Source: Hoylesella shahii DSM 15611 = JCM 12083 (GTDB lineage Bacteria > Bacteroidota > Bacteroidia > Bacteroidales > Bacteroidaceae). Taken from it: a DNA stretch of 64,000 nucleotides. Under the pieces are notes generated by a model. The model did no database searches and had not been told where the DNA came from. It saw only the letters and a program-made list of their open reading frames with translations. This document shows positions 1 through 64,000 of the stretch, piece after piece. The stretch lies in assembly GCF_000613445.1 (NCBI RefSeq), contig NZ_BAIZ01000007.1, positions 1 to 64,000 of the forward strand, written 5' to 3'. Each line of letters starts with the position of its first letter. Within the stretch, counting starts at the first letter, position 1. Both the position numbers and the translations under genes were made by a program.

Positions 1-316
1 GGACAACTTCGTTCCTGAAAGCGGATGCAAAGGTATAAAGATTTCCAATACCCGCAAAGCTTTTGCAGAATAAATCTTCAAAAACATCAATATTTTAACA
101 CTTTAAAACATTTTTGTGAAACAATATATACTATACACCTTATTTATATAAAGGGAGAAACCACTTAAAAAGAGAACAATTAATTTCTATATTTTGAGAA
201 TTTACAAAGCCAGTAAACCCAAAAACTATCAAAATAAAGGCATTTGATACAGCCAATGCTTACCTTCACCTCGCATATTTACGTGCAAACGCACCTTGTT
301 ACAAGCCCTGCATATC
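1..316. other. AT-rich non-coding stretch at the window edge
   Basis: No convincing coding region is visible. The part next to 317 is the 3' flank of the minus-strand radical SAM operon and holds a weak hairpin (listed separately). The rest is A/T-rich sequence with no recognised RNA gene or repeat. Confidence 0.5.
239..260 (-). terminator. Weak hairpin after the radical SAM operon
   Basis: Read on the minus strand, GCATT and AATGC arms enclose a loop of about 12 nt and are followed by CTTTATTTT. It lies about 57 nt after the stop of the HemN-like gene, so it could end the operon. The stem is short, hence the low confidence. Confidence 0.35.
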
Positions 317-1588
317 TTACGTGCCTAGATAAAACAACGACAGCACTGCGCCATAATAACGAAATCCCTTTTCGGTGATTTGCACCCTTTCCCCTCCCTC
401 GCTGATGCAAACCAAGCCTTCGTGTAGACAGAATGTAAGTGCTTCGTGCACGCGTCTTTGCCACTCTGAGTCGTTAACGGCTAGCACTTTGGCCAACGAA
501 AACGAGCCGAAATAGCCCGATATGGCGATATACTTAGCCACCAATTGGGTTTGTGGCAATTGATAAACATCTGCTTCGGCGTATGTATCTTGCCGAATGA
601 AGGCGCTAAGCTGCGAACTGTTTTTACCGCAATTGTATGCAATGCCCTCTTTACTCATGCTCTGTGCAGAGAGCCCGAACCCTTTATACGACGCACCATG
701 CACCATTCGCGCCCTTAAATACGAGGACACTCCAAGGTCGGTTTTGCTCAACGAAAAGGTGTTTTGCCCAAATTGCGCATGATAACCAAGAGCTATAAGT
801 GCCTCGTAATAACGGCGGTAGGCATGATAAAGTTGTTCCTTGGTTGGCACATCTTTATGGGCAAGCATATTTGTACGCAATTCGTAGAGCGTAATTTGCT
901 GGGGCATAAGTTGGGCAATGGCATGCAAGTCGCGTGCTATTGTCGCCTCTCCTTGCCCTTTGAGTCCATACATCAGGTCGATATTGATTTTCTCTAATCC
1001 CGCCCGATAAGCCTCGTTCATCCACTTAGCCATAACCGCTTGGGCCACAATTTCACGATGATGGGAAGAGAGAATCCCCACATCGGCCGACTGAACACCG
1101 AGTGATATCCGCCTTATGCCACTGCGTGCCATGCGCTGAAGCTTTTCTGGAGTAAGGGTGTTGAAGGTGGCTTCAATGCTGGGTTCGTAATCGTTGGCCA
1201 AAGTAACACCTTCCACTGCCTCATCGTACACATCCATCAGCCTACTGAAATTGTCTTGCGACAACGCTGTGGGGGTGCCTCCACCGAGGTCGAATCCCTG
1301 CAACTCCATGCCAGGATGCCCCTTCTTAAACTGAGCAATGTCGTTGGCCAGCACCTCAAGGTAATGCGTTTGCAACTGCACATCTGTGCAAACCATGCGG
1401 GTGTATTCGCAAAACAAACACAATTGTTTGCAAAATGGGATGTGAATGTAAAAAGATAAGGCTTTATCTTGCGCGAACGACAGGGGTGCGAGCACACGAT
1501 AGTCTATCCAATCGCATGGCGACAAAGGATAAGAGGTATTGAATTGGGGGTTGTGTTTTCTTGCCTCAAAAACAGTTTTTATGCTCAT
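317..1588 (-). CDS. HemN/HemW-like radical SAM protein
   Basis: A 423-residue radical SAM enzyme of the coproporphyrinogen-oxidase-like (HemN/HemW) family. The 4Fe-4S motif CxxxCxxC is at C53, C57 and C60 (HIPFCKQLCLFC). A GGGTPT SAM-binding motif is near residues 102-107. The C-terminal 70 residues look like the HemN winged-helix tail. I chose the ATG at 1588 because it lies one base after the TGA of the preceding radical SAM gene (TGA-G-ATG), which implies translational coupling; a longer frame reaches 1660. HemN-like proteins include true oxygen-independent oxidases, the haem chaperone HemW, and specialised methylases or cyclases. The motif does not tell these apart. The operon setting with another radical SAM enzyme argues against housekeeping haem synthesis. 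The fold is certain and the reaction unknown. Confidence 0.88.
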   Translation of the reverse strand: MSIKTVFEARKHNPQFNTSYPLSPCDWIDYRVLAPLSFAQDKALSFYIHIPFCKQLCLFCEYTRMVCTDVQLQTHYLEVLANDIAQFKKGHPGMELQGFDLGGGTPTALSQDNFSRLMDVYDEAVEGVTLANDYEPSIEATFNTLTPEKLQRMARSGIRRISLGVQSADVGILSSHHREIVAQAVMAKWMNEAYRAGLEKINIDLMYGLKGQGEATIARDLHAIAQLMPQQITLYELRTNMLAHKDVPTKEQLYHAYRRYYEALIALGYHAQFGQNTFSLSKTDLGVSSYLRARMVHGASYKGFGLSAQSMSKEGIAYNCGKNSSQLSAFIRQDTYAEADVYQLPQTQLVAKYIAISGYFGSFSLAKVLAVNDSEWQRRVHEALTFCLHEGLVCISEGGERVQITEKGFRYYGAVLSLFYLGT

Positions 1589-1589
1589 C

Positions 1590-2468
1590 TCAGTAGATAA
1601 TATTATGCTGATGAAAACCTTGGCGAAGATATTGACCATCGAAAACCAGTGACGAGGCACAGTAAGTGGGATCGGAATAGTTGCGCATGTAGATCTCTAA
1701 TATCTTCAAATTTTTGTTATACAGATAGTTGCTACACTTGCAATGCGCACCGCGATTCATCGAATTGGTGAAATACACATGTGGAATTTTCTCCCAAAAA
1801 ATCTCTTCTAGGTCAACAAAATGGTCGCAGCAATATTGATTTAGTTTCATCAACGCCACAAAGCCAATGCGTGGCACACCCAGTGACAGTGCGAAATCTA
1901 ACATGCGGTGGGCCTCTTGTGCATTGTCGATGTAGCCCCGAATCAAGTTGCAGCTAACATTTACCTTTTGCATATCGACACCTTCGAACCTGAAAGCATC
2001 GGGCGTAATGGTGCAACCATACAACTGCGAGAGTGCCGATGCCTGGTAATGATGCAACGACATGGAAATACTATCCCATCGCGAATGCGTCATAAGCTGT
2101 TGCGATTGAGACAAAAGGCCGTTAGTATTGAGATGCATGTGAATATTTGAAAATTCGGGCTGCTCCATCATCTGCAATATCTGCTGCACCAAAGGCGACA
2201 CCATAGCCGGTTCGCCCCCTGTGATATTCAGCCTATTGAGCATAATGCCACGGTTGTGCAATTCGAAGATTACAGCCGAAAGTTTATCTAACCTGAACGC
2301 CGATTGCGGATGAGGGCTTGCTGCATTGGAACAGAATTGGCAATGTGCATTGCAACCTTTAGTTACCTTTACAAAGATATTTACCTGTGGCGGAATGGGT
2401 TTACCAGGCTCATCAATGAGATTGCAACCCCTATGTTTAAGCAAAATGTGCTTACCAAAAATTTCCAT
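1590..2468 (-). CDS. Radical SAM protein
   Basis: About 292 residues, with the radical SAM signature CxxxCxxC at C39, C43 and C46 (KGCNAHCQFC) and a GGEPA motif near residues 84-88. The protein is short and I see no SPASM cysteine cluster after the core. It is therefore unlikely to be a sulfatase-maturating enzyme, although two Ser-type sulfatases lie elsewhere in the window. The ATG at 2468 is preferred over a TTG at 2513. It overlaps the end of the upstream gene by 17 nt, and the next gene starts one base after this stop, so all three genes form one translationally coupled unit. Substrate unknown; it could modify a peptide or small molecule together with the HemN-like partner. Confidence 0.85.
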   Translation of the reverse strand: MEIFGKHILLKHRGCNLIDEPGKPIPPQVNIFVKVTKGCNAHCQFCSNAASPHPQSAFRLDKLSAVIFELHNRGIMLNRLNITGGEPAMVSPLVQQILQMMEQPEFSNIHMHLNTNGLLSQSQQLMTHSRWDSISMSLHHYQASALSQLYGCTITPDAFRFEGVDMQKVNVSCNLIRGYIDNAQEAHRMLDFALSLGVPRIGFVALMKLNQYCCDHFVDLEEIFWEKIPHVYFTNSMNRGAHCKCSNYLYNKNLKILEIYMRNYSDPTYCASSLVFDGQYLRQGFHQHNIIY

Positions 2469-3924
2469 TTCTATTGTAGGCCCTATTACGGTTGATAAAT
2501 TCGGTTTTTTCAATCATGCTAGGAAAGCTTAATCGCCCAACATACTTATCAAACACGGGTCTATCAAAATCTTTCATGGGCACGTAATACCTCTTGCTCA
2601 AAATTTGATACTCTCCCTCTTCTACTTTCTTGTCCAAGATGGGCTTCACAGCATAAAACTCAAACTTTTGATTAAACGCAAGGGACGAAGAGTCCAGACA
2701 GCTTTTGCGATAGGTTCGAGCCATATTGTCCTCAATATATATTGGCGCAGTGCCACGCGCTATAGGTCGATATATGCCAAAAGAGCAACGGTCGTCGTCG
2801 CGAAAACTTTCTTCGATAACGGCTCGAATACCTTTTTGAGCTAACTCTTCTTGATGGTTGGTAAACATCACCTGCTCCAAGAGGTCGTTGTTGAGCACAC
2901 CTTCTACGGTTAACTTAGGCCATAAATTTAACAAGCACCCAACAAAGCTTTTTGTTGGCGTGGGGTCGGGTCCGCCATAGTCATCAGAAAGATTTGCAGG
3001 TTGGTTGCCCTCTTCACCATTCATCACGAGAGAAAGATCGTGTTGCAGGTCCTTAATGTTGTTATATCTGCAAATATCGTTGAGTAATTGCACTATATCC
3101 ACCAGCTTAGCGCACATACGCCGCGTGTAAAGTCTGTCTATACTAGCGAATTTATCGGCTATAAAATGGTTATCAAGCAATTTATCAAACTGTTCTACAT
3201 TAAATTTTCCATCACGAAAAAGTTTTTCGGCATATGCTTCTAGCGTGTTAACCACCAGGTTTGCAGCCTCAACATCAAACCCTTTTCTACGCTTGTAGTC
3301 TTTAATAACCTGCTCTAAATCGTTTTTTAAGTCTTTATATCGGCCATAATGATACTGTGTGTTAAGTGTCTTTACCACATCAGCCAAGGTTCGGCATTGA
3401 CCATATTTAGCCAAGCGATAAGACTTGGGAGCCTTAATAGCAGGATAGGCTGCAATGTGGCGCACAAACAATTTAGGCAGACACACATTGGGCAAGTGTA
3501 CAGCATTGACAAAAAGCTGAGCTACCAAGTTCACATCAAGCTGGTTAGAACCTATACCTGCCATGGATACATAGAAAAATGTGTCGGGATGTTGACGGGC
3601 ATAATCAATAAACTCGTTAACATATGGCCAATTACTACCCACAGAATAACCGATAATGGGTATGGAATAACTTTGACCTTGCATGCCAACGTACTGTGTA
3701 GCAGTTTCGCCATAAGGCAGTTTTAGGGCGTCAACTGCATCGCCATCAAGAACAACTCTGCTGCAACGAAAAAACACAAACACCTCATCGGCCTTTAAGC
3801 TCTTGAGAAATGCGGGCGTGTGAAGGGGGCGTTGCACATTGCGATACTCTCTAGACGCACTTTTACCAACGATTTTGGTATGAGAAAGCCTATTGAAAAA
3901 GGCGAGTATCTTGTTTATATTCAT
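2452..3924 (-). CDS. A1S_2505-like N-terminal domain protein, 490 aa
   Basis: First gene of the radical SAM trio. Residues of about 45-160 resemble the A1S_2505 family of so-called phage non-structural proteins: a GMQGQSYSIP segment, then a YVNEFIDYARQHPDTFFYVS helix/strand and a GIGSN turn. In family members I remember, that turn reads GCG, so a cysteine appears lost here. The family's biochemical role is not established. Residues of about 170-330 are helical and charged; the rest (to about 490) shows no family I recognise. No signal peptide or membrane segment. The stop overlaps the next radical SAM start. I infer a cytoplasmic partner or substrate-handling protein for the two enzymes. Confidence 0.7.
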   Translation of the reverse strand: MNINKILAFFNRLSHTKIVGKSASREYRNVQRPLHTPAFLKSLKADEVFVFFRCSRVVLDGDAVDALKLPYGETATQYVGMQGQSYSIPIIGYSVGSNWPYVNEFIDYARQHPDTFFYVSMAGIGSNQLDVNLVAQLFVNAVHLPNVCLPKLFVRHIAAYPAIKAPKSYRLAKYGQCRTLADVVKTLNTQYHYGRYKDLKNDLEQVIKDYKRRKGFDVEAANLVVNTLEAYAEKLFRDGKFNVEQFDKLLDNHFIADKFASIDRLYTRRMCAKLVDIVQLLNDICRYNNIKDLQHDLSLVMNGEEGNQPANLSDDYGGPDPTPTKSFVGCLLNLWPKLTVEGVLNNDLLEQVMFTNHQEELAQKGIRAVIEESFRDDDRCSFGIYRPIARGTAPIYIEDNMARTYRKSCLDSSSLAFNQKFEFYAVKPILDKKVEEGEYQILSKRYYVPMKDFDRPVFDKYVGRLSFPSMIEKTEFINRNRAYNRNGNFW

Positions 3925-4194
3925 AATTTTCGAACTAATTTTAGACTTTATATTAAGCGCAAGGGATAGTTACTCCGCTTGTCAAACGTTTTATGCTGTT
4001 TATCTTTCGGTTGCATGTAGGCGGCTAATGTCCCTATAGGAGTAAAAACAAGCCCACATCATCCATGTGCAGCGCCATTTCGCCAATAAAAAGGCCCACT
4101 TATAGGGCAGCACAACCAAAATAAGCATGACGAGCATCGTTTTTTGCTATGCGCTGCGTCACAACACACAAACCCAATACTTCGACGTGCATGG

Positions 4195-4202
4195 CAAAGT
4201 TA
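4195..4202 (-). promoter_or_regulatory. TAACTTTG -7 box for the radical SAM operon
   Basis: A perfect Bacteroidota TAnnTTTG element on the minus strand. It implies a leader of about 265 nt before the ATG at 3924. The leader contains a 45-codon open frame (4000-4137) whose reality is uncertain. Confidence 0.45.
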
Positions 4203-4497
4203 CAAATATTTTACTCAACAATGCCTTGCACAACGAGCTATTTTTATAATATGCTCTAAAGGGTGCGCCAAAGTGTGGCAATAGACTTTTGCTACCGGCA
4301 CTCGTGGTAGAAGCAAAACATGCATTTACTGGCCTTGTGTATTATCTTTCCCTAAGCTATAGACTTAACATATCAGGAAATTTCATACAAAAAAGGACAC
4401 AAACAAAGCACATCTATCAACATAGCATTGAAGCCATTAGCACCTTCTTTCCTAGGCTTTTCATCAGCCTACCTAAAAGTAGGTATTTTGCATTTTC

Positions 4498-4513
4498 GGT
4501 AACATTTGTTACC
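4498..4513. promoter_or_regulatory. Perfect inverted repeat GGTAAC-N4-GTTACC (operator candidate)
   Basis: Two perfect 6-bp arms are separated by ATTT and sit 21 bp upstream of a TACTTTTG -7 box. That is where a dimeric repressor or activator of the uptake operon could bind. A second imperfect dyad (CCTAC...GTAGG) lies just upstream at about 4470-4486. No regulator is encoded nearby, so the ligand is unknown. Confidence 0.4.
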
Positions 4514-4534
4514 CTTCATGTTGGTTTGCAACTC

Positions 4535-4542
4535 TACTTTTG
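4535..4542 (+). promoter_or_regulatory. TACTTTTG -7 box of the uptake operon
   Basis: Matches TAnnTTTG exactly. The transcript would start near 4549, leaving a short leader to the ATG at 4563. No TTTG element sits at the ideal upstream distance. Confidence 0.5.
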
Positions 4543-4562
4543 CGACAAAATTAGCAAAAAAG

Positions 4563-6851
4563 ATGGACGCACGTTTGAAGCTTGGTTTAGCATTTTGGTT
4601 CACCGTGATGAGTTGCATGGCGGTAAGGCCACCATACCATCTACACCATGCCCTCCCAAACGCCACAGACAACGACAGCACCCAAGCCGATAAGGTACGA
4701 AACACGCTGCCACGCGTGGTAAACCTCAAAGAAGTAAACGTGCTGGCACCCCGACAGCTAACGCAACCCACCGTGGCACAAGCCCTAAACGAGCAACGGC
4801 TCATTGCCGGAAGCACATCGCTGGTGCAGATGTCGCCCCTACGGCAACGGCTGTCCACGCTAAAAGATGCGTTGGCCATGCAACCAGGCGTCATCATCCA
4901 AGAGTTCTTCGGTCTGAACGACCAACCCCGTCTCAACATCCGCGGTTCGGGCATCCAGAGCAACCCACAACGCCGAGGCGTGTACCTGCTGCAAGACGGC
5001 ATACCCGTAAACTTTGCCGACGGCTCGTACATCATCGGCGTGATGGACCCCATGACGGCCCATTTCGTTGAAGTATTTAAAGGAGCCAACGCCCTAAACT
5101 TCGGTGCGAGCACCCTTGGCGGAGCCATCAACTTCGTTTCGCCCACAGCCAATAAGCAACATGGGGCTAACACGCTCGTAAAGGTAGAAGGCGGAAGCTA
5201 TGGTTACAGGGCTGTGGCTGCAAGCATGGGCTACCGCTGGCAAACAAGCGATGCCCACATAAGCACATCGTACAGCGCGCAAGACGGGCACAGGCTTTAC
5301 AACCACAACACCCGATGGAGCATTGCGGCCAACTATGGGCTGCAAAACCTTAATGGGCATGTGGAAAATCGCACATACCTGCACTTCACCTGGCTGAAAT
5401 TCCAGTTTCCAGGGCCACTCAACATGCAGCAACTGATGGACAACCCCAAGCAGGTTAACGCCGGCGTAGACCTTCCTTTCAGCATGGGACCGAACGTTTT
5501 GCGCGATAAGCCACGCCGTTTTGCGCGCATGATACGTGTGGCCAACCGCACGGGCATCCGTTTCAACGCCAACAGCGACCTCGTGGCTGCCGTGTATTAC
5601 CAATATGCTGACGACCAATTTGTGTTCCCCATCACCATTTCCATCCCCCACTCGTACCATCACGATGGCGGACTGACCGTTAGCTACCGCCTCAACACAG
5701 GCAAACACAACCTGCGTGCAGGACTTGTGGCATCGGCAGGACAAATAGATCGCCGCACCTATATCAACAAAGACGGGCTAGAATCGTTTATGTTTGCCCA
5801 CGACAACCTGCAAGCGCGCAACCTGACCCTCTTTGCAGAAGACTTGTTCAGGCTGACGTCGAAACTGAATTTCGTGGCCGATGCCCACCTCGTGTACAAC
5901 GAGCGCAACAGCAGCGACCGCTTTCCACAACCCGACCTTCGGCCGTGGTACAGCCACATGTCGAAAAAGTACCGCTACTTTCGTTCGCAAAGCACAACGC
6001 TCAACCAACACTGGACGGCTTTCAATCCACGCATAGGGCTAATATACAGTCCCTTTAAGGGCCAAGACGTGCAGCTGTTTGGCAACCTAAGCCGAAGTTA
6101 CGAGCCGCCAACCTTCGACGAACTGGTTGGCACAGAGGTAACAACCAACATCAACACCAGTCCTAAGCGGCTTTACGCCATTGCCTTAGACAAGCAAACG
6201 GCCACCACCTTGGAACTGGGAAGCAAGGGACGAACCACACGCTTTTCGTGGAATGTGGCCGCCTACCGTTCGTGGGTACACAACGAAATACTGGAAGTGA
6301 AAGACTACGTACGCGGCATTAAGCGCACCGAAAACTATCCCACAACCTTACATCAGGGTGTGGAAGTGGGGCTAAACGCCGTTGTGGCCGACAATCCTTG
6401 GGGCATAAACGCGGGTAAGCTGACCCTTGGTGGAGTGTACAATTTCAGCGACTTCCGTTTTAGCGGTGGCAAATACCAAGGCAAACGCCTGGCAGGCATA
6501 CCCCAACACTACCTGAACCTGTCGGCCGAATACGAGCATTCGTGCGGTCTTAGCATTGGGGCACAAGTGGAATGGAAACCAGGCGAAACTCCCATCGACC
6601 ACACCAACACCATGTTTCAGCCTGCATACCACGTGTGGAACGTGCGTGCGGCCTACGCACTGGGCAAAAACATCAGCCTGTACGTGGAGATGAAGAACGT
6701 GGCCAACAGCCGTTACGCCTCCAGCTACGTTATCAGCGACGAGATACATAACCCGCCCATCCCCTTCCCCAACTTCTCTGCAAAGCAGATGGCGTTCTTC
6801 ATTCCCGCCCAGCCGCGCTGCATATTTGGGGGCATAACGTGGCAAATGTAG
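4563..6851 (+). CDS. TonB-dependent outer-membrane receptor, FecA-like
   Basis: About 762 residues: an N-terminal secretion signal, a plug domain and a 22-strand barrel expected by family. The plug shows the family hallmarks: a LNIRGSGI motif, then LLQDGIPVNFADGSYIIG and VEVFKGANALNFGASTLGGAINF, which closely follow ferric-siderophore/FecA-type receptors. The barrel has the usual YEPPTFDEL segment (about residue 520). The protein ends in GGITWQM rather than a terminal F/Y/W. I took ATG 4563 because it gives a compact hydrophobic leader; ATG 4518 or TTG 4506 would extend it. It heads an operon with a methyltransferase and lipoproteins. The likely cargo is an iron chelate, haem or another metal complex; the exact ligand is not readable from the sequence. 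Confidence 0.93.
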   Translation: MDARLKLGLAFWFTVMSCMAVRPPYHLHHALPNATDNDSTQADKVRNTLPRVVNLKEVNVLAPRQLTQPTVAQALNEQRLIAGSTSLVQMSPLRQRLSTLKDALAMQPGVIIQEFFGLNDQPRLNIRGSGIQSNPQRRGVYLLQDGIPVNFADGSYIIGVMDPMTAHFVEVFKGANALNFGASTLGGAINFVSPTANKQHGANTLVKVEGGSYGYRAVAASMGYRWQTSDAHISTSYSAQDGHRLYNHNTRWSIAANYGLQNLNGHVENRTYLHFTWLKFQFPGPLNMQQLMDNPKQVNAGVDLPFSMGPNVLRDKPRRFARMIRVANRTGIRFNANSDLVAAVYYQYADDQFVFPITISIPHSYHHDGGLTVSYRLNTGKHNLRAGLVASAGQIDRRTYINKDGLESFMFAHDNLQARNLTLFAEDLFRLTSKLNFVADAHLVYNERNSSDRFPQPDLRPWYSHMSKKYRYFRSQSTTLNQHWTAFNPRIGLIYSPFKGQDVQLFGNLSRSYEPPTFDELVGTEVTTNINTSPKRLYAIALDKQTATTLELGSKGRTTRFSWNVAAYRSWVHNEILEVKDYVRGIKRTENYPTTLHQGVEVGLNAVVADNPWGINAGKLTLGGVYNFSDFRFSGGKYQGKRLAGIPQHYLNLSAEYEHSCGLSIGAQVEWKPGETPIDHTNTMFQPAYHVWNVRAAYALGKNISLYVEMKNVANSRYASSYVISDEIHNPPIPFPNFSAKQMAFFIPAQPRCIFGGITWQM

Positions 6852-6910
6852 GCATTGCCGCCTTGAACGACAGAAATGTTTTACACCGTTAAACTTAACA
6901 TATAACCATC

Positions 6911-7689
6911 ATGACCGAGAAAAAAATGAACATGGAGCAAGGCCATTGGTGCTTGCCAAACTTGGAAAAAGGGTGCTTAGACCAGGAGGACGCGAACTTA
7001 CCGCCCAAATGTTAGAGGCAATGAACATCAACGAGACGGACGACGTGGTGGAGTTTGCACCGGGATTGGGACAAACGGCCCGCCTAACCGTAGCCCATAA
7101 GCCACACTCGTACACCGCCGTAGAGCTGAACGAAGAGGCCGCCAGCCGTGTTCGGCACAACGTAAACTATACCAACATGCGCGTAGTGGCAGCCGATGCC
7201 GCGCAAACAGGGCTGCCCGATGCCTGCGCAACAAAGGTTTACGGCGAGGCGATGCTCACCATGCAGAGCGCACCGCAGAAAAACGCTATCGTAAGAGAGG
7301 CGGCACGACTGCTGAAAGCGGGCGGACTGTACGCCATTCACGAAATCGTAATCTGCCCCGACGATGCGGGCAGCGAGCTACAACGCACCATTGAGAAGGA
7401 CCTTGCACATAGCATCAAGACCAATGTGCGCCCACTAACGCTCTCGGCATGGCGCGCCGTGCTTGAAGAAAACGGCTTCGAGGTGGTATGGACGAAACAA
7501 AGTCCGATGCACCTGCTAGAATGGCGTCGCGTGGTGGCCGACGAAGGATGGGGCGGTTTCTTGCGCATCGTTTGGCGCATGCTTCGCAATGCCTCTGCCC
7601 GGAAACGCGTTTTGAACATGCGGAGCATATTTAGGAAGCACGACAAGAACATCCAAGCCATCTCGATGGTGGCGCGAAAACGGGCTTAG
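6911..7689 (+). CDS. Class I SAM-dependent methyltransferase (frame broken by one base near 6949)
   Basis: The main frame carries a Rossmann-type methyltransferase: VVEFAPGLGQTARL (motif I), YTAVELNEEA (motif II), ARLLKAGGLYAIHE (post-III). No ATG exists in that frame. A start at 6911 in another frame gives M...EQGHW and then runs out, while the main frame continues VLAKLGKRVLRPGG. One extra G in the TGG/TGC run at 6946-6951 joins them into about 259 residues beginning with the family-typical GHWVLAKxGKxVLRPGG. I read this as a one-base deletion in the assembly. The gene follows the TonB receptor by about 60 nt and ends 2 nt before the next lipoprotein start. The substrate is unknown; methylation of a metallophore or porphyrin-like cargo is a guess from context only. 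Confidence 0.82.
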
Positions 7690-7691
7690 GG

Positions 7692-8306
7692 ATGGTTGCA
7701 CACAACATATCCCAACTGCGCGGGGCGGCCATTGGGCTTGCACTTGCCCTCCTTACAACAACGCTTGTGGGGTCATGCACCGACGACATGCACTCGCCCG
7801 ACCTGGAACGGGCCGACCAACTGCTGCCCAACCGCAACGAATATGCCGACTCTAACCTGCACACCCAAGCGCAAGCCAAACTTGTGGCAGGGCTGTACGA
7901 CTCGCGGCTCGACCTTATTTACTACGATGCCGACCGCGTAACGCCTCGCCTCTACTTCACAGGCGGCGATGCAATAGTGCCGCTCACCGCAAACAACAAC
8001 GGGTGGTTGCAACTCCGTGTGGTAGACTTCCACACCCAGTTCATGCCACTCTACATGTCGATAAACATGAAACTGTTGCTCACCGACACGCCTAGCGACA
8101 CCATCCGCCTTGCAGGCAAAGACGGCTCGGTGCATACAAGCGACCACGGAAAAACCATCGGGCTGCCGCTTCCCGAAAGCGACGATGCCGAAATGGAGGG
8201 CTTTTACATCAAATCGAAAGGCGAAATATACGCCATCATCGACCTGATGTTGCCCGTTCCGATGAAAATCAGGTGGCACGGTAAGAAGCAAACACCAACG
8301 CCATAA
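7692..8306 (+). CDS. Lipoprotein of unknown function, 204 aa
   Basis: Type II signal peptide with hydrophobic core GLALALLTTTLVGS and lipidation Cys at about residue 29 (VGSC), followed by TDDMHSPD. This is an acidic stretch like the Bacteroidota lipoprotein-export signal. The mature part is predicted beta-rich (RLDLIYYDADRVTPRLYF, repeated aromatic/hydrophobic alternation). No family recognised with certainty. It starts 2 nt after the methyltransferase stop, so it is probably co-translated and may be a surface accessory of the adjacent TonB receptor. Confidence 0.8.
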   Translation: MVAHNISQLRGAAIGLALALLTTTLVGSCTDDMHSPDLERADQLLPNRNEYADSNLHTQAQAKLVAGLYDSRLDLIYYDADRVTPRLYFTGGDAIVPLTANNNGWLQLRVVDFHTQFMPLYMSINMKLLLTDTPSDTIRLAGKDGSVHTSDHGKTIGLPLPESDDAEMEGFYIKSKGEIYAIIDLMLPVPMKIRWHGKKQTPTP

Positions 8307-8437
8307 CCGCTTATCGGCGCATGGGAAACGGCTGTACCTACGCCGAAAACACGTGGCAAACAATATGTTTGTCCATACGTCAGCCAATATTATTCACCTT
8401 GCTCCATCTTATGTTGGGGCTAAAAACCTATAGATAA

Positions 8438-9019
8438 ATGAGAATTACAAGTTTAAAAAATCTTTCTGCGTTGTTCATCATGTTCGCCCTGGCTATGAAT
8501 CTTACAACAGCTTGTAGCAAATCAGACGACAATGAAGGTGTAAGCGAAGCTGTTGTCAATAGCATGGCAGGTACATACAAGGCCACCATAGCTCCCACAA
8601 TGGGTAACAAGAAAATGGCCGAAGGCCCGCACACCATATATATAGAGCGCGTGGCAGGTACGCAACAAGTGCGCATGCACTACGAGAACTTCAACGCGCC
8701 TTTCCTTGATAAAAATGGCAAACCTAGCGAAACGGCACGCATGCCTTTCGACATGACCGTCGATTTTACTTTCGTTGCCACCCCAGGAGAGAACGGAGCC
8801 GTTGCACTTAAGTCAATAAAGGGGTATTTTAAGGCTGCGCCTCACAACGGGAATTCGGTAGATCCAAAGCAGTTGCCTGGTGGAATAGCCATCCCAAACC
8901 CCAATGGGTTTGAAACCGACAAAGCTACTGCCGAAGGAACATGGAAAGACAACAAGCTTGTTCTGCGCATCTTCCCCAACATCCTACCTGTGGTGGTGAA
9001 TGTCGAAGCAGCTAAATAA
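8438..9019 (+). CDS. Calycin-like lipoprotein, 193 aa
   Basis: Signal peptide with a lipobox ending TTAC (Cys26), followed by acidic SKSDDNEG (export signal). The mature domain starts SMAGTYKATI and has the alternating strands and TAEGTWKDNKLVLRI ending typical of the Bacteroidota calycin-like lipoproteins. The fold assignment is by pattern only. The 131-nt gap to the previous gene may hold its own promoter. A role in ligand binding at the surface fits the TonB context but is inference. Confidence 0.75.
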   Translation: MRITSLKNLSALFIMFALAMNLTTACSKSDDNEGVSEAVVNSMAGTYKATIAPTMGNKKMAEGPHTIYIERVAGTQQVRMHYENFNAPFLDKNGKPSETARMPFDMTVDFTFVATPGENGAVALKSIKGYFKAAPHNGNSVDPKQLPGGIAIPNPNGFETDKATAEGTWKDNKLVLRIFPNILPVVVNVEAAK

Positions 9020-9068
9020 CAGAACCGACAACTACATCACCATAAACTAAATAAAAAATAGAACAACT

Positions 9069-10114
9069 ATGCCAAACTCAAACAAAGCACTCATCCAAGC
9101 CCAGCGTTGGTTTGCCATCGCATTTACGGGTCTGTTCGCCTTTTTCCTTGTAGCTGCACCACATCCGAACTAGACGAAAACGAGCGCGCACTTGTAGCCA
9201 AACAGCAACTGGCCGACAAATTCGACCAACTTTTCAACCTTGCCTTCGAGTCGCCAGACAAAGCCGAGGAGCAGTTTAACCAACTTGTGTTCAGCGATCT
9301 CGTTACCGACGACCACAATCTGTTGGCCGACGACGACGTCCGCGCCTTTCAAACACTGGTGCAAATTGCCGTAAGACTTAACAGAGACCTACGCGATGTG
9401 CCAACGAAGATGAACAAAGAAACGATTTTCGACAGGTACGTGGCACGCAACCAGTTGCTCATCTCGAGCGGAAGCACGCTCTACGAGCTACCCTACCGCC
9501 TTCGTAGCGGCGAGAGATACCAACGATTGAAAGAACTTGTGGCACAGGTAGACAAAGAAACACAGAAGTATGTAGACCAATTGAGCAGCAAAACGCAAGC
9601 TCCACCCAAAGACATCACCGGCACACAATGGACCTGGACGTTCGACATAGACAGCATTCGAGAAAACGTTGCCGACCTGAACGAGGGCGTGTACAAGTCG
9701 ATGAAAGAGTTCGCCTTCGACTTTACGCTTAATGCCGACAATACAGTGAAGGCCCAACGTTTCTTTCTTTTGCCTGCCGTTGAGGAATACAGCAAACGCT
9801 TCAACGGCGATGGCGACTGGCTCGAAGCTAACATGAGCGAAACGCCCATGCGCTACGCCACCTACGGCAACAAGATATTCTTCCGCATCCCAATGAAGAA
9901 TACTTCCAACTTCTCTGATGGGTATGGTGATGTGAAGCGCGAATGGTACTACGAGTTTACCTATCAACGTAATGGCAAGAACCTCGTTTTGAGCCAGCCC
10001 CGCATCGGGTTGTTCGTTCAAATCAAGCAATTCCTAACCTCGTATGCCGACAAAACGTTCGACACAAGCTATCCCGAACCCTTTAAGCAAATAACCCTAA
10101 CCCCGAAAAAATGA
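9069..10114 (+). CDS. Lipoprotein, about 348 aa (frame broken by one base near 9147)
   Basis: The ATG at 9069 opens a clear signal peptide (RWFAIAFTGLFAFFL) but the frame stops at 9171-9173. The other frame continues with CSCTTSELDENE and a long coding stretch to 10114. Its only start candidate is a TTG at 9107 that gives no signal peptide. Adding one base in the T/C run at about 9140-9150 fuses the signal peptide to a lipobox cysteine, with the acidic ELDENE export signal right behind it. Residues of about 30-190 are helical and the C-terminal half is beta-rich (TGTQWTWTFDID...). No family recognised. The stop overlaps the next start as ATGA. Confidence 0.78.
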
Positions 10115-10710
10115 GCCCTATGCCACACTTTAAGTTGCTAGCCGCACTGCTCTCGCTGTTGTTTTCCCTTTCGGGGTGCATCGGTCGGGAGCTAGACGAC
10201 AACGACACTTTCCAACAGGCGCAACCCTCTGAGATGGATGCCGACAACGCCTTGCTGCTTTCTAAGATATTCGTGATAGACGAAAGCAACACCTACCTGT
10301 GGTTCGACCTGCACAACGAGGTGGCCAATTTCTCACAACCCGAACTGCTCCTATCCATAGACAACGGTGGAACGGAGGGCACTTTGCGCATTCCCCTGCG
10401 CGGTCTGCTTTACGAATACCGCGCCAATGAGCACACGCTAACGTTTAAGCGCGTGCCGCCAAGGTTCCTAAATTGGGGCGAAACAACGGCTTCGTTCGTC
10501 TTCAGCCTCACGCAAACCGATGGCGGCAGCATCCTGTTGCCCGGAGGAAAAACGCAGAAAGGGTCGAAACCCACGTTCGAACTTGCCCTCAAGTCTGTCC
10601 TCATAGACGGCGCGCAAGCACCCATAGCGGTGGGAACGCCTTTCAATGCCGACGGGAGAACCATCAAGATGAAGCCCTACACCAAGAAACTAACGCTGAT
10701 AAACGGATGA
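10111..10710 (+). CDS. Lipoprotein of unknown function, 199 aa
   Basis: A short signal peptide with lipobox LSGC (Cys23) followed by IGRELDDND, an acidic export signal. The mature part is predicted mostly beta (YLWFDLHNEVANF, LTFKRVPPRFLNW). It overlaps both neighbours by ATGA (10111-10114 and 10707-10710), so it is translationally coupled between a larger lipoprotein and a TonB receptor. I infer a surface-exposed partner of that receptor. No named family recognised. Confidence 0.8.
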   Translation: MSPMPHFKLLAALLSLLFSLSGCIGRELDDNDTFQQAQPSEMDADNALLLSKIFVIDESNTYLWFDLHNEVANFSQPELLLSIDNGGTEGTLRIPLRGLLYEYRANEHTLTFKRVPPRFLNWGETTASFVFSLTQTDGGSILLPGGKTQKGSKPTFELALKSVLIDGAQAPIAVGTPFNADGRTIKMKPYTKKLTLING

Positions 10711-13217
10711 AAAGACATTCAAATACAACTGCCGTTGCCCTTAGTGGGCAAACCATCCGCGCCGCGTTGGCGCACCGCAAGCTGGGCCTTTGGGTTGCGT
10801 TACCACTCTTGTTTGCGTGCTTCATGCCCGCAACTGTCTGCGCGCAAGCCGTTGTTAACGACACCACACGTGCGCACAACATCAAGGAAGTGGTGGTGAA
10901 AGCCAATCGCGGAGCGCGTGCCGTGGGCATGATTAAGCAAACGGCAGAACAGCTTAAGGTGGAAATGCCTGCCGACATGACCGACCTTGTGCGCTACATG
11001 CCCTCCGTGGGCGTGTCGATATCGGGGTCGCGCGGCGGCATGCGGGGCTTCGCCATGCGCGGTGTAGAGGCCAACAGGGTGGCAATAAGCGTAGACGGGA
11101 TATTACAACCCGACATCCAAGACAATGTCGTGTTCAGCTCGTATGGCCTTTCCAACGCCTCGCGGATAGACTTCGACCCCTATCTGGCCTCATCGGTAGA
11201 GATACAAAGGGGTGCAAACTCGTTCGTATCTGGCAACGGTGCGCTGGGCGGAACGGTGAACTACAACACCAAAAACGCACGCGACCTGATAACGAAAGGC
11301 CAATGGGGAGGGTTCGCCCACGCAGGATATAACGGCAAAGACAACCTACGCTCGTTCATCGGAGGGGCAGCAGCCCTGTGGAAACAATGGGAAGCGTTGC
11401 TCATGGTTACCCGCCGCGACGGCAACGAGTTGCGAAACTTCGCACACGGAGCGCGAACCCGCAACATCACCTCTACCCAAACAGACCCCACCTCCTTTGC
11501 ACAACACGCCTGGTTGGCCAAACTTGCCTATGCGCCCAACGAACACCACCGCATTGATGCGGCCTTCTACGCGATGAACCGAAAGGCAGATGCCGAGGTT
11601 TGGACACTCGAACCCATAGACGCTTTCACGGCAGAAGGCAAGCCTTATTATTATTCGCACGACCAATCACTAACCCGACAGGCTTCTGCCGGCTACCGCT
11701 TCACGTCAGACGAAGCACTGGTTAAGAAGTTCGCTGCCAGGCTACACTATCAGGGTTCGTATCTCGACGCCACTACGTGGACAGACTATTACCGTCCAAA
11801 CTTCGACAAGCACAACGGCAACATGACCCTGTTGCACGAGGGCAAGCGCGACAAATACCGCGCACAAGAGATTGGCGACGCCCTGTTACGCCTCTCGGCC
11901 GACACCCGTAAGCTGCCTCTTGGCGCGCTAGGCCAACACAGCCTAAACCTAACTGCCACCACTTCGCTGCGCAATTACAGCTCGCGCAACGTGGATGTGG
12001 AAAATCCCGTAGCAGCAAACAGCGTAGACGGCTACACCGTTAAGCACGGAAAGGTGTTCCTTTTGGGCGAGAACATGGGCACCACGGCCGAAGCTTACGC
12101 CTTTGTAAACCCCATCAAGCGGTTCAACTTGGCCCTGTCGCTGCTAGACGAAGCCACGCTTTCGCCCGTGCTGAACCTTAAACTGGGCGTGCGTTACGAC
12201 CTTTTCCGCACAACCGACGATGCCGACACGCAGGCGCGCAACACCGGATACATTGCCTACCTGCTGCAAAACGTGCAGGGAGCGAACATGGATTTCAGTC
12301 CGATACGCAACACCCAAGGTGGCCTTTCGGCACTGGCCGTGCTGGCATACACGCCCAAGCCGTGGCTCAATTTAGCCTACAAGTTCTCCACTGGCTATCG
12401 TGTACCCAACATCGAAGAGCAATATTTCCAGTTCTACAGCACGTGGCCATCGTTCCTTGTGATGGCAAACCGCGACCTGAAGCCCGAAAAATCCATCAAT
12501 CACGAGTTGGAAATAACAGGCAAAACCAATGCCCTGGCCTACATGTTCAGTGCCTATTACAACCATTACTCCGACTTTATCGAGCTTCGGCAAGGCCTGC
12601 TCACGGTGAGCCAGCCACTTATGCCGCAAGAAAAACGCCTGGCCTACGTAACCAACGTTAACCGCGACCGCGCCCATCTGGTAGGTTTCGATGCCGCACT
12701 GCAACTGTATCCAGATGCTTGGTGGCCCGCCTTACGCGGCATTTCGCTGTCGTCGGCGTGGAGTTACGCACAGGGCGAGTCGTCTTCGGGCATGAGCATG
12801 CTCAGCGTTCAGCCGCTTGCCGGAAACCTTGGGCTAGCCTACACCAGTGCAAATAAGCGTTGGGAGGTTAACGCCAAGATGAATTTCCACTTCGCCAAGC
12901 CCATTTCGCAAACCACATTTTGGGACCGCGATGCCTCCGGACGCGACATCATTCGCCGTTTTCCTGCCGCATTTTTAGAGAACGCATACACCTTCGACCT
13001 CTATGCCTATTATAAAATAGGTGGCCACATCACGCTGAGGGCGGGCGTGTACAACCTCTTCGACACCCAATATCACCGCTGGGACGACCTGCGGCAGCTC
13101 ACCAACCCCGCCCTGCTGGGCAACATCAACCTCTTCTTTAAAGACGGGCGCAAGTCGCTCGCACGCTTCACACAGCCTCGCCGCTATCTATCGGCGGCCA
13201 TAGAAATTAACATTTAA
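10707..13217 (+). CDS. TonB-dependent receptor, haemoglobin/transferrin-type
   Basis: 836 residues from the ATG that overlaps the previous stop (ATGA). A long basic N-region is followed by a hydrophobic core and AQA cleavage site (about residue 48). A TonB box/plug start follows (HNIKEVVVKANRGARAVGMIKQ), then plug motifs GGMRGFAMRGVEANRVAISVDGI and VEIQRGANSFVSGNGALGG. The barrel has TGYRVPNIEEQYFQFYS, which matches the conserved FRAPT-x-EE-Y-x-F segment of haemoglobin/transferrin/lactoferrin-type receptors. The nearest functional model is HmuR of Porphyromonas, but there is no HmuY-like haemophore I can identify; the flanking lipoproteins may fill that role. Haem or haemoprotein iron uptake is likely, not proven. 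Confidence 0.92.
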   Translation: MKRHSNTTAVALSGQTIRAALAHRKLGLWVALPLLFACFMPATVCAQAVVNDTTRAHNIKEVVVKANRGARAVGMIKQTAEQLKVEMPADMTDLVRYMPSVGVSISGSRGGMRGFAMRGVEANRVAISVDGILQPDIQDNVVFSSYGLSNASRIDFDPYLASSVEIQRGANSFVSGNGALGGTVNYNTKNARDLITKGQWGGFAHAGYNGKDNLRSFIGGAAALWKQWEALLMVTRRDGNELRNFAHGARTRNITSTQTDPTSFAQHAWLAKLAYAPNEHHRIDAAFYAMNRKADAEVWTLEPIDAFTAEGKPYYYSHDQSLTRQASAGYRFTSDEALVKKFAARLHYQGSYLDATTWTDYYRPNFDKHNGNMTLLHEGKRDKYRAQEIGDALLRLSADTRKLPLGALGQHSLNLTATTSLRNYSSRNVDVENPVAANSVDGYTVKHGKVFLLGENMGTTAEAYAFVNPIKRFNLALSLLDEATLSPVLNLKLGVRYDLFRTTDDADTQARNTGYIAYLLQNVQGANMDFSPIRNTQGGLSALAVLAYTPKPWLNLAYKFSTGYRVPNIEEQYFQFYSTWPSFLVMANRDLKPEKSINHELEITGKTNALAYMFSAYYNHYSDFIELRQGLLTVSQPLMPQEKRLAYVTNVNRDRAHLVGFDAALQLYPDAWWPALRGISLSSAWSYAQGESSSGMSMLSVQPLAGNLGLAYTSANKRWEVNAKMNFHFAKPISQTTFWDRDASGRDIIRRFPAAFLENAYTFDLYAYYKIGGHITLRAGVYNLFDTQYHRWDDLRQLTNPALLGNINLFFKDGRKSLARFTQPRRYLSAAIEINI

Positions 13218-13230
13218 AACCCCGCATATA

Positions 13231-14427
13231 ATGAAACACATCGTTTTGGCGGCCTTGTCGCTCGCCACTTTGTTCGCTGCATGCGACCAACGCAACGTTA
13301 TAGACGTACACCAAGAGGCCGCCGTGCCCGACCTGAACAACCCCGTGGTGCAGAAACTCACCTCCACCACATGGTTTAAAGACGTGAACCTGAACATTCC
13401 CAACGAGTCGTGGAGCAGCACCAACTTCGGCAATAAAGCCTCTACCCCATTCGAAGGCATGCTCTACTCTATGGCATGGCTGGGTATGGAGCTGCAAAGA
13501 GACGGCACCTCCACGCTCATCTTCTATCCACCGCTTACGAAAAACCAATTCCTTCTTTGCAGGGGCAAGTGGAAAACATCGCCAACCGACCCCAACACCG
13601 TTATCATCGACACCAAAACACCCGTGGGATATGCCACCTTACGCGTGAAGGTGATGGACCTGCAAACCAAAGACAACGTGGCCATGATACGCGCATACGT
13701 TGACGTAGGCGACCGCGTGATGATGATAGACTTCTTTAACGGAGGCTCGGTGCTCGAAGGCGGCTCGCCAACAGAGTTTCCCGACCTGCGCAACATGGGG
13801 CAAGCATGGTTCGACGGCATGCAAGTTAGCCGACAACCCATAGACAAGGCCCTGTTCAACAACACCGCTTGGGAAATGTCGCCCTATTCAAGCGAATCGG
13901 AAAGTAAATTCGAAATACCCCAATTGGCCATCCGAACAACTTTCGTTAACGACTTCCTCACCAAGACACCATCTCTTGTTTACGGGGCGAAGTTCAACTT
14001 CGCACAAGACGGCAACGTGTACATAGACATTCCATCTGTCGTTAAAGAGACGGCGTTCCGCCCCTGGGCATCGCAGGTTGAAGACAAAACCATCATGGTG
14101 AAAGGCACTTGGCGCACGCAAGGCAACCGCATTATCGTCGAAACAAACGAGCTTCCGTTCATCAGTGTGGGCGAAGCACTCTTCCGTGTTCCAACAGACC
14201 AACGCCCGCTCGACGTGCTACTCAGCAACGACAACGGCGATGCCGTGAAGGTTTGGAAAAACTATTACTACATCATCGAGTACATCAAGCCCACAAACAC
14301 GGGCGCATGGTTCCGCATTTCATCGCCACAAGAAACCTATTATCTCTTCATGCTTAAGCAGCCCATCACCACTTTAACCGATGTTAAAGGCGTTAGAGAA
14401 ACCGCAAAAACGTTGACACAACCCTAA
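13231..14427 (+). CDS. Lipoprotein with two repeated domains, 398 aa
   Basis: Signal peptide MKHIVLAALSLATLFAAC (Cys18 lipidated) starting 14 nt after the TonB receptor stop. The mature protein appears to hold two similar beta-rich modules. One begins about residue 45 (TSTTWFKDVNLNIPNESW) with CRGKWKTSPTDPNTVIID. The second begins about residue 208 (NNTAWEMSPYSSESE) with VKGTWRTQGNRIIVET. This W-K-T/R-T pattern is lipocalin/calycin-like. I suggest an internal duplication of a ligand-binding barrel. Probably a surface lipoprotein working with the upstream receptor. Confidence 0.8.
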   Translation: MKHIVLAALSLATLFAACDQRNVIDVHQEAAVPDLNNPVVQKLTSTTWFKDVNLNIPNESWSSTNFGNKASTPFEGMLYSMAWLGMELQRDGTSTLIFYPPLTKNQFLLCRGKWKTSPTDPNTVIIDTKTPVGYATLRVKVMDLQTKDNVAMIRAYVDVGDRVMMIDFFNGGSVLEGGSPTEFPDLRNMGQAWFDGMQVSRQPIDKALFNNTAWEMSPYSSESESKFEIPQLAIRTTFVNDFLTKTPSLVYGAKFNFAQDGNVYIDIPSVVKETAFRPWASQVEDKTIMVKGTWRTQGNRIIVETNELPFISVGEALFRVPTDQRPLDVLLSNDNGDAVKVWKNYYYIIEYIKPTNTGAWFRISSPQETYYLFMLKQPITTLTDVKGVRETAKTLTQP

Positions 14428-14439
14428 CACAAAGCCACA

Positions 14440-16106
14440 ATGAACAAAACATATATCACACTGGCCGCCACAACGGCCCTGGCACTTGCCCTGAACTCGT
14501 GCCAAAAGGGCGACTTGCTCAACGTCGTTCAAGACGATGTGGAGCTGAACGAGAACACCGCCCAATACCAGGATTTCATCAAAGAGCGCGTTACCGACTA
14601 CGCCCGAGCTTACCGCTTTGAGCAGGCACGTGCCAATTTGCCCAAGCTTACCGATGAGGCTAACCGCAAAGAGGGCGAACGCATCATCAACTTCTACCAC
14701 GCAAAAGCCCTCAAAGACGGCTTTGCATACCTTTTGCCCAACGGCGACTCGCTCTTCTTAAAGATGAAAAACGAAGAGAACCTGCCGCCAGAAAAGATAG
14801 AGCATATTCTGCAATTCAACCAGTATGCCGAGTTCAAAGGCCTGGGGCAAGACGTTACGTTGTGGGGAGCAGGCAACTTTCCAAACACGAAAAGCATTTA
14901 CATAACCGAGGCGCAGATAACAAAAATGCTCGACCTAGACAAGCTTACAAAGCTAGAAGAGGTGCGACTAATCTTTGAAGCCGGCAACTTCGATTACACG
15001 CTTTGGTTTCCCAACCGCCCCTTTAAGCCCATAGACGTAAGCGGATACGACTTCTCGAAGAACGACAAGATAACATGGATGGAGTTTAAGCACTGCGATC
15101 TCACGGCAATAAAAGCTCCCACAAACGTGTTCCCTATGTTTAAAGCAAGTTATTGCGAATACAACGCAAACACCATCAACACCCCGAGGCGCGTAAAATG
15201 CAGTTCGAGACCTGCAACATCCTAGACCCCGACATAAAAGTTACCAATCCCCACTTGCGCAGCTTAACCATCACTACCGATTATAATGCAAACAACAGGG
15301 GTTTTCGCACGTTCGACATTAGTGCTAGCCGCATTAACTATTTCTCTATTTATCAGCAAAGCAGCAAGCAACATGAGGTAGAGGAGATTAAGCTCAATCA
15401 GTATCTAGACACCCTCGAGATAGTAGGCCTGGGCAATAGGCAGAAAAAAGCGAAAATCGTGGGCCTAGACAAGATTAACAAGCTGAAACGACTGGCATAC
15501 GACTTTAACACGTGGCCCATGTTGCCCCAAGACATACCCTGCGCCGTTACATCTCTGAGCCTGCCTGCCAGCAGCCCGCCAGATATAAAGGTAGGAACGC
15601 AGATAGACTATACCAAAGTGCAAGGCCTGCGAGAGCTAGAAGTCCAACAATTCATAACAGCCAACACCATTTACCCCGAGAACTTAGACTCGCTTACACT
15701 TAAGCCCCACAGCTATATCGACCCCGTTAAGAAGTTAGACCTTAGCCACACCAAGCTAAAAAGATGTGAGTTGTATTTTGGATGGACCTATGGCACACAA
15801 GAAAGCCGGCCAGACATGCCCCGAATTGAGCTTATAAAAATGCCAACCACGATAGAAAAGCTAGATTTAAGCTCGATAGAAACCGATGTTCTAGACCTTA
15901 CGGGCTTAGACAATCTTAGGTTTTTAAGGATAAATGATGATCTTGTCAACCCAATTAAGCGGATTATCTTCCCCAAGAACCTTAAACGAAGCAACTTTAA
16001 GGGCGAATTCGACTTCTTTCTAAGTGTGGATAAAACCAAAACAGAATTGGTAAACTACCCCAAATGGGTTAAAACAAACGAGAATGGTTATGAAGTTGCG
16101 AAGTAA
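14440..16106 (+). CDS. LRR-like surface lipoprotein, about 555 aa (frame broken by one base near 15185)
   Basis: Begins with signal peptide MNKTYITLAATTALALALNSC (Cys21) and acidic DDVELNEN, 12 nt after the previous gene. The first frame ends at 15225. A second frame runs to 16106 without a signal peptide. Adding one C in the run at 15182-15185 joins them seamlessly (NTPEARKMQFETC). The combined protein has irregular leucine-rich repeats, for example LTKLEEVRLIF, LDTLEIVGLG, LREVEVQQF-like segments and LDLSHTKLKRCELYFG with LDLSSIETDVLDLTGLDNLRFLRI near the end. Such Bacteroidota LRR lipoproteins usually bind proteins on the cell surface. It closes the main TonB operon. Confidence 0.8.
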
Positions 16107-16159
16107 AATCTAACACATTCTGGCAAAACGGCAACAAAATGAACAAAACAAACATTCCC

Positions 16160-16200
16160 TTCCCCTCTCTCCCACCAAGGGAGCGGGGCGAAGGGGATTG
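16160..16200. terminator. GC-rich hairpin after the LRR lipoprotein
   Basis: CTCCC-TTGGT-GGGAG core flanked by partly complementary C-rich and G-rich runs, about 55 nt past the LRR stop. There is no T-run, so it may be a processing or attenuating hairpin rather than a factor-independent terminator. Confidence 0.3.
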
Positions 16201-16420
16201 CGGAACGAGGGGGCAGTAAGCCGACTGTAAGTTGACATGCCAACGCACTAGCAAGCAAACAAGCAGCCAAACAAACCCATTCCTGCACAAACCCACATCT
16301 TCGTAAACCCGTAAAACCACGTTCGTACAAAGCCACAAACCCATATCCTCACCAACGCATAAACGCATAAGCTCACACACAAAGAAAAATCATAAGCCAC
16401 AAAAAACACAAATTAAAAAC

Positions 16421-16612
16421 GCATAAACTAAAAAACTCATGAACTCATGAACTAAAAAACTCATGAACTCATAAACTAAAAAACTCATGAACTCATAAAC
16501 TAAAAAAACTCATAAACTCATAAACAAAAAAACTCATAAACTCATAAACTAAAAAACTCATAAACTCATAAACTAAAAAACTCATAAACTAAAAAACTCA
16601 TAAACTCATAAA
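16421..16612 (+). repeat. 24-bp A/T-rich tandem repeat, about 8 imperfect copies
   Basis: Unit of the form AAAAAACTCATAAACTCATAAACT with minor changes (GAACTCATGA variants at the left end), ending 13 nt before the ATG of the next lipoprotein. It occupies the expected promoter/leader position, so copy number could alter expression. Confidence 0.85.
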
Positions 16613-16625
16613 CCAACACAACATT

Positions 16626-17378
16626 ATGCAAAAAAAAGCAATTCGCTCCCTACTATGGATGCAGGCGCTGCTTTGCACCATATTCTTATTCGCGTGTTCT
16701 AACGAAGACAACAGCAACGCGCCACTACCGAAACCCGAACCCAAGGAGTTGAAGGTGCAAGTGGCCGTAGACACCAAGGCCAACACCGCCACCGTGAGCG
16801 TGGCCAATGCCCCAGCCGAGGCATCGCTAAGCCTGGTTTTAGACGTTAATAGGGGTAAAGCACTAGACCAAGCCACAGCAGACAAGAACGGTACACATAC
16901 CTTTAAGCTGCCCCTGCTGGCCGGCTATGAACAAAAACTGAAACTGGTAGTGAAAAGCGGAGCCACCAGTGCCGAGGTGAAAAACCTGACTTTGCCCGCT
17001 GCCGAAGAGCAATACTCCGACGAACAAATTGTACAAGGCTTGCAAAAACACAAGTGGCTGTCTGACCAAAAGCGTTCGCGCATCATCGTAGACCACACTA
17101 GCACAAACCCCTACGATATGTTTGTCAACAAGGCCGTGAAGCATTTCGAGTTCCTGCCCAACTCCAAGTTCAACTTTACCGTTACCTCCCCCTTGCAGTG
17201 GAACTTCCCCAACGGCAAGTGGAGCGTTAAGAACAAGCGTGTAGACATAGACACCCAAATACCCCTAGGCCCGATGCTCCTGCGCAACTCGCGCATACAA
17301 ACCCTCACCGAGAAAGAGATGGTAATGCTAACCGAGGTAGACGGTGGGTTGTTCCTTCTCTGCTTCACGTCCGAATAA
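16626..17378 (+). CDS. Lipoprotein of unknown function, 250 aa
   Basis: Signal peptide with core LLCTIFLFAC (Cys24 lipidated) followed by SNEDNSN (acidic export signal). Residues of about 43-125 look like an Ig-like/beta-sandwich domain (LKVQVAVDTKANTATVSVANAP). Residues of about 135-250 look lipocalin-like (LQKHKWLSDQ at the start, FLPNSKFNFTV, WNFPNGKWSVKNKRVDID). It lies behind the 24-bp tandem array and converges with the fimbrillin array. Family not named; surface location is likely. Confidence 0.75.
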   Translation: MQKKAIRSLLWMQALLCTIFLFACSNEDNSNAPLPKPEPKELKVQVAVDTKANTATVSVANAPAEASLSLVLDVNRGKALDQATADKNGTHTFKLPLLAGYEQKLKLVVKSGATSAEVKNLTLPAAEEQYSDEQIVQGLQKHKWLSDQKRSRIIVDHTSTNPYDMFVNKAVKHFEFLPNSKFNFTVTSPLQWNFPNGKWSVKNKRVDIDTQIPLGPMLLRNSRIQTLTEKEMVMLTEVDGGLFLLCFTSE

Positions 17379-17459
17379 GAATCACAGCTAAGCCTCGCGA
17401 AGCAAGAAGCCTCCCTTGCAAACGCGTGGTATAAGAGCAATACATGACCAAACAAAAAA

Positions 17460-17490
17460 CAACTGCACGCCAGAGAGTGGCATGCAGTTG
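17460..17490 (-). terminator. Terminator of fimbrillin cassette 1
   Basis: Arms CAACTGCACGCC / GGCATGCAGTTG form a near-perfect stem, and on the minus strand it is followed by TTTTTT (17454-17459). It ends the minus-strand fimbrillin array and may also serve the convergent lipoprotein. The same CAACTGCA...TGCAGTTG stem recurs after the other three paralogues. Confidence 0.9.
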
Positions 17491-17537
17491 TTAATAATTA
17501 AGCACACAGCAGACAAGGGCAGCCTTAAAGCGCAATG

Positions 17538-20138
17538 TTATTCTTTAACGGGCAATACGCTATATCCCCAAGACATGTTTCGGTAAACCGGTATCGAAGA
17601 ACCAGGCCTATGGGTATCGAAAGAATAAGAGCCATTCGCCTTTTTCTTAACCAATCCGATGAGGCCATAATAGCCATAATACGAACCTTCGTTGGCTTTA
17701 TACTTCTCGGAAGTCCAATAATGACCTGCATTATTTTCAACAATACCATTGTGGAACTGTTGCGGATCGATTTTACCAATCGTTGGAGCAAATGCAGGTT
17801 TGCCGTTGTTACCCGCTTTAATCTTTTGGAAATCGACAACGCGTGGAACATGGAATCCAGCCGGAGAGGGGTCGTAAACCGTTTTATAGAACTGACAAGC
17901 ATACTGATAGCCTATGGTGTTGTATGCATCCCATAGGTTAAAGTAGGTTTTGTCAGGGTCGCAATTCTTATTCCAGTCCCAGTTACCCTGATTTGTTGCC
18001 CCCTTATTAGCCAGACGTGGTGTAGCCATCTCCAAGGGATAATAAGCCGCATTTTTCAAAGAGAGTCCACCATTATTTACGTATGGTTGCACAGTAAATG
18101 GGCATCCAGGCCACAGCGGGTCTTTGCGTCCTTGTTGATAGAACATCGACACCCCTTCTCTTATCATTTCACTAGGCTTTTGGGTGAACACAATCTGTGC
18201 TATTTTTTTGCTTCGTTTCTGCATAAAGGTGAGGCGTACTTGGCGGTCTTTGCGATAAGGCGTACCCTCCCAAGCAGTATGGCGGAAGCCTAATGGTTCG
18301 AGCATAAAGTATCCAGAGCTTGTGTTGAGCACGTCTTGAGACGTAATCCATATATGCCAGCTCCATGCAACGCGTTTGGGGCAGCCACAATACGAAACGG
18401 TGATGATGGCACTAGCCTCCCTCATTTTGGTTTTATCAACTTCGAACTCAACAAAACCGCTGCACACATTACCACCATTGCTAATGGTTACCAGTCCGGG
18501 TTCGCTGCACCAAGCCACTTGTGCCCTATCAATGCCTTTAATTTGATATCCATTGATATTGCCACGCCCTTCTTGGAAGATACCCAATACGCTATTGCTA
18601 GCAGTTACGTTAGGTCTGTACGCATGGCGATTGTCTTGCCCGTTTTGTAAGGCATTGCCATAAACCAAGGGGAACTTGTACTTACCACCGGCCGAAACCA
18701 CATAGCAGTTGGCCGTATTTCGTTGTCCACAAGCATTGATAGAGAGGTCTTTTCTTGTTGTTACCTCAGGGGCAGACTGCAATTGCGCCTCGCGTTCAGC
18801 CTTAAAATCTTTATAATCGTAGGTCAATCTTAGATTGCAAGCCTCGGCTACAGAACCGCCAGCCCCCTGTTCGGTAACCGAAGCCACCATAGAAGGTTTG
18901 CCTGTGGTCCAGTTTACGCCATCCTCGCTATATTCGTACTTAGAGACTTCCCATGCTTCGGCCTTATCGCGACTACCATCAGGATAGCCTTTCAGTCGGC
19001 TAAAACTCTGCACAGTAAAAGGAATGTCGAGTTCGTTATACTTTCTTGTGGTGACGCCATCGCCCAAATCGGTGGTAGGCGTGATAGAAAGTTCGAAATC
19101 GCGGTCGGATAAGTCGCTGCTGTTTGATATGGTGTAGACCCTAGTTGTGCCTTCAGTCCACTTTTTACCAGCTCCACCTATTTTAGCAGTCCAGTATTTA
19201 CCACTTTCGAAAGTGATTTTAATCATCGCGGCATCGGGTAGCACTTGAGGAATCATAAAGAACGTGCCATCACCTCCATTAATCACCACGCCAGGGTTTT
19301 GAGCCGTTGAGAAGGGTGGATTTAAAGTGAGTTTGTAGTTCTTTAAGCTGCTTCCAAGCACCCAAGCCTTATTAGCCACATCGTATTTAGCATCGCCAAT
19401 AACGCCTAAGATTTCGATTGTTTTCACCTTTTGATTATAAGATAGGTCGTTACCAATCTTAAATTGTATGGCCGTTGTGGCATGCGAGAACACTAGAGGT
19501 ATTTTCTTACCGTCGAAGTCGTCGTATTGCAAGATGTTCGTTGAAGCAACCAGGAAGTCGGTTTGCTGTTTAGCATCGGCCTTTGGTTCGAACTGCACGA
19601 TAGGACTTTGCCCCACGGTCGACTTCAAATCGACAGCATCTACAGCGGGATGTACGGCAAAGAATTTCAGCGCAGGGGCATCAGTCTTGTGCCATTGCAC
19701 AGGGTTAACCATTGAGCCATCAGCGTTTACCTTCTCATTATACATATAATCCACTGTAGCTCCGCCATTTTTGCTAGCGAAGATAGAGAAGGGTTTGTTG
19801 ATGCCAGCGAAGTTAACCGTTGTGGTAATCGTTCCTCTTGTTGCAGCAGAAGCCTGCATGGGCAACACCCCTTCTATAGTGGTTTCTACCAATTGAAGTC
19901 CCTTTGCCTCGTCGCCTTCGATGGGTGTGGCATGCGATTGCCACACCGAGGCAGCTCTCGACTTGCCAGTATTCGCGCCCTTACCAACGTTTTGCACATC
20001 GGACACGCTAAAGCTAACGCGTTCGGTAGATGAGTTTTGTTCTAATTGTTTGTCGATGTCGCTACAAGCGGCTACGACTAATGATGTCAAGCCTATGCAG
20101 CCCGCCATCAATGCTAAGTGTAAATTTCCTGATTTCAT
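17538..20138 (-). CDS. Mfa-like/FISUMP surface lipoprotein, cassette 1 (866 aa)
   Basis: Lipoprotein signal MKSGNLHLALMAGCIGLTSL... with lipobox VAAC (Cys25). Residues of about 60-340 match the Bacteroidota Mfa-like fimbrillin fold: an AATRGTITT strand, FSIFASKNGG, LVFSHATTAIQFKIG, then FFMIPQVLP. The C-terminal 150 residues are a FISUMP-type module (fib_succ_major): WDAYNTIGYQY...KTVYDPSPAGFHVPRVVDF...GHYWTSEK. The TRG site resembles the Arg cleavage position used in P. gingivalis-type fimbrial maturation. A surface adhesin or fimbrial tip/anchor is likely. It is closest to cassette 2 (shared QNPGVV and TTDLGDG segments). A 64-residue micropeptide is encoded just upstream. Confidence 0.88.
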   Translation of the reverse strand: MKSGNLHLALMAGCIGLTSLVVAACSDIDKQLEQNSSTERVSFSVSDVQNVGKGANTGKSRAASVWQSHATPIEGDEAKGLQLVETTIEGVLPMQASAATRGTITTTVNFAGINKPFSIFASKNGGATVDYMYNEKVNADGSMVNPVQWHKTDAPALKFFAVHPAVDAVDLKSTVGQSPIVQFEPKADAKQQTDFLVASTNILQYDDFDGKKIPLVFSHATTAIQFKIGNDLSYNQKVKTIEILGVIGDAKYDVANKAWVLGSSLKNYKLTLNPPFSTAQNPGVVINGGDGTFFMIPQVLPDAAMIKITFESGKYWTAKIGGAGKKWTEGTTRVYTISNSSDLSDRDFELSITPTTDLGDGVTTRKYNELDIPFTVQSFSRLKGYPDGSRDKAEAWEVSKYEYSEDGVNWTTGKPSMVASVTEQGAGGSVAEACNLRLTYDYKDFKAEREAQLQSAPEVTTRKDLSINACGQRNTANCYVVSAGGKYKFPLVYGNALQNGQDNRHAYRPNVTASNSVLGIFQEGRGNINGYQIKGIDRAQVAWCSEPGLVTISNGGNVCSGFVEFEVDKTKMREASAIITVSYCGCPKRVAWSWHIWITSQDVLNTSSGYFMLEPLGFRHTAWEGTPYRKDRQVRLTFMQKRSKKIAQIVFTQKPSEMIREGVSMFYQQGRKDPLWPGCPFTVQPYVNNGGLSLKNAAYYPLEMATPRLANKGATNQGNWDWNKNCDPDKTYFNLWDAYNTIGYQYACQFYKTVYDPSPAGFHVPRVVDFQKIKAGNNGKPAFAPTIGKIDPQQFHNGIVENNAGHYWTSEKYKANEGSYYGYYGLIGLVKKKANGSYSFDTHRPGSSIPVYRNMSWGYSVLPVKE

Positions 20139-20167
20139 TGCCTTAACTTTTAAATTTGATGGACTGG

Positions 20168-20362
20168 TTACGGATACATGGGTGTAGACGTAGAGCCACC
20201 AGACGAGTCGAAAGTGTCGCCATCTAAGTCTTCTTCTCCTCCGTCGTCGTAATCACCTACCGATACGTTAACTCCTGAATGGCCCGAAGCGGCCAAAATA
20301 GATTCTGCCCCCATAAGTATGTGCGTCTTAATACTGGGCAAACAATACTCTTTCTTAATCAT
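20168..20362 (-). CDS. Micropeptide, cassette 1 (64 aa, GDYDDGGEEDLDGDT motif)
   Basis: Starts at ATG 20362 (an upstream TTG is less likely) and ends 29 nt before the cassette 1 lipoprotein. N-terminus MIKKEYCLPSIKTH, then an alanine-rich hydrophobic bit (ESILAAS), then Gly/Asp-rich DYDDGGEEDLDGDT, then a Ser/Gly/Thr tail. The same order (MKKxYxxP, small hydrophobic segment, GDGGxxxLDGxT) appears in three sister peptides. No known domain; the acidic motif could bind Ca2+ or serve as a recognition tag. Confidence 0.72.
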   Translation of the reverse strand: MIKKEYCLPSIKTHILMGAESILAASGHSGVNVSVGDYDDGGEEDLDGDTFDSSGGSTSTPMYP

Positions 20363-20536
20363 AATCAATTACTTCTACTCTCTATACATTAATTTACCTA
20401 TCCCGAAAGATGCAACACTTTTATAAATTTGGCTTAACGCTTCCAAACAACGGAAGATGCCTGGGCTTTGATACGTCAAGAAATCAGCCTAACTTTGTGT
20501 CGCGAAAAGTTGCTGTGTTAATTCTCTGTACGTATG

Positions 20537-20544
20537 CAAAGTTA
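20537..20544 (-). promoter_or_regulatory. TAACTTTG -7 box of cassette 1
   Basis: An exact TAnnTTTG match on the minus strand, about 175 nt upstream of the micropeptide ATG. The identical octamer occurs at a similar distance in all four cassettes. Confidence 0.7.
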
Positions 20545-20726
20545 AGAATAAAACAGAGACAGTTACGCATTTGGAAACACTATTTCATGTAAAAGAAAAA
20601 ACAGAACAAAACTTACGGAAATCGCTACATGGATTTTTAGGTTCGTTTACAAATAGCATTGAATGTTAACCACTTACAATCATGCATCACACCTTAAACA
20701 AGCATCGAAGTAGGGGTATAAAAAAA

Positions 20727-20756
20727 CAACTGCACACTACCAGTAGTATGCAGTTG
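20727..20756 (-). terminator. Terminator of fimbrillin cassette 2
   Basis: CAACTGCACACTAC / GTAGTATGCAGTTG stem with a 2-nt loop, followed on the minus strand by TTTTTT (20721-20726). It lies 41 nt past the cassette 2 stop. Confidence 0.9.
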
Positions 20757-20797
20757 TGAATGGTTTTCTTAGAAAACCAAATTAAAGTGATGGTACG

Positions 20798-23455
20798 TTA
20801 TTGCTTGATTGGGAGAACATTATAACCAAATCGAGTATCCGTATAATACTGAGCATTCCTTTGTATCTCTAAATCGTTATCGTTTATTGCGTACGCGTGC
20901 ACTGCTGCAAACATCCAAGTACGATTATGAAGCACATACACCTTTTCGCTAGTCCAATAATAACCATGGAGATTGCCTTGATATACAGGTTTATTACCAT
21001 CAGTTCCACCTTCTGGATGTATATAGCCCAATCTTAGCGCAGCCCTTCTTCTGCCTTCTGTAAGTTTTGAGAAGTCGGCAGCCCTTGGTATATGGAAGCC
21101 AGCAGGGCTAGGGTCGTAGATGGTTTTAACAAAAGTACTGGTGTTATGTCCCATATATCCAGTTGCATTAGCATCCCAAAGGTTCAAATAAGTACATTCT
21201 TTAGCAGGGTCGTTGTTCCAATCCCACGTGCTTCCCCATTTCTCATGGCCGTCGGGATCAGTGCCCAAGGCACTATAGAACGCTCTTCTGTTACCCATTT
21301 TCATTGGTTCCTGCACAGCTTGAGCCAACGTCATACCACCATAAAACGCCCTATCAGAAGAAGTTAAATACATTCCTGGCCAATAAGGGTCTTTACGTCC
21401 CCATTGATAGAACATAGCCTGTCCTTGAGCTTGCTCAAAATAAGGTTTCTGAGTAAATGTTACTTTAACTTCTTTACCTGTTCGAGTTTGCTTAAATGTA
21501 AGTCTTATTTTGCGATCATCCGAATAAGTTGTACGTTTCCACTTCGATGGTACAAAGCCAAGAGGTTCGCGCAAGAATTCTCCACTCCTCACTCCAACAA
21601 CGTCTTTGCCAGTAATCCAGATATGCCAAGACCAAGCAACCTTTTTATTCTTCCACACGGCGATAATGGCATTTCCCGTTTCGATGTTGTCTTTAGCTAC
21701 CTCGAACTCAATATAAACATTGCGTCCACCCTCAGCACCAAATGATTTCCCTGCACGGTCTATCCCCGTTACCTTTATTAGTCCAGGCTTGCTTTGCCAC
21801 AATACAGATGCGACGTCTACCCATTGATGAATATCAGGATAGGGAATTTCATACTTTCCTGCTCCTTGATTTACACCACCTTTGAAATGTTTCAATACCA
21901 TTCCGTCGTTACGGGTGTTATTATTCCAGAAAGACTCCGTAGCATCCGCGTCATTAACTCTACTGCTACCATAGAACAAGGGGAACTTATATTTTCCAGG
22001 AGCAGAAACGATGTAGCAGTTAGCTGTATTTTGCTTACCATCAACCATTGAGAGGTCTTTTCTTGTGGTAACTTCGTCGGCATCTTTTAGTTGTTTGTTG
22101 CGATAGGCCACAAAGTCTGTTAGTTCATTGGTAAACTCAAGGTTGCACAACTGCGGTGCTGTACTACCATTACCTCTATCTGTTACAGAAACAAGCATAC
22201 TGGGTTTTGTGGTTGTAACCCCCATTGCGGGGTCGTTGCCATCCACGTATTCGTATTTAACAATCTCCCAAGGTTCTTTCTTGTCACGCGAATCATTTGC
22301 ATAACCTTTTAAACGGCTATAGCTTTGAACGGTGAAAGGAACACTCAGCTGATTGTACTGTCTAACAGTTGTGCCATCACCCAAATCTGTGGTAGGAGTA
22401 ACGGTAAATACAATATCGCGATCGCTCTGATCGCTGGAGTTTGAGATTGAATAAGTTCTGGTTGTTCCTTGAACCCATTGCTTATTATTGCCACCAATCT
22501 TGGCATGTACCCGCTTGCCACTTTCAAAATAGATATTAACTGCAGCATCATTAGGCAAGGTTTGAGGAATCATAAAGAAGACACCATCGCCACCATTCAT
22601 CACTACGCCTGGGTTTTGCGCGGTAGAGAAGCCTGGATTAAGCTCTAGTGTATAGCTTTTCTTATCTGTGTCCAGCGTCCAAGTTCCGTTAGCCACATCG
22701 TATGTGCCACTACCAATAACGCCAACAATTTCGATTTTCTTCACTACTTGATTGTAAGAAAGGTCGTTACCTATCTTAAATTGTATAGCCGTTGTGGCAT
22801 GTGAGAACTGGATTGGAACTTTTTGGTTTACGTAATCATCGTATTGCAATGTGTTTGTCTTTGCAACCAAAAGGTCGGTTTGCTGTTTGGCATCTGCGTT
22901 GGGAGCAAACTTAATAATGGGATTTTGCCCCGAAACGGTGGTAAGATTTGCAACATCAACAGCTGGATGAACAGCATAAAACTTGAGCGAAGCGGCGTCT
23001 GCCTTGCGCCATTGCACAGCGTTTACCATCGTACCATCAGCATTTACTTTCTCATTATATAAATAGTTGGCCACAGGACCACCGTTTTTGCATGCGAAAA
23101 TAGAGAAAGGATTGTTGAGTCCCTGGAAGTTTAACGATGTGGTTACTGTTCCGCGAGTGGCTGCAGGGATGTAGATGGGGTTAACACCTTCAATGGTTGT
23201 CTCTACCAACTCCAATCCTTCAGCATCGTCGCCAGTAATTTTGCTGGTCTGCGTTTCATAAACCGACAGCGCTTTGGTTTTAGGAAGCGACGTTGAATCC
23301 ACTGTGTTCTGCACATCAGTAACGCTAAAGCTAATTCCATCGATTGGTTTATTCTGAACTAGTTCTGTTTCGTTGTCACTACAACTACTCATAACAGCCG
23401 ACGACAAGCCCATAAGGCCAACCGCCAAAACAAATAATAAGTTTTTTGATTTCAT
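20798..23455 (-). CDS. Mfa-like/FISUMP surface lipoprotein, cassette 2 (885 aa)
   Basis: Lipobox VMSSC after a hydrophobic leader, then SDNETELV. The Mfa-like part has the AATRGTVTT strand, FSIFACKNGG, IQFSHATTAIQFKIG and FFMIPQTLP. The C-terminal FISUMP module has WDANATGYMG...KTIYDPSPAGFHIPRAADF...YYWTSEK. It is closest to cassette 1, while the middle region (about residues 470-600) is diverged. Cell-surface adhesin or fimbrial subunit is the expected role. Preceded by a 54-residue micropeptide gene. Confidence 0.88.
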   Translation of the reverse strand: MKSKNLLFVLAVGLMGLSSAVMSSCSDNETELVQNKPIDGISFSVTDVQNTVDSTSLPKTKALSVYETQTSKITGDDAEGLELVETTIEGVNPIYIPAATRGTVTTSLNFQGLNNPFSIFACKNGGPVANYLYNEKVNADGTMVNAVQWRKADAASLKFYAVHPAVDVANLTTVSGQNPIIKFAPNADAKQQTDLLVAKTNTLQYDDYVNQKVPIQFSHATTAIQFKIGNDLSYNQVVKKIEIVGVIGSGTYDVANGTWTLDTDKKSYTLELNPGFSTAQNPGVVMNGGDGVFFMIPQTLPNDAAVNIYFESGKRVHAKIGGNNKQWVQGTTRTYSISNSSDQSDRDIVFTVTPTTDLGDGTTVRQYNQLSVPFTVQSYSRLKGYANDSRDKKEPWEIVKYEYVDGNDPAMGVTTTKPSMLVSVTDRGNGSTAPQLCNLEFTNELTDFVAYRNKQLKDADEVTTRKDLSMVDGKQNTANCYIVSAPGKYKFPLFYGSSRVNDADATESFWNNNTRNDGMVLKHFKGGVNQGAGKYEIPYPDIHQWVDVASVLWQSKPGLIKVTGIDRAGKSFGAEGGRNVYIEFEVAKDNIETGNAIIAVWKNKKVAWSWHIWITGKDVVGVRSGEFLREPLGFVPSKWKRTTYSDDRKIRLTFKQTRTGKEVKVTFTQKPYFEQAQGQAMFYQWGRKDPYWPGMYLTSSDRAFYGGMTLAQAVQEPMKMGNRRAFYSALGTDPDGHEKWGSTWDWNNDPAKECTYLNLWDANATGYMGHNTSTFVKTIYDPSPAGFHIPRAADFSKLTEGRRRAALRLGYIHPEGGTDGNKPVYQGNLHGYYWTSEKVYVLHNRTWMFAAVHAYAINDNDLEIQRNAQYYTDTRFGYNVLPIKQ

Positions 23456-23523
23456 TTACTCGTTTATTACTTTATCAATCACTAAAAAAATAACAAGTTG
23501 CACAAAGAAGAACGATACACACA

Positions 23524-23688
23524 CTATGGTGTTACTGTTTCTCCATCCAAATCTTCAACTCCACCATCTCCAAAATCATCTATTTCTGGAGTTGTCTTTA
23601 CGTCTGTGCCACTACCAGCCAAAATAGGTGTTGTTCCTTCAACAAGATGCGTCTTGACCGAAGGAGCATAATACGTTTTCTTCATCAT
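23524..23688 (-). CDS. Micropeptide, cassette 2 (54 aa)
   Basis: Found by reading the region upstream of the cassette 2 lipoprotein: ATG 23688 (or the adjacent ATG 23685) to TAG at 23524-23526. The product starts MMKKTYYAPSVKTHLVEG, has ILAGSG, and ends DDFGDGGVEDLDGETVTP. It aligns with the other three micropeptides through MKKxYxxP and GDGGxxDLDGxT and sits 68 nt before the lipoprotein start. At 54 residues it falls below common annotation cut-offs. Its presence makes the micropeptide/lipoprotein pairing complete in all four cassettes. Confidence 0.72.
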   Translation of the reverse strand: MMKKTYYAPSVKTHLVEGTTPILAGSGTDVKTTPEIDDFGDGGVEDLDGETVTP

Positions 23689-23871
23689 AATTTAATACTT
23701 CTCTTAATTTATTACTCTAAAATCTCTATATATTACTCTCAAATGCCACAACACTTCAATACTATTCTTAGCATCCAATCAACAAAACGCAATACTAGAT
23801 GCTAATATAAAAAAGCGTATCTACTAACAATGTGTTGCGAAAAACATTCAGCTGTACCTTACAAACGAATG

Positions 23872-23879
23872 CAAAGTTA
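23872..23879 (-). promoter_or_regulatory. TAACTTTG -7 box of cassette 2
   Basis: Exact TAnnTTTG element on the minus strand, about 184 nt upstream of the micropeptide ATG, as in its sister cassettes. Confidence 0.7.
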
Positions 23880-24164
23880 TAAACATTTTTTAAACGCCAC
23901 CAATATATTATGTCATTATTTCTAAACTAAGGAAATAGCGAACAGCAATGAAGAAATAAGTGATAACCATATTAACAGCTCTCATTAAACTTGCTGAATA
24001 TTAACAATTAGAGCCACAACATTTCGCACTCTGCACATCAACAACAACTAACAACACAAATCTAATCACTCAAATTTTTAAAACGCCACATCATCTCCTC
24101 AAGAAACGCGCCACAACACCGTTTCATTGGCCCACCCACAGACACACACTTCACCCCAAAACAA

Positions 24165-24212
24165 CAAGAACAACAACTGCACACTATAAGCAGCATGCAG
24201 TTGTTGTTCTTG
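24165..24212 (-). terminator. Terminator of fimbrillin cassette 3
   Basis: A long stem: CAAGAACAACAACTGCA with its perfect complement around an 14-nt centre. It carries the same CAACTGCA/TGCAGTTG core as the other cassette terminators. The downstream T-run on the minus strand is interrupted (TTGTTTTG). Confidence 0.85.
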
Positions 24213-24266
24213 CTAGGGCCAAACAATTGTATTAACCCTTTATATAATATGAGTGTGTTCGACTTA

Positions 24267-26807
24267 TTATTCTTTCACAGACAATAGGCTGTAGCCAAAA
24301 TAGGGATGTCCTTTGTCATAAGGAGGTTTCCAGACATCTAAGTATTCACCCGACGCATACACAGAAGCACCATACACAGCATAGTTATCCGAAGGTGAGA
24401 AAATCTTATCACTACTCCAGAAATATGCATTACCTAAACGATTTTGAAGCACATGAATCGCCTCTGGATGTAAATATCCTAAAAACGGAACCAATACTTT
24501 ATTGCCACCATTGTTAGGATTCAACTTAGAATATTCGCTTCTTCGTGGCACGCGGAAGCCAGCAGGACTTGGGTCGTACACGGTCTTTACAAACTCACCG
24601 CCATATCCTAAGCCCACATTGTTTTTACCATCCCAAAGATTAAGATAACTATTATTCTCACCTGGGTCGTTATTCCAGTCGAGAAAGCCCCTACCATTGC
24701 TTCTTAAGTTACGATAATTTGCCATCAGCAGCGGCTGTTGTACTGTCTCCTTTAAAGTCATACCGCCATTTTGAGTAAAAGTTTGAGCCGAGAATTCGTC
24801 AGCATCACACAATGGGTCTTTACGTCCAAGCTGATAATACATGGCATGTCCTTCCACCATTTGATGCGGTTTTTGGGTGAAAGTAAGTTCAGCTGTAGTT
24901 CCAGTTCTTTCTTGTTTGAAGATAACAGTCACCTTTCTATCTGTATCGTATGTTGTTTTCCACCACTTAGTATGTCTAAATCCCAATGGCTCGCGCATAA
25001 AATAGCCCCTATTTGTTGTAGCCACTTCGGGTGCAGTAATCCAGATATGCCAGCTCCAACATATGGTATTGCCTTTCTTCAAGGCAATAATTGCACTAGC
25101 CTCACACATTTTCGTCTGGTCAACTCTAAATTTCACGAAGCGATTTTTCCCACTAGACTTTGTCACTCCCGCTGCAGTTACGAGCCCTGGAGTACTTTGC
25201 CACAACACCTCCACCTTATCACCAGCGGTAATATCGGGTTCAGTAATCGGGCCAGTACCATGGAAAAACTGAGCTAAAACGTTTCCACCCGTTCCTCCTG
25301 GCTTATAAGCAGCAGTGTTTGTTTTGCCATCTTTCTTTGCATTACCATATACAGCGGGGAACATATACTCGCCACCAGCCGACACAATATAGCAGTTGGC
25401 CGTTTCCACCTTACCATTTGGTTGTATAGAAAGGTCTTTTGGCGTTACAGAAGGCGTTGCATTTCTCAGCGAGTTGTTTCTAGCGCCAAGTACATCTTTA
25501 TAATCTGTCTTTATTCTCACCTTATAAATGTCGGCTCCTCTTTCTGTAATCAAAACGGGTTCGAGCTTAATCATATCACTAACATTGGTTGTGATAGGCG
25601 CACCACCATCTATACGGTATCCACTAACCGACCATCTTTCTTTCACATCGCGAGTTGTGTCCTTAACAAGCCCCTTTAAATGTCGGTAACTTTCAATTTT
25701 AATCGTGGCTGTAGAGTCGTTGTAGGTAAGTATTTTATTACCCTTAGCACCCACAGAGAGCACAAAGTCTCGGTCTTGCATATCCTTACTGTTAGCAATA
25801 GTGTAGGTTTTTGTCATACCAGCTACCCACTTTTTACCACTTCCACCAATCTTAGCCGTCCAATATTTACCGCTTTCAAAGGTTATTTTTATCATTGCCT
25901 CAGTTGAGAGTTCTTGCGGAAGCATAAAGAACAAGCCCTTATCTACATTTATTAATGTGTTGACTTGCTGTGCTGTGGGATACACAGGGTCGAATGTTAG
26001 CTTAAAGTCTTTGTCTGCTCCATTTAACGTCCACTGCCTAGTTGCAGCGTCGAACGTACCCTCACCCTTAACCTTTAAAATCTCAATTGTTTTAATTTTC
26101 TGATTATAAGAGAAGTCGCGACCTATCTTAAATTGTATAGCCGTTGTTACATGCGTAAAGTTAATGGGCACAACACTATTCTTCACGCTATCAAACTTCA
26201 AGTCTTTAGTACCAGCCATCAGCAAGTCCACCTGATTTTCTGCATCAGAGGCAACTGTAAAATTAAACCTTGGTCGCTTGCCCAACGAAGTATCCATATC
26301 GTCGTTTTCAACAGCAGGGTGCACAGCATAGAACGTAACCGACTCTGCATCGCCTTTAGTCCATCTCATAGGCTTAACCATCGTACCATTAGCATTCACC
26401 TTTTCGTTATGAATATAATCGGCAACTTGAGAGCCATTTTTACAAGCGAAGATTGAGAAAGGCTTGTTCATGCTGGCAAAATTATCCTTGCTCGTTAATA
26501 TTCCGCGAGTAGGAACAACATTATCCATTGTGGCAATGCCCTCCACAGCGGTTTCAACCAGCTCTAATCCCTCTGCTCCATCGCCCTCAATGGGCACAGC
26601 GCGCGTTTCACCAGCGGCAAAAGCCACATTGCGAGGTAAAAAATTAGCATCGGGCATGCTTTGCACACCCTGCAAATTAAATCGAATACAGTCGGCCGAA
26701 TAAACGCGTCCTGCTTCAGAATCGTTGTCGTTACAAGCAGCGACAAACAAAGATGTGAAGCCTACTAGGCTCACCATCAACATAGAAAATAAAGTTTTTG
26801 ATTTCAT
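24267..26807 (-). CDS. Mfa-like/FISUMP surface lipoprotein, cassette 3 (846 aa)
   Basis: Lipobox FVAAC (Cys25) followed by NDNDSEAG. The Mfa-like part shows PTRGILTSKDNFAS, FSIFACKNGS, INFTHVTTAIQFKIG and FFMLPQELS. The FISUMP module shows WDGKNNVGLGYGGEFVKTVYDPSPAGFRVPRRSEY...YFWSSDK. Closely related to cassette 4 through LPRNVAFAAGETR, LELVETAVEG and the NSKD/QDRDFVLSVGAK block, so the array looks like two pairs. Expected surface adhesin or fimbrial component. A 22-bp repeat tract lies between it and its micropeptide. Confidence 0.88.
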   Translation of the reverse strand: MKSKTLFSMLMVSLVGFTSLFVAACNDNDSEAGRVYSADCIRFNLQGVQSMPDANFLPRNVAFAAGETRAVPIEGDGAEGLELVETAVEGIATMDNVVPTRGILTSKDNFASMNKPFSIFACKNGSQVADYIHNEKVNANGTMVKPMRWTKGDAESVTFYAVHPAVENDDMDTSLGKRPRFNFTVASDAENQVDLLMAGTKDLKFDSVKNSVVPINFTHVTTAIQFKIGRDFSYNQKIKTIEILKVKGEGTFDAATRQWTLNGADKDFKLTFDPVYPTAQQVNTLINVDKGLFFMLPQELSTEAMIKITFESGKYWTAKIGGSGKKWVAGMTKTYTIANSKDMQDRDFVLSVGAKGNKILTYNDSTATIKIESYRHLKGLVKDTTRDVKERWSVSGYRIDGGAPITTNVSDMIKLEPVLITERGADIYKVRIKTDYKDVLGARNNSLRNATPSVTPKDLSIQPNGKVETANCYIVSAGGEYMFPAVYGNAKKDGKTNTAAYKPGGTGGNVLAQFFHGTGPITEPDITAGDKVEVLWQSTPGLVTAAGVTKSSGKNRFVKFRVDQTKMCEASAIIALKKGNTICWSWHIWITAPEVATTNRGYFMREPLGFRHTKWWKTTYDTDRKVTVIFKQERTGTTAELTFTQKPHQMVEGHAMYYQLGRKDPLCDADEFSAQTFTQNGGMTLKETVQQPLLMANYRNLRSNGRGFLDWNNDPGENNSYLNLWDGKNNVGLGYGGEFVKTVYDPSPAGFRVPRRSEYSKLNPNNGGNKVLVPFLGYLHPEAIHVLQNRLGNAYFWSSDKIFSPSDNYAVYGASVYASGEYLDVWKPPYDKGHPYFGYSLLSVKE

Positions 26808-26835
26808 GTCCTTGTCATTTAATTCATGGTTTTCA

Positions 26836-26911
26836 CGAGTTCATCATGGGTTCACTTCGAGTTCATCATGCATTGACTTCGAGTTTATCATGGTTCATCA
26901 TGGGTTCACAT
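26836..26911. repeat. 22-bp tandem repeat between micropeptide 3 and lipoprotein 3
   Basis: Two full units CGAGTTCATCATGNNTTNACTT (26836-26857, 26858-26879) and two partial ones. The sequence contains repeated TTCATCATG words. It lengthens the micropeptide-lipoprotein spacer to 156 nt, against 29-115 nt in the other cassettes. Confidence 0.75.
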
Positions 26912-26963
26912 GTATTTCTTACGTGCCTGTCATGGATTAATTATAGGTTTATTTTGGAAAGTG

Positions 26964-27152
26964 TCAAGGGTTTCCGTGTGTTGAATTACCGTGTCCATCT
27001 GAAGTATCGCCATCCAAATTGTCTTCACCACCATCTCCAGGAGGTACAACCCCAGGGGTAAATCCTGTCCCTTTGGAAGGTTCTAGCATTGATACCAACC
27101 CTGGAACAAGAATTATCTCGATACAGGGCAAATCATATTTTCTCTTTTTCAT
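26964..27152 (-). CDS. Micropeptide, cassette 3 (62 aa, GDGGEDNLDGDT motif)
   Basis: N-terminus MKKRKYDLPCIEIILVPG, a short hydrophobic middle, then PPGDGGEDNLDGDT and a Gly/His/Asn-rich tail ending THGNP. The closest relative is the cassette 4 peptide. No signal peptide cleavage pattern is obvious and no known domain is recognised. The gene lies 156 nt upstream of the cassette 3 lipoprotein and behind a TAACTTTG promoter. Confidence 0.72.
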   Translation of the reverse strand: MKKRKYDLPCIEIILVPGLVSMLEPSKGTGFTPGVVPPGDGGEDNLDGDTSDGHGNSTHGNP

Positions 27153-27331
27153 AATTCGTTTCTTATTACTCTCTTTTAATAGTCTTAATCTATTGATTTA
27201 ATCTGCAACACTTTACTAAACTAACACTATATAACATCAAATTCCTTTGACCTTTTTGCGATGTTAATCGGTCTACATATCCACTTAACATCGTGTTGCT
27301 TAATATGATAAGTACATACGAGACACCGTTG

Positions 27332-27339
27332 CAAAGTTA
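27332..27339 (-). promoter_or_regulatory. TAACTTTG -7 box of cassette 3
   Basis: Exact TAnnTTTG element on the minus strand, about 180 nt upstream of the micropeptide ATG. Confidence 0.7.
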
Positions 27340-27744
27340 CAACACATTTCCAAATAAAACAACTATTTTCTTAAACTTATTTCTTTACACCGACAAACAA
27401 AACAGCAAATACGAAATAAGTAATAATATTTGAATGGCTTATAACAAATTATTAACACTTAAGTAAAACTGCATTAAGCAATTAGCCTAACGTTCTATCC
27501 CATTTTAATACAACCTACATTAACCCTCCAACTGATAAAGCCAAATTGACGATTCCCCTCGTTTATCTACTATTTATTTAGCATTTTCATTACTCTCCAT
27601 TCGCTATTAGTTGGTCTTTGCCTGCTTGTGTGCCACACAATCTTAACTTAAACCGCCACCTCACAAAATGTGCAACAACCATTTTCACTCACAACACCAA
27701 AAAGTTATAAAAACGTTAGTCTTCAATTGCGATAAAAAAACAAA

Positions 27745-27773
27745 CAACTGCACGCTTATATTACGTGCAGTTG
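27745..27773 (-). terminator. Terminator of fimbrillin cassette 4
   Basis: CAACTGCACG / CGTGCAGTTG stem with a 9-nt AT loop, followed on the minus strand by TTTG and TTTTTTT (27734-27740). Same core stem as the other three cassette terminators. Confidence 0.9.
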
Positions 27774-27819
27774 CCCATTACACATCCAGTACAGACCATC
27801 ATCTGCTTACGGTTGTAGA

Positions 27820-30414
27820 TTATTCTTCTTTAATAGGTAGGACATTTTGTCCCCAAGAGATATTTGTAAACAAGGGTTGCGTTGCTCCTTGCAGTTTCGC
27901 GCCCACAAATTTGTGTTTACCATCCACTCTCTTCGTCAAGCCATAAACACCATAATAGCCATAGAAGGTGGTTCTTCGGTCACCTTCCATCTTTTCAGAC
28001 GACCAATAAAAACCGCTATCAGCATATACAATGCCCAGGGTAGAAATGCGCGGATTGATACGTCCCAAGGCTTTAACTAAGGCCGACTTGCCGTTATTTC
28101 CGCTCTTAATTTTCTCGAAATCTCCCGAACGTGGTACTCGGAATCCTGCAGGACATGGGTCGTACACGGTTTTAATAAACCGACCGGTGTAACCATAACC
28201 CACATTGTTTTTGGCATCCCAAAGATTGAAATAGGTGTTATCTTCTCCTTGTTGAGCACACCAGTCCCAGTTGCTTTTTGAACTTGGATGATAAGTTAAC
28301 ATGCGTGGCCTCGCCATTTTCAATGGGAGCTGCGCTGCATGGATTAGCATCATACCACTATTTATCTCTTGCTTTTGCAAACTAAACGGCCCACCCACAT
28401 ACAAGGGGTCCTTACGTCCTTGCTGATAGTATAACGCAATACCCTCTACTTCCTCGTGCGGTTTCTGCGTTAATATTAATGTAGCTTGCGCACCACTTCT
28501 TCGTTGTTTGAAATACACCTTTACTTCCCTATCCTTATCGTAGGTTGTCTTCATCCATTTTGTATGTCTAAAGCCTATAGGTTCTCGCATAAAGCAACCT
28601 TTATCTACGCTAGCCACTTCGGGAGACGTAATCCAGATGTGCCAACTCCAATAAACAGTATTACCGTTTTGCAAACCTATAATTGCACTTGCCTCTTGTA
28701 TTTTGGTTCTATCTACACTAAAGTTTATATAGCGATTTTCGCCACCATTTGCAGATATACCCTTTACTGATACCAATCCAGGCACACTCTGCCACAACAC
28801 AACAACTTTGTTACCTTCGGTAATATCGGGACCATCTATCTCACCCTTACCGCTAACAAACTTTGATAAGAAGTTGCCATCTCCCGTTCCTGGATTATAG
28901 GCAACACTATTGTTGCTTCCTCCTTTCTTAGCATTGCCATATACAGCGGGAAACTTATATTCGCCAGGAGCCGAAACGATATAACAGTTAGCCGTTTCTC
29001 TCCAACCGCTGGCGGTTAGCGACAAATCTTTTCGTCCCGAAGGCGATAAAGCCTGTTTCAGCTCGGTATCGCGTTTTTGTTTAAAGTCAATATACTCAGG
29101 ATCGAGCGTAACTTTATAAACGTCGGCCACTCTATTATCCTGTGTTTTTTCAAATCTGATTTTCTTATTTATATCTTCAGTGCTTTTATAGGTTATACCA
29201 CCTATTGAACACGAATCAATCAACCACGCTTCTTTACGGTCGCGCAAGCTGTCCGACTCAGGACGCCCCGTTAGATGGCGATAACTTTTAATCTCAACCA
29301 AGGCAGTTGGCTTATCGTAAGTAAGCTCACTCACCTTAGCACCCACCGAAAGCACAAAGGTTCTATCCTGTACATCCTTACTATTTGCCACTGTATAGGT
29401 TTTGGTCATTCCAGCAATCCATTTAGGTGCATTACCATCTTTATCCTTATTTCCTATTTTAGCTTGCCAATATTTACCGCTTTCAAACGTTATTTTCACC
29501 ATTGCCTGTTCCGAAAGTTCTTGAGGAAGCATAAAAAATAAGCCTTCTCCAGGATTGATAATTGTACCCATTCGCTGAGCAGTGGGATAAGCTGGGTCGA
29601 ACGAGAGTTTAAAGTTGGCTTGCCCATCGCGCAAAGTCCACTTCCTTGTTGCTGCGTCGTAAACGCCCTCTCCCTTAACGTTTAAAATCTCAATTGTTTT
29701 AATCTTTTGGTTATAAGAGAAGTCACTACCTATCTTAAATTGAATAGCGGTGGTGGTATGGGTAAAGTTAATTGGCACAACTTTGTTTTTTACACTGTCA
29801 AACTTCAAGTCTGCAGTGCCAGCCATCAGCAAGTCTACTTGTTTACTTGCATCACTATTCACTTTAAATTTAAATTTGGCTCTACGGCCCGATGTTGCAT
29901 CCAAGTCTTCGTTTTCGATGGCGGGATGGATGGCATAGAATGTTAATGAAGCGGCATCACCCTTTGACCACCTCATGGGTTTTACCATTGTTCCATCGGG
30001 TTTCACCTTCTCATTATATATATAGTCGGCTATGCCTGAACCATTCTTACATGCAAAGATAGAAAACTGCTTGTTGATTGCGGCAAAATTATCTTGTGTG
30101 GTCAGTGCACCGCGTGTTTGTGCCACTTCATCCATCGTGACAATACCCTCAACAGCCGTTTCTACAAGTTCCAACCCCTCTGCTCCTTCGCCCTCAATAG
30201 GTACAACGCGCGTTTCACCAGCAGCGTAAGCCACGTTTCGCGGTAGGTATTGAGCATCTGGCATGCTTTGCACGCCCTGAAAATCAAAGCGAAAACAGTC
30301 GGCCGGATAAGCGTCTCCCTCCACAGGACCCTTGTCGACACAAGCTGCAACAATTATTGATGTAAGCCCCATTAGGCTAATCATCAACATAAAAAATAAA
30401 GATTTTGTTTTCAT
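27820..30414 (-). CDS. Mfa-like/FISUMP surface lipoprotein, cassette 4 (864 aa)
   Basis: Lipobox IIVAAC (Cys25), then VDKGPVEGD. The Mfa-like part has QTRGALTTQDNFAA, FSIFACKNGS, INFTHTTTAIQFKIG and FFMLPQELS. The FISUMP module has WDAKNNVGYGYTGRFIKTVYDPCPAGFRVPRSGDF...FYWSSEK. It is the sister of cassette 3. As the first cassette in transcription order, it is preceded by the micropeptide at 30530-30718 and a TAACTTTG promoter. Surface adhesin or fimbrial role by family. Confidence 0.88.
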   Translation of the reverse strand: MKTKSLFFMLMISLMGLTSIIVAACVDKGPVEGDAYPADCFRFDFQGVQSMPDAQYLPRNVAYAAGETRVVPIEGEGAEGLELVETAVEGIVTMDEVAQTRGALTTQDNFAAINKQFSIFACKNGSGIADYIYNEKVKPDGTMVKPMRWSKGDAASLTFYAIHPAIENEDLDATSGRRAKFKFKVNSDASKQVDLLMAGTADLKFDSVKNKVVPINFTHTTTAIQFKIGSDFSYNQKIKTIEILNVKGEGVYDAATRKWTLRDGQANFKLSFDPAYPTAQRMGTIINPGEGLFFMLPQELSEQAMVKITFESGKYWQAKIGNKDKDGNAPKWIAGMTKTYTVANSKDVQDRTFVLSVGAKVSELTYDKPTALVEIKSYRHLTGRPESDSLRDRKEAWLIDSCSIGGITYKSTEDINKKIRFEKTQDNRVADVYKVTLDPEYIDFKQKRDTELKQALSPSGRKDLSLTASGWRETANCYIVSAPGEYKFPAVYGNAKKGGSNNSVAYNPGTGDGNFLSKFVSGKGEIDGPDITEGNKVVVLWQSVPGLVSVKGISANGGENRYINFSVDRTKIQEASAIIGLQNGNTVYWSWHIWITSPEVASVDKGCFMREPIGFRHTKWMKTTYDKDREVKVYFKQRRSGAQATLILTQKPHEEVEGIALYYQQGRKDPLYVGGPFSLQKQEINSGMMLIHAAQLPLKMARPRMLTYHPSSKSNWDWCAQQGEDNTYFNLWDAKNNVGYGYTGRFIKTVYDPCPAGFRVPRSGDFEKIKSGNNGKSALVKALGRINPRISTLGIVYADSGFYWSSEKMEGDRRTTFYGYYGVYGLTKRVDGKHKFVGAKLQGATQPLFTNISWGQNVLPIKEE

Positions 30415-30529
30415 GTCATTGTTAAAAATCAGGGCATCACACTAGTATTTCTTGCCAACCCTTATTGGTTGTCAAGCATACCATAGGCTTATGCCACAGA
30501 TAAGTGTGTCTTTTAACCGTTTAAAGGCA

Positions 30530-30718
30530 TTAGGGATGGCCATGCGTTGGCTCTCCACCTGGTTGATAGGTATCACCATCGAGGTCGTCTTCTCCTCCAT
30601 CGCCAGGTTTTTCAACCCCAGGCCCAAATCCTGTTTCATTCGAACCAGCCATAATCGTCATTGCCTCTACAACAAGAACTGTCTCGATGCAGGGCATATA
30701 ATACCTCTTCTTTTTCAT
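30530..30718 (-). CDS. Micropeptide, cassette 4 (62 aa, GDGGEDDLDGDT motif)
   Basis: N-terminus MKKKRYYMPCIETVLVVEA, IMAGS, then PGDGGEDDLDGDTYQPGG and a THGHP end. ATG 30718 has a 115-nt spacer to the cassette 4 lipoprotein. The acidic Gly-rich core is the best conserved part among the four peptides. No recognised family; it could be a small secreted or scaffold-tag peptide, or a translated leader controlling the lipoprotein. Confidence 0.72.
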   Translation of the reverse strand: MKKKRYYMPCIETVLVVEAMTIMAGSNETGFGPGVEKPGDGGEDDLDGDTYQPGGEPTHGHP

Positions 30719-30891
30719 TTTTTGCTTATTTTTACCCTCTTCACAGTAGTAAATTATTTCTTTTATTTGATGTTTTACACGATGTTAGTGCACAACAACT
30801 GGTTATTTTACGCCAATATGTATGCCATTCGTCAACCTATTTCCCTAATATCTATTTTCATGATAGACTTGGTTAATACGTGATAGGAATG

Positions 30892-30899
30892 CAAAGTTA
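30892..30899 (-). promoter_or_regulatory. TAACTTTG -7 box of cassette 4
   Basis: Exact TAnnTTTG element on the minus strand, about 174 nt upstream of the micropeptide ATG, matching the geometry of the other three cassettes. Confidence 0.7.
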
Positions 30900-31315
30900 C
30901 ACGTTTCTTTACAATAAAACAAGTGTTTTACACCACTTCTTTTTCAAAAACCGAAATACAAACCAACAAATACGTATTATTTGATAGTTATCAATTCTTA
31001 TTGCGCCATTTTTCACTCTTTATTATTTACACTTTTAATGGAATACTACGTGGCTAATCGAGTTGTATTGGGACTATGTTACGTCTTATATGCGATAACT
31101 TTGGTACTGCTTTATCAATATAAACCCTCAAACACGCATCGCACCTTAGACTACTAATCGGCAATTTGTGGTTACTCTGTCTACCCACACCTTATATATA
31201 AGGGCAACAAAGCTATTGCTTAAATGCACAAAGCTATCCAACGCACAGGGGCTAACACATATATGCCTCGTAAACGAGATTTGAGGTTCAGCGTAGACGG
31301 GGCTCATAAATGTAA
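30900..31315. other. Non-coding A/T-rich stretch upstream of the fimbrillin array
   Basis: No gene seen. It contains a 14-bp perfect palindrome CCTTATATATAAGG at 31190-31203 that recurs upstream of the second sulfatase gene. Confidence 0.5.
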
Positions 31316-31979
31316 AATAATTGTACTATATTTTAACATTATGAGTGCCTTCGCCACAAAATTTCTATGCCTAGGCCAAATTTAGGCGCTTATTTTTAAA
31401 GTTTATAATACCGTGATTTTCTGCCATTTACCCCACTAGCGAGCCAAATACAGCTTTTAAGACCTAGATTTTTGTATTTATATGCTGCATAAGTGCATCG
31501 CGAGGCGCGATTTATCTATTTTCAATATATTATTATCTATTTACTCGAAAACGGACTATAAGCATGCTATTTGGGGCATTCTTTCTGCTATTTGCTGCAT
31601 TTAGCATTGCGTTTACTAGGAGTTAGCGTTGCATTTACTAGGAGATTGCAGTGCATTTACTAGGAGTTAGCACTGCATTTTGGTGCTTTTTAGCGTGGGT
31701 TTAACCTCACTTCGGCACTTAAAATTCTGCATATTCCTCTACATCTTGCAAATTTATTAAGTATATTTGATGTTCTTCTGAGTATAAATAGGGCTCATTT
31801 TTTCGAAAAAAGAAGGCAATAGCAAAGTAAATTGCAAAAAACGACGCGCAAAACGCGTTGCGACACGACACCTTTTTTACGCTTTTGCTGCTTTTTATAT
31901 AGATTTTCACCTTGTATTTTCCTAGAATGCACGGTGCGGAAAGATGTGTTTTGTAAAGTTTGTTTACCACTTTAACATT
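31316..31979. repeat. Interspersed intergenic repeat, copy A
   Basis: Left end shares TTTAACATTATGAGTG with copy B. Right end shares TGTTTTGTAAAGTTT...TTACCA...TTAACA with copies B and C. Inside, three 22-bp units TGCATTTACTAGGAGTTAGC-like (31608-31673) are the reverse complement of the tandem units in copies B and C. The open frames inside differ from copy to copy and look spurious. Confidence 0.6.
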
Positions 31980-32205
31980 CCAACTTGTTTTGTTTGTTTA
32001 TGTATCTAAACATTCTAGCGTTTTGATAAGGCATCATTTACAGCCTGAATAATGCATTTCGCACGCAAATTTGTGCGTTAGGATATTGTCTTTTTTAAGT
32101 AATTATCGGACAATACTACAGACCTTTTAGCCAAACATACAAGCCACAAGCCCTATCAAACAGCAAAAACAACGGAGCATGTGCCTGAGAACGAACTTTT
32201 TTGAG

Positions 32206-32213
32206 TAAGTTTG
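32206..32213 (+). promoter_or_regulatory. TAAGTTTG -7 box of the dGTPase gene
   Basis: Exact TAnnTTTG element 26 nt before the ATG at 32240, giving a short leader. Confidence 0.6.
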
Positions 32214-32239
32214 CAGCCATAAAATAATGCACATCCATC

Positions 32240-33576
32240 ATGAATTGGCAGCAACTGATATCCAACAAACGCCTTGGACAAGAAGACAAGCACACCGAAA
32301 GGCACGACGACCGCTCGGAATTTAAACGCGATTACGACCGCCTGATTTTCTCGGCACCATTCAGGCGCCTGCAAAACAAGACGCAGGTGTTCCCCTTACC
32401 GGGCAGCGTATTCGTACACAATCGGCTTACTCATAGTCTTGAGGTGGCTCGGTGGGTATGTCGCTGGGCAATGATGTGGCTCGCGAACTAACCAAATTGC
32501 ACCCCGAACTAACCAATACGCTGTTCGAAGAGATTGGCACCATCGTTAGTGCAGCTTGTTTGGCGCACGATATGGGCAACCCGCCTTTTGGTCATAGTGG
32601 CGAAAAAGCCATTCAAACGTTCTTCTCAGAGGGTCAAGGGTTGCGATTAAAAGAGCAGTTGTCGGCCAAATTTTGGTCGGACTTGATACACTTTGAGGGC
32701 AATGCCAATGCCTTTCGCCTGCTTACTCATCGCTTTAACGGCAGGCGCGCAGGTGGTTTTGTAATGACTTACACCATGCTTGCAAGCATTGTTAAATATC
32801 CGTTTGAAAGCGCAGCGGCCGTAAAGAAAGCTAAGTTTGGCTTTTTTGCCAGTGAAGCAGCCACTTATTGCAAGATTGCCGATGAATTGGGCATTATTCG
32901 TTTGTCGGCCCCTAACGAGCCTTTGCGCTTCGCTAGGCATCCGCTGGTGTATCTGGTGGAAGCGGCCGATGATATTTGTTATGAGGTGATGGACATAGAA
33001 GACTCGCACAAACTCAAGATTTTATCTTTTGAAGAGACCGAAGATTTGCTGCTTGGTTTCTTTGATGAAGAGGGCAAACAGCGCATCAAAAGCAGAATTG
33101 AAGAAGAAGGCGTGACAGATGTGCACGAAAAAGTGGTGTATATGCGGGCTTGTGTGATTGGGCTGCTCGAACATAAATGTGTTGAAGCCTTTGTGACCAA
33201 CGAGCAAAAGTTGCTTGATGGCACGCTTCAAGGCTGTTTGATAGACAATATCTCGCAGTTGGAACGCGAGGCTTATCGCCGTTGCGAGGCTGTTTCAAGA
33301 AAGAAAATATACAATAGTAAGCCTGTGTTGGATGTGGAATTGAGCGGTTACACCATTATGGAAACCTTGCTAACGGCACTGGTTGAGGCTGCAGCCGAAC
33401 CTAAACGGTATTACTCCACGCAACTCATTCAGCGCTTTAGCAGTCAGTACGACATCAATAGCGAAAATCTTGAAACGCGTATTCAAGCCGTGATAGACTA
33501 TATTAGTGGTATGACCGACTTGTTTGCGCTCGACGTGTACCAAAAGATTAAGGGTATTTCGCTACCTATTGTGTAG
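32240..33576 (+). CDS. dgt: dGTP triphosphohydrolase (frame broken by one base near 32451)
   Basis: HD-domain dNTPase that cleaves dGTP to deoxyguanosine and triphosphate. The first frame gives MNWQQLISNKRLG...HNRLTHSLEVAR and then derails. The second continues VGMSLGNDVAREL and AHDMGNPPFGHSGEKAI (metal-binding HD) to the end. Restoring one G in the CGG/TGGG context at 32450-32452 yields about 445 residues, the usual length. Lone gene with its own -7 box and a strong terminator behind it. I read the break as an assembly deletion. Both HD-type histidine segments and the C-terminal regulatory part are intact. Confidence 0.88.
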
Positions 33577-33590
33577 CCTATAGCAAAACA

Positions 33591-33647
33591 AAAAACGCTG
33601 CCCAGGGGTGCTTTGCTTGTGCAAAGTGGCTCCTGGGCTGCGTTTTT
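33591..33647. terminator. Strong hairpin terminator, probably bidirectional
   Basis: AAAAACGCTGCCCAGG...TGCTTTGC / GCAAAGTGGCTCCTGGGC.GCGTTTTT arms flank a TTGT loop. A-run and T-run on either side make it usable for dgt (plus) and for the HhH gene (minus). Confidence 0.9.
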
Positions 33648-33823
33648 GTGCATTTTTGGTCCATTTCATCGACTTTCTATTTTGCCCAATTGGGAAAACA
33701 GAAAAGCATCCAAGGGGCTTAGCTTGTATTGATTCTAACCTTTTCATCGCTTGTTTGATTGTAAGCATCATGCCTCACCAAACAAGACACCCAATCGTTA
33801 CAGTCGAAACAAGTGATTTGAGG

Positions 33824-34735
33824 TTAAAACTCCACGTAAGGTTGCAATCGTTGCACCTTGTCTTCAGAGAAATCTTTGAGCAACTTCAATTGGTCAAGAC
33901 TTTGCAAGTTGCCATGCAAACGCCTAAAATCTATAATGGCCCGTGCTTGATAAAAACCGATGTAGGGATGTTTTTTCAGTTCGTTGAGGGTTAGTTTATT
34001 GATGTTTATGCGCTTAATTTTGCCCAATTCATCGGCAGTAAGCGCAAAGAATGCCATGCTCTCGGTAGGAAAATCTTCTATCTCGGCCAATTGTTCCACG
34101 CTAGCAAAGCCACCTAGGCGGTTGCGATAGTACACAATCTGCCGAGCAAAATAACTACCAATGCCAGGCACTTTCTTAAGTTCGGTGGTGTCGGCCGTAT
34201 TCAAAAACACGCGTGCGCCTGGTTTTAACTTTGTTGGAAAGCGCAAGGTATCGCGTGGTTGCGCCGTGTGCGGGCGCTCTCTTGCAATGAAATCGGCAGC
34301 TGGGCGATAGTCGTCGGCAATACGGATGTAAGGTTCTAACTGGCGATATTGCTTTAACGTAAGCCCATGCAGACGGGCAAAGTCGGATGGTTGCCTAAAC
34401 ACGCCACCCTTACTGCGATATTTAAGCAGGGACTTTACTTGCCAAGCTTGAAGACCTAGCGCCAAAAGCTGCTCGGGAGAGGCCGTGTTTGGGTCGAAAG
34501 GCGATAGATGTACGGGGGCTGGCGCATAATCGTCGAATTGCCATTTGTTGGCATCACCGACCGATGAATTGGCCTTTTTCTGCGCTTTCTGCGTTTTTTT
34601 AACAGGCGATTGAGGCGAAACAGACAGACCGTTGGCCCACCTGATAACGACAACCACCGCCACAATGCCCACCACAAGGAAAAGAATAGCCTTGCGGTCG
34701 GACTTAGGGAAGTAGAACAGTTCTTTAATTGACAT
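33824..34735 (-). CDS. Helix-hairpin-helix (ComEA-like) membrane protein, 303 aa
   Basis: One N-terminal transmembrane segment (about residues 15-33, ILFLVVGIVAVVVVI) after a basic head, a Lys/Gln-rich linker, then three HhH-type modules: FDPNTASPEQLLALGL (about residue 80), LNTADTTELKKVPGIGSYFARQIVYYR (about residue 180) and ININKLTLNELKKHPYIGFYQARAIIDFR (about residue 248). The GIG hairpins are the DNA-binding turn of ComEA-type proteins. Bacteroidota genomes commonly carry such an anchored HhH protein; DNA uptake or binding at the envelope is possible, not shown. Confidence 0.85.
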   Translation of the reverse strand: MSIKELFYFPKSDRKAILFLVVGIVAVVVVIRWANGLSVSPQSPVKKTQKAQKKANSSVGDANKWQFDDYAPAPVHLSPFDPNTASPEQLLALGLQAWQVKSLLKYRSKGGVFRQPSDFARLHGLTLKQYRQLEPYIRIADDYRPAADFIARERPHTAQPRDTLRFPTKLKPGARVFLNTADTTELKKVPGIGSYFARQIVYYRNRLGGFASVEQLAEIEDFPTESMAFFALTADELGKIKRININKLTLNELKKHPYIGFYQARAIIDFRRLHGNLQSLDQLKLLKDFSEDKVQRLQPYVEF

Positions 34736-34810
34736 GGTATAAAGATTAATATATTTCGATGAAATGGGGTGTTTTCACGCCATTCGGCCCCTTAAGACCG
34801 AGGCAAAGCG

Positions 34811-36172
34811 TTAGAAAACGCCCAACTGATGCAAGAATATGGCCAAGATACTAAGCGGACACACATAGCGAACACTAAAGATATAGGCCCCAAAGAGTGT
34901 AGAACGCAATGTTCCCCAGTTGGTAAACTCGTCTTTAACCACATTGCGCGGTACAACCCAACCTAGGAAAATACAGGTGAGAAAACCGCCAATGGGTAAG
35001 AATATCTGTCCTGTAACAAAGTCGAACACATCGAACAAAGAATGTCCTGCAATGCTCAAGCTGCTCATTGCGCCCAACGAGAGCGAACAAAACAGCCCAA
35101 CAGTGAGTGTTCCGCCCGTTACTATGGCTGCTGCTTTTTTGCGCGTGAGGTGCAGCTCTTCGTAAAAGAAAGCAGTGCTTACCTCGTGCAACGAGATGAG
35201 CGACGTTATTGCAGCCAGCGACAAAAGGGCATAGAACAAAAGCGAAAGCACATAACCCAATACGGGAACACCCGAAAAAGCCTGCTGAAACACGTGCGGA
35301 AGGGTGATAAAAATGAGCGACGGACCGCTATCAGGACTTACTCCAACAGAGAAAGCGGCAGGAAAAATCATTAATCCCGCCAATATGGCCACAACACTAT
35401 CAATGATGGAAATCTGAACAGCCGACTTTAGCAGATTGGTTTGTCTACTAAAATAGGATGCATAGGTGCAAATACATCCCATAGCAATGCTCAACGAATA
35501 GAACGACTGACCTAAAGCGTCGAGAAAAACATTGGAATTGAGTTTGGAGAAGTCGGGATTGAACAAAAACGAGATGCCTTTGCCCGCACCAGGAAGCATG
35601 CACGACGACACAACAATAACCAAAAGCAGCACAAAGAGCGTGGGCATGAACATCTTTGAAGCCTTTTCGATGCCACCGCGCACACCATGGATAATAACAT
35701 AATGTGTGAAAAGCAGGATAATAGCCGTCCAAAAAACAGGTAAAAAAGCGCTAGCAGAAAAGTCGGTGAAGTAACTTGCGATGGCTGCATGGTCGCCTTG
35801 CAACTGATTGGCAGCCGAAGCGTACATATATTGCAAACACCAACCAGCCACAACAGCATAATAACCCGTGATGAGAAAGCCTGTGGCCACGCCTAAAAAA
35901 CCCACCCAACGCCAAAAACTGCCCTTGGGAGCCATCTTTGCATAGGCACGAGCGGTGTTAGAAGCACCGTGGCGACCAATGATAAACTCACTAACCATAC
36001 AGGGAATACCTAGAAACAAGATGCAGAAAAAGTAAATAAGAATGAACACAGCACCACCATCAGTACCCGTCATATAAGGAAAACGCCACACGTTTCCAAG
36101 ACCAACAGCCGACCCGGCAGTGGCTAAAATGAGTCCTAATTTACTTCCAAAGCCCGCTCTACTTTCAGACAT
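34811..36172 (-). CDS. Sodium-dependent transporter, NSS (LeuT-like) family
   Basis: 453 residues with 11-12 hydrophobic segments. The N-terminus GSKLGLILATAGSAVGLGNVWRFPY is the signature of neurotransmitter:sodium symporters (TM1 with the unwound Na+ site), followed by GGAVFILIYFFCILFLGIPCMVSEFIIGRHG. I placed the start at ATG 36172 rather than the TTG two codons earlier. A TAATTTTG -7 box lies about 30 nt upstream. Probable Na+-coupled uptake of an amino acid or related amine; substrate not determined. It is followed by the HhH gene on the same strand 75 nt later. Confidence 0.92.
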   Translation of the reverse strand: MSESRAGFGSKLGLILATAGSAVGLGNVWRFPYMTGTDGGAVFILIYFFCILFLGIPCMVSEFIIGRHGASNTARAYAKMAPKGSFWRWVGFLGVATGFLITGYYAVVAGWCLQYMYASAANQLQGDHAAIASYFTDFSASAFLPVFWTAIILLFTHYVIIHGVRGGIEKASKMFMPTLFVLLLVIVVSSCMLPGAGKGISFLFNPDFSKLNSNVFLDALGQSFYSLSIAMGCICTYASYFSRQTNLLKSAVQISIIDSVVAILAGLMIFPAAFSVGVSPDSGPSLIFITLPHVFQQAFSGVPVLGYVLSLLFYALLSLAAITSLISLHEVSTAFFYEELHLTRKKAAAIVTGGTLTVGLFCSLSLGAMSSLSIAGHSLFDVFDFVTGQIFLPIGGFLTCIFLGWVVPRNVVKDEFTNWGTLRSTLFGAYIFSVRYVCPLSILAIFLHQLGVF

Positions 36173-36201
36173 AATCAAAATTATTTTGGTTTATTACAGT
36201 G

Positions 36202-36209
36202 CAAAATTA
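36202..36209 (-). promoter_or_regulatory. TAATTTTG -7 box of the NSS transporter gene
   Basis: Exact TAnnTTTG on the minus strand, 30 nt before the ATG at 36172. Confidence 0.55.
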
Positions 36210-36221
36210 TAAAAAAACATC

Positions 36222-36229
36222 TACTTTTG
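36222..36229 (+). promoter_or_regulatory. TACTTTTG -7 box, divergent
   Basis: Exact TAnnTTTG on the plus strand only 12 bp from the opposing box. It would give a leader of about 210 nt for the VanZ-like gene. Confidence 0.4.
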
Positions 36230-36444
36230 CATAGAAATCAACTGCAATCTCGCACTTACATGATACAATTTGGCATTTATAAGGCTTCTAGAGTGATAAA
36301 TTAAGACTTTTACATCAACCCTTCTATCAATTTAGATAGGTATTAGCTGCATATGCCAACACACTAAACACTATGCGTAAACATGCATACAGACACGCAT
36401 CGGCTTAGGAGTAGCCATTCGCAAACCAAAGCATTATAGAGAAA

Positions 36445-36873
36445 ATGAAATCAAGAAGATTAGAAAAAGTAAATTTAGCTCGCCATATCATCATGGCCTA
36501 CCCTTTCGCCACATGCCTAATCGTGGGGATATGGGTGGTTTGTTTGATGCCAGTTCCCGAAACACCATTGGCCAACATCTCACTTTTCGACAAGTGGGTG
36601 CACATGGCACTCTATGCCTTTTTAAGCATTACGCTGTGGGCTGAGTATCTTCGGCGGCACAAAGAACTAAACAAAAAGCACCTTCTCATCGGTGTTTTCA
36701 TGGCACCATTGCTCATGGGCGGACTCATTGAGTTGGCTCAAGCCACATGCACAGGCGGCACCCGCAGTGGCGATTGGCTAGATTTTGCAGCCAACAGCAT
36801 AGGCGTTGTAGTGGGAAACGTTATCGGTATGCTTCTGGCAAAGTGTTTCGCCAAAGGCAAAAAGGGAAAGTAA
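36445..36873 (+). CDS. VanZ-like membrane protein, 142 aa
   Basis: Four hydrophobic segments with the VanZ-family landmarks: CLMPVPETPL near residue 33, FDKWVHMALYAFLSITLW, and GGLIELAQ...RSGDWLDFAANSIGVVVG (conserved E, D and N). VanZ-like proteins are widespread in Bacteroidota and most have no link to glycopeptide resistance. The 3' end overlaps the convergent CYTH gene by 53 nt. Confidence 0.88.
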   Translation: MKSRRLEKVNLARHIIMAYPFATCLIVGIWVVCLMPVPETPLANISLFDKWVHMALYAFLSITLWAEYLRRHKELNKKHLLIGVFMAPLLMGGLIELAQATCTGGTRSGDWLDFAANSIGVVVGNVIGMLLAKCFAKGKKGK

Positions 36874-37321
36874 GCAGATTGGAATTGTAAAAACGGCGGT
36901 CGCCTGTTACCTCTGGTCCGATGAAATGGGGTTTTTCAAAGGCTTCGTCTTTACTTCCAAGCTCTACTTCGGCCAACAATAAGCCTTCGTTATCGCCATA
37001 AAACTCGTCGATTTCGAATGTATGCGCCCCACTTTTAACCAGATAGCGACGCTTATCCACCACACCGCCACGGCAGAGTAGCAACAGTTGGTCGGCCTCT
37101 TGTGTAGGAATTTCGGTTTCGAACTCATAACGAGAAAGCCCCCCATCCACCGAACGCCCTTTAATGGTGAGGTAAGCACGGTCGTCGCGCTTACGAATAC
37201 GCACCGTTGCGCCCTCGCAAGGGATGTATCCCTGCACAATATGACTGCTTGCGAAAGCCTCTTTGCGATAGGCATCGCCTTTTTCAACCAAGAACTTACG
37301 TTCTATCTCTTGTCCGCTCAT
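36821..37321 (-). CDS. CYTH domain protein (triphosphate-tunnel metalloenzyme), 166 aa
   Basis: Starts MSGQEIERKFLVEK, the ExExK motif of CYTH enzymes, followed by basic/acidic strands (VRIRKRDDRAYLTIKG, YEFETEI, RRYLV, FEIDEFYGDNEGLLLAEVEL) that line the triphosphate tunnel. The likely activity is inorganic triphosphatase or a related phosphohydrolase. The last 15-18 residues run into the 3' end of the convergent VanZ-like gene. The family usually ends soon after the RFYNSNLL segment, so the tail may be an extension by read-through of a lost stop. Confidence 0.88.
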   Translation of the reverse strand: MSGQEIERKFLVEKGDAYRKEAFASSHIVQGYIPCEGATVRIRKRDDRAYLTIKGRSVDGGLSRYEFETEIPTQEADQLLLLCRGGVVDKRRYLVKSGAHTFEIDEFYGDNEGLLLAEVELGSKDEAFEKPHFIGPEVTGDRRFYNSNLLTFPFCLWRNTLPEAYR

Positions 37322-37417
37322 GTGTGTAGCACGTGTTGTTGGCGGTCTTCACCCTGATTGAAGCAATGCATTAAAGCGCCACTTTCAAGCAAAGTGAAGA
37401 CCAAAATGTACGAAAAC

Positions 37418-37555
37418 TTACGAATTCATCGCCCAAATTAGGAGGCACAGGGCCACTAGACCCAATACACCCACTAACCAGAGCATAACTTGTTTGGCTT
37501 GTTTCTCTTGGCGCGCTTCACGCTTTGCGCGGCGCATTTTGCTTTTCTCACTCAT
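37418..37555 (-). CDS. Small single-pass membrane protein, 45 aa
   Basis: Short frame from ATG 37555 to TAA 37418: a highly basic head MSEKSKMRRAKREARQEKQ and one hydrophobic segment (MLWLVGVLGLVALCLLIWAM) ending MNS. The basic head plus single helix is a plausible small inner-membrane protein. It lies about 100 nt upstream of the CYTH gene on the same strand. Support is composition only. Confidence 0.5.
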   Translation of the reverse strand: MSEKSKMRRAKREARQEKQAKQVMLWLVGVLGLVALCLLIWAMNS

Positions 37556-37951
37556 AGACTTTTAGTTTTTAGGCTCGCTTTAGGGTAGTTCGGCTTTCGG
37601 CATGAGTGGTTTTTAGAGTTGTCTTAACGTTTTTGGTTATTCGTTTTCTAGTCAAAAGCAATGGCGTAAGCGCTTACTTTATGGCCAATAGCCGTGGTTT
37701 AAGACTTTACACATGCCTCAAAAGGATGCTCTAGTTGCGAGCGACATTATTAATTAGGTGTTGTATAGATACATCAGTTTGCAAGAAGAGAAGTCAACAG
37801 GGCCTGCGATGTGTGGTAGAAGACAAAAAAGCCAACTTGCGTTATCGCATTTAGGCTCTTGAAGGCCAATCTATGGCCAAGGATTTCACCCATTTAAGCC
37901 ATCCAAAGACTAAAAACTAACCCTTACAAATTGGCCTTAAACAGAGCCATT
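37556..37951. other. Non-coding gap downstream of prfB
   Basis: No gene or clear terminator seen between the prfB stop and the small membrane protein. Mixed composition, no repeats recognised. Confidence 0.45.
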
Positions 37952-39069
37952 TTACTCTTCGGTTACGGGGAACTCCATCAAATAAGCCTTGATAAAATCG
38001 TCAATCTTACCATCCATCACGCCATCCACATCACTCGTTTGATAGTTAGTGCGATGGTCTTTCACACGACGGTCGTCGAAAACATAGCTTCTAATTTGGC
38101 TTCCCCATTCAATTTTCTTCTTTCCAGCTTCAATTTTGGCCTGAGCCTCCAAGCGTTTCTTCATGGCTCGGTCGTAAAGTTGCGACTTAAGCAAGCGCAT
38201 AGCATTGTTACGGTTTTCCAATTGCTTGCGGCTTTCGGTGTTTTCGATAAGGATTTCCTCCTCCTCACCAGTGTCGGGATCGGTGTATTGATAGCGCAAA
38301 CGCACGCCAGTTTCCACCTTATTAACGTTCTGTCCACCGGCTCCACCACTTCTAAAGAGATCCCACGACACCTTAGCAGGGTCTACATACACCTCAATCG
38401 TATCGTCAACGAGTGGGGAAACAAACACCGAGGCAAAGCTAGTCATACGCTTTCCCTGCGCATTATAGGGCGAAACGCGCACTAATCGGTGCACGCCATT
38501 TTCGCTTTTAAGATAGCCATAAGCATAATCACCACCTTCAATCTCCATGGTTACACTCTTTATTCCGGCCTCATCGCCTCTTGTATGTTGCTTATCGTAA
38601 CCTTATGTCCATGAGCTTCGGCCCATCTCATGTACATACGCATGAGCATTTGCGCCCAATCTTGACTCTCGGTACCACCCGCACCCGAGTTAATCTTCAG
38701 TACACAGTCCATTGGGTCTTCCTTTTGGCGCAGCATATTCATGAGTTCGAGGTTTTCGATGGCGGTAATCGCCTTGCGATAATCGTCGTCCACCTCCTCT
38801 TCTGTCACCATATCATCGTGGTAGAAGTCGAAAGCCAACTGCAATTCGTCGGCAGCCTGTCTCACTTCTTTATATCCCACAATCCATTTTTCAATACCTT
38901 TCACCTTTTTCATCTGCTCTTGGGCACGCGCTGGGTCGTCCCAGAAGTCGGGAGCTTGTGTTCTTAGTTCCTCTTCTTCCAGTTCAACGCGCTTTCTGTC
39001 GATGTCCAAATAGCGGTGTAAGGCTTCAGCCCGTTCCAAGACATCTTTGAGTTGGTCTGCTGTAATCAT
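37952..39069 (-). CDS. prfB: Peptide chain release factor 2 (frame broken by one base near 38577)
   Basis: RF2 recognises UGA/UAA and releases the peptide. The N-terminal part (MITADQLKDVLERAEAL...SGAGGTESQDW) ends prematurely as QEAMRPE. The other frame carries VHRLVRVSPYNAQGKRMTSF and the catalytic GGQ loop (SGGAGGQNVNKVETGVRL). One G restored in the GAGG(G)CGATGAGG context at about 38576-38579 gives QEGDEAGIKSVTMEIEGG and a 372-residue protein of normal length. The break is far from the usual N-terminal programmed +1 site and has the wrong sign for it, and no stop-codon slip site is visible. Because RF2 should be essential, this is the strongest sign that single-base gaps here are assembly errors. 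Confidence 0.93.
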
Positions 39070-39246
39070 GCGTTACGATATTGCTTTCGTTCCCTTCACC
39101 TTGTTTTTGCCTTATGCTTGGCAGGTATAAAGTAGACTATGCAAGCCCAAAAGGCCCATTTCATCGTGCTTTATTTGGTGTTGGGAGATTTAATTCGTTG
39201 CTTAATATATAATATAAATAATGTATAGACTAAGGAGCAAAGCTCA

Positions 39247-41052
39247 TCACTCTTCGTACATCTTATCAATTAGCTCTTTATAGTTGGCTAAGATGATGGG
39301 TCTACGCAGTTTTAGGGTATTGGTTAGTTCTCCGTTCTCCATTGTAAAGTGGTGAGGAGGATAGTTATGCGTTTGATTTGCTCGTAAGGAGCCAGCTGTT
39401 GCAGAAGTGTACGAATGCGTTCGAGCATCATTGCATGCACTCGATGGTTGGCACATAGTTCTTCGCGCGAGCTAAAATCAATGCTATGAGCCTTAGCAAA
39501 CTCTTCAAGTAGGCGGAATTCGGGTACAATAAGGCAGAAACAAACTTGCGTTCGTCGGCCACAACCGCCACTTGGTCGATATATTTATCAACCAAAAGCA
39601 GAGCTTCAATCATCTGCGGAGCAATGTATTTGCCGTTAGATGTTTTATAAAGGTCTTTTATACGTTCGGTAAGGAACAGTTCGCCATCCTTCATATAGCC
39701 AGCATCGCCCGTGCGGAAGAAGCCATCTTCGGTGAAAATAGTAGCATTAAGCGACTCGCGTTTGTAATAACCCTTGGTGATTGTTGGCCCTTTGAGCAAC
39801 ACTTCATTGTTTTCTCCAATCTTTAATTGCAGTCCAGGGATAATTCTTCCCACCGAACCAAGGGTGATAGGTTTGTCAAGATGGTCGCACGAAACAGTGG
39901 CAACACTCTCTGTTAAGCCATATCCCACCATGATGTTAAGCCCGATAGCGTGTACGAACTCTTCCACTTCGGGCGACACTCTTGCGCCAGCCGTGGGGAA
40001 GATGTGGGCATTTTCCAATCCCAACTGTTTACGAACCATGCTCAACACGGTGCGATTGAGCAGCTTATATTCTAAACTTAAAGCCATGGGCGGGCGCTTT
40101 CCGCGAGCCAGATATTGCACATTGTGCTTGCGACCCACCTCTAAAGCGCGGTTAAACAGCTTGCGTTGCAAGGGCGACGCGCTGTCCATGCGTTCTTTAA
40201 CGCCTGTGTAAACCTTCTCCCAGAAGCGTGGAACCGAAGCCATACATGTGGGATGAGTTTGTCGCATTGAGGTTTGTATGTCGTGTGGGTTGGTATTAAT
40301 AATGAGTTGTGCACCCACCGAGAGCGACAAGTACGACCAAGCGCGCTCGAAGATATGGGTAAAGGGCAAGAAAGAAATTACTCTATCGGAATCGTTTACA
40401 GGTACACACATGGCATTAGACACAAGTGCGGCATGATATTGACTGTAAGTAATCATCACTCCCTTGCTATCACCCGTTGTTCCACTGGTATAAAGGATAT
40501 TGCAAAGGTCGTCTTCTTTGGCTTCCGACCATAGTTTTTCCACCTCAGATTGACGAGGAAGGTTCTCTCCCAACTTCAAAAAGTCGTCGAAATACAACGT
40601 GTTGGGGTCGTGCGAGCTAATGCGCACATTGCGATCGAACACCACAATGCGTTCTAACGAACTACAAAGGTTCAGCACACGATGCGCCTTATCATATTGT
40701 TCTTGTTCGCCTACGAAGATGAAACGCACCTGCGCATCGTTCACAACGAACTGAATTTGCTGCTCACTGCTAGTGGCATAGAATGGAATTGTTACCGCTC
40801 TAACGCCATAAGCGCCCATATCGGTGTAGAGATATTGCAAACAATTTGCGCAAAAACAGCAATCTTCTCCTGCGGTTTCAAGCCAAGATTGAGCAAAGCA
40901 TTACTCACTTGCTTCACGCGCAACGAGAATTGGTTCCACGAAACGGTTTTCCATTCGTCCCCACCAAAGTGTTTAAACGTTAGTGCGGGTGCGTCTCCAT
41001 ACTTGTGAGCTTGCTCATGAACGAGCAAAGAGAGGTGGCATGTTGTCTGCAT
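39247..41052 (-). CDS. Long-chain acyl-CoA synthetase/AMP-binding protein (three one-base breaks)
   Basis: Activates a fatty acid with ATP and CoA. Three frames together give about 602 residues. The first is an N-terminal part from ATG 41052 (HEQAHKYGDAPALTF...LKPQEKIAVFAQ). The second is the bulk, with LYTSGTTGDSKGVMI (P-loop-like motif), a VGYGLTESVATVS segment, FFRTGDAGYMKDGELFLTERIKDLYKTSNGKYIAPQ and the Ser/Gly-rich motifs. The third is the C-terminal tail (HHFTMENGELTNTLKLRR...YKELIDKMYEE). Junctions lie near 40845, 39526 and 39357, and each needs exactly one added base. All catalytic motifs are intact once joined. It lies 153 nt after the ROK regulator on the same strand; a shared transcript is possible. 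Confidence 0.9.
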
Positions 41053-41205
41053 AATAGCTAAATATTTATTGCAAAGATACGATAAATCTAACAAAACCTA
41101 GCGAGTGGCAGACCTAAAATTGCAACATTTCGACACGTATTACTTCTAATTCTTTTTCTCTTTGGTGAATAGCGCGGCCTTAAACACTCTATGTTTGCCG
41201 ATTTA

Positions 41206-42417
41206 TCAGCTAAAGTGAAACAGACTTTTGCGCGCCAACAGACAAGCACCAGTAACACCTGCCTTGTCTTGAAGTTTGGAAAGCACAATGGCCGAGTCGC
41301 GATTTACCATGTTGAGCGAGTATTTTCGCACTGCGCTTTTTACGGGTTGCAACACCGAATCGCCAGTACGAGCCAACGTTCCACCGATGATAACCATTTC
41401 GGGATTAAGTAAATTGATTAGTCCAGCAAGGTAGCGACCAAGTTTTTGGCCAATTTCTTCAATTAGTTCGATACACAACAAGTCTTCTTTAAGCGTTGCT
41501 TCGATAATATCATCAAGGGTTAACGAAGCCTCATTGTTCATGATTTGTTCGCTCAAAGCCGCCTGTCTACCCTCTTTCACGCATTGCAAAAGGGTGCGAT
41601 GCAGCGCCATTCCCGATATTTCTGTTTCAAGACAACCGCGTTTTCCGCAATGGCAAAGCAGCTCATTATCAAAAGTTGGGAAGTGTCCCAGTTCGCCCGA
41701 GAAACCCGATTTGCCTGTATACAATTCACCATTAAGTATCAGTCCGCATCCAATTCCCCAGCTAAGGTTCACAAAGATAACGTCTTTTTCGCCCTTCACA
41801 ACGCCCTTTGTCATCTCGCCATAGGTCATCGAGCGTGTGTCGTTGTCCACATACACTCTACAACCAATCTTTTCGGCCATCAGTTCCACCAAGGGTCTTT
41901 CATCAAAATTAAATCTACTAAAGCTGTGTCCCATCTCTGGATTAACGCGTCCAGGGATATTTACACCCACTGTTAGTATTCGTTCTTTGGCTATATCCAA
42001 CTGATCAATAAAGTCGGTAACGCAAGCGCACAATTCGTCTAGCCCCTCTTGCGAGTTGCTATACTGATAAGGCACACCCATATCTATCTTCACCAAGTCG
42101 CCTTTAAAGTTCATCAAACCCAGGTTAAGACCATCGTTCATCAGGTCAACACCCACGAAGTAGCCCGATTCGGGAGCCAATCCGTAGATCGCCGGCGAGC
42201 GTCCTTTACCCGTATCCATCTTTCCACAGTTGATGATATACCCATCATCGCACATCTCAGCGATAACTTTGGCAATGGTAGGAACACTCAAATTCAAATC
42301 TTTAGACAACTCGGGAATAGTAGACGAGGTGTTATTCAAATAGTAAGCGATAATGCGTTTATGCGTCATCGCCGATTTAGTTCCTTTTAAAAGGTCGTTT
42401 AATAACATGCGTGCCAT
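41206..42417 (-). CDS. ROK-family transcriptional regulator, 403 aa
   Basis: N-terminal winged helix (about residues 15-75; KRIIAYYLNNTSSTIPELSKDLNLSVPTIAKVI) followed by a ROK sugar-kinase fold: FVGVDLMNDGLNLGLM (phosphate loop), VDNDTRSM, GIGCGLILNGELYTGKSGFSGELGH and the zinc-binding CHCGKRGCLE. NagC/Mlc-type regulators of this architecture sense a sugar or sugar phosphate. A TAAGTTTG -7 box lies about 50 nt upstream and a TTACT-N8-AGTAA dyad just beyond it, a possible autoregulatory site. It may control glycan-use genes, such as the sulfatase/GH genes further along, but nothing here proves that. Confidence 0.9.
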   Translation of the reverse strand: MARMLLNDLLKGTKSAMTHKRIIAYYLNNTSSTIPELSKDLNLSVPTIAKVIAEMCDDGYIINCGKMDTGKGRSPAIYGLAPESGYFVGVDLMNDGLNLGLMNFKGDLVKIDMGVPYQYSNSQEGLDELCACVTDFIDQLDIAKERILTVGVNIPGRVNPEMGHSFSRFNFDERPLVELMAEKIGCRVYVDNDTRSMTYGEMTKGVVKGEKDVIFVNLSWGIGCGLILNGELYTGKSGFSGELGHFPTFDNELLCHCGKRGCLETEISGMALHRTLLQCVKEGRQAALSEQIMNNEASLTLDDIIEATLKEDLLCIELIEEIGQKLGRYLAGLINLLNPEMVIIGGTLARTGDSVLQPVKSAVRKYSLNMVNRDSAIVLSKLQDKAGVTGACLLARKSLFHFS

Positions 42418-42467
42418 ATCAATGTACTATATTTTTGTGAATGTTTGGCATAGGCTGCCACAATTTG

Positions 42468-42475
42468 CAAACTTA
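42468..42475 (-). promoter_or_regulatory. TAAGTTTG -7 box of the ROK gene
   Basis: Exact TAnnTTTG on the minus strand, 51 nt before the ATG at 42417. Confidence 0.55.
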
Positions 42476-42492
42476 CGAAAAATATCCTATAC

Positions 42493-42510
42493 TTACTCGT
42501 AAATTAGTAA
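42493..42510. promoter_or_regulatory. Dyad TTACT-N8-AGTAA between the ROK gene and 42649
   Basis: Perfect 5-bp arms, centred about 25 bp upstream of the ROK -7 box, in the divergent region. A candidate ROK operator by position only. Confidence 0.3.
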
Positions 42511-42603
42511 AAAACTAGGCATCCTATTTGAACTTTATAACAAATATTTTATGAATAAGGGTAAGAACTACCATAAAAGGGCTTAAAATCTGCCTTTTTT
42601 ACG

Positions 42604-42611
42604 TACCTTTG
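42604..42611 (+). promoter_or_regulatory. TACCTTTG -7 box of the 42649 gene
   Basis: Exact TAnnTTTG on the plus strand, 38 nt before the ATG. Confidence 0.6.
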
Positions 42612-42648
42612 CATTTGAAACAGCATTTCAGAATACTGATTTAACACT

Positions 42649-43197
42649 ATGACAAAGATTTTTATCGCGATTGCTTTCGCGTGTATCCTCTCTCTTTCTG
42701 CTCGTGCCAACAACGATGCTGGCATTGAAGGCGTGGCTTTTGGGTCGAACTACGAAACGACGTTGGCTGGCATTCGCAGCACGTTTGGCACACCTATACA
42801 GGCCAATAAGCAACAGATTGTTTATAAAGACATGACGTTTAAAGGGCTGAAATTCGAAAAAGCCATCTTTAAATTCCAAACAGACAGCTTGGGAAATACA
42901 TATTTTAGTGAGGCTCGGTTTACGTCCTCGCCCACCAACAAGCGTGGTGCTCTAAAAGATATCGAGGTGTTGGCTAAGACAATGGATAAAGATTATCCTG
43001 GTGTAACCATCGATTGGGAAGACGAGAGCACTCCTTTTTATAAGGGTGGCATGTCTCCTTTGGGCAATAGTTACCTCTTTACGGTGTGCATCTACCCCGT
43101 AAACAACGGCTATACACGGTGTTGCGCTATGGCCCGCTTCCTTATGTTAAGCGATAAGAAACAAAACATAAACAAACGCGCTGCGTTTACTAACTGA
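42649..43197 (+). CDS. Periplasmic protein of unknown function, 182 aa
   Basis: A signal peptide (IFIAIAFACILSLSARA) is probably cleaved before NNDAG. The mature part begins GIEGVAFGSNYETTLAGIRSTFG, alternates strands and short helices, and contains KDMTFKGLKFEKAIFKFQTDS. This is a common Bacteroidota secreted hypothetical with no assigned role. Single gene with its own -7 box and a strong convergent terminator after it. Confidence 0.78.
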   Translation: MTKIFIAIAFACILSLSARANNDAGIEGVAFGSNYETTLAGIRSTFGTPIQANKQQIVYKDMTFKGLKFEKAIFKFQTDSLGNTYFSEARFTSSPTNKRGALKDIEVLAKTMDKDYPGVTIDWEDESTPFYKGGMSPLGNSYLFTVCIYPVNNGYTRCCAMARFLMLSDKKQNINKRAAFTN

Positions 43198-43204
43198 TAA
43201 ATCC

Positions 43205-43242
43205 ATACGGGATGCAAGCTACACGTACTTGCATCCCCGTAT
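43205..43242. terminator. Strong hairpin between convergent genes
   Basis: ATACGGGATGCAAG / CTTGCATCCCCGTAT arms with a single bulge, 8 nt after the stop of the secreted-protein gene. It probably terminates that gene; the convergent murF transcript would meet it about 100 nt past its stop. Confidence 0.85.
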
Positions 43243-43342
43243 ATGTTTAACCCAATGGTTGATAGGCCGCTTTGCACTTATTTTTGTTTTGTTTGCCCTA
43301 CCTGTCGGCCCATCTTTCGTTTGCTTGTCGCGCCATGCCCAC

Positions 43343-44641
43343 TTAAAGACACTGCGACAGCTTGTCGAGCCTTATGCCATGACTGCCTTTAACCAAGATG
43401 TATCTACTCGGGCATTGATTTTGCAATTGCGCAATCACCTCATCCACATCGTTGAACTTACGAAAAGCACAACGGGTGCGTGCAAATTCGGGGCCAACAA
43501 GCCACACTTCATCGAGCGACAAACGCGAAAGCTGGTCTACAATAGCTTGATGTGCCTCTGCGCTTGCTGCTCCCAGTTCGAGCATATCGCCAAGAATAGC
43601 CATTTTATGGGGCACTTCCATATCATTGAGATTATTCAGAGCCACACTCATACTGGTGGGATTGGCATTGTAGGCATCCATAATGAGTTTGTTATGTGCC
43701 GTCTCTTCTAGTTGCGAACGGTTGTTACTGGGTACATAATTAGCCAAAGCACGATTGGCTTCGTCGGCCGACACCCCTAGATATAGCCCCACACTGATGG
43801 CCGCCAACATGTTAAGCACATTGTAAGCGCCCACAAGATGGGTCTGCACTTCATTCCATTCGCCACCTTCGCGTTGCCATGCAAAGCGCAAGAATGGCGC
43901 AGCCGACACCACCTTACCGCCAACAAAGAGGCCGTCACTGGCTGGTGTGCCATATTTCACCAAGTCTAACCCCTGCACAATACCCATCAAATGGGGATTA
44001 TTGGCGTCTACAAATACCTTTCCGCGTTTGCTTTGGCGCATAAAGTCGTATAGTTCGCCTTTGGTTTTCACCACGCCTTCAAACGAACCGAAGCCTTGCA
44101 GATGGGCCATTCCCACGTTGGTGATAAGCGCCAAGTCGGGTTCTACCAGTTCAACCAGCGCTTTAATGTCGCCTGGATGACTTGCGCCCATCTCTACAAC
44201 GGCCACTTGATGTTCGGGTTTTAGGCGTAAAAGCGTTTTAGGCACACCAATATCGTTGTTAAAATTACCCAAGGTGTAGAGCACATTATACTTTTCGCCA
44301 AGCACGGCGGCCATCAATTCCTTGGTGGTTGTTTTGCCATTCGTGCCTGTTATGCCCACAATACGCGTGCCCAGGGTGCGTCGATGGTGGCGAGCCAACA
44401 GCTGAAAGGCCCGCAACACATCGTCTACCAGAATATAACGCTCGTCGCCTTGCGCACAATATTCGGGTTCGTCTACCACCGCAAAGGCGCAACCTTGCTG
44501 CAAAGCCACAGCAGCGAACTTGTTTCCATTAAACGATGCACCTTTTAAGGCGAAGAAAATACTACCCTCGGGGCAATCACGGCTATCGGTGGTTACCACG
44601 GGATGACTTTCAAAAATTTGATATAACTGTTCTGTTGTCAT
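43343..44641 (-). CDS. murF: UDP-N-acetylmuramoyl-tripeptide--D-Ala-D-Ala ligase
   Basis: Adds D-Ala-D-Ala to the muramyl tripeptide, the last cytoplasmic step of peptidoglycan precursor synthesis. 432 residues from ATG 44641, which gives the usual MTTEQLYQIFESHPVVTTDSR start; the frame extends to 44689 without need. The ATP-binding loop is VGITGTNGKTTTKEL, then LGNFNNDIGVPKTLL, VVEMGASHPGDIKAL and NKLIMDAYNANPTSM (ligase motifs). A stand-alone Bacteroidota murF outside the dcw cluster is normal. Confidence 0.95.
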   Translation of the reverse strand: MTTEQLYQIFESHPVVTTDSRDCPEGSIFFALKGASFNGNKFAAVALQQGCAFAVVDEPEYCAQGDERYILVDDVLRAFQLLARHHRRTLGTRIVGITGTNGKTTTKELMAAVLGEKYNVLYTLGNFNNDIGVPKTLLRLKPEHQVAVVEMGASHPGDIKALVELVEPDLALITNVGMAHLQGFGSFEGVVKTKGELYDFMRQSKRGKVFVDANNPHLMGIVQGLDLVKYGTPASDGLFVGGKVVSAAPFLRFAWQREGGEWNEVQTHLVGAYNVLNMLAAISVGLYLGVSADEANRALANYVPSNNRSQLEETAHNKLIMDAYNANPTSMSVALNNLNDMEVPHKMAILGDMLELGAASAEAHQAIVDQLSRLSLDEVWLVGPEFARTRCAFRKFNDVDEVIAQLQNQCPSRYILVKGSHGIRLDKLSQCL

Positions 44642-44722
44642 GTTTTTTATTGTGTAAGGTGGCAGAATGGCGAATGCCCGTCGCTGCACGTTGTTTTATC
44701 GAATGCACCACTGTGACCGGCA

Positions 44723-46474
44723 TCATTCGTCTACCTTTAATGTTTTACGATAGTCGGCCAGTCGTTTAAGCAATTGCTTGGTTACTTTTTCTGTACCTGG
44801 TTTGCCATAGATATTGTTTAATTCGTCAGGGTCGGTCTGCAAATCGTACAACTCGTAATAGTCGATATCGGCATCATCTCGAAAATAATTTATCTTCTTA
44901 AGCGCCTGATAGGTGTAATATTCGCCTGTTCCGGGTGTGCGTTGGTATTTGTTTTCTTGCACAGCACGGTCGCTTCCCTTGCCATAGAAGTGTATTAGCT
45001 TATAGCGATCGTTGCGCACACCATCGTGTTTGCGCACCAGGTGATAGGTGGGATAGTCGTAATAATGGTAATAAAGGTCTTTTCTCCAGTTCTTCACCCT
45101 ATCGCCTTTAAACAGTGGTTGCAAGCTTCGGCCACTCATTTCGGCGGGCTTTTTCACGCCTGCCAATGCCAGAAACGTTGGTGCAAAGTCGATGTTCTGC
45201 ACCAGTTGATGACATTGAGCACCCTCTTTTATATGTCCAGGATAACTAATAATAAGCGGTGTATGAAACGATTCTTCGTACATAAAGCGCTTATCAAACC
45301 ATCCATGCTCGCCCATATAAAACCCTTGGTCGGAGGTGTACACCACAATAGTGTTGTCGCTCAGTCCGTTTTGCTCTAGATAATCAAGCAGTCGGCCCAC
45401 ATTATCATCAACCGAGCGTATCACCGCGGCATAATCGCGAATATAGTTTTGATATTTCCACTCTACCAACGCTCTTCCTTTGAGGTTGGCTTCAAGAAAT
45501 TTTCGGTTTCTGGGCATATAATATTTATCGAAGGCCACGCGCTGTTCGGGTGTGAAACGATTGGTTTCGCCCAGCAGGGCATAATACGAGTCCATGCTCT
45601 CTACGTCGTTGGGGTCGAGTGTTTCGGGCACTTTCAGGTCTTGTATCATACGCAAATCGTCGTCAACACGCATTTTCTGTGTACGTGCAGCCGACCCACG
45701 CGTGGCGTAATCGTCCCAAAACGTCTTTGGAAGTGGGAAAACCACATCGCCAAATAGCCCCATATATTTTTCTTCGGGCATCCAATTGCGGTGGGGCGCC
45801 TTATGGTGTACCAGCAAACAGAAGGGTTTCGACTTGTCGCGATGCTCTAAAAAGTTGATGGCATGGTCGGTTATGAGCGTTGTGGCATAACCTTTCTCTT
45901 GCTTATACTTGCCATATTCGCCCGTTGTGCAAAACACAGGGTTGTAATATGTGCCTTGATTATTGAGTATATGGTAAAAGTCAAATCCCTTTGGACGGCA
46001 GTGCATGTGCCATTTGCCCACCATTCCTGTGGTATAGCCTGCTTGTTGAAGCAGTTCGCTAAAGAATGTTCGGGTGGTATCGATGCCTTCTCCCAATTGT
46101 CGTTGCCCGTTTTGGTGACTGTAAAGACCAGTGATAAGACAGGCGCGACTGGGCGTTGAAAGCGAGTTTTCCACAAAAGCCGACCTAAACAGCATGCCAC
46201 GTCGTGCCAGTCGGTCGATATTGGGCGTGGGTGCAAGCTTTGAAATGGCGCTGCCGTATGCGCTAATGGTTTGCATGGAGTGGTCGTCGCACATTATATA
46301 TAATATATTTGGGCGCACGGCCGTGCCTTGAATGCCTTCACTTACGGGCAATCCCTCTTGTACAGGACATTTGGGATAACGAGTGTCGCCAGGTTGTGCC
46401 ATTGCCTTTTGGGCTGTTGTGGCCAAAGCTAGGGCAGGAAGCATGGTAAGCGAGATACGAGATGGTAAATTCAT
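44723..46474 (-). CDS. S1-family sulfatase, S1_11-like, 583 aa
   Basis: Signal peptide MNLPSRISLTMLPALALATTAQKAMA, then the sulfatase core RPNILYIMCDDH (metal site) and NSLSTPSRACLITGLYSHQNG. The active-site residue to be converted to formylglycine is Ser in STPSR, so a Ser-type maturase is required. The sequence around KWHMHCRPKGFD, VVYTSDQGFYMGEHGWFDKRFMYEES and DIDYYELYDLQTDPDELNN resembles N-acetylglucosamine-6-O-sulfatases (S1_11) of Bacteroides. Periplasmic or surface desulfation of mucin or heparin-type glycans is likely. Confidence 0.9.
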   Translation of the reverse strand: MNLPSRISLTMLPALALATTAQKAMAQPGDTRYPKCPVQEGLPVSEGIQGTAVRPNILYIMCDDHSMQTISAYGSAISKLAPTPNIDRLARRGMLFRSAFVENSLSTPSRACLITGLYSHQNGQRQLGEGIDTTRTFFSELLQQAGYTTGMVGKWHMHCRPKGFDFYHILNNQGTYYNPVFCTTGEYGKYKQEKGYATTLITDHAINFLEHRDKSKPFCLLVHHKAPHRNWMPEEKYMGLFGDVVFPLPKTFWDDYATRGSAARTQKMRVDDDLRMIQDLKVPETLDPNDVESMDSYYALLGETNRFTPEQRVAFDKYYMPRNRKFLEANLKGRALVEWKYQNYIRDYAAVIRSVDDNVGRLLDYLEQNGLSDNTIVVYTSDQGFYMGEHGWFDKRFMYEESFHTPLIISYPGHIKEGAQCHQLVQNIDFAPTFLALAGVKKPAEMSGRSLQPLFKGDRVKNWRKDLYYHYYDYPTYHLVRKHDGVRNDRYKLIHFYGKGSDRAVQENKYQRTPGTGEYYTYQALKKINYFRDDADIDYYELYDLQTDPDELNNIYGKPGTEKVTKQLLKRLADYRKTLKVDE

Positions 46475-46817
46475 CGGTGTGTAAGTTGAGGGTTACTGTG
46501 CACCTGCAAGCCACTATCCAGCACAAGGAAAGCGCGCCCACGATGCGTTATACACCACAAAATTACACAAAATCGTGGTGACGGATGCCCCAAAGCACAT
46601 CTTTTTTCATTTAAACAGAATGTTTGTGTGTGCTTCATGTACTTTGGTTTGCTGTATTCCCTTGTGTCAACTGCTGTGTGTGCGTGCCACTGTCACTACC
46701 ATTAGCCTGCCAATGTGCACTCAACGCATGCACAATATACAAAAATAAGGACATAAAAAAAGTCCTTGAAATCTCACGACTTCAAAGACCCACACAATTT
46801 ATTAACCAAAAAATTAG
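46475..46817. other. Non-coding gap with the tRNA-Phe terminator
   Basis: Upstream region of the sulfatase gene and the 3' flank of tRNA-Phe. It holds the terminator listed at 46762-46789; no gene or other RNA seen. Confidence 0.5.
46762..46789 (-). terminator. Terminator of tRNA-Phe
   Basis: Minus strand: GTCTTTGAA / TTCAAGGAC arms, then TTTTTTT (46755-46761), 29 nt past the tRNA 3' end. Confidence 0.85.
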
Positions 46818-46890
46818 TGGTGCCACCAGGAATCGAACCGGGGACACAAGGATTTTCAGTCCTTTGCTCTACCAACTGAGCTATGGCACC
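46818..46890 (-). tRNA. tRNA-Phe (GAA)
   Basis: 73 nt cloverleaf: acceptor GGTGCCA/TGGCACC, D-arm with AGCTCAGTTGGTAGAGC, anticodon loop containing GAA, T-arm GGTTCGATTCC. CCA is not encoded. A clear terminator follows. Confidence 0.97.
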
Positions 46891-47079
46891 ATTTCGTTAT
46901 TGCGAGTGCAAAGGTAGTAATAATTTATATAACCTGCAAACTTTATCCGCATTTTCTTTAATATTTTCTCAACATTTGCACGTTATTCAGAATTTTGCAG
47001 TACCTTTGCACCGCATTTAAGCAAGAAAAGTGGTCAACAAAAGCATTATTTAGGTTGCTCGCAACGCTTGTTTTTGCAT

Positions 47080-47152
47080 CGGGATGTAGCGCAGTTGGTA
47101 GCGCACTACGTTCGGGACGTAGGGGTCGGGCGTTCGAGTCGCCTCATCCCGA
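47080..47152 (+). tRNA. tRNA-Pro (CGG)
   Basis: 73 nt: acceptor CGGGATG/CATCCCG, D-arm AGCGCAGTTGGTAGCGC, anticodon stem CTACG/CGTAG around TTCGGGA (anticodon CGG), T-loop TTCGAGT. CCA is encoded directly after (47153-47155). Confidence 0.96.
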
Positions 47153-47335
47153 CCATCAAAATTATCGGCCACGCATTGGTAACAATGTTGTGGCCGATGT
47201 TTTTTAACGTGCATTCCACCCTCTAACAGTTCATTCGCCATTGCCCATAAGCGTGCTTTTACGCCATGTTGTTTATGTTGTCTTGTGTCTTTTGCTACAC
47301 TTTATTGGGCTTTACATCCGTAAACGCCTTGCCAA

Positions 47336-47974
47336 TTGTAAAAAATCTGTCATAAAATTTAACATTATGAGTGGCTTTTTTCTAACCCTTTGCCCGCTCG
47401 CTCGTAAATAATCGATTCTCGCGAAGGTTTCAAACAGCGAAAAACAAGTACAACCAACTAAGTCTAATAAAACGAATTTTCGGCTATAAAAACCGCGTTT
47501 TACGCAATTTTTGAGGCTATTTGTAGCTAAACACCCTGCTAAATGTAGCAAAACGCAGTGCTAACTCCTACTAAACGCAGTGCTAACTCCTACTAAATGC
47601 AAGGCTAACTCCTACTAAATGCAAGGCTATTTGGTGCAAAACGCAGAACCAAATGGTGCTTTTTGCTAGTTTTTAATAACCCTATCAGCTCACCAATGGC
47701 AAAAAAAAGGGCTTTTTGAGGTGAAAAACCACCTAAAATAGGGCCTTTTAGGGGTAAAAAGTGGCTTTTGGGGGAGCGAAAAATTGAGCGTTGGCGAGCA
47801 AATAGAAGGGTAAAATGGTGCAAAATGACCATTTGGTGCTCAATTTGGATGTAAAAATTAAAGTGTATGTGACCTAAAAGTGGGCAAAAAGCCTACTTTT
47901 TGCCACCTCTTTTCTCTAGAAGGGGCTGGCTTGAAGAGTGTGTTTTGTAAAGTTTTATTACCAATATTAACAAA
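47336..47974. repeat. Interspersed intergenic repeat, copy B
   Basis: Ends TTGTAAAAAATCTGTCATAA...TTTAACA (left) and TTTTGTAAAGTTTTATTACC...TTAACA (right) are direct-repeat-like. The head CTCG(C)TAAATAATCGATTCTCG is shared with copy C. Four 22-bp units GTGCTAACTCCTACTAAAYGCA (47558-47645), the last one divergent. Poly-A/G-rich filler follows. Small frames inside do not match between copies. Confidence 0.65.
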
Positions 47975-48315
47975 ACAAGCAACCTAAATGCATTTGCACA
48001 ATAAGCATCACACCCCTTTGTTTGGTGCCACACCCTTCATTTCGCAGCATTATTTGCTTGTTTTGAACATAGTTGTCCTCCTTTTGTGGTGCAAACAACT
48101 CTACCCTGCTGCAACAAGCACCATTACAATTACAAGCTAACGCCCAATAAAGCAGAAGCGTTATTGGCCGTAAACGCTACGGGCAGACAACAACAAAAAG
48201 GCAATGAGCATGCAGCCAAAAACCACTATGCTTCATTGCCTTAATAACCTTCTATTTTTCTTTATCTATAAACCTTCTGTAAGTAGGCCTGCTGGCTCAA
48301 CACCATTACAATGGC
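47975..48315. other. Non-coding gap after repeat copy B
   Basis: No gene seen. It ends in the glsB-side terminator at 48199-48242. Confidence 0.45.
48199..48242 (-). terminator. Terminator of the glsA-glsB operon
   Basis: Minus strand: AAGGCAATGAAGCATAG / CATGCTCATTGCCTT arms with one bulge and a 12-nt loop, followed by TTTTTG. It lies about 75 nt past the glsB stop. Confidence 0.85.
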
Positions 48316-49305
48316 CTACACCTTCTTATATATAATCTTGTTTCTACCCGTAGTAAGTTGCAATAATTCTCTGTTTTCGGCAATAAAACTATCGATATGA
48401 CGCACACGTTTTTCTTCCAAAATCTCATCAACAGCGATAAGAATACCCGTTTCTTCCACATCGCCAAAGCCGTAATTGATGGCCGTACCAAAAAGTTTCA
48501 TTGTAGGACTGAGTCCCATATAAGCGTTTACCAAAGGCGGAATGTTATAGCCCAAGGCGCGCACCTCTCGGTTCAAGATTTTATAATCCTCCTTAAAATC
48601 GTCGGCACTAAATAGTTCTTCCAGTTCCTTTGGGTCGGTTTCGATAACCAGAGGCTTCATCGGCGTAATCAAATTTTCCTTATCGTCGAAATGCTTTTTT
48701 AGGAAATACAATATCATGTCTCTGCCACGGCGTATGTAAGAGGGGTACATGGTCATCTTACCAAAGAAATATTTCAGTTTAGGATTAATCACCGTGAGTG
48801 CTCCAAGGCCATCCCACAAGTTATCGAGTGCAAAAATGCTCTTCGCCCCCTTACGAATACTCTGATATTCAACAGCCACAAACGAGCGTCCCAGTTCCAC
48901 GGTGTAGGGCATATATTCGGTAAGAAAACGATTAGAGAACTTAAACATATGACTTGTGGCCAACAAAGGCTGTCCGTCGGCATTCATTTTCCAGTCGGTA
49001 CCATATTGAAAACGATAGCCCCCAATAATATCTTCGGCATCAGGATTCCACACAATGAGTTGTTTATACCCACCTTCCATCGTGTCAAACTCATCAATGT
49101 CGAGCGCCTTTCCCGTTCCACCGCCAGCATTTCTAAAGGCAATCTCGCGCAATCGGCCAATCTCGCGCATCACATTGGGCGAGTCTTGAGCCGTAACGAT
49201 ATAAATTTCGTTATTGCTCTTATTGGTTAGGCGCAATTGTTTGCTTGGCGTTAGTTCGCTCTTTAGCAATTGTTTGTCAACGGGTGGGATGACTATTTCT
49301 TCCAT
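48316..49305 (-). CDS. glsB: GNAT N-acyltransferase, glycine-lipid synthesis (GlsB-like)
   Basis: 329 residues of the OlsB/GlsB family, which transfers a 3-hydroxy acyl chain to an amino acid amine. Visible motifs: MREIGRLREIAFRNAGGGTGKALDIDEFD, QLIVWNPDAEDIIGGYRFQYG, and VELGRSFVAVEYQS (acyl-CoA/ACP site by family). The downstream position 18 nt after an HPxxxxD acyltransferase matches the glsB-glsA pair known from Bacteroides, which makes glycine lipids. The gene name rests on this pairing. Confidence 0.85.
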   Translation of the reverse strand: MEEIVIPPVDKQLLKSELTPSKQLRLTNKSNNEIYIVTAQDSPNVMREIGRLREIAFRNAGGGTGKALDIDEFDTMEGGYKQLIVWNPDAEDIIGGYRFQYGTDWKMNADGQPLLATSHMFKFSNRFLTEYMPYTVELGRSFVAVEYQSIRKGAKSIFALDNLWDGLGALTVINPKLKYFFGKMTMYPSYIRRGRDMILYFLKKHFDDKENLITPMKPLVIETDPKELEELFSADDFKEDYKILNREVRALGYNIPPLVNAYMGLSPTMKLFGTAINYGFGDVEETGILIAVDEILEEKRVRHIDSFIAENRELLQLTTGRNKIIYKKV

Positions 49306-49323
49306 TCTTCCTAGGATTATCGT

Positions 49324-50178
49324 TTATGGCTTAGGGGGTTGGTTGCCTGCATTGGCATTATTGGGCAGCTGATACACAACATCTTGTACTATTTGCGCCC
49401 ATTGCAGAGGCGTGCGACTTTTATCAAACGTCTGCCAGGGTATAGGCTTTCCGATGGTTACGTTAAACGTTTTATGCCTATTCTTGTACATTTCGTCAAC
49501 GAGGAACAGCATTGCCACGTTGAATTTCACGCCCAAACGTTTACAGATGTTAGCCAATCGGTAGAAGAAGTTCGAGTTTTGCCCGTCAAAATGTATGGGC
49601 ACCACGTCTCTCTGCGTTTCTACGCTCTTAACCACAAATGTCTTGGTCCACTGCAAGTCGCGTATTTCGCCCTTTGTTTTGCGGCTACACAGTCCGGCAG
49701 GAAACATCATCATGTGCTGTTGTCCTTTAAATCCAGCCTCAACCATTGCAGGGAAAGCACGACTTTGGTTGCCAGTTTTGTTAATCGGGATACATAGCGG
49801 AGCCAGTCCGGGGAGGTTCATCAGCAGGTCGTTAACCAGATAACGAAAGTTGCCTTCGTAGTGTCTACCCACGATTGCCCCAAGCGCCACCCCGTCGATG
49901 CCACCCAAAGGATGGTTAGACACGAGTGTATAGAGCTTCCCATCGTCTTTAGCAGGCAGGTTTTCCATGCCTTGCACGTTCAACGTAAGGTCAAGATAAC
50001 GCACACAAGCCTCCAACCAATCAACACCCACCAATGCGCGACTTTCCCAAAGAAAGGCATTCACCTCATCTTGATGCACAATATGCTTGAGCCACTTCAC
50101 CAATGGCCTCGGCACAAGACGCGCTTTATTGCCCATCTTGCTTCGAAGGATGTTGTCTATGTCTATGGTTTTCTCCAC
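49324..50178 (-). CDS. glsA: PlsC-like O-acyltransferase (GlsA-like)
   Basis: 284 residues of the lysophosphatidate acyltransferase fold with the catalytic NHPLGGIDG (H-x4-D) box near residue 89, then APLCIPINKTGNQSRAFPAM and MMMFPAGLCSRKTKGEIRDLQWTKTFVVKS. The start is the GTG at 50178; no ATG lies upstream in frame. It would add the second, ester-linked chain to N-acyl-glycine made by the partner gene 18 nt downstream. Membrane-associated by family. Confidence 0.85.
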   Translation of the reverse strand: MEKTIDIDNILRSKMGNKARLVPRPLVKWLKHIVHQDEVNAFLWESRALVGVDWLEACVRYLDLTLNVQGMENLPAKDDGKLYTLVSNHPLGGIDGVALGAIVGRHYEGNFRYLVNDLLMNLPGLAPLCIPINKTGNQSRAFPAMVEAGFKGQQHMMMFPAGLCSRKTKGEIRDLQWTKTFVVKSVETQRDVVPIHFDGQNSNFFYRLANICKRLGVKFNVAMLFLVDEMYKNRHKTFNVTIGKPIPWQTFDKSRTPLQWAQIVQDVVYQLPNNANAGNQPPKP

Positions 50179-50534
50179 AATGTCGTTCTATCAAAACAAT
50201 ACTAACAATTTGCAAAAATAACACTTCTTTTTTTTAATTCGGGTGTTACCGACCTTAAAAAATGCGTCCTGATTTTGTATTTTTCTTATTACAGCCATGT
50301 TCCCTCCCCCACATCATCGTGTTGACAGGATTGTTTGGCTGTTTTTGTGCTTTTTACTTTCACCACTCACACCTCTATAAACGCCGAAAAGGTTTGAAAA
50401 CCACAGCGTGGCTTATATAAAAACTGCGCCACACGGTGTTTCCAAACCTTTTCTACATTTATATTTTTACTACACAGCCCTCTAACAAGAGCAACCTTTA
50501 GTTGCGCAAAGGCGTATTGTGCAGCATCGGGATT
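50179..50534. other. Non-coding gap with a long hairpin
   Basis: Upstream region of glsA and 3' flank of the GH109 gene; contains the hairpin at 50387-50452. No gene seen. Confidence 0.5.
50387..50452. terminator. Long hairpin downstream of the GH109 gene
   Basis: Minus strand: AAAAGGTTTGGAAACACCGTGTGGC pairs imperfectly with GCCACGCTGTGGTTTTCAAACCTTTT around an AT-rich loop. Flanking A/T runs make it a credible terminator for GH109 on the minus strand, and possibly in both directions. Confidence 0.75.
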
Positions 50535-52092
50535 TTACTTCTTACCTTTTTTATTACCGCCTTTTTTATCCATCTTGGCCCAATATTTTGCGCCCTTAGC
50601 CTTAAGTTCGGCAGTGAAAGCTTTGGCATCGGCAAGCGCTTTAGCCTCATCTTCAGGCGAAGCGTATGCGTGTTTGTAACCCTTCACCTCGTTCCAATGA
50701 CCACGTGTAAAGTCGGGAACCTCTACGGGCAAGCATCCATTGTCCATCGAGATAGAGCCAAGTTCGGCCAAGCAGCACCATTCAGCCAGGTCGTACACGT
50801 CCATATCGAGTGGCAAACCATTTTGCAAGCAATACACCAAGCGACTATCCATGATAAAGTCCATACCACCATGGCCACCAACTTCCTTCGCTTCGTCGCC
50901 ATATTTTTTCACAATCGGACTAGTATAGCGTTCAACGAGTGCCTTCATATCGGCTTCTTTCAGGTATTCGTGTCCCGAGATCTTGTCGCTCGAAGCTTAA
51001 CGCCAGCATCTTTCAAGTCGCTAGCCGAGAGTGCATAACCCTCTGTGGGGTATTTATTGGCAAAACCCTTTGTTCCCGTTAGCTGATACATGCGGTTATA
51101 GGGTTGAGGAGTCATCACATTGTGGATAATTTCCATCACCTTACCCTGTTCGGTGCGAATAAGTGTTGTGGTTTGGTCGCCATTGCGGAAGTTTTCGCAA
51201 GCCTTACCATCAAATTTCTCAACCAGTTTTTTGCCGTTAAACGAATGTGTATCCATAGCAATAAGGGTGCGCATGCGGTCGCCACGATGGATGTTAAGCA
51301 CCTGAGCGATGGGGCCTAGGCCATGTGTGGCATACACATCACCACGGAAATCCTTGTTATAACGCAAGCGCCAGCCCAGTTTGTCGTCGGGTCCGTTCTT
51401 CCAATAATGTTGCCAGTAGGGCGACAACTCGTGGCGATAAGCACCTTGTGCATAGATAACCTCACCGAAAAGTCCCTCTTGCGCCATGCGCAACGAGTTG
51501 AGTTCGAAGAAGTCGTAGCAGCAGTTTTCAAGAATCATGCAATGCAAACGACTTTTCTCGGATAGGTTTATCAGTTCCCAAATCTCGCGCATATTCATTG
51601 CCGAAGGCACTTCGATGGCCACATGTTTGCCATTGAGGAGGGCTTCTTTGGCCACGAGGAAGTGGTGAATCCAGTCGGTGGCGATGTAAACAAGGTCGAT
51701 GTCGGTGCGTTTGCACAAATCCTTATATCCGTTTTCGCCATAATAAACGTCGGCAGCAGGCATGCTAGCTTCTTCAAATACTTCTGACAGTCGTCTGCAC
51801 GGTTCTTTTCATAGTCGCAAAGCGCCTTAATCTCGATGCCAGGGATGTGTGTCCAGCGTTCCACTGCACCAGGTCCACGCATACCAAGACCAACAAAGGC
51901 CACGCGCACCACCTTTAATTTAGGAGTTGCAAGATTGATAGCCGATTGTTGTCCGGCCTCTCTTTGAGGAACTTCGGTAACTAATGTGCCGTTAACGTTT
52001 TTGTAAGGCCAGTTAAACTGAGCCTTCATGGTTTGCGGAACCAGCATAAGGGCCGCAAGCGAAAGCTGTACAAGTAGTTTTTTGCGTAACAT
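50535..52092 (-). CDS. GH109 alpha-N-acetylgalactosaminidase-like protein (two one-base breaks)
   Basis: NAD+-dependent GH109 of the Gfo/Idh/MocA fold, which removes alpha-GalNAc from mucin-type O-glycans. The start ATG 52092 gives a signal peptide (LLVQLSLAALMLVPQTMKA). Rossmann VAFVGLGMRGPG, DIDLVYIATDWIHH, HVAIEVPSA and then GHGGMDFIMDSRLVYCLQNG with PLDMDVYDLAEWC, both GH109 hallmarks. The frame breaks near 51769 and again near 50996; one G restored at each site (AAGAAG(G)CTAGC, GTTAAG(G)CTTCG) gives about 519 residues with a basic KKGGNKKGKK tail. The product is likely periplasmic. Neighbour of GH31 on the same strand. Confidence 0.88.
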
Positions 52093-52145
52093 ATTTAAAG
52101 CTAATTTTAATTTAAGTCGTTGTATGCAGGGCATGATTGTTTCAG

Positions 52146-52153
52146 CAAAGGTA
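52146..52153 (-). promoter_or_regulatory. TACCTTTG -7 box of the GH109 gene
   Basis: Exact TAnnTTTG on the minus strand, 54 nt before the ATG at 52092. Confidence 0.55.
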
Positions 52154-52299
52154 ATAAATAATGTTATGAACATGCGCTTTTTTTTGAAAAAAACACTATT
52201 CTTACCTTTGTTATGTACTTTAATATATGTTTTACACAACGCAATACGCCCCGCTACGATTATCGAACGGGGCGCAAGGACTGTGCAAACACAGCGAGA

Positions 52300-53885
52300 T
52301 TAGAGTTTTTGGTAATAAGGAAGTCGGTTGAGTGGCACGTCGATAGTAATTGTTCGTCCGCCTTTCAACACTCGTCCGCGGTCGTCTTTCCATTTTCCAG
52401 GGGGCAAAACCACGGTTCGGCTATTGCCCGCATCAACCATCGGCGCCACCATATACTTATCACCAAGCATCCATTGGTCGACTATTTCGATGTAGCCTTG
52501 ATGGGGATAAGCGTACTCAAGACTTTGAACAATGGGTTCGCCAGTGGCTGCCGACCTGCGCGCGCATTGCAAAATGTAGTGTCCGAAGGTGGCGTGAAGC
52601 TGCGCCATGGCCTTCACAGCCTGCAAATGCTGAGGGTTGAGAATGCGCCAAGGGGCAACCGAGAACTGCATCATTGGCATTAAGGCATGAACCTGGGCCG
52701 AGCGCACAATGAGTTTTTGGTCGAACTGACTGGCATCAATACCTAAAAAGGTGCCAAACGAGCCTCCACCAATCATATCAGGACAAGCGTAAGCATAACC
52801 AAGCAACCTGCGGCTATCATGTCGGGGATGAGTAAGCGCACGGCCTGCCACGAATAATCTTTGTCGCCCAAGCGTTGCACCAATTCTTTTCCGCCCATTT
52901 GCCAACCAGCTCGGTATTCGTTAAAGGGAAAAGCAAGACCAATTTCGGCCCAAGCGCGTGTGTGTTCTACCGAAGCTAGGCGTTTTCCGCCATACGACAC
53001 AAGGTCGGAACGATGGTAAAAATGATTATCGCCACCATCAAACTTAAACCCATCGATACCATAACGCTGCTGCACGTCGCGTAAGAGCGTCACAAAGTAT
53101 TGACGAGCTTGAGGGTTGGTAAAGTCGTACACCGCACTTTGGCCGTTCCACCATTTGATGATAGCTGGCTGCGAAGTGGAATCATTCAGCAAATAGCCCT
53201 TTTCAGCGAGGTCGCGATACTCAGGAGAGTCGGCCGAAACAAACGGACACACCCACAACATCACCTTAAAACCCATCTCGTGCAAGCGTTTCACCATGTA
53301 GGCAGGGTTGGGAAAACGGTCGGGTTTAAACTCGAAGTTGCCATAATGTCGCTGCCAGTTATCGTCTATCATAATAATTCCAGGCGGGAAACCATTCTTC
53401 ACAATGTCTTCGGCATAAGCCAACACGTCTTTTTGATTTTGATTGTACATCAATTCTATCCACGTGTTGTATTGAGGCATGGTAAAAAACAAGCTATCGG
53501 GCAATATTCCGCTCGGCGGGAAATGCTCGCGCATGGCCGACAAATAAGCTTCGCGAAGACTTGACCCACCAGTTTTAAGCTCTATTTCGGGCACAGGCGA
53601 GTCGAGATGCAGGTTGCCTTGGCTCACACTAAAGGTAAAAGGCTGGTTGCTCCATAGGTAGCGCCCTTTATTAGATATGAGCAGGGGCGAAACCTGATTG
53701 TTGTCGTTGCGGTTGTAAAGATTAAACGGCGATAGTTCTTTGGCAAACGGCATTTTCGAACCTAAAGCCGTAGCCCCGCCCCACCAACGTTCGCCGGGCT
53801 GCGACTTGATGTCGATGATGTGCTGAGCATGAGAAACGAGCGCAAGAGCAAGCGCAAAAATGAGGGTAAGACTGCGTTGGTGCAT
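52300..53885 (-). CDS. GH31-family glycosidase (frame broken by one base near 52808)
   Basis: The first frame begins MHQRSLTLIFALALALVSHAQH (signal peptide) and carries NTWIELMYNQNQKDVLAYAEDIVKNGFPPGIIMIDDNWQ and YGIDGFKFDGGDNHF, the GH31 catalytic-Asp segment. The remaining frame carries GYAYACPDMIGGGSFG (acid/base Asp region) and GEPIVQSLEYAYP...GDKYMVAPMV. One G restored in GCAGG(G)TTGC at 52807-52808 gives about 528 residues. GH31 enzymes include alpha-galactosidases and alpha-glucosidases; the exact linkage is unknown. The start at 53885 is preferred, although a 63-bp in-frame duplication upstream offers an identical ATG at 53948. Confidence 0.87.
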
Positions 53886-53990
53886 ATTCTTTTTGAGGAG
53901 TAAAGGTGTAAAGGAGTAAGTAAATAGGTTAAGACTGCGTTGGTGCATATTCTTTTTGAGGAGTATAAGGAGTAAAGGAGTAAGTAAATA
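53865..53990. repeat. 63-bp tandem duplication around the GH31 start
   Basis: GTAAGACTGCGTTGGTGCAT...GGAGTAAGTAAATA occurs twice, offset 63 bp, with a few differences. It duplicates the ATG and first codons of the GH31 gene in frame. Short GGAGTAAAGGAGTAA words continue to about 54040. Confidence 0.85.
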
Positions 53991-54074
53991 AGTTAAATGC
54001 TTTGGAGTGAAGAGTAAAGGAGTAAAGGAGTAAGGAGAAGGAATTAAGTAATTTGTGTGCGAGCGAATGAGACA

Positions 54075-54200
54075 TTATCTTCTATTTCGTGTGACTACCG
54101 CGCGGTTCCCGCCCAATGCTTGAAGCGGCAAACACATCGCCGCCCCGCCTGCAATGAGCAATGCAGAGAAGCATAAATTTACTTCATGGCGTAATTTCAT
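54075..54200 (-). other. Orphan signal-peptide ORF, 41 aa
   Basis: ATG 54200 opens MKLRHEVNLCFSALLIAGGAAMCLPLQALGG with a good signal peptide and a cut after LQA, but the frame ends 13 residues later (NRAVVTRNRR). It could be a gene remnant or a very small secreted peptide upstream of the GH31 duplication. No homologue recognised. Confidence 0.3.
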
Positions 54201-55515
54201 ACTGTTGTTTTTTAATATAGGATTTAGTTGAATGTCAAAAAATGCTTGTAAAATTAGAAACATTCCGTAAATTCTAGTCTATTTTACCCAATCTTTTAAT
54301 GTTTATAAACAGATATTTGATTTACTTGTAAACTAAATTATGAACAGTTATGCTGCCTTCAGCTTCTATAAAACGCGTATATTTCGAGCATAAACATTTA
54401 AACAGGGTGCTATCTTGCCATGAAATAAAGTGTATTTGACAACATACAATTTGCAAAAGAATGTTTATCAACTAAAGTTTAAATGGCTTTTGAGCGAAAT
54501 GAATTGTGCCTTAAGATATGCATACACTATTCTTTTTAGAACCATTTTTGGATATATTGCTCGTTTTTACCGAAAAAATCAAGATGCAGAACAATGAAGT
54601 TGGGGCATTCTCTGCCTCATTTTTAACGCTTTGCTCATGCAATTTCGCCAGCAACTGTGCATAAATAATCATAGAAAAGTAGGCTATCTTTATTCTATAT
54701 CAACCGAAGTTCAGGACAATTACCTACACTTTATGCGGGTGTTGACGGCCTTCGATTGGTATGTAATTTGTAAAATACACGGTAAACACCGCTGCCGGTT
54801 CAACTAGTAGTGACAAAGAGACAAGTATTGTTAACAAAAAAATTGCTAAATACATACTCGTACAACACATTTTTTATTGTTCACCTCGTCCTCCAGTTTG
54901 GCACATTTCGGCATTTTTGTGCAGCATTATTTATTTCGCTTTTTATTATATTATTATTGTATCTTATATCATATCAGTACTATTAGAAGAAATACGCCTT
55001 TCGCAAAATACGATATTTTGAAGCATTTATTAGAAATTTAAACTTATTTTGAATTGCAAAACAATCTTTTTTCTTATTTTAATGAAAAAAGAAAGGAAAA
55101 CATTTGGAGGTTAAGTTACAAATATCTATCTTTGCGATGTACTTAGTAATCTTTGCGAACTAAAACGCTAGATTAACTTGCAAATCGCGAAATAAAAAAT
55201 CGCGAATCAACAACAAGGGACTTATACCTTGCCCTTACAACCGCCATTGAACACATGGCGAAAATGACGAACCAGAGAAAAATAATAAAAATACAATAAT
55301 ATACAATCGAGGGACTTGTGTTTTAGCCACAAAAACAACCGTAAGGGAACGGATAAGAGCCACAAACAAAGACGCAAAACACAACTAAAGGCGAACACAA
55401 TATCCAAAAACGCATAACAAACTGGCGTAATGCTCGATTGACTATACCTCTCAATGCTCCGCTGAATGAGCGGACACCTAATATGTATTAAGTAAATAAT
55501 CTAAACTGATGTTGT
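54201..55515. other. 1.3-kb A/T-rich non-coding stretch
   Basis: No reliable gene or RNA seen. It holds a TATCTTTG element (55127-55134, plus strand) about 380 nt before the next gene. Open frames here (for example 55222-55407 on the minus strand) lack coding character. Confidence 0.5.
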
Positions 55516-55866
55516 ATGAAGAAGGTAGTATTGTTTGTTTTTATGTTACTGCAGCTATGGGCCTGCGGACAAGTAAAGTACAGAGAAGTGCTAAGCTTGG
55601 CCGATGAGTTCGTATCGAGCCTTGAAACGGACTACCAAAGCTACGGATTACTCGGAGGCGTAGACAAAATTCGATACACCAAGGATGGGCTTTACCAAGT
55701 ATTTCCCATGGGAAGGCTCATCAATGTGAAAATCGATAGCATGGCCTCTGACAACGACTACGAACAATTGCGACAGGCCTTAGCCGCTCATTACTCCGAT
55801 GATGGACGAGTGAAGCAAGTTTATCGATGCCACGCGGGCACGATAATGATAGACTGCCGCAACTAA
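55516..55866 (+). CDS. Small lipoprotein, 116 aa
   Basis: Signal MKKVVLFVFMLLQLWAC (lipobox LWAC, Cys17), then GQVKYREVLSLADEF. The mature part has GLYQVFPMGRLINVKID and ends in CHAGTIMIDC with two cysteines that could pair. No family recognised; an isolated gene between long non-coding stretches. Confidence 0.7.
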   Translation: MKKVVLFVFMLLQLWACGQVKYREVLSLADEFVSSLETDYQSYGLLGGVDKIRYTKDGLYQVFPMGRLINVKIDSMASDNDYEQLRQALAAHYSDDGRVKQVYRCHAGTIMIDCRN

Positions 55867-56276
55867 TTTAGTGTTACATACTGTTGTTTGAAGAAAGGGC
55901 GCGGCAGTAAAGCCACGCACGGAGGCACGCTAGTTTCTTTTTACATTTAGGTTACCTCTGGCGAGAACTCTATGTGTCGCGACCCTTCAATCTTTTTCTA
56001 TGCCTTGCTGTTTGCTCTTATTCTTTTTCCAGTAAGGGGCTTTTTCTGTTTTCAAAGTTGTTTTTGGATGATGTTTATGGCGCATGATTGCTTGTTTTGC
56101 GCAGTGTTTTTGGTTTGTTTCACTGATAATGGCTAGCAAAACTGTTTTTAACGCTTGTGCTTCGTTTTGTTTTTCCTTTGCGCACTTAGGTTTTCTTCGT
56201 TGCTGATGGTCTGTTTAAGCTGTAATTTCTGTTCGTTTGGCCAGATTTGGGCCTAAATCTGTTAGGCATTCCGTGC
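55867..56276. other. Non-coding stretch before repeat copy C
   Basis: Begins just after the small lipoprotein; T-rich sequence (for example TTTTTGG and GTTTTGTTTTTCC runs) without a gene or recognised RNA. Confidence 0.45.
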
Positions 56277-56915
56277 TTTGTAAAATATTTAGTATGATTT
56301 TTAACACAAAAATCGAGGATTTTAGCAACCAACCACCTACCAGCTCGCAAATAATCAATTCTCGCAGAGGTTTGACAGTGTGAAAAACTCACTTCACTAA
56401 CAAAGGTTGACTAAACGACTTTTCTGTGAAATAAACCGTATTTTTCACGACTTTTGGTGCGTTTTGCAGCAAAATGCATAGCTAAATGCAGCAAAACGCA
56501 GTGCTAACTCCTACAAAACGCAGTGCTAACTCCTACTAAATGCAAGGCTAACTCCTACTAAACGCAAAGCATTTTGGTGCTAAACGCAGAACAGAATGGT
56601 GTGTTTTGTAATATTTTGGCCAACTTCTTATCTCAGGAACAATAAAAAAACGCGTGTTTTTGGTCGTAAAAACGACGTAAAAAGGGGGTTTTAGCACCTA
56701 AAAGTCGGTTTTGAGACGATGAAAAAATGGCTATCATTCTCAAAATAGAAAGGCTATTTGGTGCTAAATGGCTTGTTTGCGCTAAAAATCGACGCAAAAC
56801 AAAACGCAAAATGGAGAAAAATGAGGCAAAACAGCGGTGTTTTAGTAGATTTTTTCTCTAGAATGTATTGCACCCAAAGGACCATTTGTAATGTTTTATT
56901 ACTCTCGTTAACACT
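56277..56915. repeat. Interspersed intergenic repeat, copy C
   Basis: Left end TTTGTAAAATATTTAGTATG...TTTTTAACA, right end TTTGTAATGTTTTATTAC...GTTAACA. The head CTCGCAAATAATCAATTCTCG is shared with copy B. 22-bp units GTGCTAACTCCTACTAAATGCA at 56501-56566, plus a divergent fourth to 56588. TTTTCTCTAGAA precedes the right end as in copies A and B. Confidence 0.65.
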
Positions 56916-57730
56916 TTGCAGGTACAAAAGAGCCTATTATCCTAAAGTCTTAAGTTGGACTTAGATTTAAAACAAACCGGTCAATAGAATCAAAACAAAT
57001 TTTGTTTTATTGTAGAGTAGATAGCCAGTCTTTGTAACGCAGGCGTAGCGAGCTATGCCGAGTTGCAAAAACAGACAAGATGCCGACTAGAAAATAAAAG
57101 ATGTTAGGAAACAACACTAAACAAGAATTTTGGAAACACTGGGGTTTGATGACCGATTGGGGTTTAAAATTGGCCTTATCCAGCAGCCATATTTCGACCT
57201 AGCCACACCCCTCCAAAGATTTGATTGAGATTAAACCCCAATTGATTGTTATGCGACTTACCCCACATTTTTATATTGTATTCATTCCTTCGAGTTCATT
57301 TCTCTTGGGTTTATCAACATTTGTCCGTCTTATACTGTTAGCGTAGTACATTACTTATTATAGAAACACCCCCGTTATTATTGCTCGCGCCATTACCATG
57401 CTATTGCATGAACAACAAATGAAGCCTCAAACATCGTGCATCGAAATAAAAAATCGCTAGTATATTGGCCTTATATCCTATCAAATTTCGGAGAAAAGAC
57501 AAATGCGCACCTCATTATTCGTCCTGCAACTAGTTCTTTTTTAACCTCAACATGGCGTAAGATAAAACAAAAAGATACTGGTAATGCACTATCAATTTTC
57601 AACTCAAACCTGCTAAAAACATCGCGCTAAACCCTTCAAAAACAATCAACAACCAGTGCAAAAACACAATCTCAATCGGCAGCCAGCATCGTGTAAACCT
57701 CTGAAAAAGAGGCCTTCACCAGCATAAAAC
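56916..57730. other. Non-coding stretch after repeat copy C
   Basis: Mixed A/T-rich sequence. The frame at 57436-57630 has no start context or recognisable domain and I do not call it. Nothing else seen. Confidence 0.45.
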
Positions 57731-57760
57731 AAAAAAGGGACTACCGAAGTAATCCCTTTT
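57731..57760 (-). terminator. Terminator of tRNA-Asn
   Basis: Minus strand AAAAGGGATTAC-TTCG-GTAGTCCCTTTT: a perfect-length stem with one T-G pair and a TTCG tetraloop, right after the tRNA 3' end. Confidence 0.9.
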
Positions 57761-57761
57761 G

Positions 57762-57835
57762 CGCTTCAAGATGGGCTTGAACCAACGACCCCCTGATTAA
57801 CAGTCAGGTGCTCTAACCAACTGAGCTATTGAAGC
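57762..57835 (-). tRNA. tRNA-Asn (GTT)
   Basis: 74 nt: acceptor GCTTCAA/TTGAAGC, D-arm AGCTCAGTTGGTTAGAGC, anticodon stem CCTGA/TCAGG around CTGTTAA (anticodon GTT), T-loop TTCAAGC. CCA not encoded. Followed by a TTCG-loop terminator. Confidence 0.97.
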
Positions 57836-57967
57836 TTTTTGCTTGTTTGCGGTTGCAAAGGTACAACGTTTATTTTAAACCTCCAAACATTTTCGCAAAA
57901 AAAATTGATTTTGAGTGATTTTATAATAAAATAATGACAAAGTTTACGCTAGCTAATCTTAATATCG

Positions 57968-57975
57968 TAATTTTG
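57968..57975 (+). promoter_or_regulatory. TAATTTTG -7 box of the S41 peptidase gene
   Basis: Exact TAnnTTTG on the plus strand, 25 nt before the ATG at 58000. Confidence 0.6.
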
Positions 57976-57999
57976 CGTTACAGAACAAACCTATTTACA

Positions 58000-59688
58000 A
58001 TGAGGAAGACATTCATCGCATTATGCGTTGCCGCTTTCGCATCTTCGGCTGCGGCTCAAAAAGAACAAGACCACAATTTTAATGTGGCCAAGAACCTTAA
58101 CATTTTTAACGCTATCTACAAGAACCTCGACATGATGTACGTAGACACGCTTGATGCCGACCTAACCGTTGGTACTGGCGTGAATGCCATGCTCAAAGCA
58201 TTGGACCCCTACACCGTGTATTACCCTGAAGACAAGGTGAAAGACCTTAAATTCATGATTACAGGAAAGTATGGAGGTATTGGCGCACTTATCAAATACA
58301 ACAGTCAGCTCAAGCGGGTAACCATCGACGAACCTTATGAGAATATGCCTGCAGCTGAAGTTGGACTAAAAAAGGGCGATATCATATTGAGTATTGACAA
58401 CGAGGACATGACAAAAAAGGACCAAGGTTATGTTAGCGACCACCTTAGAGGCGACCCCGGAACTAGCTTTATCCTACAAATAAAACGACCCTCTACGGGT
58501 AAGGTTATGAAATTTAAGGTGGTAAGAAAAGCCATCCAGTCGCCTGCCGTTCCTTATTATGGTATGCAAGCCAATGGCGTGGGTTATATCAACCTTTCTG
58601 GTTTCACCGAAAACTGCTCGCGAGAAGTGCGTAGAGCCTTCCTCGACCTTAAACAACAGGGCATGAAAAGCTTGGTATTCGACCTTCGCGGCAATGGAGG
58701 TGGCTCGGAATCTGAAGCGGTAAACATCGTCAACATGTTCGTTCCTAAAGGAAAACTCATCGTCTCGAACCGCGGAAAGATGCAACGCTCTAACTATGAA
58801 TACCGCACTCAGGTGGAACCTCTCGACACAGTGATGCCTGTTGTGGTGCTGGTAGACGGCAATTCGGCTAGCGCTAGCGAAATTACTTGCGGCTCTTTGC
58901 AAGACCTTGACAGGGCTGTGGTGTTAGGAACAAGAACATTTGGCAAAGGTTTGGTGCAAATGACAATGGACCTTCCTTATAATTCGGCACTAAAACTAAC
59001 AACTGCCAAATACTATATTCCAAGCGGACGATGTATCCAAGCCATCAACTATAAACATAATAATGGTGGAACGAAGGAGCATGTACCCGACTCGCTTACC
59101 AAAGTTTTCTACACAGCTAACGGCCGACCCGTGCGAGATGGTGGTGGTATTATGCCCGATGTGGAGGTTAAAGCCGACACGCTGCCCAATATTGCGTTCT
59201 ACTTGGCTGGCATTAAAGACTCTAACGAAGTGTTGCTTAACTATCAATTGGATTACATCGCAAAGCATCCCACTATCGCACAACCCGAAAAATTCGTGAT
59301 AACCGATGCCGAATACGATGAGTTTAAACAACGCGTACTCAACACTAAGTTCACATACGACCGCGAAAGTGAGAAGTTTTTGAAGGAACTTGTTAAGCTG
59401 GCTAAGTTCGAAGGCTATTACGACGATGCCAAAAACGAGTTTAATGCACTTGAAAAGAAATTGAGTCATAACATCGCTAAAGACCTCGACATCAATAAAG
59501 AGGCTGTTAAAAGACTCATTGCCGATGGTATTATCCCTGTATACTACTTCCAAAAGGGGCGCATTAGGCATTCGCTGGTTGACGATAAGCAGATGAAAGC
59601 CGCACTTGAAGTACTGGCCGACTCGAAGAGATACGCCAGTTTGCTAAAGCCTCAACCTAAGACTACACCCGCAAAAACTAAAAAATAA
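58000..59688 (+). CDS. S41-family C-terminal processing peptidase
   Basis: 562 residues from ATG 58000 (MRKTFIALCVAAFASSAAA signal peptide); an earlier ATG at 57934 lies upstream of the -7 box and is unlikely. N-terminal helical part, PDZ domain (about residues 80-175; YGGIGALIKYN, GLKKGDIILSIDNEDM), then the protease core with SLVFDLRGNGGGSESEAV, catalytic Ser in DGNSASASEI and Lys in GTRTFGKGLVQM. A C-terminal helical extension follows. Periplasmic processing of envelope proteins is likely. A very strong hairpin follows. Confidence 0.94.
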   Translation: MRKTFIALCVAAFASSAAAQKEQDHNFNVAKNLNIFNAIYKNLDMMYVDTLDADLTVGTGVNAMLKALDPYTVYYPEDKVKDLKFMITGKYGGIGALIKYNSQLKRVTIDEPYENMPAAEVGLKKGDIILSIDNEDMTKKDQGYVSDHLRGDPGTSFILQIKRPSTGKVMKFKVVRKAIQSPAVPYYGMQANGVGYINLSGFTENCSREVRRAFLDLKQQGMKSLVFDLRGNGGGSESEAVNIVNMFVPKGKLIVSNRGKMQRSNYEYRTQVEPLDTVMPVVVLVDGNSASASEITCGSLQDLDRAVVLGTRTFGKGLVQMTMDLPYNSALKLTTAKYYIPSGRCIQAINYKHNNGGTKEHVPDSLTKVFYTANGRPVRDGGGIMPDVEVKADTLPNIAFYLAGIKDSNEVLLNYQLDYIAKHPTIAQPEKFVITDAEYDEFKQRVLNTKFTYDRESEKFLKELVKLAKFEGYYDDAKNEFNALEKKLSHNIAKDLDINKEAVKRLIADGIIPVYYFQKGRIRHSLVDDKQMKAALEVLADSKRYASLLKPQPKTTPAKTKK

Positions 59689-59703
59689 ACACATACTTAA
59701 CGC

Positions 59704-59741
59704 TTTTGGGGGCGCGGGCAAATGGCCTTGCGCCCCCAAAA
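59704..59741. terminator. Strong GC hairpin after the S41 gene
   Basis: TTTTGGGGGCGC / GCGCCCCCAAAA perfect 12-bp stem with a 14-nt loop, 16 nt past the S41 stop. Flanking T and A runs allow termination in either direction. Confidence 0.95.
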
Positions 59742-59807
59742 TGTGTTAATAACTAACGCCAAAGGGTGCACTAGACTAATGGTGAAACGTTCCTTCGCCA
59801 CACGCCT

Positions 59808-59821
59808 CCTTATATATAAGG
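59808..59821. promoter_or_regulatory. 14-bp palindrome CCTTATATATAAGG
   Basis: A perfect palindrome about 90 bp upstream of the second sulfatase gene; the same 14-mer stands alone at 31190-31203. It could be a regulator site or part of a promoter. Confidence 0.3.
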
Positions 59822-59909
59822 TGAGACCAACGAACGATAACTCCTGCAGACGGCTTGCAACCATACATCAACAAGCCACAAACCACAACACTATACATTC
59901 CTCTTCGCA

Positions 59910-61454
59910 ATGACAACATCCCCTCTGGCACTACTGCCAACGGCTCTTTTGATTCCTACAAACGCACTAGCGCAAACACAAAACAAACCCAACATTGTGT
60001 TATTTCTTGTTGACGACATGGGTTGGCAAGAGACTTCAGTGCCGTTTTATAAAGAAAAAACCTTGCTCAACAGTCGTTATCGCACACCCAACATGGAGCA
60101 ATTGGCTAGCAGAGGGGTGAAGTTCACACAGGCTTATGCTTCGGCTATTTCGTCGCCTTCGCGCTGTTCGTTGCTCTCGGGCATGAATGCGGCACGCCAT
60201 AAGGTTACCAATTGGACCTTCGACTATAACGTAGAAACCGACATGAACGACCCTGAGATGATGCCACCCACATGGAATTGCAATGGCATACAGCCCGACA
60301 CGGTGACATCTGCTCACAATCGGCATCGCACAACATTGATAACTCCCCTGCCACAACTGCTGAAAGATGCGGGGTATTACACCATACACTGCGGAAAAGC
60401 GCACTTCGGAGCACGCACAACAGCTGGAGAAGACCCGCGAAGCTTTGGTTTTATGGTGAATATTGCTGGTGGAGCCAACGGCGGACCAGCTAGTTACCTC
60501 GCAAGAAAGGAGTTTGGTAGCAATCGTTTTCATGTTTACGGACTGGAACAGTATTACAATACCGATACTTTTCTTACCGAAGCGCTCACCATCGAAGCAA
60601 TTAAGGCTTTAAACAAGCCCATAACCGAGGGCAAACCCTTCTTTCTCTACATGTCGCACTATGCCATACACGTGCCATACGAAGCCGACGAGCGGTTTAC
60701 ACCCAACTATCGACAGGCTAACGGACAAGGAATGTTCGACCCAATGCTGCAACAACCACTCAACGAAAACGAAATTAACCACGCCGCTTTGATTGAAGGC
60801 ATGGACAAAAGTCTTGGCGACTTGCTGCGCTTTATCGATAGTAAACCCGAAGTTGCTCGAAACACCATCGTGATTTTCATGTCAGACAATGGTGGTCAAG
60901 CCATTGATGTGCGCCAAGGTAGGCATAATTACGACCAGAATTACCCAGCTCGTGGGGGCAAAGGTTCGGCACTTGAGGGCGGCATTCACGAGCCAATGCT
61001 GGTGTATTGGCCAGGAGTGACGCGCGGCGGAACAGAAAATCACAACCGCGTGATGATAGAAGACTTCTTCCCTTCGCTGCTCGACATGGCACAAGTAAGC
61101 CAATACCGCACATCACAAGTGGTGGATGGGCGTAGCTTTGTGCCACTCTTGCGCAACCCAAAGCTGCATCGCAAACGCCAAATTGTGTGGCATTACCCAC
61201 ATTTCTGGACCACAAACATCAGCGAACGCGATGGCTACGGACCCTCTTCGGCACTGATGCACGGCCATTATCACCTGATATACTATTGGCGAACAAACAC
61301 TTGCGAACTGTATAACGTAACAAACGATATTGGCGAAAGCAACAATCTGGCGCACAAAAAGCCCAAACTCACCAACAAACTCAAGAAAATGCTCTTTAAA
61401 GAACTAGACGAATATGGGGCACAAAAACCCACTTGGAAAACTCCAAAACACTAA
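59910..61454 (+). CDS. S1-family sulfatase (Ser-type), 514 aa
   Basis: Signal peptide MTTSPLALLPTALLIPTNALA, then NIVLFLVDDMGWQETSVPFY (metal site), NMEQLASRGVKFTQAYASAISSPSRCSLLSGMNAARH. The active-site Ser in SSPSR is converted to formylglycine by a Ser-type maturase. Downstream IHCGKAHFGA and IFMSDNGGQ are family landmarks. The layout around MGWQxTSVPF is that of carbohydrate sulfatases in Bacteroidota PULs; I suspect a galactose/GalNAc-type (S1_16-like) substrate but cannot confirm. Not linked to the other sulfatase here. Confidence 0.9.
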   Translation: MTTSPLALLPTALLIPTNALAQTQNKPNIVLFLVDDMGWQETSVPFYKEKTLLNSRYRTPNMEQLASRGVKFTQAYASAISSPSRCSLLSGMNAARHKVTNWTFDYNVETDMNDPEMMPPTWNCNGIQPDTVTSAHNRHRTTLITPLPQLLKDAGYYTIHCGKAHFGARTTAGEDPRSFGFMVNIAGGANGGPASYLARKEFGSNRFHVYGLEQYYNTDTFLTEALTIEAIKALNKPITEGKPFFLYMSHYAIHVPYEADERFTPNYRQANGQGMFDPMLQQPLNENEINHAALIEGMDKSLGDLLRFIDSKPEVARNTIVIFMSDNGGQAIDVRQGRHNYDQNYPARGGKGSALEGGIHEPMLVYWPGVTRGGTENHNRVMIEDFFPSLLDMAQVSQYRTSQVVDGRSFVPLLRNPKLHRKRQIVWHYPHFWTTNISERDGYGPSSALMHGHYHLIYYWRTNTCELYNVTNDIGESNNLAHKKPKLTNKLKKMLFKELDEYGAQKPTWKTPKH

Positions 61455-61579
61455 AACACCAACCCCTACCCCAGCCCTTGCACTTCACTTAATAGGTGAT
61501 TTTATACCCATATTACATCCTCTTTGTCCATTTTTGTGTATTTTAAGCCGGCTATATGCCTTATATCAAGATAATTCTG

Positions 61580-61587
61580 TATTTTTG
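61580..61587 (+). promoter_or_regulatory. TATTTTTG -7 box of the dut gene
   Basis: Exact TAnnTTTG on the plus strand, 36 nt before the chosen ATG at 61623. Confidence 0.55.
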
Positions 61588-61622
61588 CAAGTGATGCGCC
61601 AATGCATTTAAAACACGAAACC

Positions 61623-62060
61623 ATGCTGAAAGTAAAGATAAACAACCGCGGAAGGCAACCGCTACCCACATACGCCACAGCACTGAGTGCAGGAATGGAC
61701 CTGCGAGCAAATATTGATGCCGACATCACCCTTATGCCCTTGCAACGCCAACTGGTGCCAACAGGATTGCATATTGCACTGCCCGAAGGGTATGAAGCAC
61801 AGATTAGACCTCGCAGCGGATTGGCTCTTAAACATGGAATTACCGTACTTAATACACCAGGAACGGTGGATGCCGACTATCGCGGAGAGCTAATGGTGCT
61901 GCTGGTGAACTTCTCTAACGAGCCTTTCACCGTGAAAGACGGCGAACGCATCGCACAAATGGTTATCGCCAAACACGAAAATGTGTGCTTCGAACTGGTT
62001 GACACACTCGACGAAACAGAAAGAGGAACTGGCGGATACGGACACACGGGACTGAAATAA
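61623..62060 (+). CDS. dut: dUTP diphosphatase
   Basis: 145 residues, trimeric dUTPase that keeps uracil out of DNA. The five motifs are visible: [37 protein letters not shown] and [11 protein letters not shown] chose ATG 61623 ([10 protein letters not shown]) over the in-frame ATG at 61602. The TPR gene starts 8 nt after the stop, as is common in Bacteroidales. Confidence 0.95.
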
Positions 62061-62068
62061 CACAAGTG

Positions 62069-63840
62069 ATGAAACGAAATCTGATACACATCGCGGCCGC
62101 AACAGCCACTTGCGTCGTGGCGCTTGCCATGGCCACGCCCAAAGCTTGGGCCAAAAAGAAGGTACAACCCACTAAAGTTGCACCAGTCAAAACATTGTCG
62201 TACAACGACAAACGACGCTTCGACTACTTCTTTCTCGAAGCAGTGAAACAAGAGAACATTGGCAATTATGCCTCTGCTCTCGACCTCATGAATCATTGTC
62301 TAGCCATTAATCCCAACGCGGCAGAGGTGTATTTCATGCAAGCTCCTTATTATGTACAACTCAAAAAAGATAGCTTGGCACTGGCTTGTCTGGAAAAAGC
62401 GGCTACACTTCGCCCCGATAATTCTACGTTTACCGAACGATTGGGACAGTTCTACATCAATAGTGGCAACTTTGATAAGGCCATCCAAACCTACGAAAAA
62501 CTAACGGCTAACACCAAAGAAACAGGCAACAGCGATGCGCTGAACGTACTCATGCAATTATATGGGCGCCAAAAAGACTTCAATGGCGTGCTGAAAACAC
62601 TCAATAAAATTGAGCTAGTGAACGGCATAACCGAAGAAACCACACTGCAAAAGGTGCGCGCATACGAAATGCTCGACGATAAAACATCGGCGTTTAAAGC
62701 CTTAAAGCAGCTTTGCGACGACCATCCCAACGATGTAAACTATAAACTGATGTTGGGAAACTGGCTAATGCAAAACCAAAAAGAGGCCGATGCACACAAA
62801 ATTTTCACTGCTGTGCTGGCCGAAGACCCTGATAATACCTTCGCACAAGCATCGCTATACGACTATTATCGGGCTAAAAACAACGATGCTATGGCCACTC
62901 AGCTACGCGACAAGATGCTCATCAGCCCCAAAACAGATAACGAAACAAAGTTGTCTATCATGAAACAAGTGGTGCAAGAGAGCGAACGCACTGGCGGTGA
63001 TAGCACTGCTGTGCTAGCTTTGTTCGACAAAATCACCTCCGCTAACCCCAACGATGGCAACATGGCCGAACTAAAAGCTGCCTACATGTCGGTGAAGAAC
63101 ATGCCCGATAGTTTGGTTAACAACGCTCTAAGACAGGTTGTGGCCGTTGCTCCAGAGAACACAGGCGCTCGTTTGCAACTCATTCAAAGCCTTTGGAAGA
63201 AGCAACGCTGGGACGAAATCTTAACACTAAGCAAGCAAGCGCAAGCTTACACACCCGAAGAAATGGTGTTCTACTACTTCGAAGGCATGGCCAACTATCA
63301 GATTGATAAGAAAGACCAGGCCCTAGACGCTTTCAAAAGGGGCGTTTCACAAATTAACCCCAAAAGCGATAAGGAAATTGTGGCTGAGTTTTACGAACTA
63401 ATGGGAGAAATTCTCTACCAAAAGAAACAGCATAAAGAGGCTTTCGCCGCCTACGATAGCTGTTTGCAATGGAAACCCGATAAGGCTAGCTGCCTCAATA
63501 ACTACGCTTATTATCTAGCGAACAAGGTAAAGACCTCGACAAAGCCGAAGCAATGAGCTATAAAGCCATCAAAAACGAGCCCAATAATGGCACGTATCTA
63601 GATACTTATGCATGGCTGCTGTTCCTCAAAAAACGCTATGCCGAAGCTCAGGTTTATATCGAACAAGCTCTAAAAAACGACTCTACATCGCTTAAAAGCA
63701 AGGTGGTGTTGGAGCACGCTGGCGATATTTACGCAATGAATGGCGACACTAAAAAAGCTATCGAATATTGGAACATGGCTCTAAAACAAGGAGCCGACAA
63801 GGCTGTTATCAATAGAAAAATTAAAATGAAAAAGCCTTAA
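62069..63840 (+). CDS. Secreted TPR protein, about 590 aa (frame broken by one base near 63525)
   Basis: ATG 62069 opens a signal peptide (HIAAATATCVVALAMATPKAWA) followed by at least ten TPR helices, for example ALACLEKAATLRPDNSTFTERLGQFYINSGNFDKAIQTYEKL. The frame stops at 63556 after YYLANKVKTSTKPKQ. The next frame resumes inside the same repeat. Restoring one G in AACAAGG(G)TAAAGAC gives LANKGKDLDKAEAMSYKAIKNEP and continuous TPRs to 63840. The dut-TPR pair is typical of Bacteroidales, where envelope-related genes often follow. Periplasmic, function unassigned. Confidence 0.88.
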
Positions 63841-64000
63841 ACTAGGAGAAGTGTGGAACGTGAAGTGAGCATGCTCATGGATTTGACTGACTTACAAGAC
63901 TGATTTAGCAGCTTTGTTCATGGATTGATAGGCTTAAATACTGGTTTAAGTTGACGAGTTGGAGGGTTAACAAATTCCCGGAGAAACAAATTGGTGGCAA
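63841..64000. other. Window edge after the TPR gene
   Basis: No gene start or terminator seen in the last 160 bases; the next gene of the cluster may lie beyond the window. Confidence 0.4.

Follow-up and report, generated by a model that had tools for sequence, protein, structure and literature searches.

Three adjoining genes near the start of the window (the 64,000-nucleotide stretch of Hoylesella shahii DNA analysed here), two encoding radical SAM enzymes and one a large partner protein, form a set that is rare yet conserved, and that is apparently undescribed in gut bacteria. The best explanation, which we hold with about even confidence, is that they make up a dedicated radical-SAM protein-maturation system in which the gene beside one of the enzymes, rSAM1, encodes the substrate, a role for this neighbour that is suggested by gene linkage, conserved cysteines, predicted folds and the swapping of domains.

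All three genes lie on the minus strand, and are transcribed in the order partner (2452..3924; 490 amino acids), rSAM1 (1590..2468; a MoaA-like radical SAM protein of 292 amino acids when read from an internal ATG) and a HemN-like radical SAM protein (317..1588; 423 amino acids), with a 17-base overlap between partner and rSAM1 and a gap of 1 base between rSAM1 and the HemN-like gene. Both enzymes belong to the radical SAM superfamily, as judged by their CxxxCxxC motifs (CNAHCQFC in rSAM1, C39-C43-C46, 2331..2354; CKQLCLFC in the HemN-like protein, C53-C57-C60, 1409..1432) and by scores of 42.8 and 45.8 bits, respectively, against the Pfam Radical_SAM model (cut-off 29.5). Open reading frames and Pfam thus bear out the tight arrangement and paired motifs, one of them HemN-like, that had been described in the initial annotation, which could assign the genes to no pathway by name. 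The profile searches agree, since none of the three proteins scored high enough for any named pathway family and only the generic models Radical_SAM and Fer4_12 were matched at their cut-offs. The window begins at base 1 of contig C136, so that the region following the HemN-like gene is out of view.

Across the genus, rSAM1 was found in 15 of 398 searched genomes, including the window's own, and in each of these the trio is complete (one, G305, was read through its plasmid record, L046, where the match position is identical); the trio is therefore not a product of chance. A pattern-based scan of species genomes, from which the best 80 matches were retained, yielded 53 Bacteroidales-type loci including the window, with L111 and L106 (labelled Kiritimatiellae and Oscillibacter, respectively) tallied among them. 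As the last matches in this list are weak, the strong loci within reach of the patterns are probably all present. The partner was found in 49 of the 53 listed loci (within 60 bases of rSAM1 in 45) and the HemN-like gene in 52, so that the three genes, for which the initial annotation had proposed a neighbourhood survey, do recur together elsewhere. When the C-terminal part of the partner was sought in 60 genomes, the only match outside the window's own genome was in G009, another carrier of the trio. Over 1191 pairs, median identity was 36.7% for the partner, 47.1% for the HemN-like protein and 60.2% for rSAM1, making the partner the fastest evolving of the three, with the proviso that these are values for the best local alignment and that partner architectures differ.

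Relatives of rSAM1 were also found in Clostridia and Bacilli, and in phages of up to 735 kb. The HemN-like gene is present in 6 of 6 Bacillota loci and was not found in 14 phage records, an empty answer that shows little without a control, several of these records possibly being fragment contigs, although the same query does match genes of 26-29% identity in the window's own genome. Some phages carry an RlmN-like radical SAM gene close to rSAM1. The phage connection suspected earlier stands for rSAM1, through its relatives in huge phages, and does not run through the A1S_2505 domain alone. Before counting, we dropped weak and unrelated matches (L121-L138), loci at which the rSAM1 reading frame was not picked (L104, L114), repeats of the same contigs (L165-L170, L175, L177, L179-L181), L173 (the same gene as L172) and distant loci (L182-L229), 26 of which served as controls. 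P0001, used as a query against the genome contigs, gave no match.

The predicted structure of rSAM1 is most similar to MoaA, which it matches over its full length (Z 19.6 over 260 residues), followed by the peptide maturases SuiB (Z 16.8), CteB (5why; 15.6) and SkfB (15.1); its structural similarity to viperin is also high. Family models place it outside the named groups, with 48.5 bits against TIGR02666 for MoaA (58.8 for L115; cut-off 284.05), 37.3 bits against NF038283 for viperin (cut-off 180) and 36.4 bits against TIGR03977 for HxsC (cut-off 267.9), the last being the top-scoring model, at 53.8 bits, for the rSAM1 of phage locus L145. Besides the core motif, three non-core cysteines, Cys15 (2424..2426) and C243-x-C245 (1734..1742), are invariant across 29 sequences. 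MoaA, a GTP 3',8-cyclase, has its extra cysteines in a C-terminal CxxC-x13-C arrangement, unlike the C15 plus CxC of rSAM1. In the HemN-like enzyme the core motif is at least 95% conserved in 63 family sequences, and scores against HemN, HemW and ChuW were 122.6, 126.2 and 125.5 bits (cut-offs 324.95, 205.4 and 400). Its closest NCBIfam model is STM4012 (NF006067; 143 bits, or 153.7 for L115, against a cut-off of 380). The STM4011/STM4012 system likewise pairs two radical SAM proteins; neither name occurs in the literature searched.

The partner proteins consist of swappable N-terminal domains followed by a common C-terminal part with two conserved cysteines (residues 167-490 in the window, 2455..3426). 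In 52 distinct partners (L077 contributes two, and both the plasmid copy L046 and the window are counted), we found A1S_2505 domains in 39 (at E <= 1e-4, window included), DUF1810 in 9, ADP-ribosylglycohydrolase in 3, FtsZ in 3 and MreB in 1; three partners, presumably those with the glycohydrolase, match the Tri1 model NF041672. The likeness of the window protein's N-terminal part to A1S_2505, claimed in the initial annotation, was recovered by NF049995 (A1S_2505_Nterm) at residues 62-153 (3466..3741), at 43.9 bits, just under the cut-off of 45; L064, a relative in the same position, scores 147.4 bits, and a further relative, L085, 146 bits. The A1S_2505 domain of L064 is predicted to fold like a macrodomain (Z 10.8 over 130 residues, 3.2 A; Z 10.7 with TARG1 and 10.5 with DarG; best Foldseek E value only 0.023), and this fold points to ADP-ribose as the theme of the system. 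The fusion to the C-terminal part sets these partners apart from macrodomain hydrolases and the A1S_2505 family at large. Of the motifs of this domain, FGSN is kept in 32 of 36 ungapped rows and GGAA in 31 of 35, with the window among the exceptions (FFRC, GDAV).

The first conserved cysteine of the C-terminal part (Cys380; 2785..2787) is present in 94% of ungapped rows of 54 C-parts, and in at least 90% in alignment A5, while the second (Cys409; 2698..2700) is present in 42 of 42 ungapped rows of 45 sequences and likewise in all ungapped rows of the 54; in the modelled stretch of L064 the two are residues 364 and 400. Around them, the CHPEV and KSCGEGKGP of relatives read CSFGI and KSCLDSS in the window, whose partner is atypical and lacks motifs that its relatives conserve. 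The C-part of the family has an internal helical duplication and, in the L064 model, is made up of helices followed by a small beta region, as expected of a folded domain and not of a loose tail. A partner profile gave no useful match to PDB sequences, and the fold searches barely covered the C-part. A family missing from the structural-match tables is not thereby excluded. A PqqD-like reading of the L077 partner was set aside as too weak (E 0.16 and 0.055).

A conserved small substrate peptide, which the initial annotation had suggested looking for, has a ready candidate in phages and Bacillota. There, a protein of 81–211 amino acids with cysteine as its exact last residue is encoded beside rSAM1 in 25 of 27 distinct loci (26 of 28 with L173; near copies L145/L147/L149 and L117/L119 were kept), the exceptions being the related phage loci L164 and L176. 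Among the first 21 loci, such a neighbour was found in 21 under a wide filter and in 19 under strict adjacency, compared with 1 and 0 of 109 control genes, and a terminal cysteine occurs in 5 of 294 other reading frames of 80-250 amino acids at the same loci. Within the 26 distant control loci, L188 has an adjacent Cys-ending reading frame (93 amino acids) and L191 and L226 have non-adjacent ones. In the tails Ser, Gly and Arg are often abundant, and 16 of the 24 listed (L188 set aside) have a further cysteine 6-12 residues before the terminus. A small upstream phage gene (L047, L148, L174) that looked ART-like by eye had no Pfam match and, in L047, the one scanned, no NCBIfam match.

In Bacteroidales loci we saw no separate small Cys-ending gene, which makes the large partner the likely substrate there. 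A terminal cysteine is found in 11 of 52 distinct partners, related in groups, compared with 2 of 414 other reading frames of at least 200 amino acids, and is absent from the other 41, including the window's. As it also occurs in 6 of 77 rSAM1 and 2 of 63 HemN-like proteins, a terminal cysteine alone does not mark a substrate. We rejected a clear homology between the small proteins and the partner C-part, since HHalign detected none (probability 3.3, E 0.013), and the case for their equivalence rests on position and cysteines.

Under the proposed maturation scheme, the substrate would be the small Cys-ending protein in phages and Bacillota, and the large partner with its two-cysteine C-part in Bacteroidales. 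The core cluster of rSAM1 would cleave SAM, while C15, C243 and C245 may hold an auxiliary cluster whose free site binds a substrate cysteine, allowing the deoxyadenosyl radical to oxidise a nearby residue and to leave behind a cysteine-centred modification, for example a thioether. The HemN-like enzyme would add a second change in cells, its place possibly being taken in some phages by the nearby RlmN-like radical SAM gene. The N-terminal domain of the matured partner would then determine which ADP-ribose-related task it performs. Gene linkage, the terminal-cysteine counts, the structural matches of rSAM1 to MoaA and to peptide maturases, the HxsC score of L145, the invariant C15, C243 and C245 and the fast evolution of the partner all favour this scheme. 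Against it stand the predicted folding of the C-part, a best fold match (MoaA) that acts on a nucleotide, the undetectable homology between small proteins and C-part, the many partners without a terminal cysteine, the two exceptional phage loci, and the lack of any transporter, protease or recognition element among the genes noted, although the search for these was not systematic. Among the closest known systems is the His-Xaa-Ser (Hxs) system, in which the radical SAM maturases HxsB and HxsC are paired, with a presumed peptide substrate adjacent. Here too paired enzymes lie beside a candidate substrate, which in phages and Bacillota may be a RiPP-type precursor and in Bacteroidales is a large protein. 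The tails here, however, have Cys as their last residue, and rSAM1 scores 24.6 bits with the HxsB model (cut-off 370), which is absent from the hits of the HemN-like protein.

The window's own copy may be decaying or changed in function, a possibility we treat as doubtful, with intact enzymes and a partner stripped of active motifs. The FGSN, GGAA, CHP and CGEG motifs there read FFRC, GDAV, CSF and CLDS, the C-terminal cysteine is missing, and the nearest relative (L061, which shares its contig with L050) carries an additional N-terminal DUF1810 domain, of which no remnant was seen by eye in three frames over the 600 bases upstream of the window partner. The three reading frames are nevertheless open and compact, and both conserved partner cysteines and the invariant rSAM1 residues are retained. 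That the pair are simply housekeeping enzymes of heme or molybdopterin synthesis, with an unrelated gene next to them, is highly improbable, and we rejected it: the named families closest to them include HemN-type and MoaA enzymes, but the scores are far under their cut-offs, the genome has two other HemN-like matches (26-29% identity), and linkage is kept in both Bacteroidales and Bacillota.

The full-length MoaA-like fold and viperin similarity of rSAM1 would also suit small-molecule chemistry, in which the enzyme pair makes or remodels an ADP-ribose- or NAD-derived compound that the partner binds or cleaves, with the Cys-ending protein as a carrier for its assembly. Of 15 phage loci, 6 have NadR no more than 5 kb away, and PnuC is found in 6 loci (from gene clusters and Pfam), while NUDIX/NrtR, stand-alone ADP-ribosylglycohydrolase and Sir2 genes are found at 10, 6 and 4 of the 53 listed Bacteroidales-type loci. 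NUDIX and glycohydrolase genes are enriched close to the trio relative to more distant sequence, and stand-alone DUF1810 is not (4 loci in 497 kb, 3 genes in 325 kb). An aminotransferase cluster adjoins the pair in L109, L111 and L112 (a Pfam DegT/DnrJ member in L112). Yet such chemistry would not on its own account for the near-constant terminal cysteine or the FtsZ-like and MreB-like partners, and nucleotide-pathway models are all under cut-off for both enzymes, leaving this reading rather unlikely. Immunity against ADP-ribosylation, which we judge unlikely, would have the partner reverse ADP-ribose marks or mimic toxin targets (FtsZ-like, MreB-like), with the enzymes arming or reading the C-part; being a role, it could be compatible with maturation. 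The N-domain repertoire, the Tri1 matches, a microbial PARG gene overlapping the HemN-like gene in L111 and the partner's fast evolution speak for it. Unlike Tri1/DraG immunity proteins, however, these glycohydrolases share a polypeptide with a macrodomain and the C-part and have radical SAM genes linked to them, with no toxin gene identified; moreover, ADP-ribose domains are common in general and the decoy idea involves four proteins only. In PADLOC the partner had no match, and the matches of rSAM1 were all of viperin type (pVip, 41.5 bits; the model gives no cut-off).

More speculatively, and with little confidence, the genes might form an ADP-ribose-linked conflict system of a new kind. 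Cysteine modification by radical SAM enzymes would activate a shared C-module bearing interchangeable ADP-ribosylation sensors. Some of these would erase the mark (macrodomain, DraG/Tri1-like glycohydrolase, possibly DUF1810) and others would act as decoys of toxin targets (FtsZ-like, MreB-like). The huge phages would carry the same enzyme with Cys-ending proteins of their own, some beside NAD salvage genes. If the maturation scheme is correct, it would join radical-SAM protein maturation with ADP-ribose biology, fields normally apart, in gut bacteria and in phages of up to 735 kb. The near-constant terminal cysteine would offer a ready candidate for both substrate and site, and a single module that can bear an FtsZ-like, MreB-like, macrodomain or glycohydrolase domain raises the question of what that shared module does.

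The window, at the start of contig C136, carries on its minus strand three consecutive genes encoding a 490-aa partner protein (3924-2452), a 292-aa radical SAM protein, rSAM1 (2468-1590), and a 423-aa HemN-like radical SAM protein (1588-317). As the initial annotation described, these genes overlap or lie one base apart (a 17-base overlap between partner and rSAM1; a 1-base gap between rSAM1 and the HemN-like gene). Both enzymes exceed the Pfam Radical_SAM cut-off, and rSAM1 also matches Fer4_12 (27.3 bits, cut-off 22). All three proteins scored below the cut-off of every NCBIfam model (MoaA against rSAM1, 48.5 of 284; STM4012 against the HemN-like protein, 143 of 380; A1S_2505_Nterm against the partner in a profile search, 43.9 of 45), in line with the earlier view that they match no readily named pathway. 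Using PADLOC, viperin-type models matched rSAM1 (41.5 bits) and one model matched the HemN-like protein (11.5 bits), with zero matches for the partner. The same genome holds two more genes similar to the HemN-like one (26-29% protein identity). Upstream of the trio lies a divergent TonB-dependent receptor-like gene (4506-6851), and one of the window genes within 5 kb is matched by a TonB receptor that a phage contig carries next to PnuC and NadR. Elsewhere in the window, a minus-strand stretch (17538-30414) holds a local family of four adjacent paralogues (846-885 aa, 40-58% mutual identity) whose N-termini look lipoprotein-like by eye.

The initial annotation treated the three genes as one dedicated pathway, and they do travel together: of 398 genus genomes, 15 have rSAM1 (E <= 1e-12; own genome counted), and in each of these the partner and the HemN-like gene are present too. 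The trio is rare, since a phylum-wide profile search of 395 spread genomes returned its own genome alone at E <= 1e-30. When GTDB species genomes were scanned for the pattern of 18 aligned rSAM1 sequences, with the best 80 kept, 78 loci emerged, including Bacteroidales-type loci (L061-L114) and Clostridia/Bacilli MAGs (L115-L120); L121-L138 were weak, unrelated matches and were rejected. Among the 53 Bacteroidales-type loci from this best-80 scan with an rSAM1 ORF, counting the window, the partner is present in 49 (in 45 no more than 60 bases from rSAM1) and the HemN-like gene in 52; one or the other is absent from L081, L093, L097, L109 and L111, of which L093 and L097 are truncated by contig ends. 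Gene order is usually partner, rSAM1, HemN-like, the last coming first in L087 and L090. In a tree of 78 rows the Bacteroidales-type rows form a single clade (support 100/100), and one copy resides on a 205-kb plasmid, pE2-28, of Prevotella sp. E2-28. The rSAM1 of one trio on a contig labelled Oscillibacter (L106) groups with a Muribaculaceae row; this contig is probably wrongly binned. The system is real, rare but conserved.

Partners vary in length (ORFs of 292-792 aa) and have in common a C-terminal part (C-part) of ~300 residues, within which a helical segment is duplicated (HHalign self-match: probability 92.8, E 4e-7). Across 54 C-parts, the cysteine of a CHPEV-type motif is present in 94% of ungapped rows and that of a KSCGEGKGP-type motif in every one. 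In a separate count over 41 rows, the complete letters CHP and CGEG are kept in 29/41 and 22/41. The N-terminal domains vary: at E <= 1e-4, with two domains possible per protein, the 52 distinct partners include A1S_2505 (39), DUF1810 (9), ADP-ribosylglycohydrolase (3), FtsZ-like (3) and MreB-like (1) domains, while six Prevotella partners (L032, L046, L057-L060) consist of the C-part alone. One partner fuses an MreB-like domain to an apparent macrodomain remnant (L079:7940-9988) and another holds an FtsZ-like domain between macrodomain and C-part (L096:7830-10001), which suggests exchange of domains. L064, an intact partner, was modelled at a mean pLDDT of 86.5, and its A1S_2505 domain took a macrodomain fold: top Foldseek ranks were mostly macrodomains, yet with E-values of 0.02 and above, and VIA-align reached Z 10.8 over 130 residues at 3.2 A, its listed rows being nearly all macrodomains by title with a few designed proteins. 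These searches barely probed the C-part.

The window partner departs from this pattern. It has FFRC at the FGSN position (FGSN in 32/36 ungapped rows), GDAV at the GGAA position (31/35), and CSF and CLDS for CHP and CGEG, both cysteines being kept; its last residue is not Cys. In its nearest relative, L061 (rSAM1 74% identical), the partner has an extra DUF1810 domain; read by eye in three frames, the upstream 600 bases show no remnant of it. In the window copy, then, the enzymes look intact and the partner altered.

A tblastn search found relatives of rSAM1 (27-32% identity, nearly full length) in four records of uncultured phages (635-735 kb), a pair of which share both length and match, and two scans of viral contigs yielded more. 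A HemN-like gene was present in 6/6 Bacillota loci and was not found in 14 phage records, including three huge ones searched in full. All of the first 21 phage/Bacillota loci have, upstream of rSAM1 or of a HemN-like gene preceding it, a small gene for an 82-211 aa protein whose last residue is Cys, its tail mostly Ser-, Gly- or Arg-rich; L144 has a second in tandem (81 aa). With L171 (two in tandem), L172, L174 and L178 added, and with L176 and its relative L164 (the second rSAM1 of the 735-kb phage) lacking one, the total is 25/27 distinct loci, not all independent because several are near copies. With the first-set filter, such a neighbour was found for 1/109 other genes in the same loci; strict adjacency gave 19/21 against 0/109, failed by L144 and L150 (a ~150-base gap and a broken rSAM1). 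Of the remaining 80-250 aa ORFs in these loci, 5/294 have a terminal Cys, the tandem L144 gene included. An extra Cys lies 6-12 residues before the end in 16/24 tails, often in a DPCGxGG-like setting. Adjacent Cys-ending genes accompany 1/26 distant viral radical SAM loci: beside the gene at L188:5650-6858 lies one for a protein of 93 aa with GWGC as its final residues, and this pair may represent another, remote branch of the theme.

In Bacteroidales, 11/52 distinct partners end in Cys, against 2/414 other ORFs of >= 200 aa, although these 11 are not independent, related partners being among them. The enzymes also do so (rSAM1, 6/77; HemN-like, 2/63), which counts against an argument from the Cys tail; the six rSAM1 proteins terminate in IIC or VIC and the HemN-like proteins, from L091 and L094, in YNRPC and YNRSC. 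Many phage proteins open with a similar short motif, reminiscent of the capsid-targeting leaders of T4 internal proteins (e.g. MIKTFDEFINE; 8/32, 6/30, 5/27 and 4/29 ORFs in L047, L048, L049 and L145 by a loose pattern, without control); one Cys-ending protein, in L049, bears it.

What chemistry might rSAM1 perform? Its model (mean pLDDT 89.6) matches MoaA best, over its full length (Z 19.6, 260 residues), then tetraether synthase (Z 17.8) and a viperin-like enzyme (Z 17.2), with the peptide maturases SuiB (Z 16.8), CteB (5why; 15.6) and SkfB (15.1) following. Across 29 sequences drawn from Bacteroidales, Bacillota and viral contigs, six cysteines never vary: three core residues and C15, C243 and C245. 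By analogy with MoaA and the thioether-forming maturases, the latter three may bind an additional cluster that keeps one site free. Over 1191 pairs, median identity is 36.7% for the partner, 60.2% for rSAM1 and 47.1% for the HemN-like protein, the partner being less conserved than rSAM1 in 1106 pairs and than the HemN-like protein in 1011. Because of its position, its conserved cysteines, the maturase-like fold of rSAM1 and the faster evolution of the partner, we favour the neighbouring gene product as the putative substrate of rSAM1. Nucleotide chemistry, in which that product would act as a binder or a carrier, retains real weight given the match to MoaA, the nearby NAD genes and an aminotransferase cluster adjoining the pair in L109, L111 and L112 (by Pfam for L112). 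Within 5 kb of the 53 Bacteroidales-type loci of the best-80 scan we found NUDIX/NrtR (10), ADP-ribosylglycohydrolase (6), Sir2 (4), DUF1810 (4), macrodomain (2) and NadR (1) genes; compared with more distant parts of these loci, this range is richer in NUDIX and glycohydrolase genes and not in DUF1810 genes. A microbial PARG gene in L111 shares 4 bases with the HemN-like gene, PnuC genes occur in six loci (gene clusters; Pfam), and within 5 kb of 15 phage loci lie NadR (6) and RlmN-like radical SAM genes (6; the L140 protein scores 78 of 290 bits with the RlmN model). NadR-based NAD salvage is known in phages (PMC9503650).

The N-domains of the partners point to a tie between the system and ADP-ribose. 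Ting et al. (2018) reportedly described an ADP-ribosylating toxin that targets FtsZ, with a glycohydrolase as immunity protein; as FtsZ is a published target of such a toxin, four proteins suggest that FtsZ-like and MreB-like partners may be decoys. The gene set is apparently undescribed so far: no description appears among the literature matches listed (titles and abstract openings, a scope outside which most subscription papers and preprints fall), and HemN is missing from the main text of a study of RiPP mining in Bacteroidales (PMC10352776). The likeliest reading of the system is a novel form of radical-SAM protein maturation, linked to ADP-ribose, with a putative chemistry and role.
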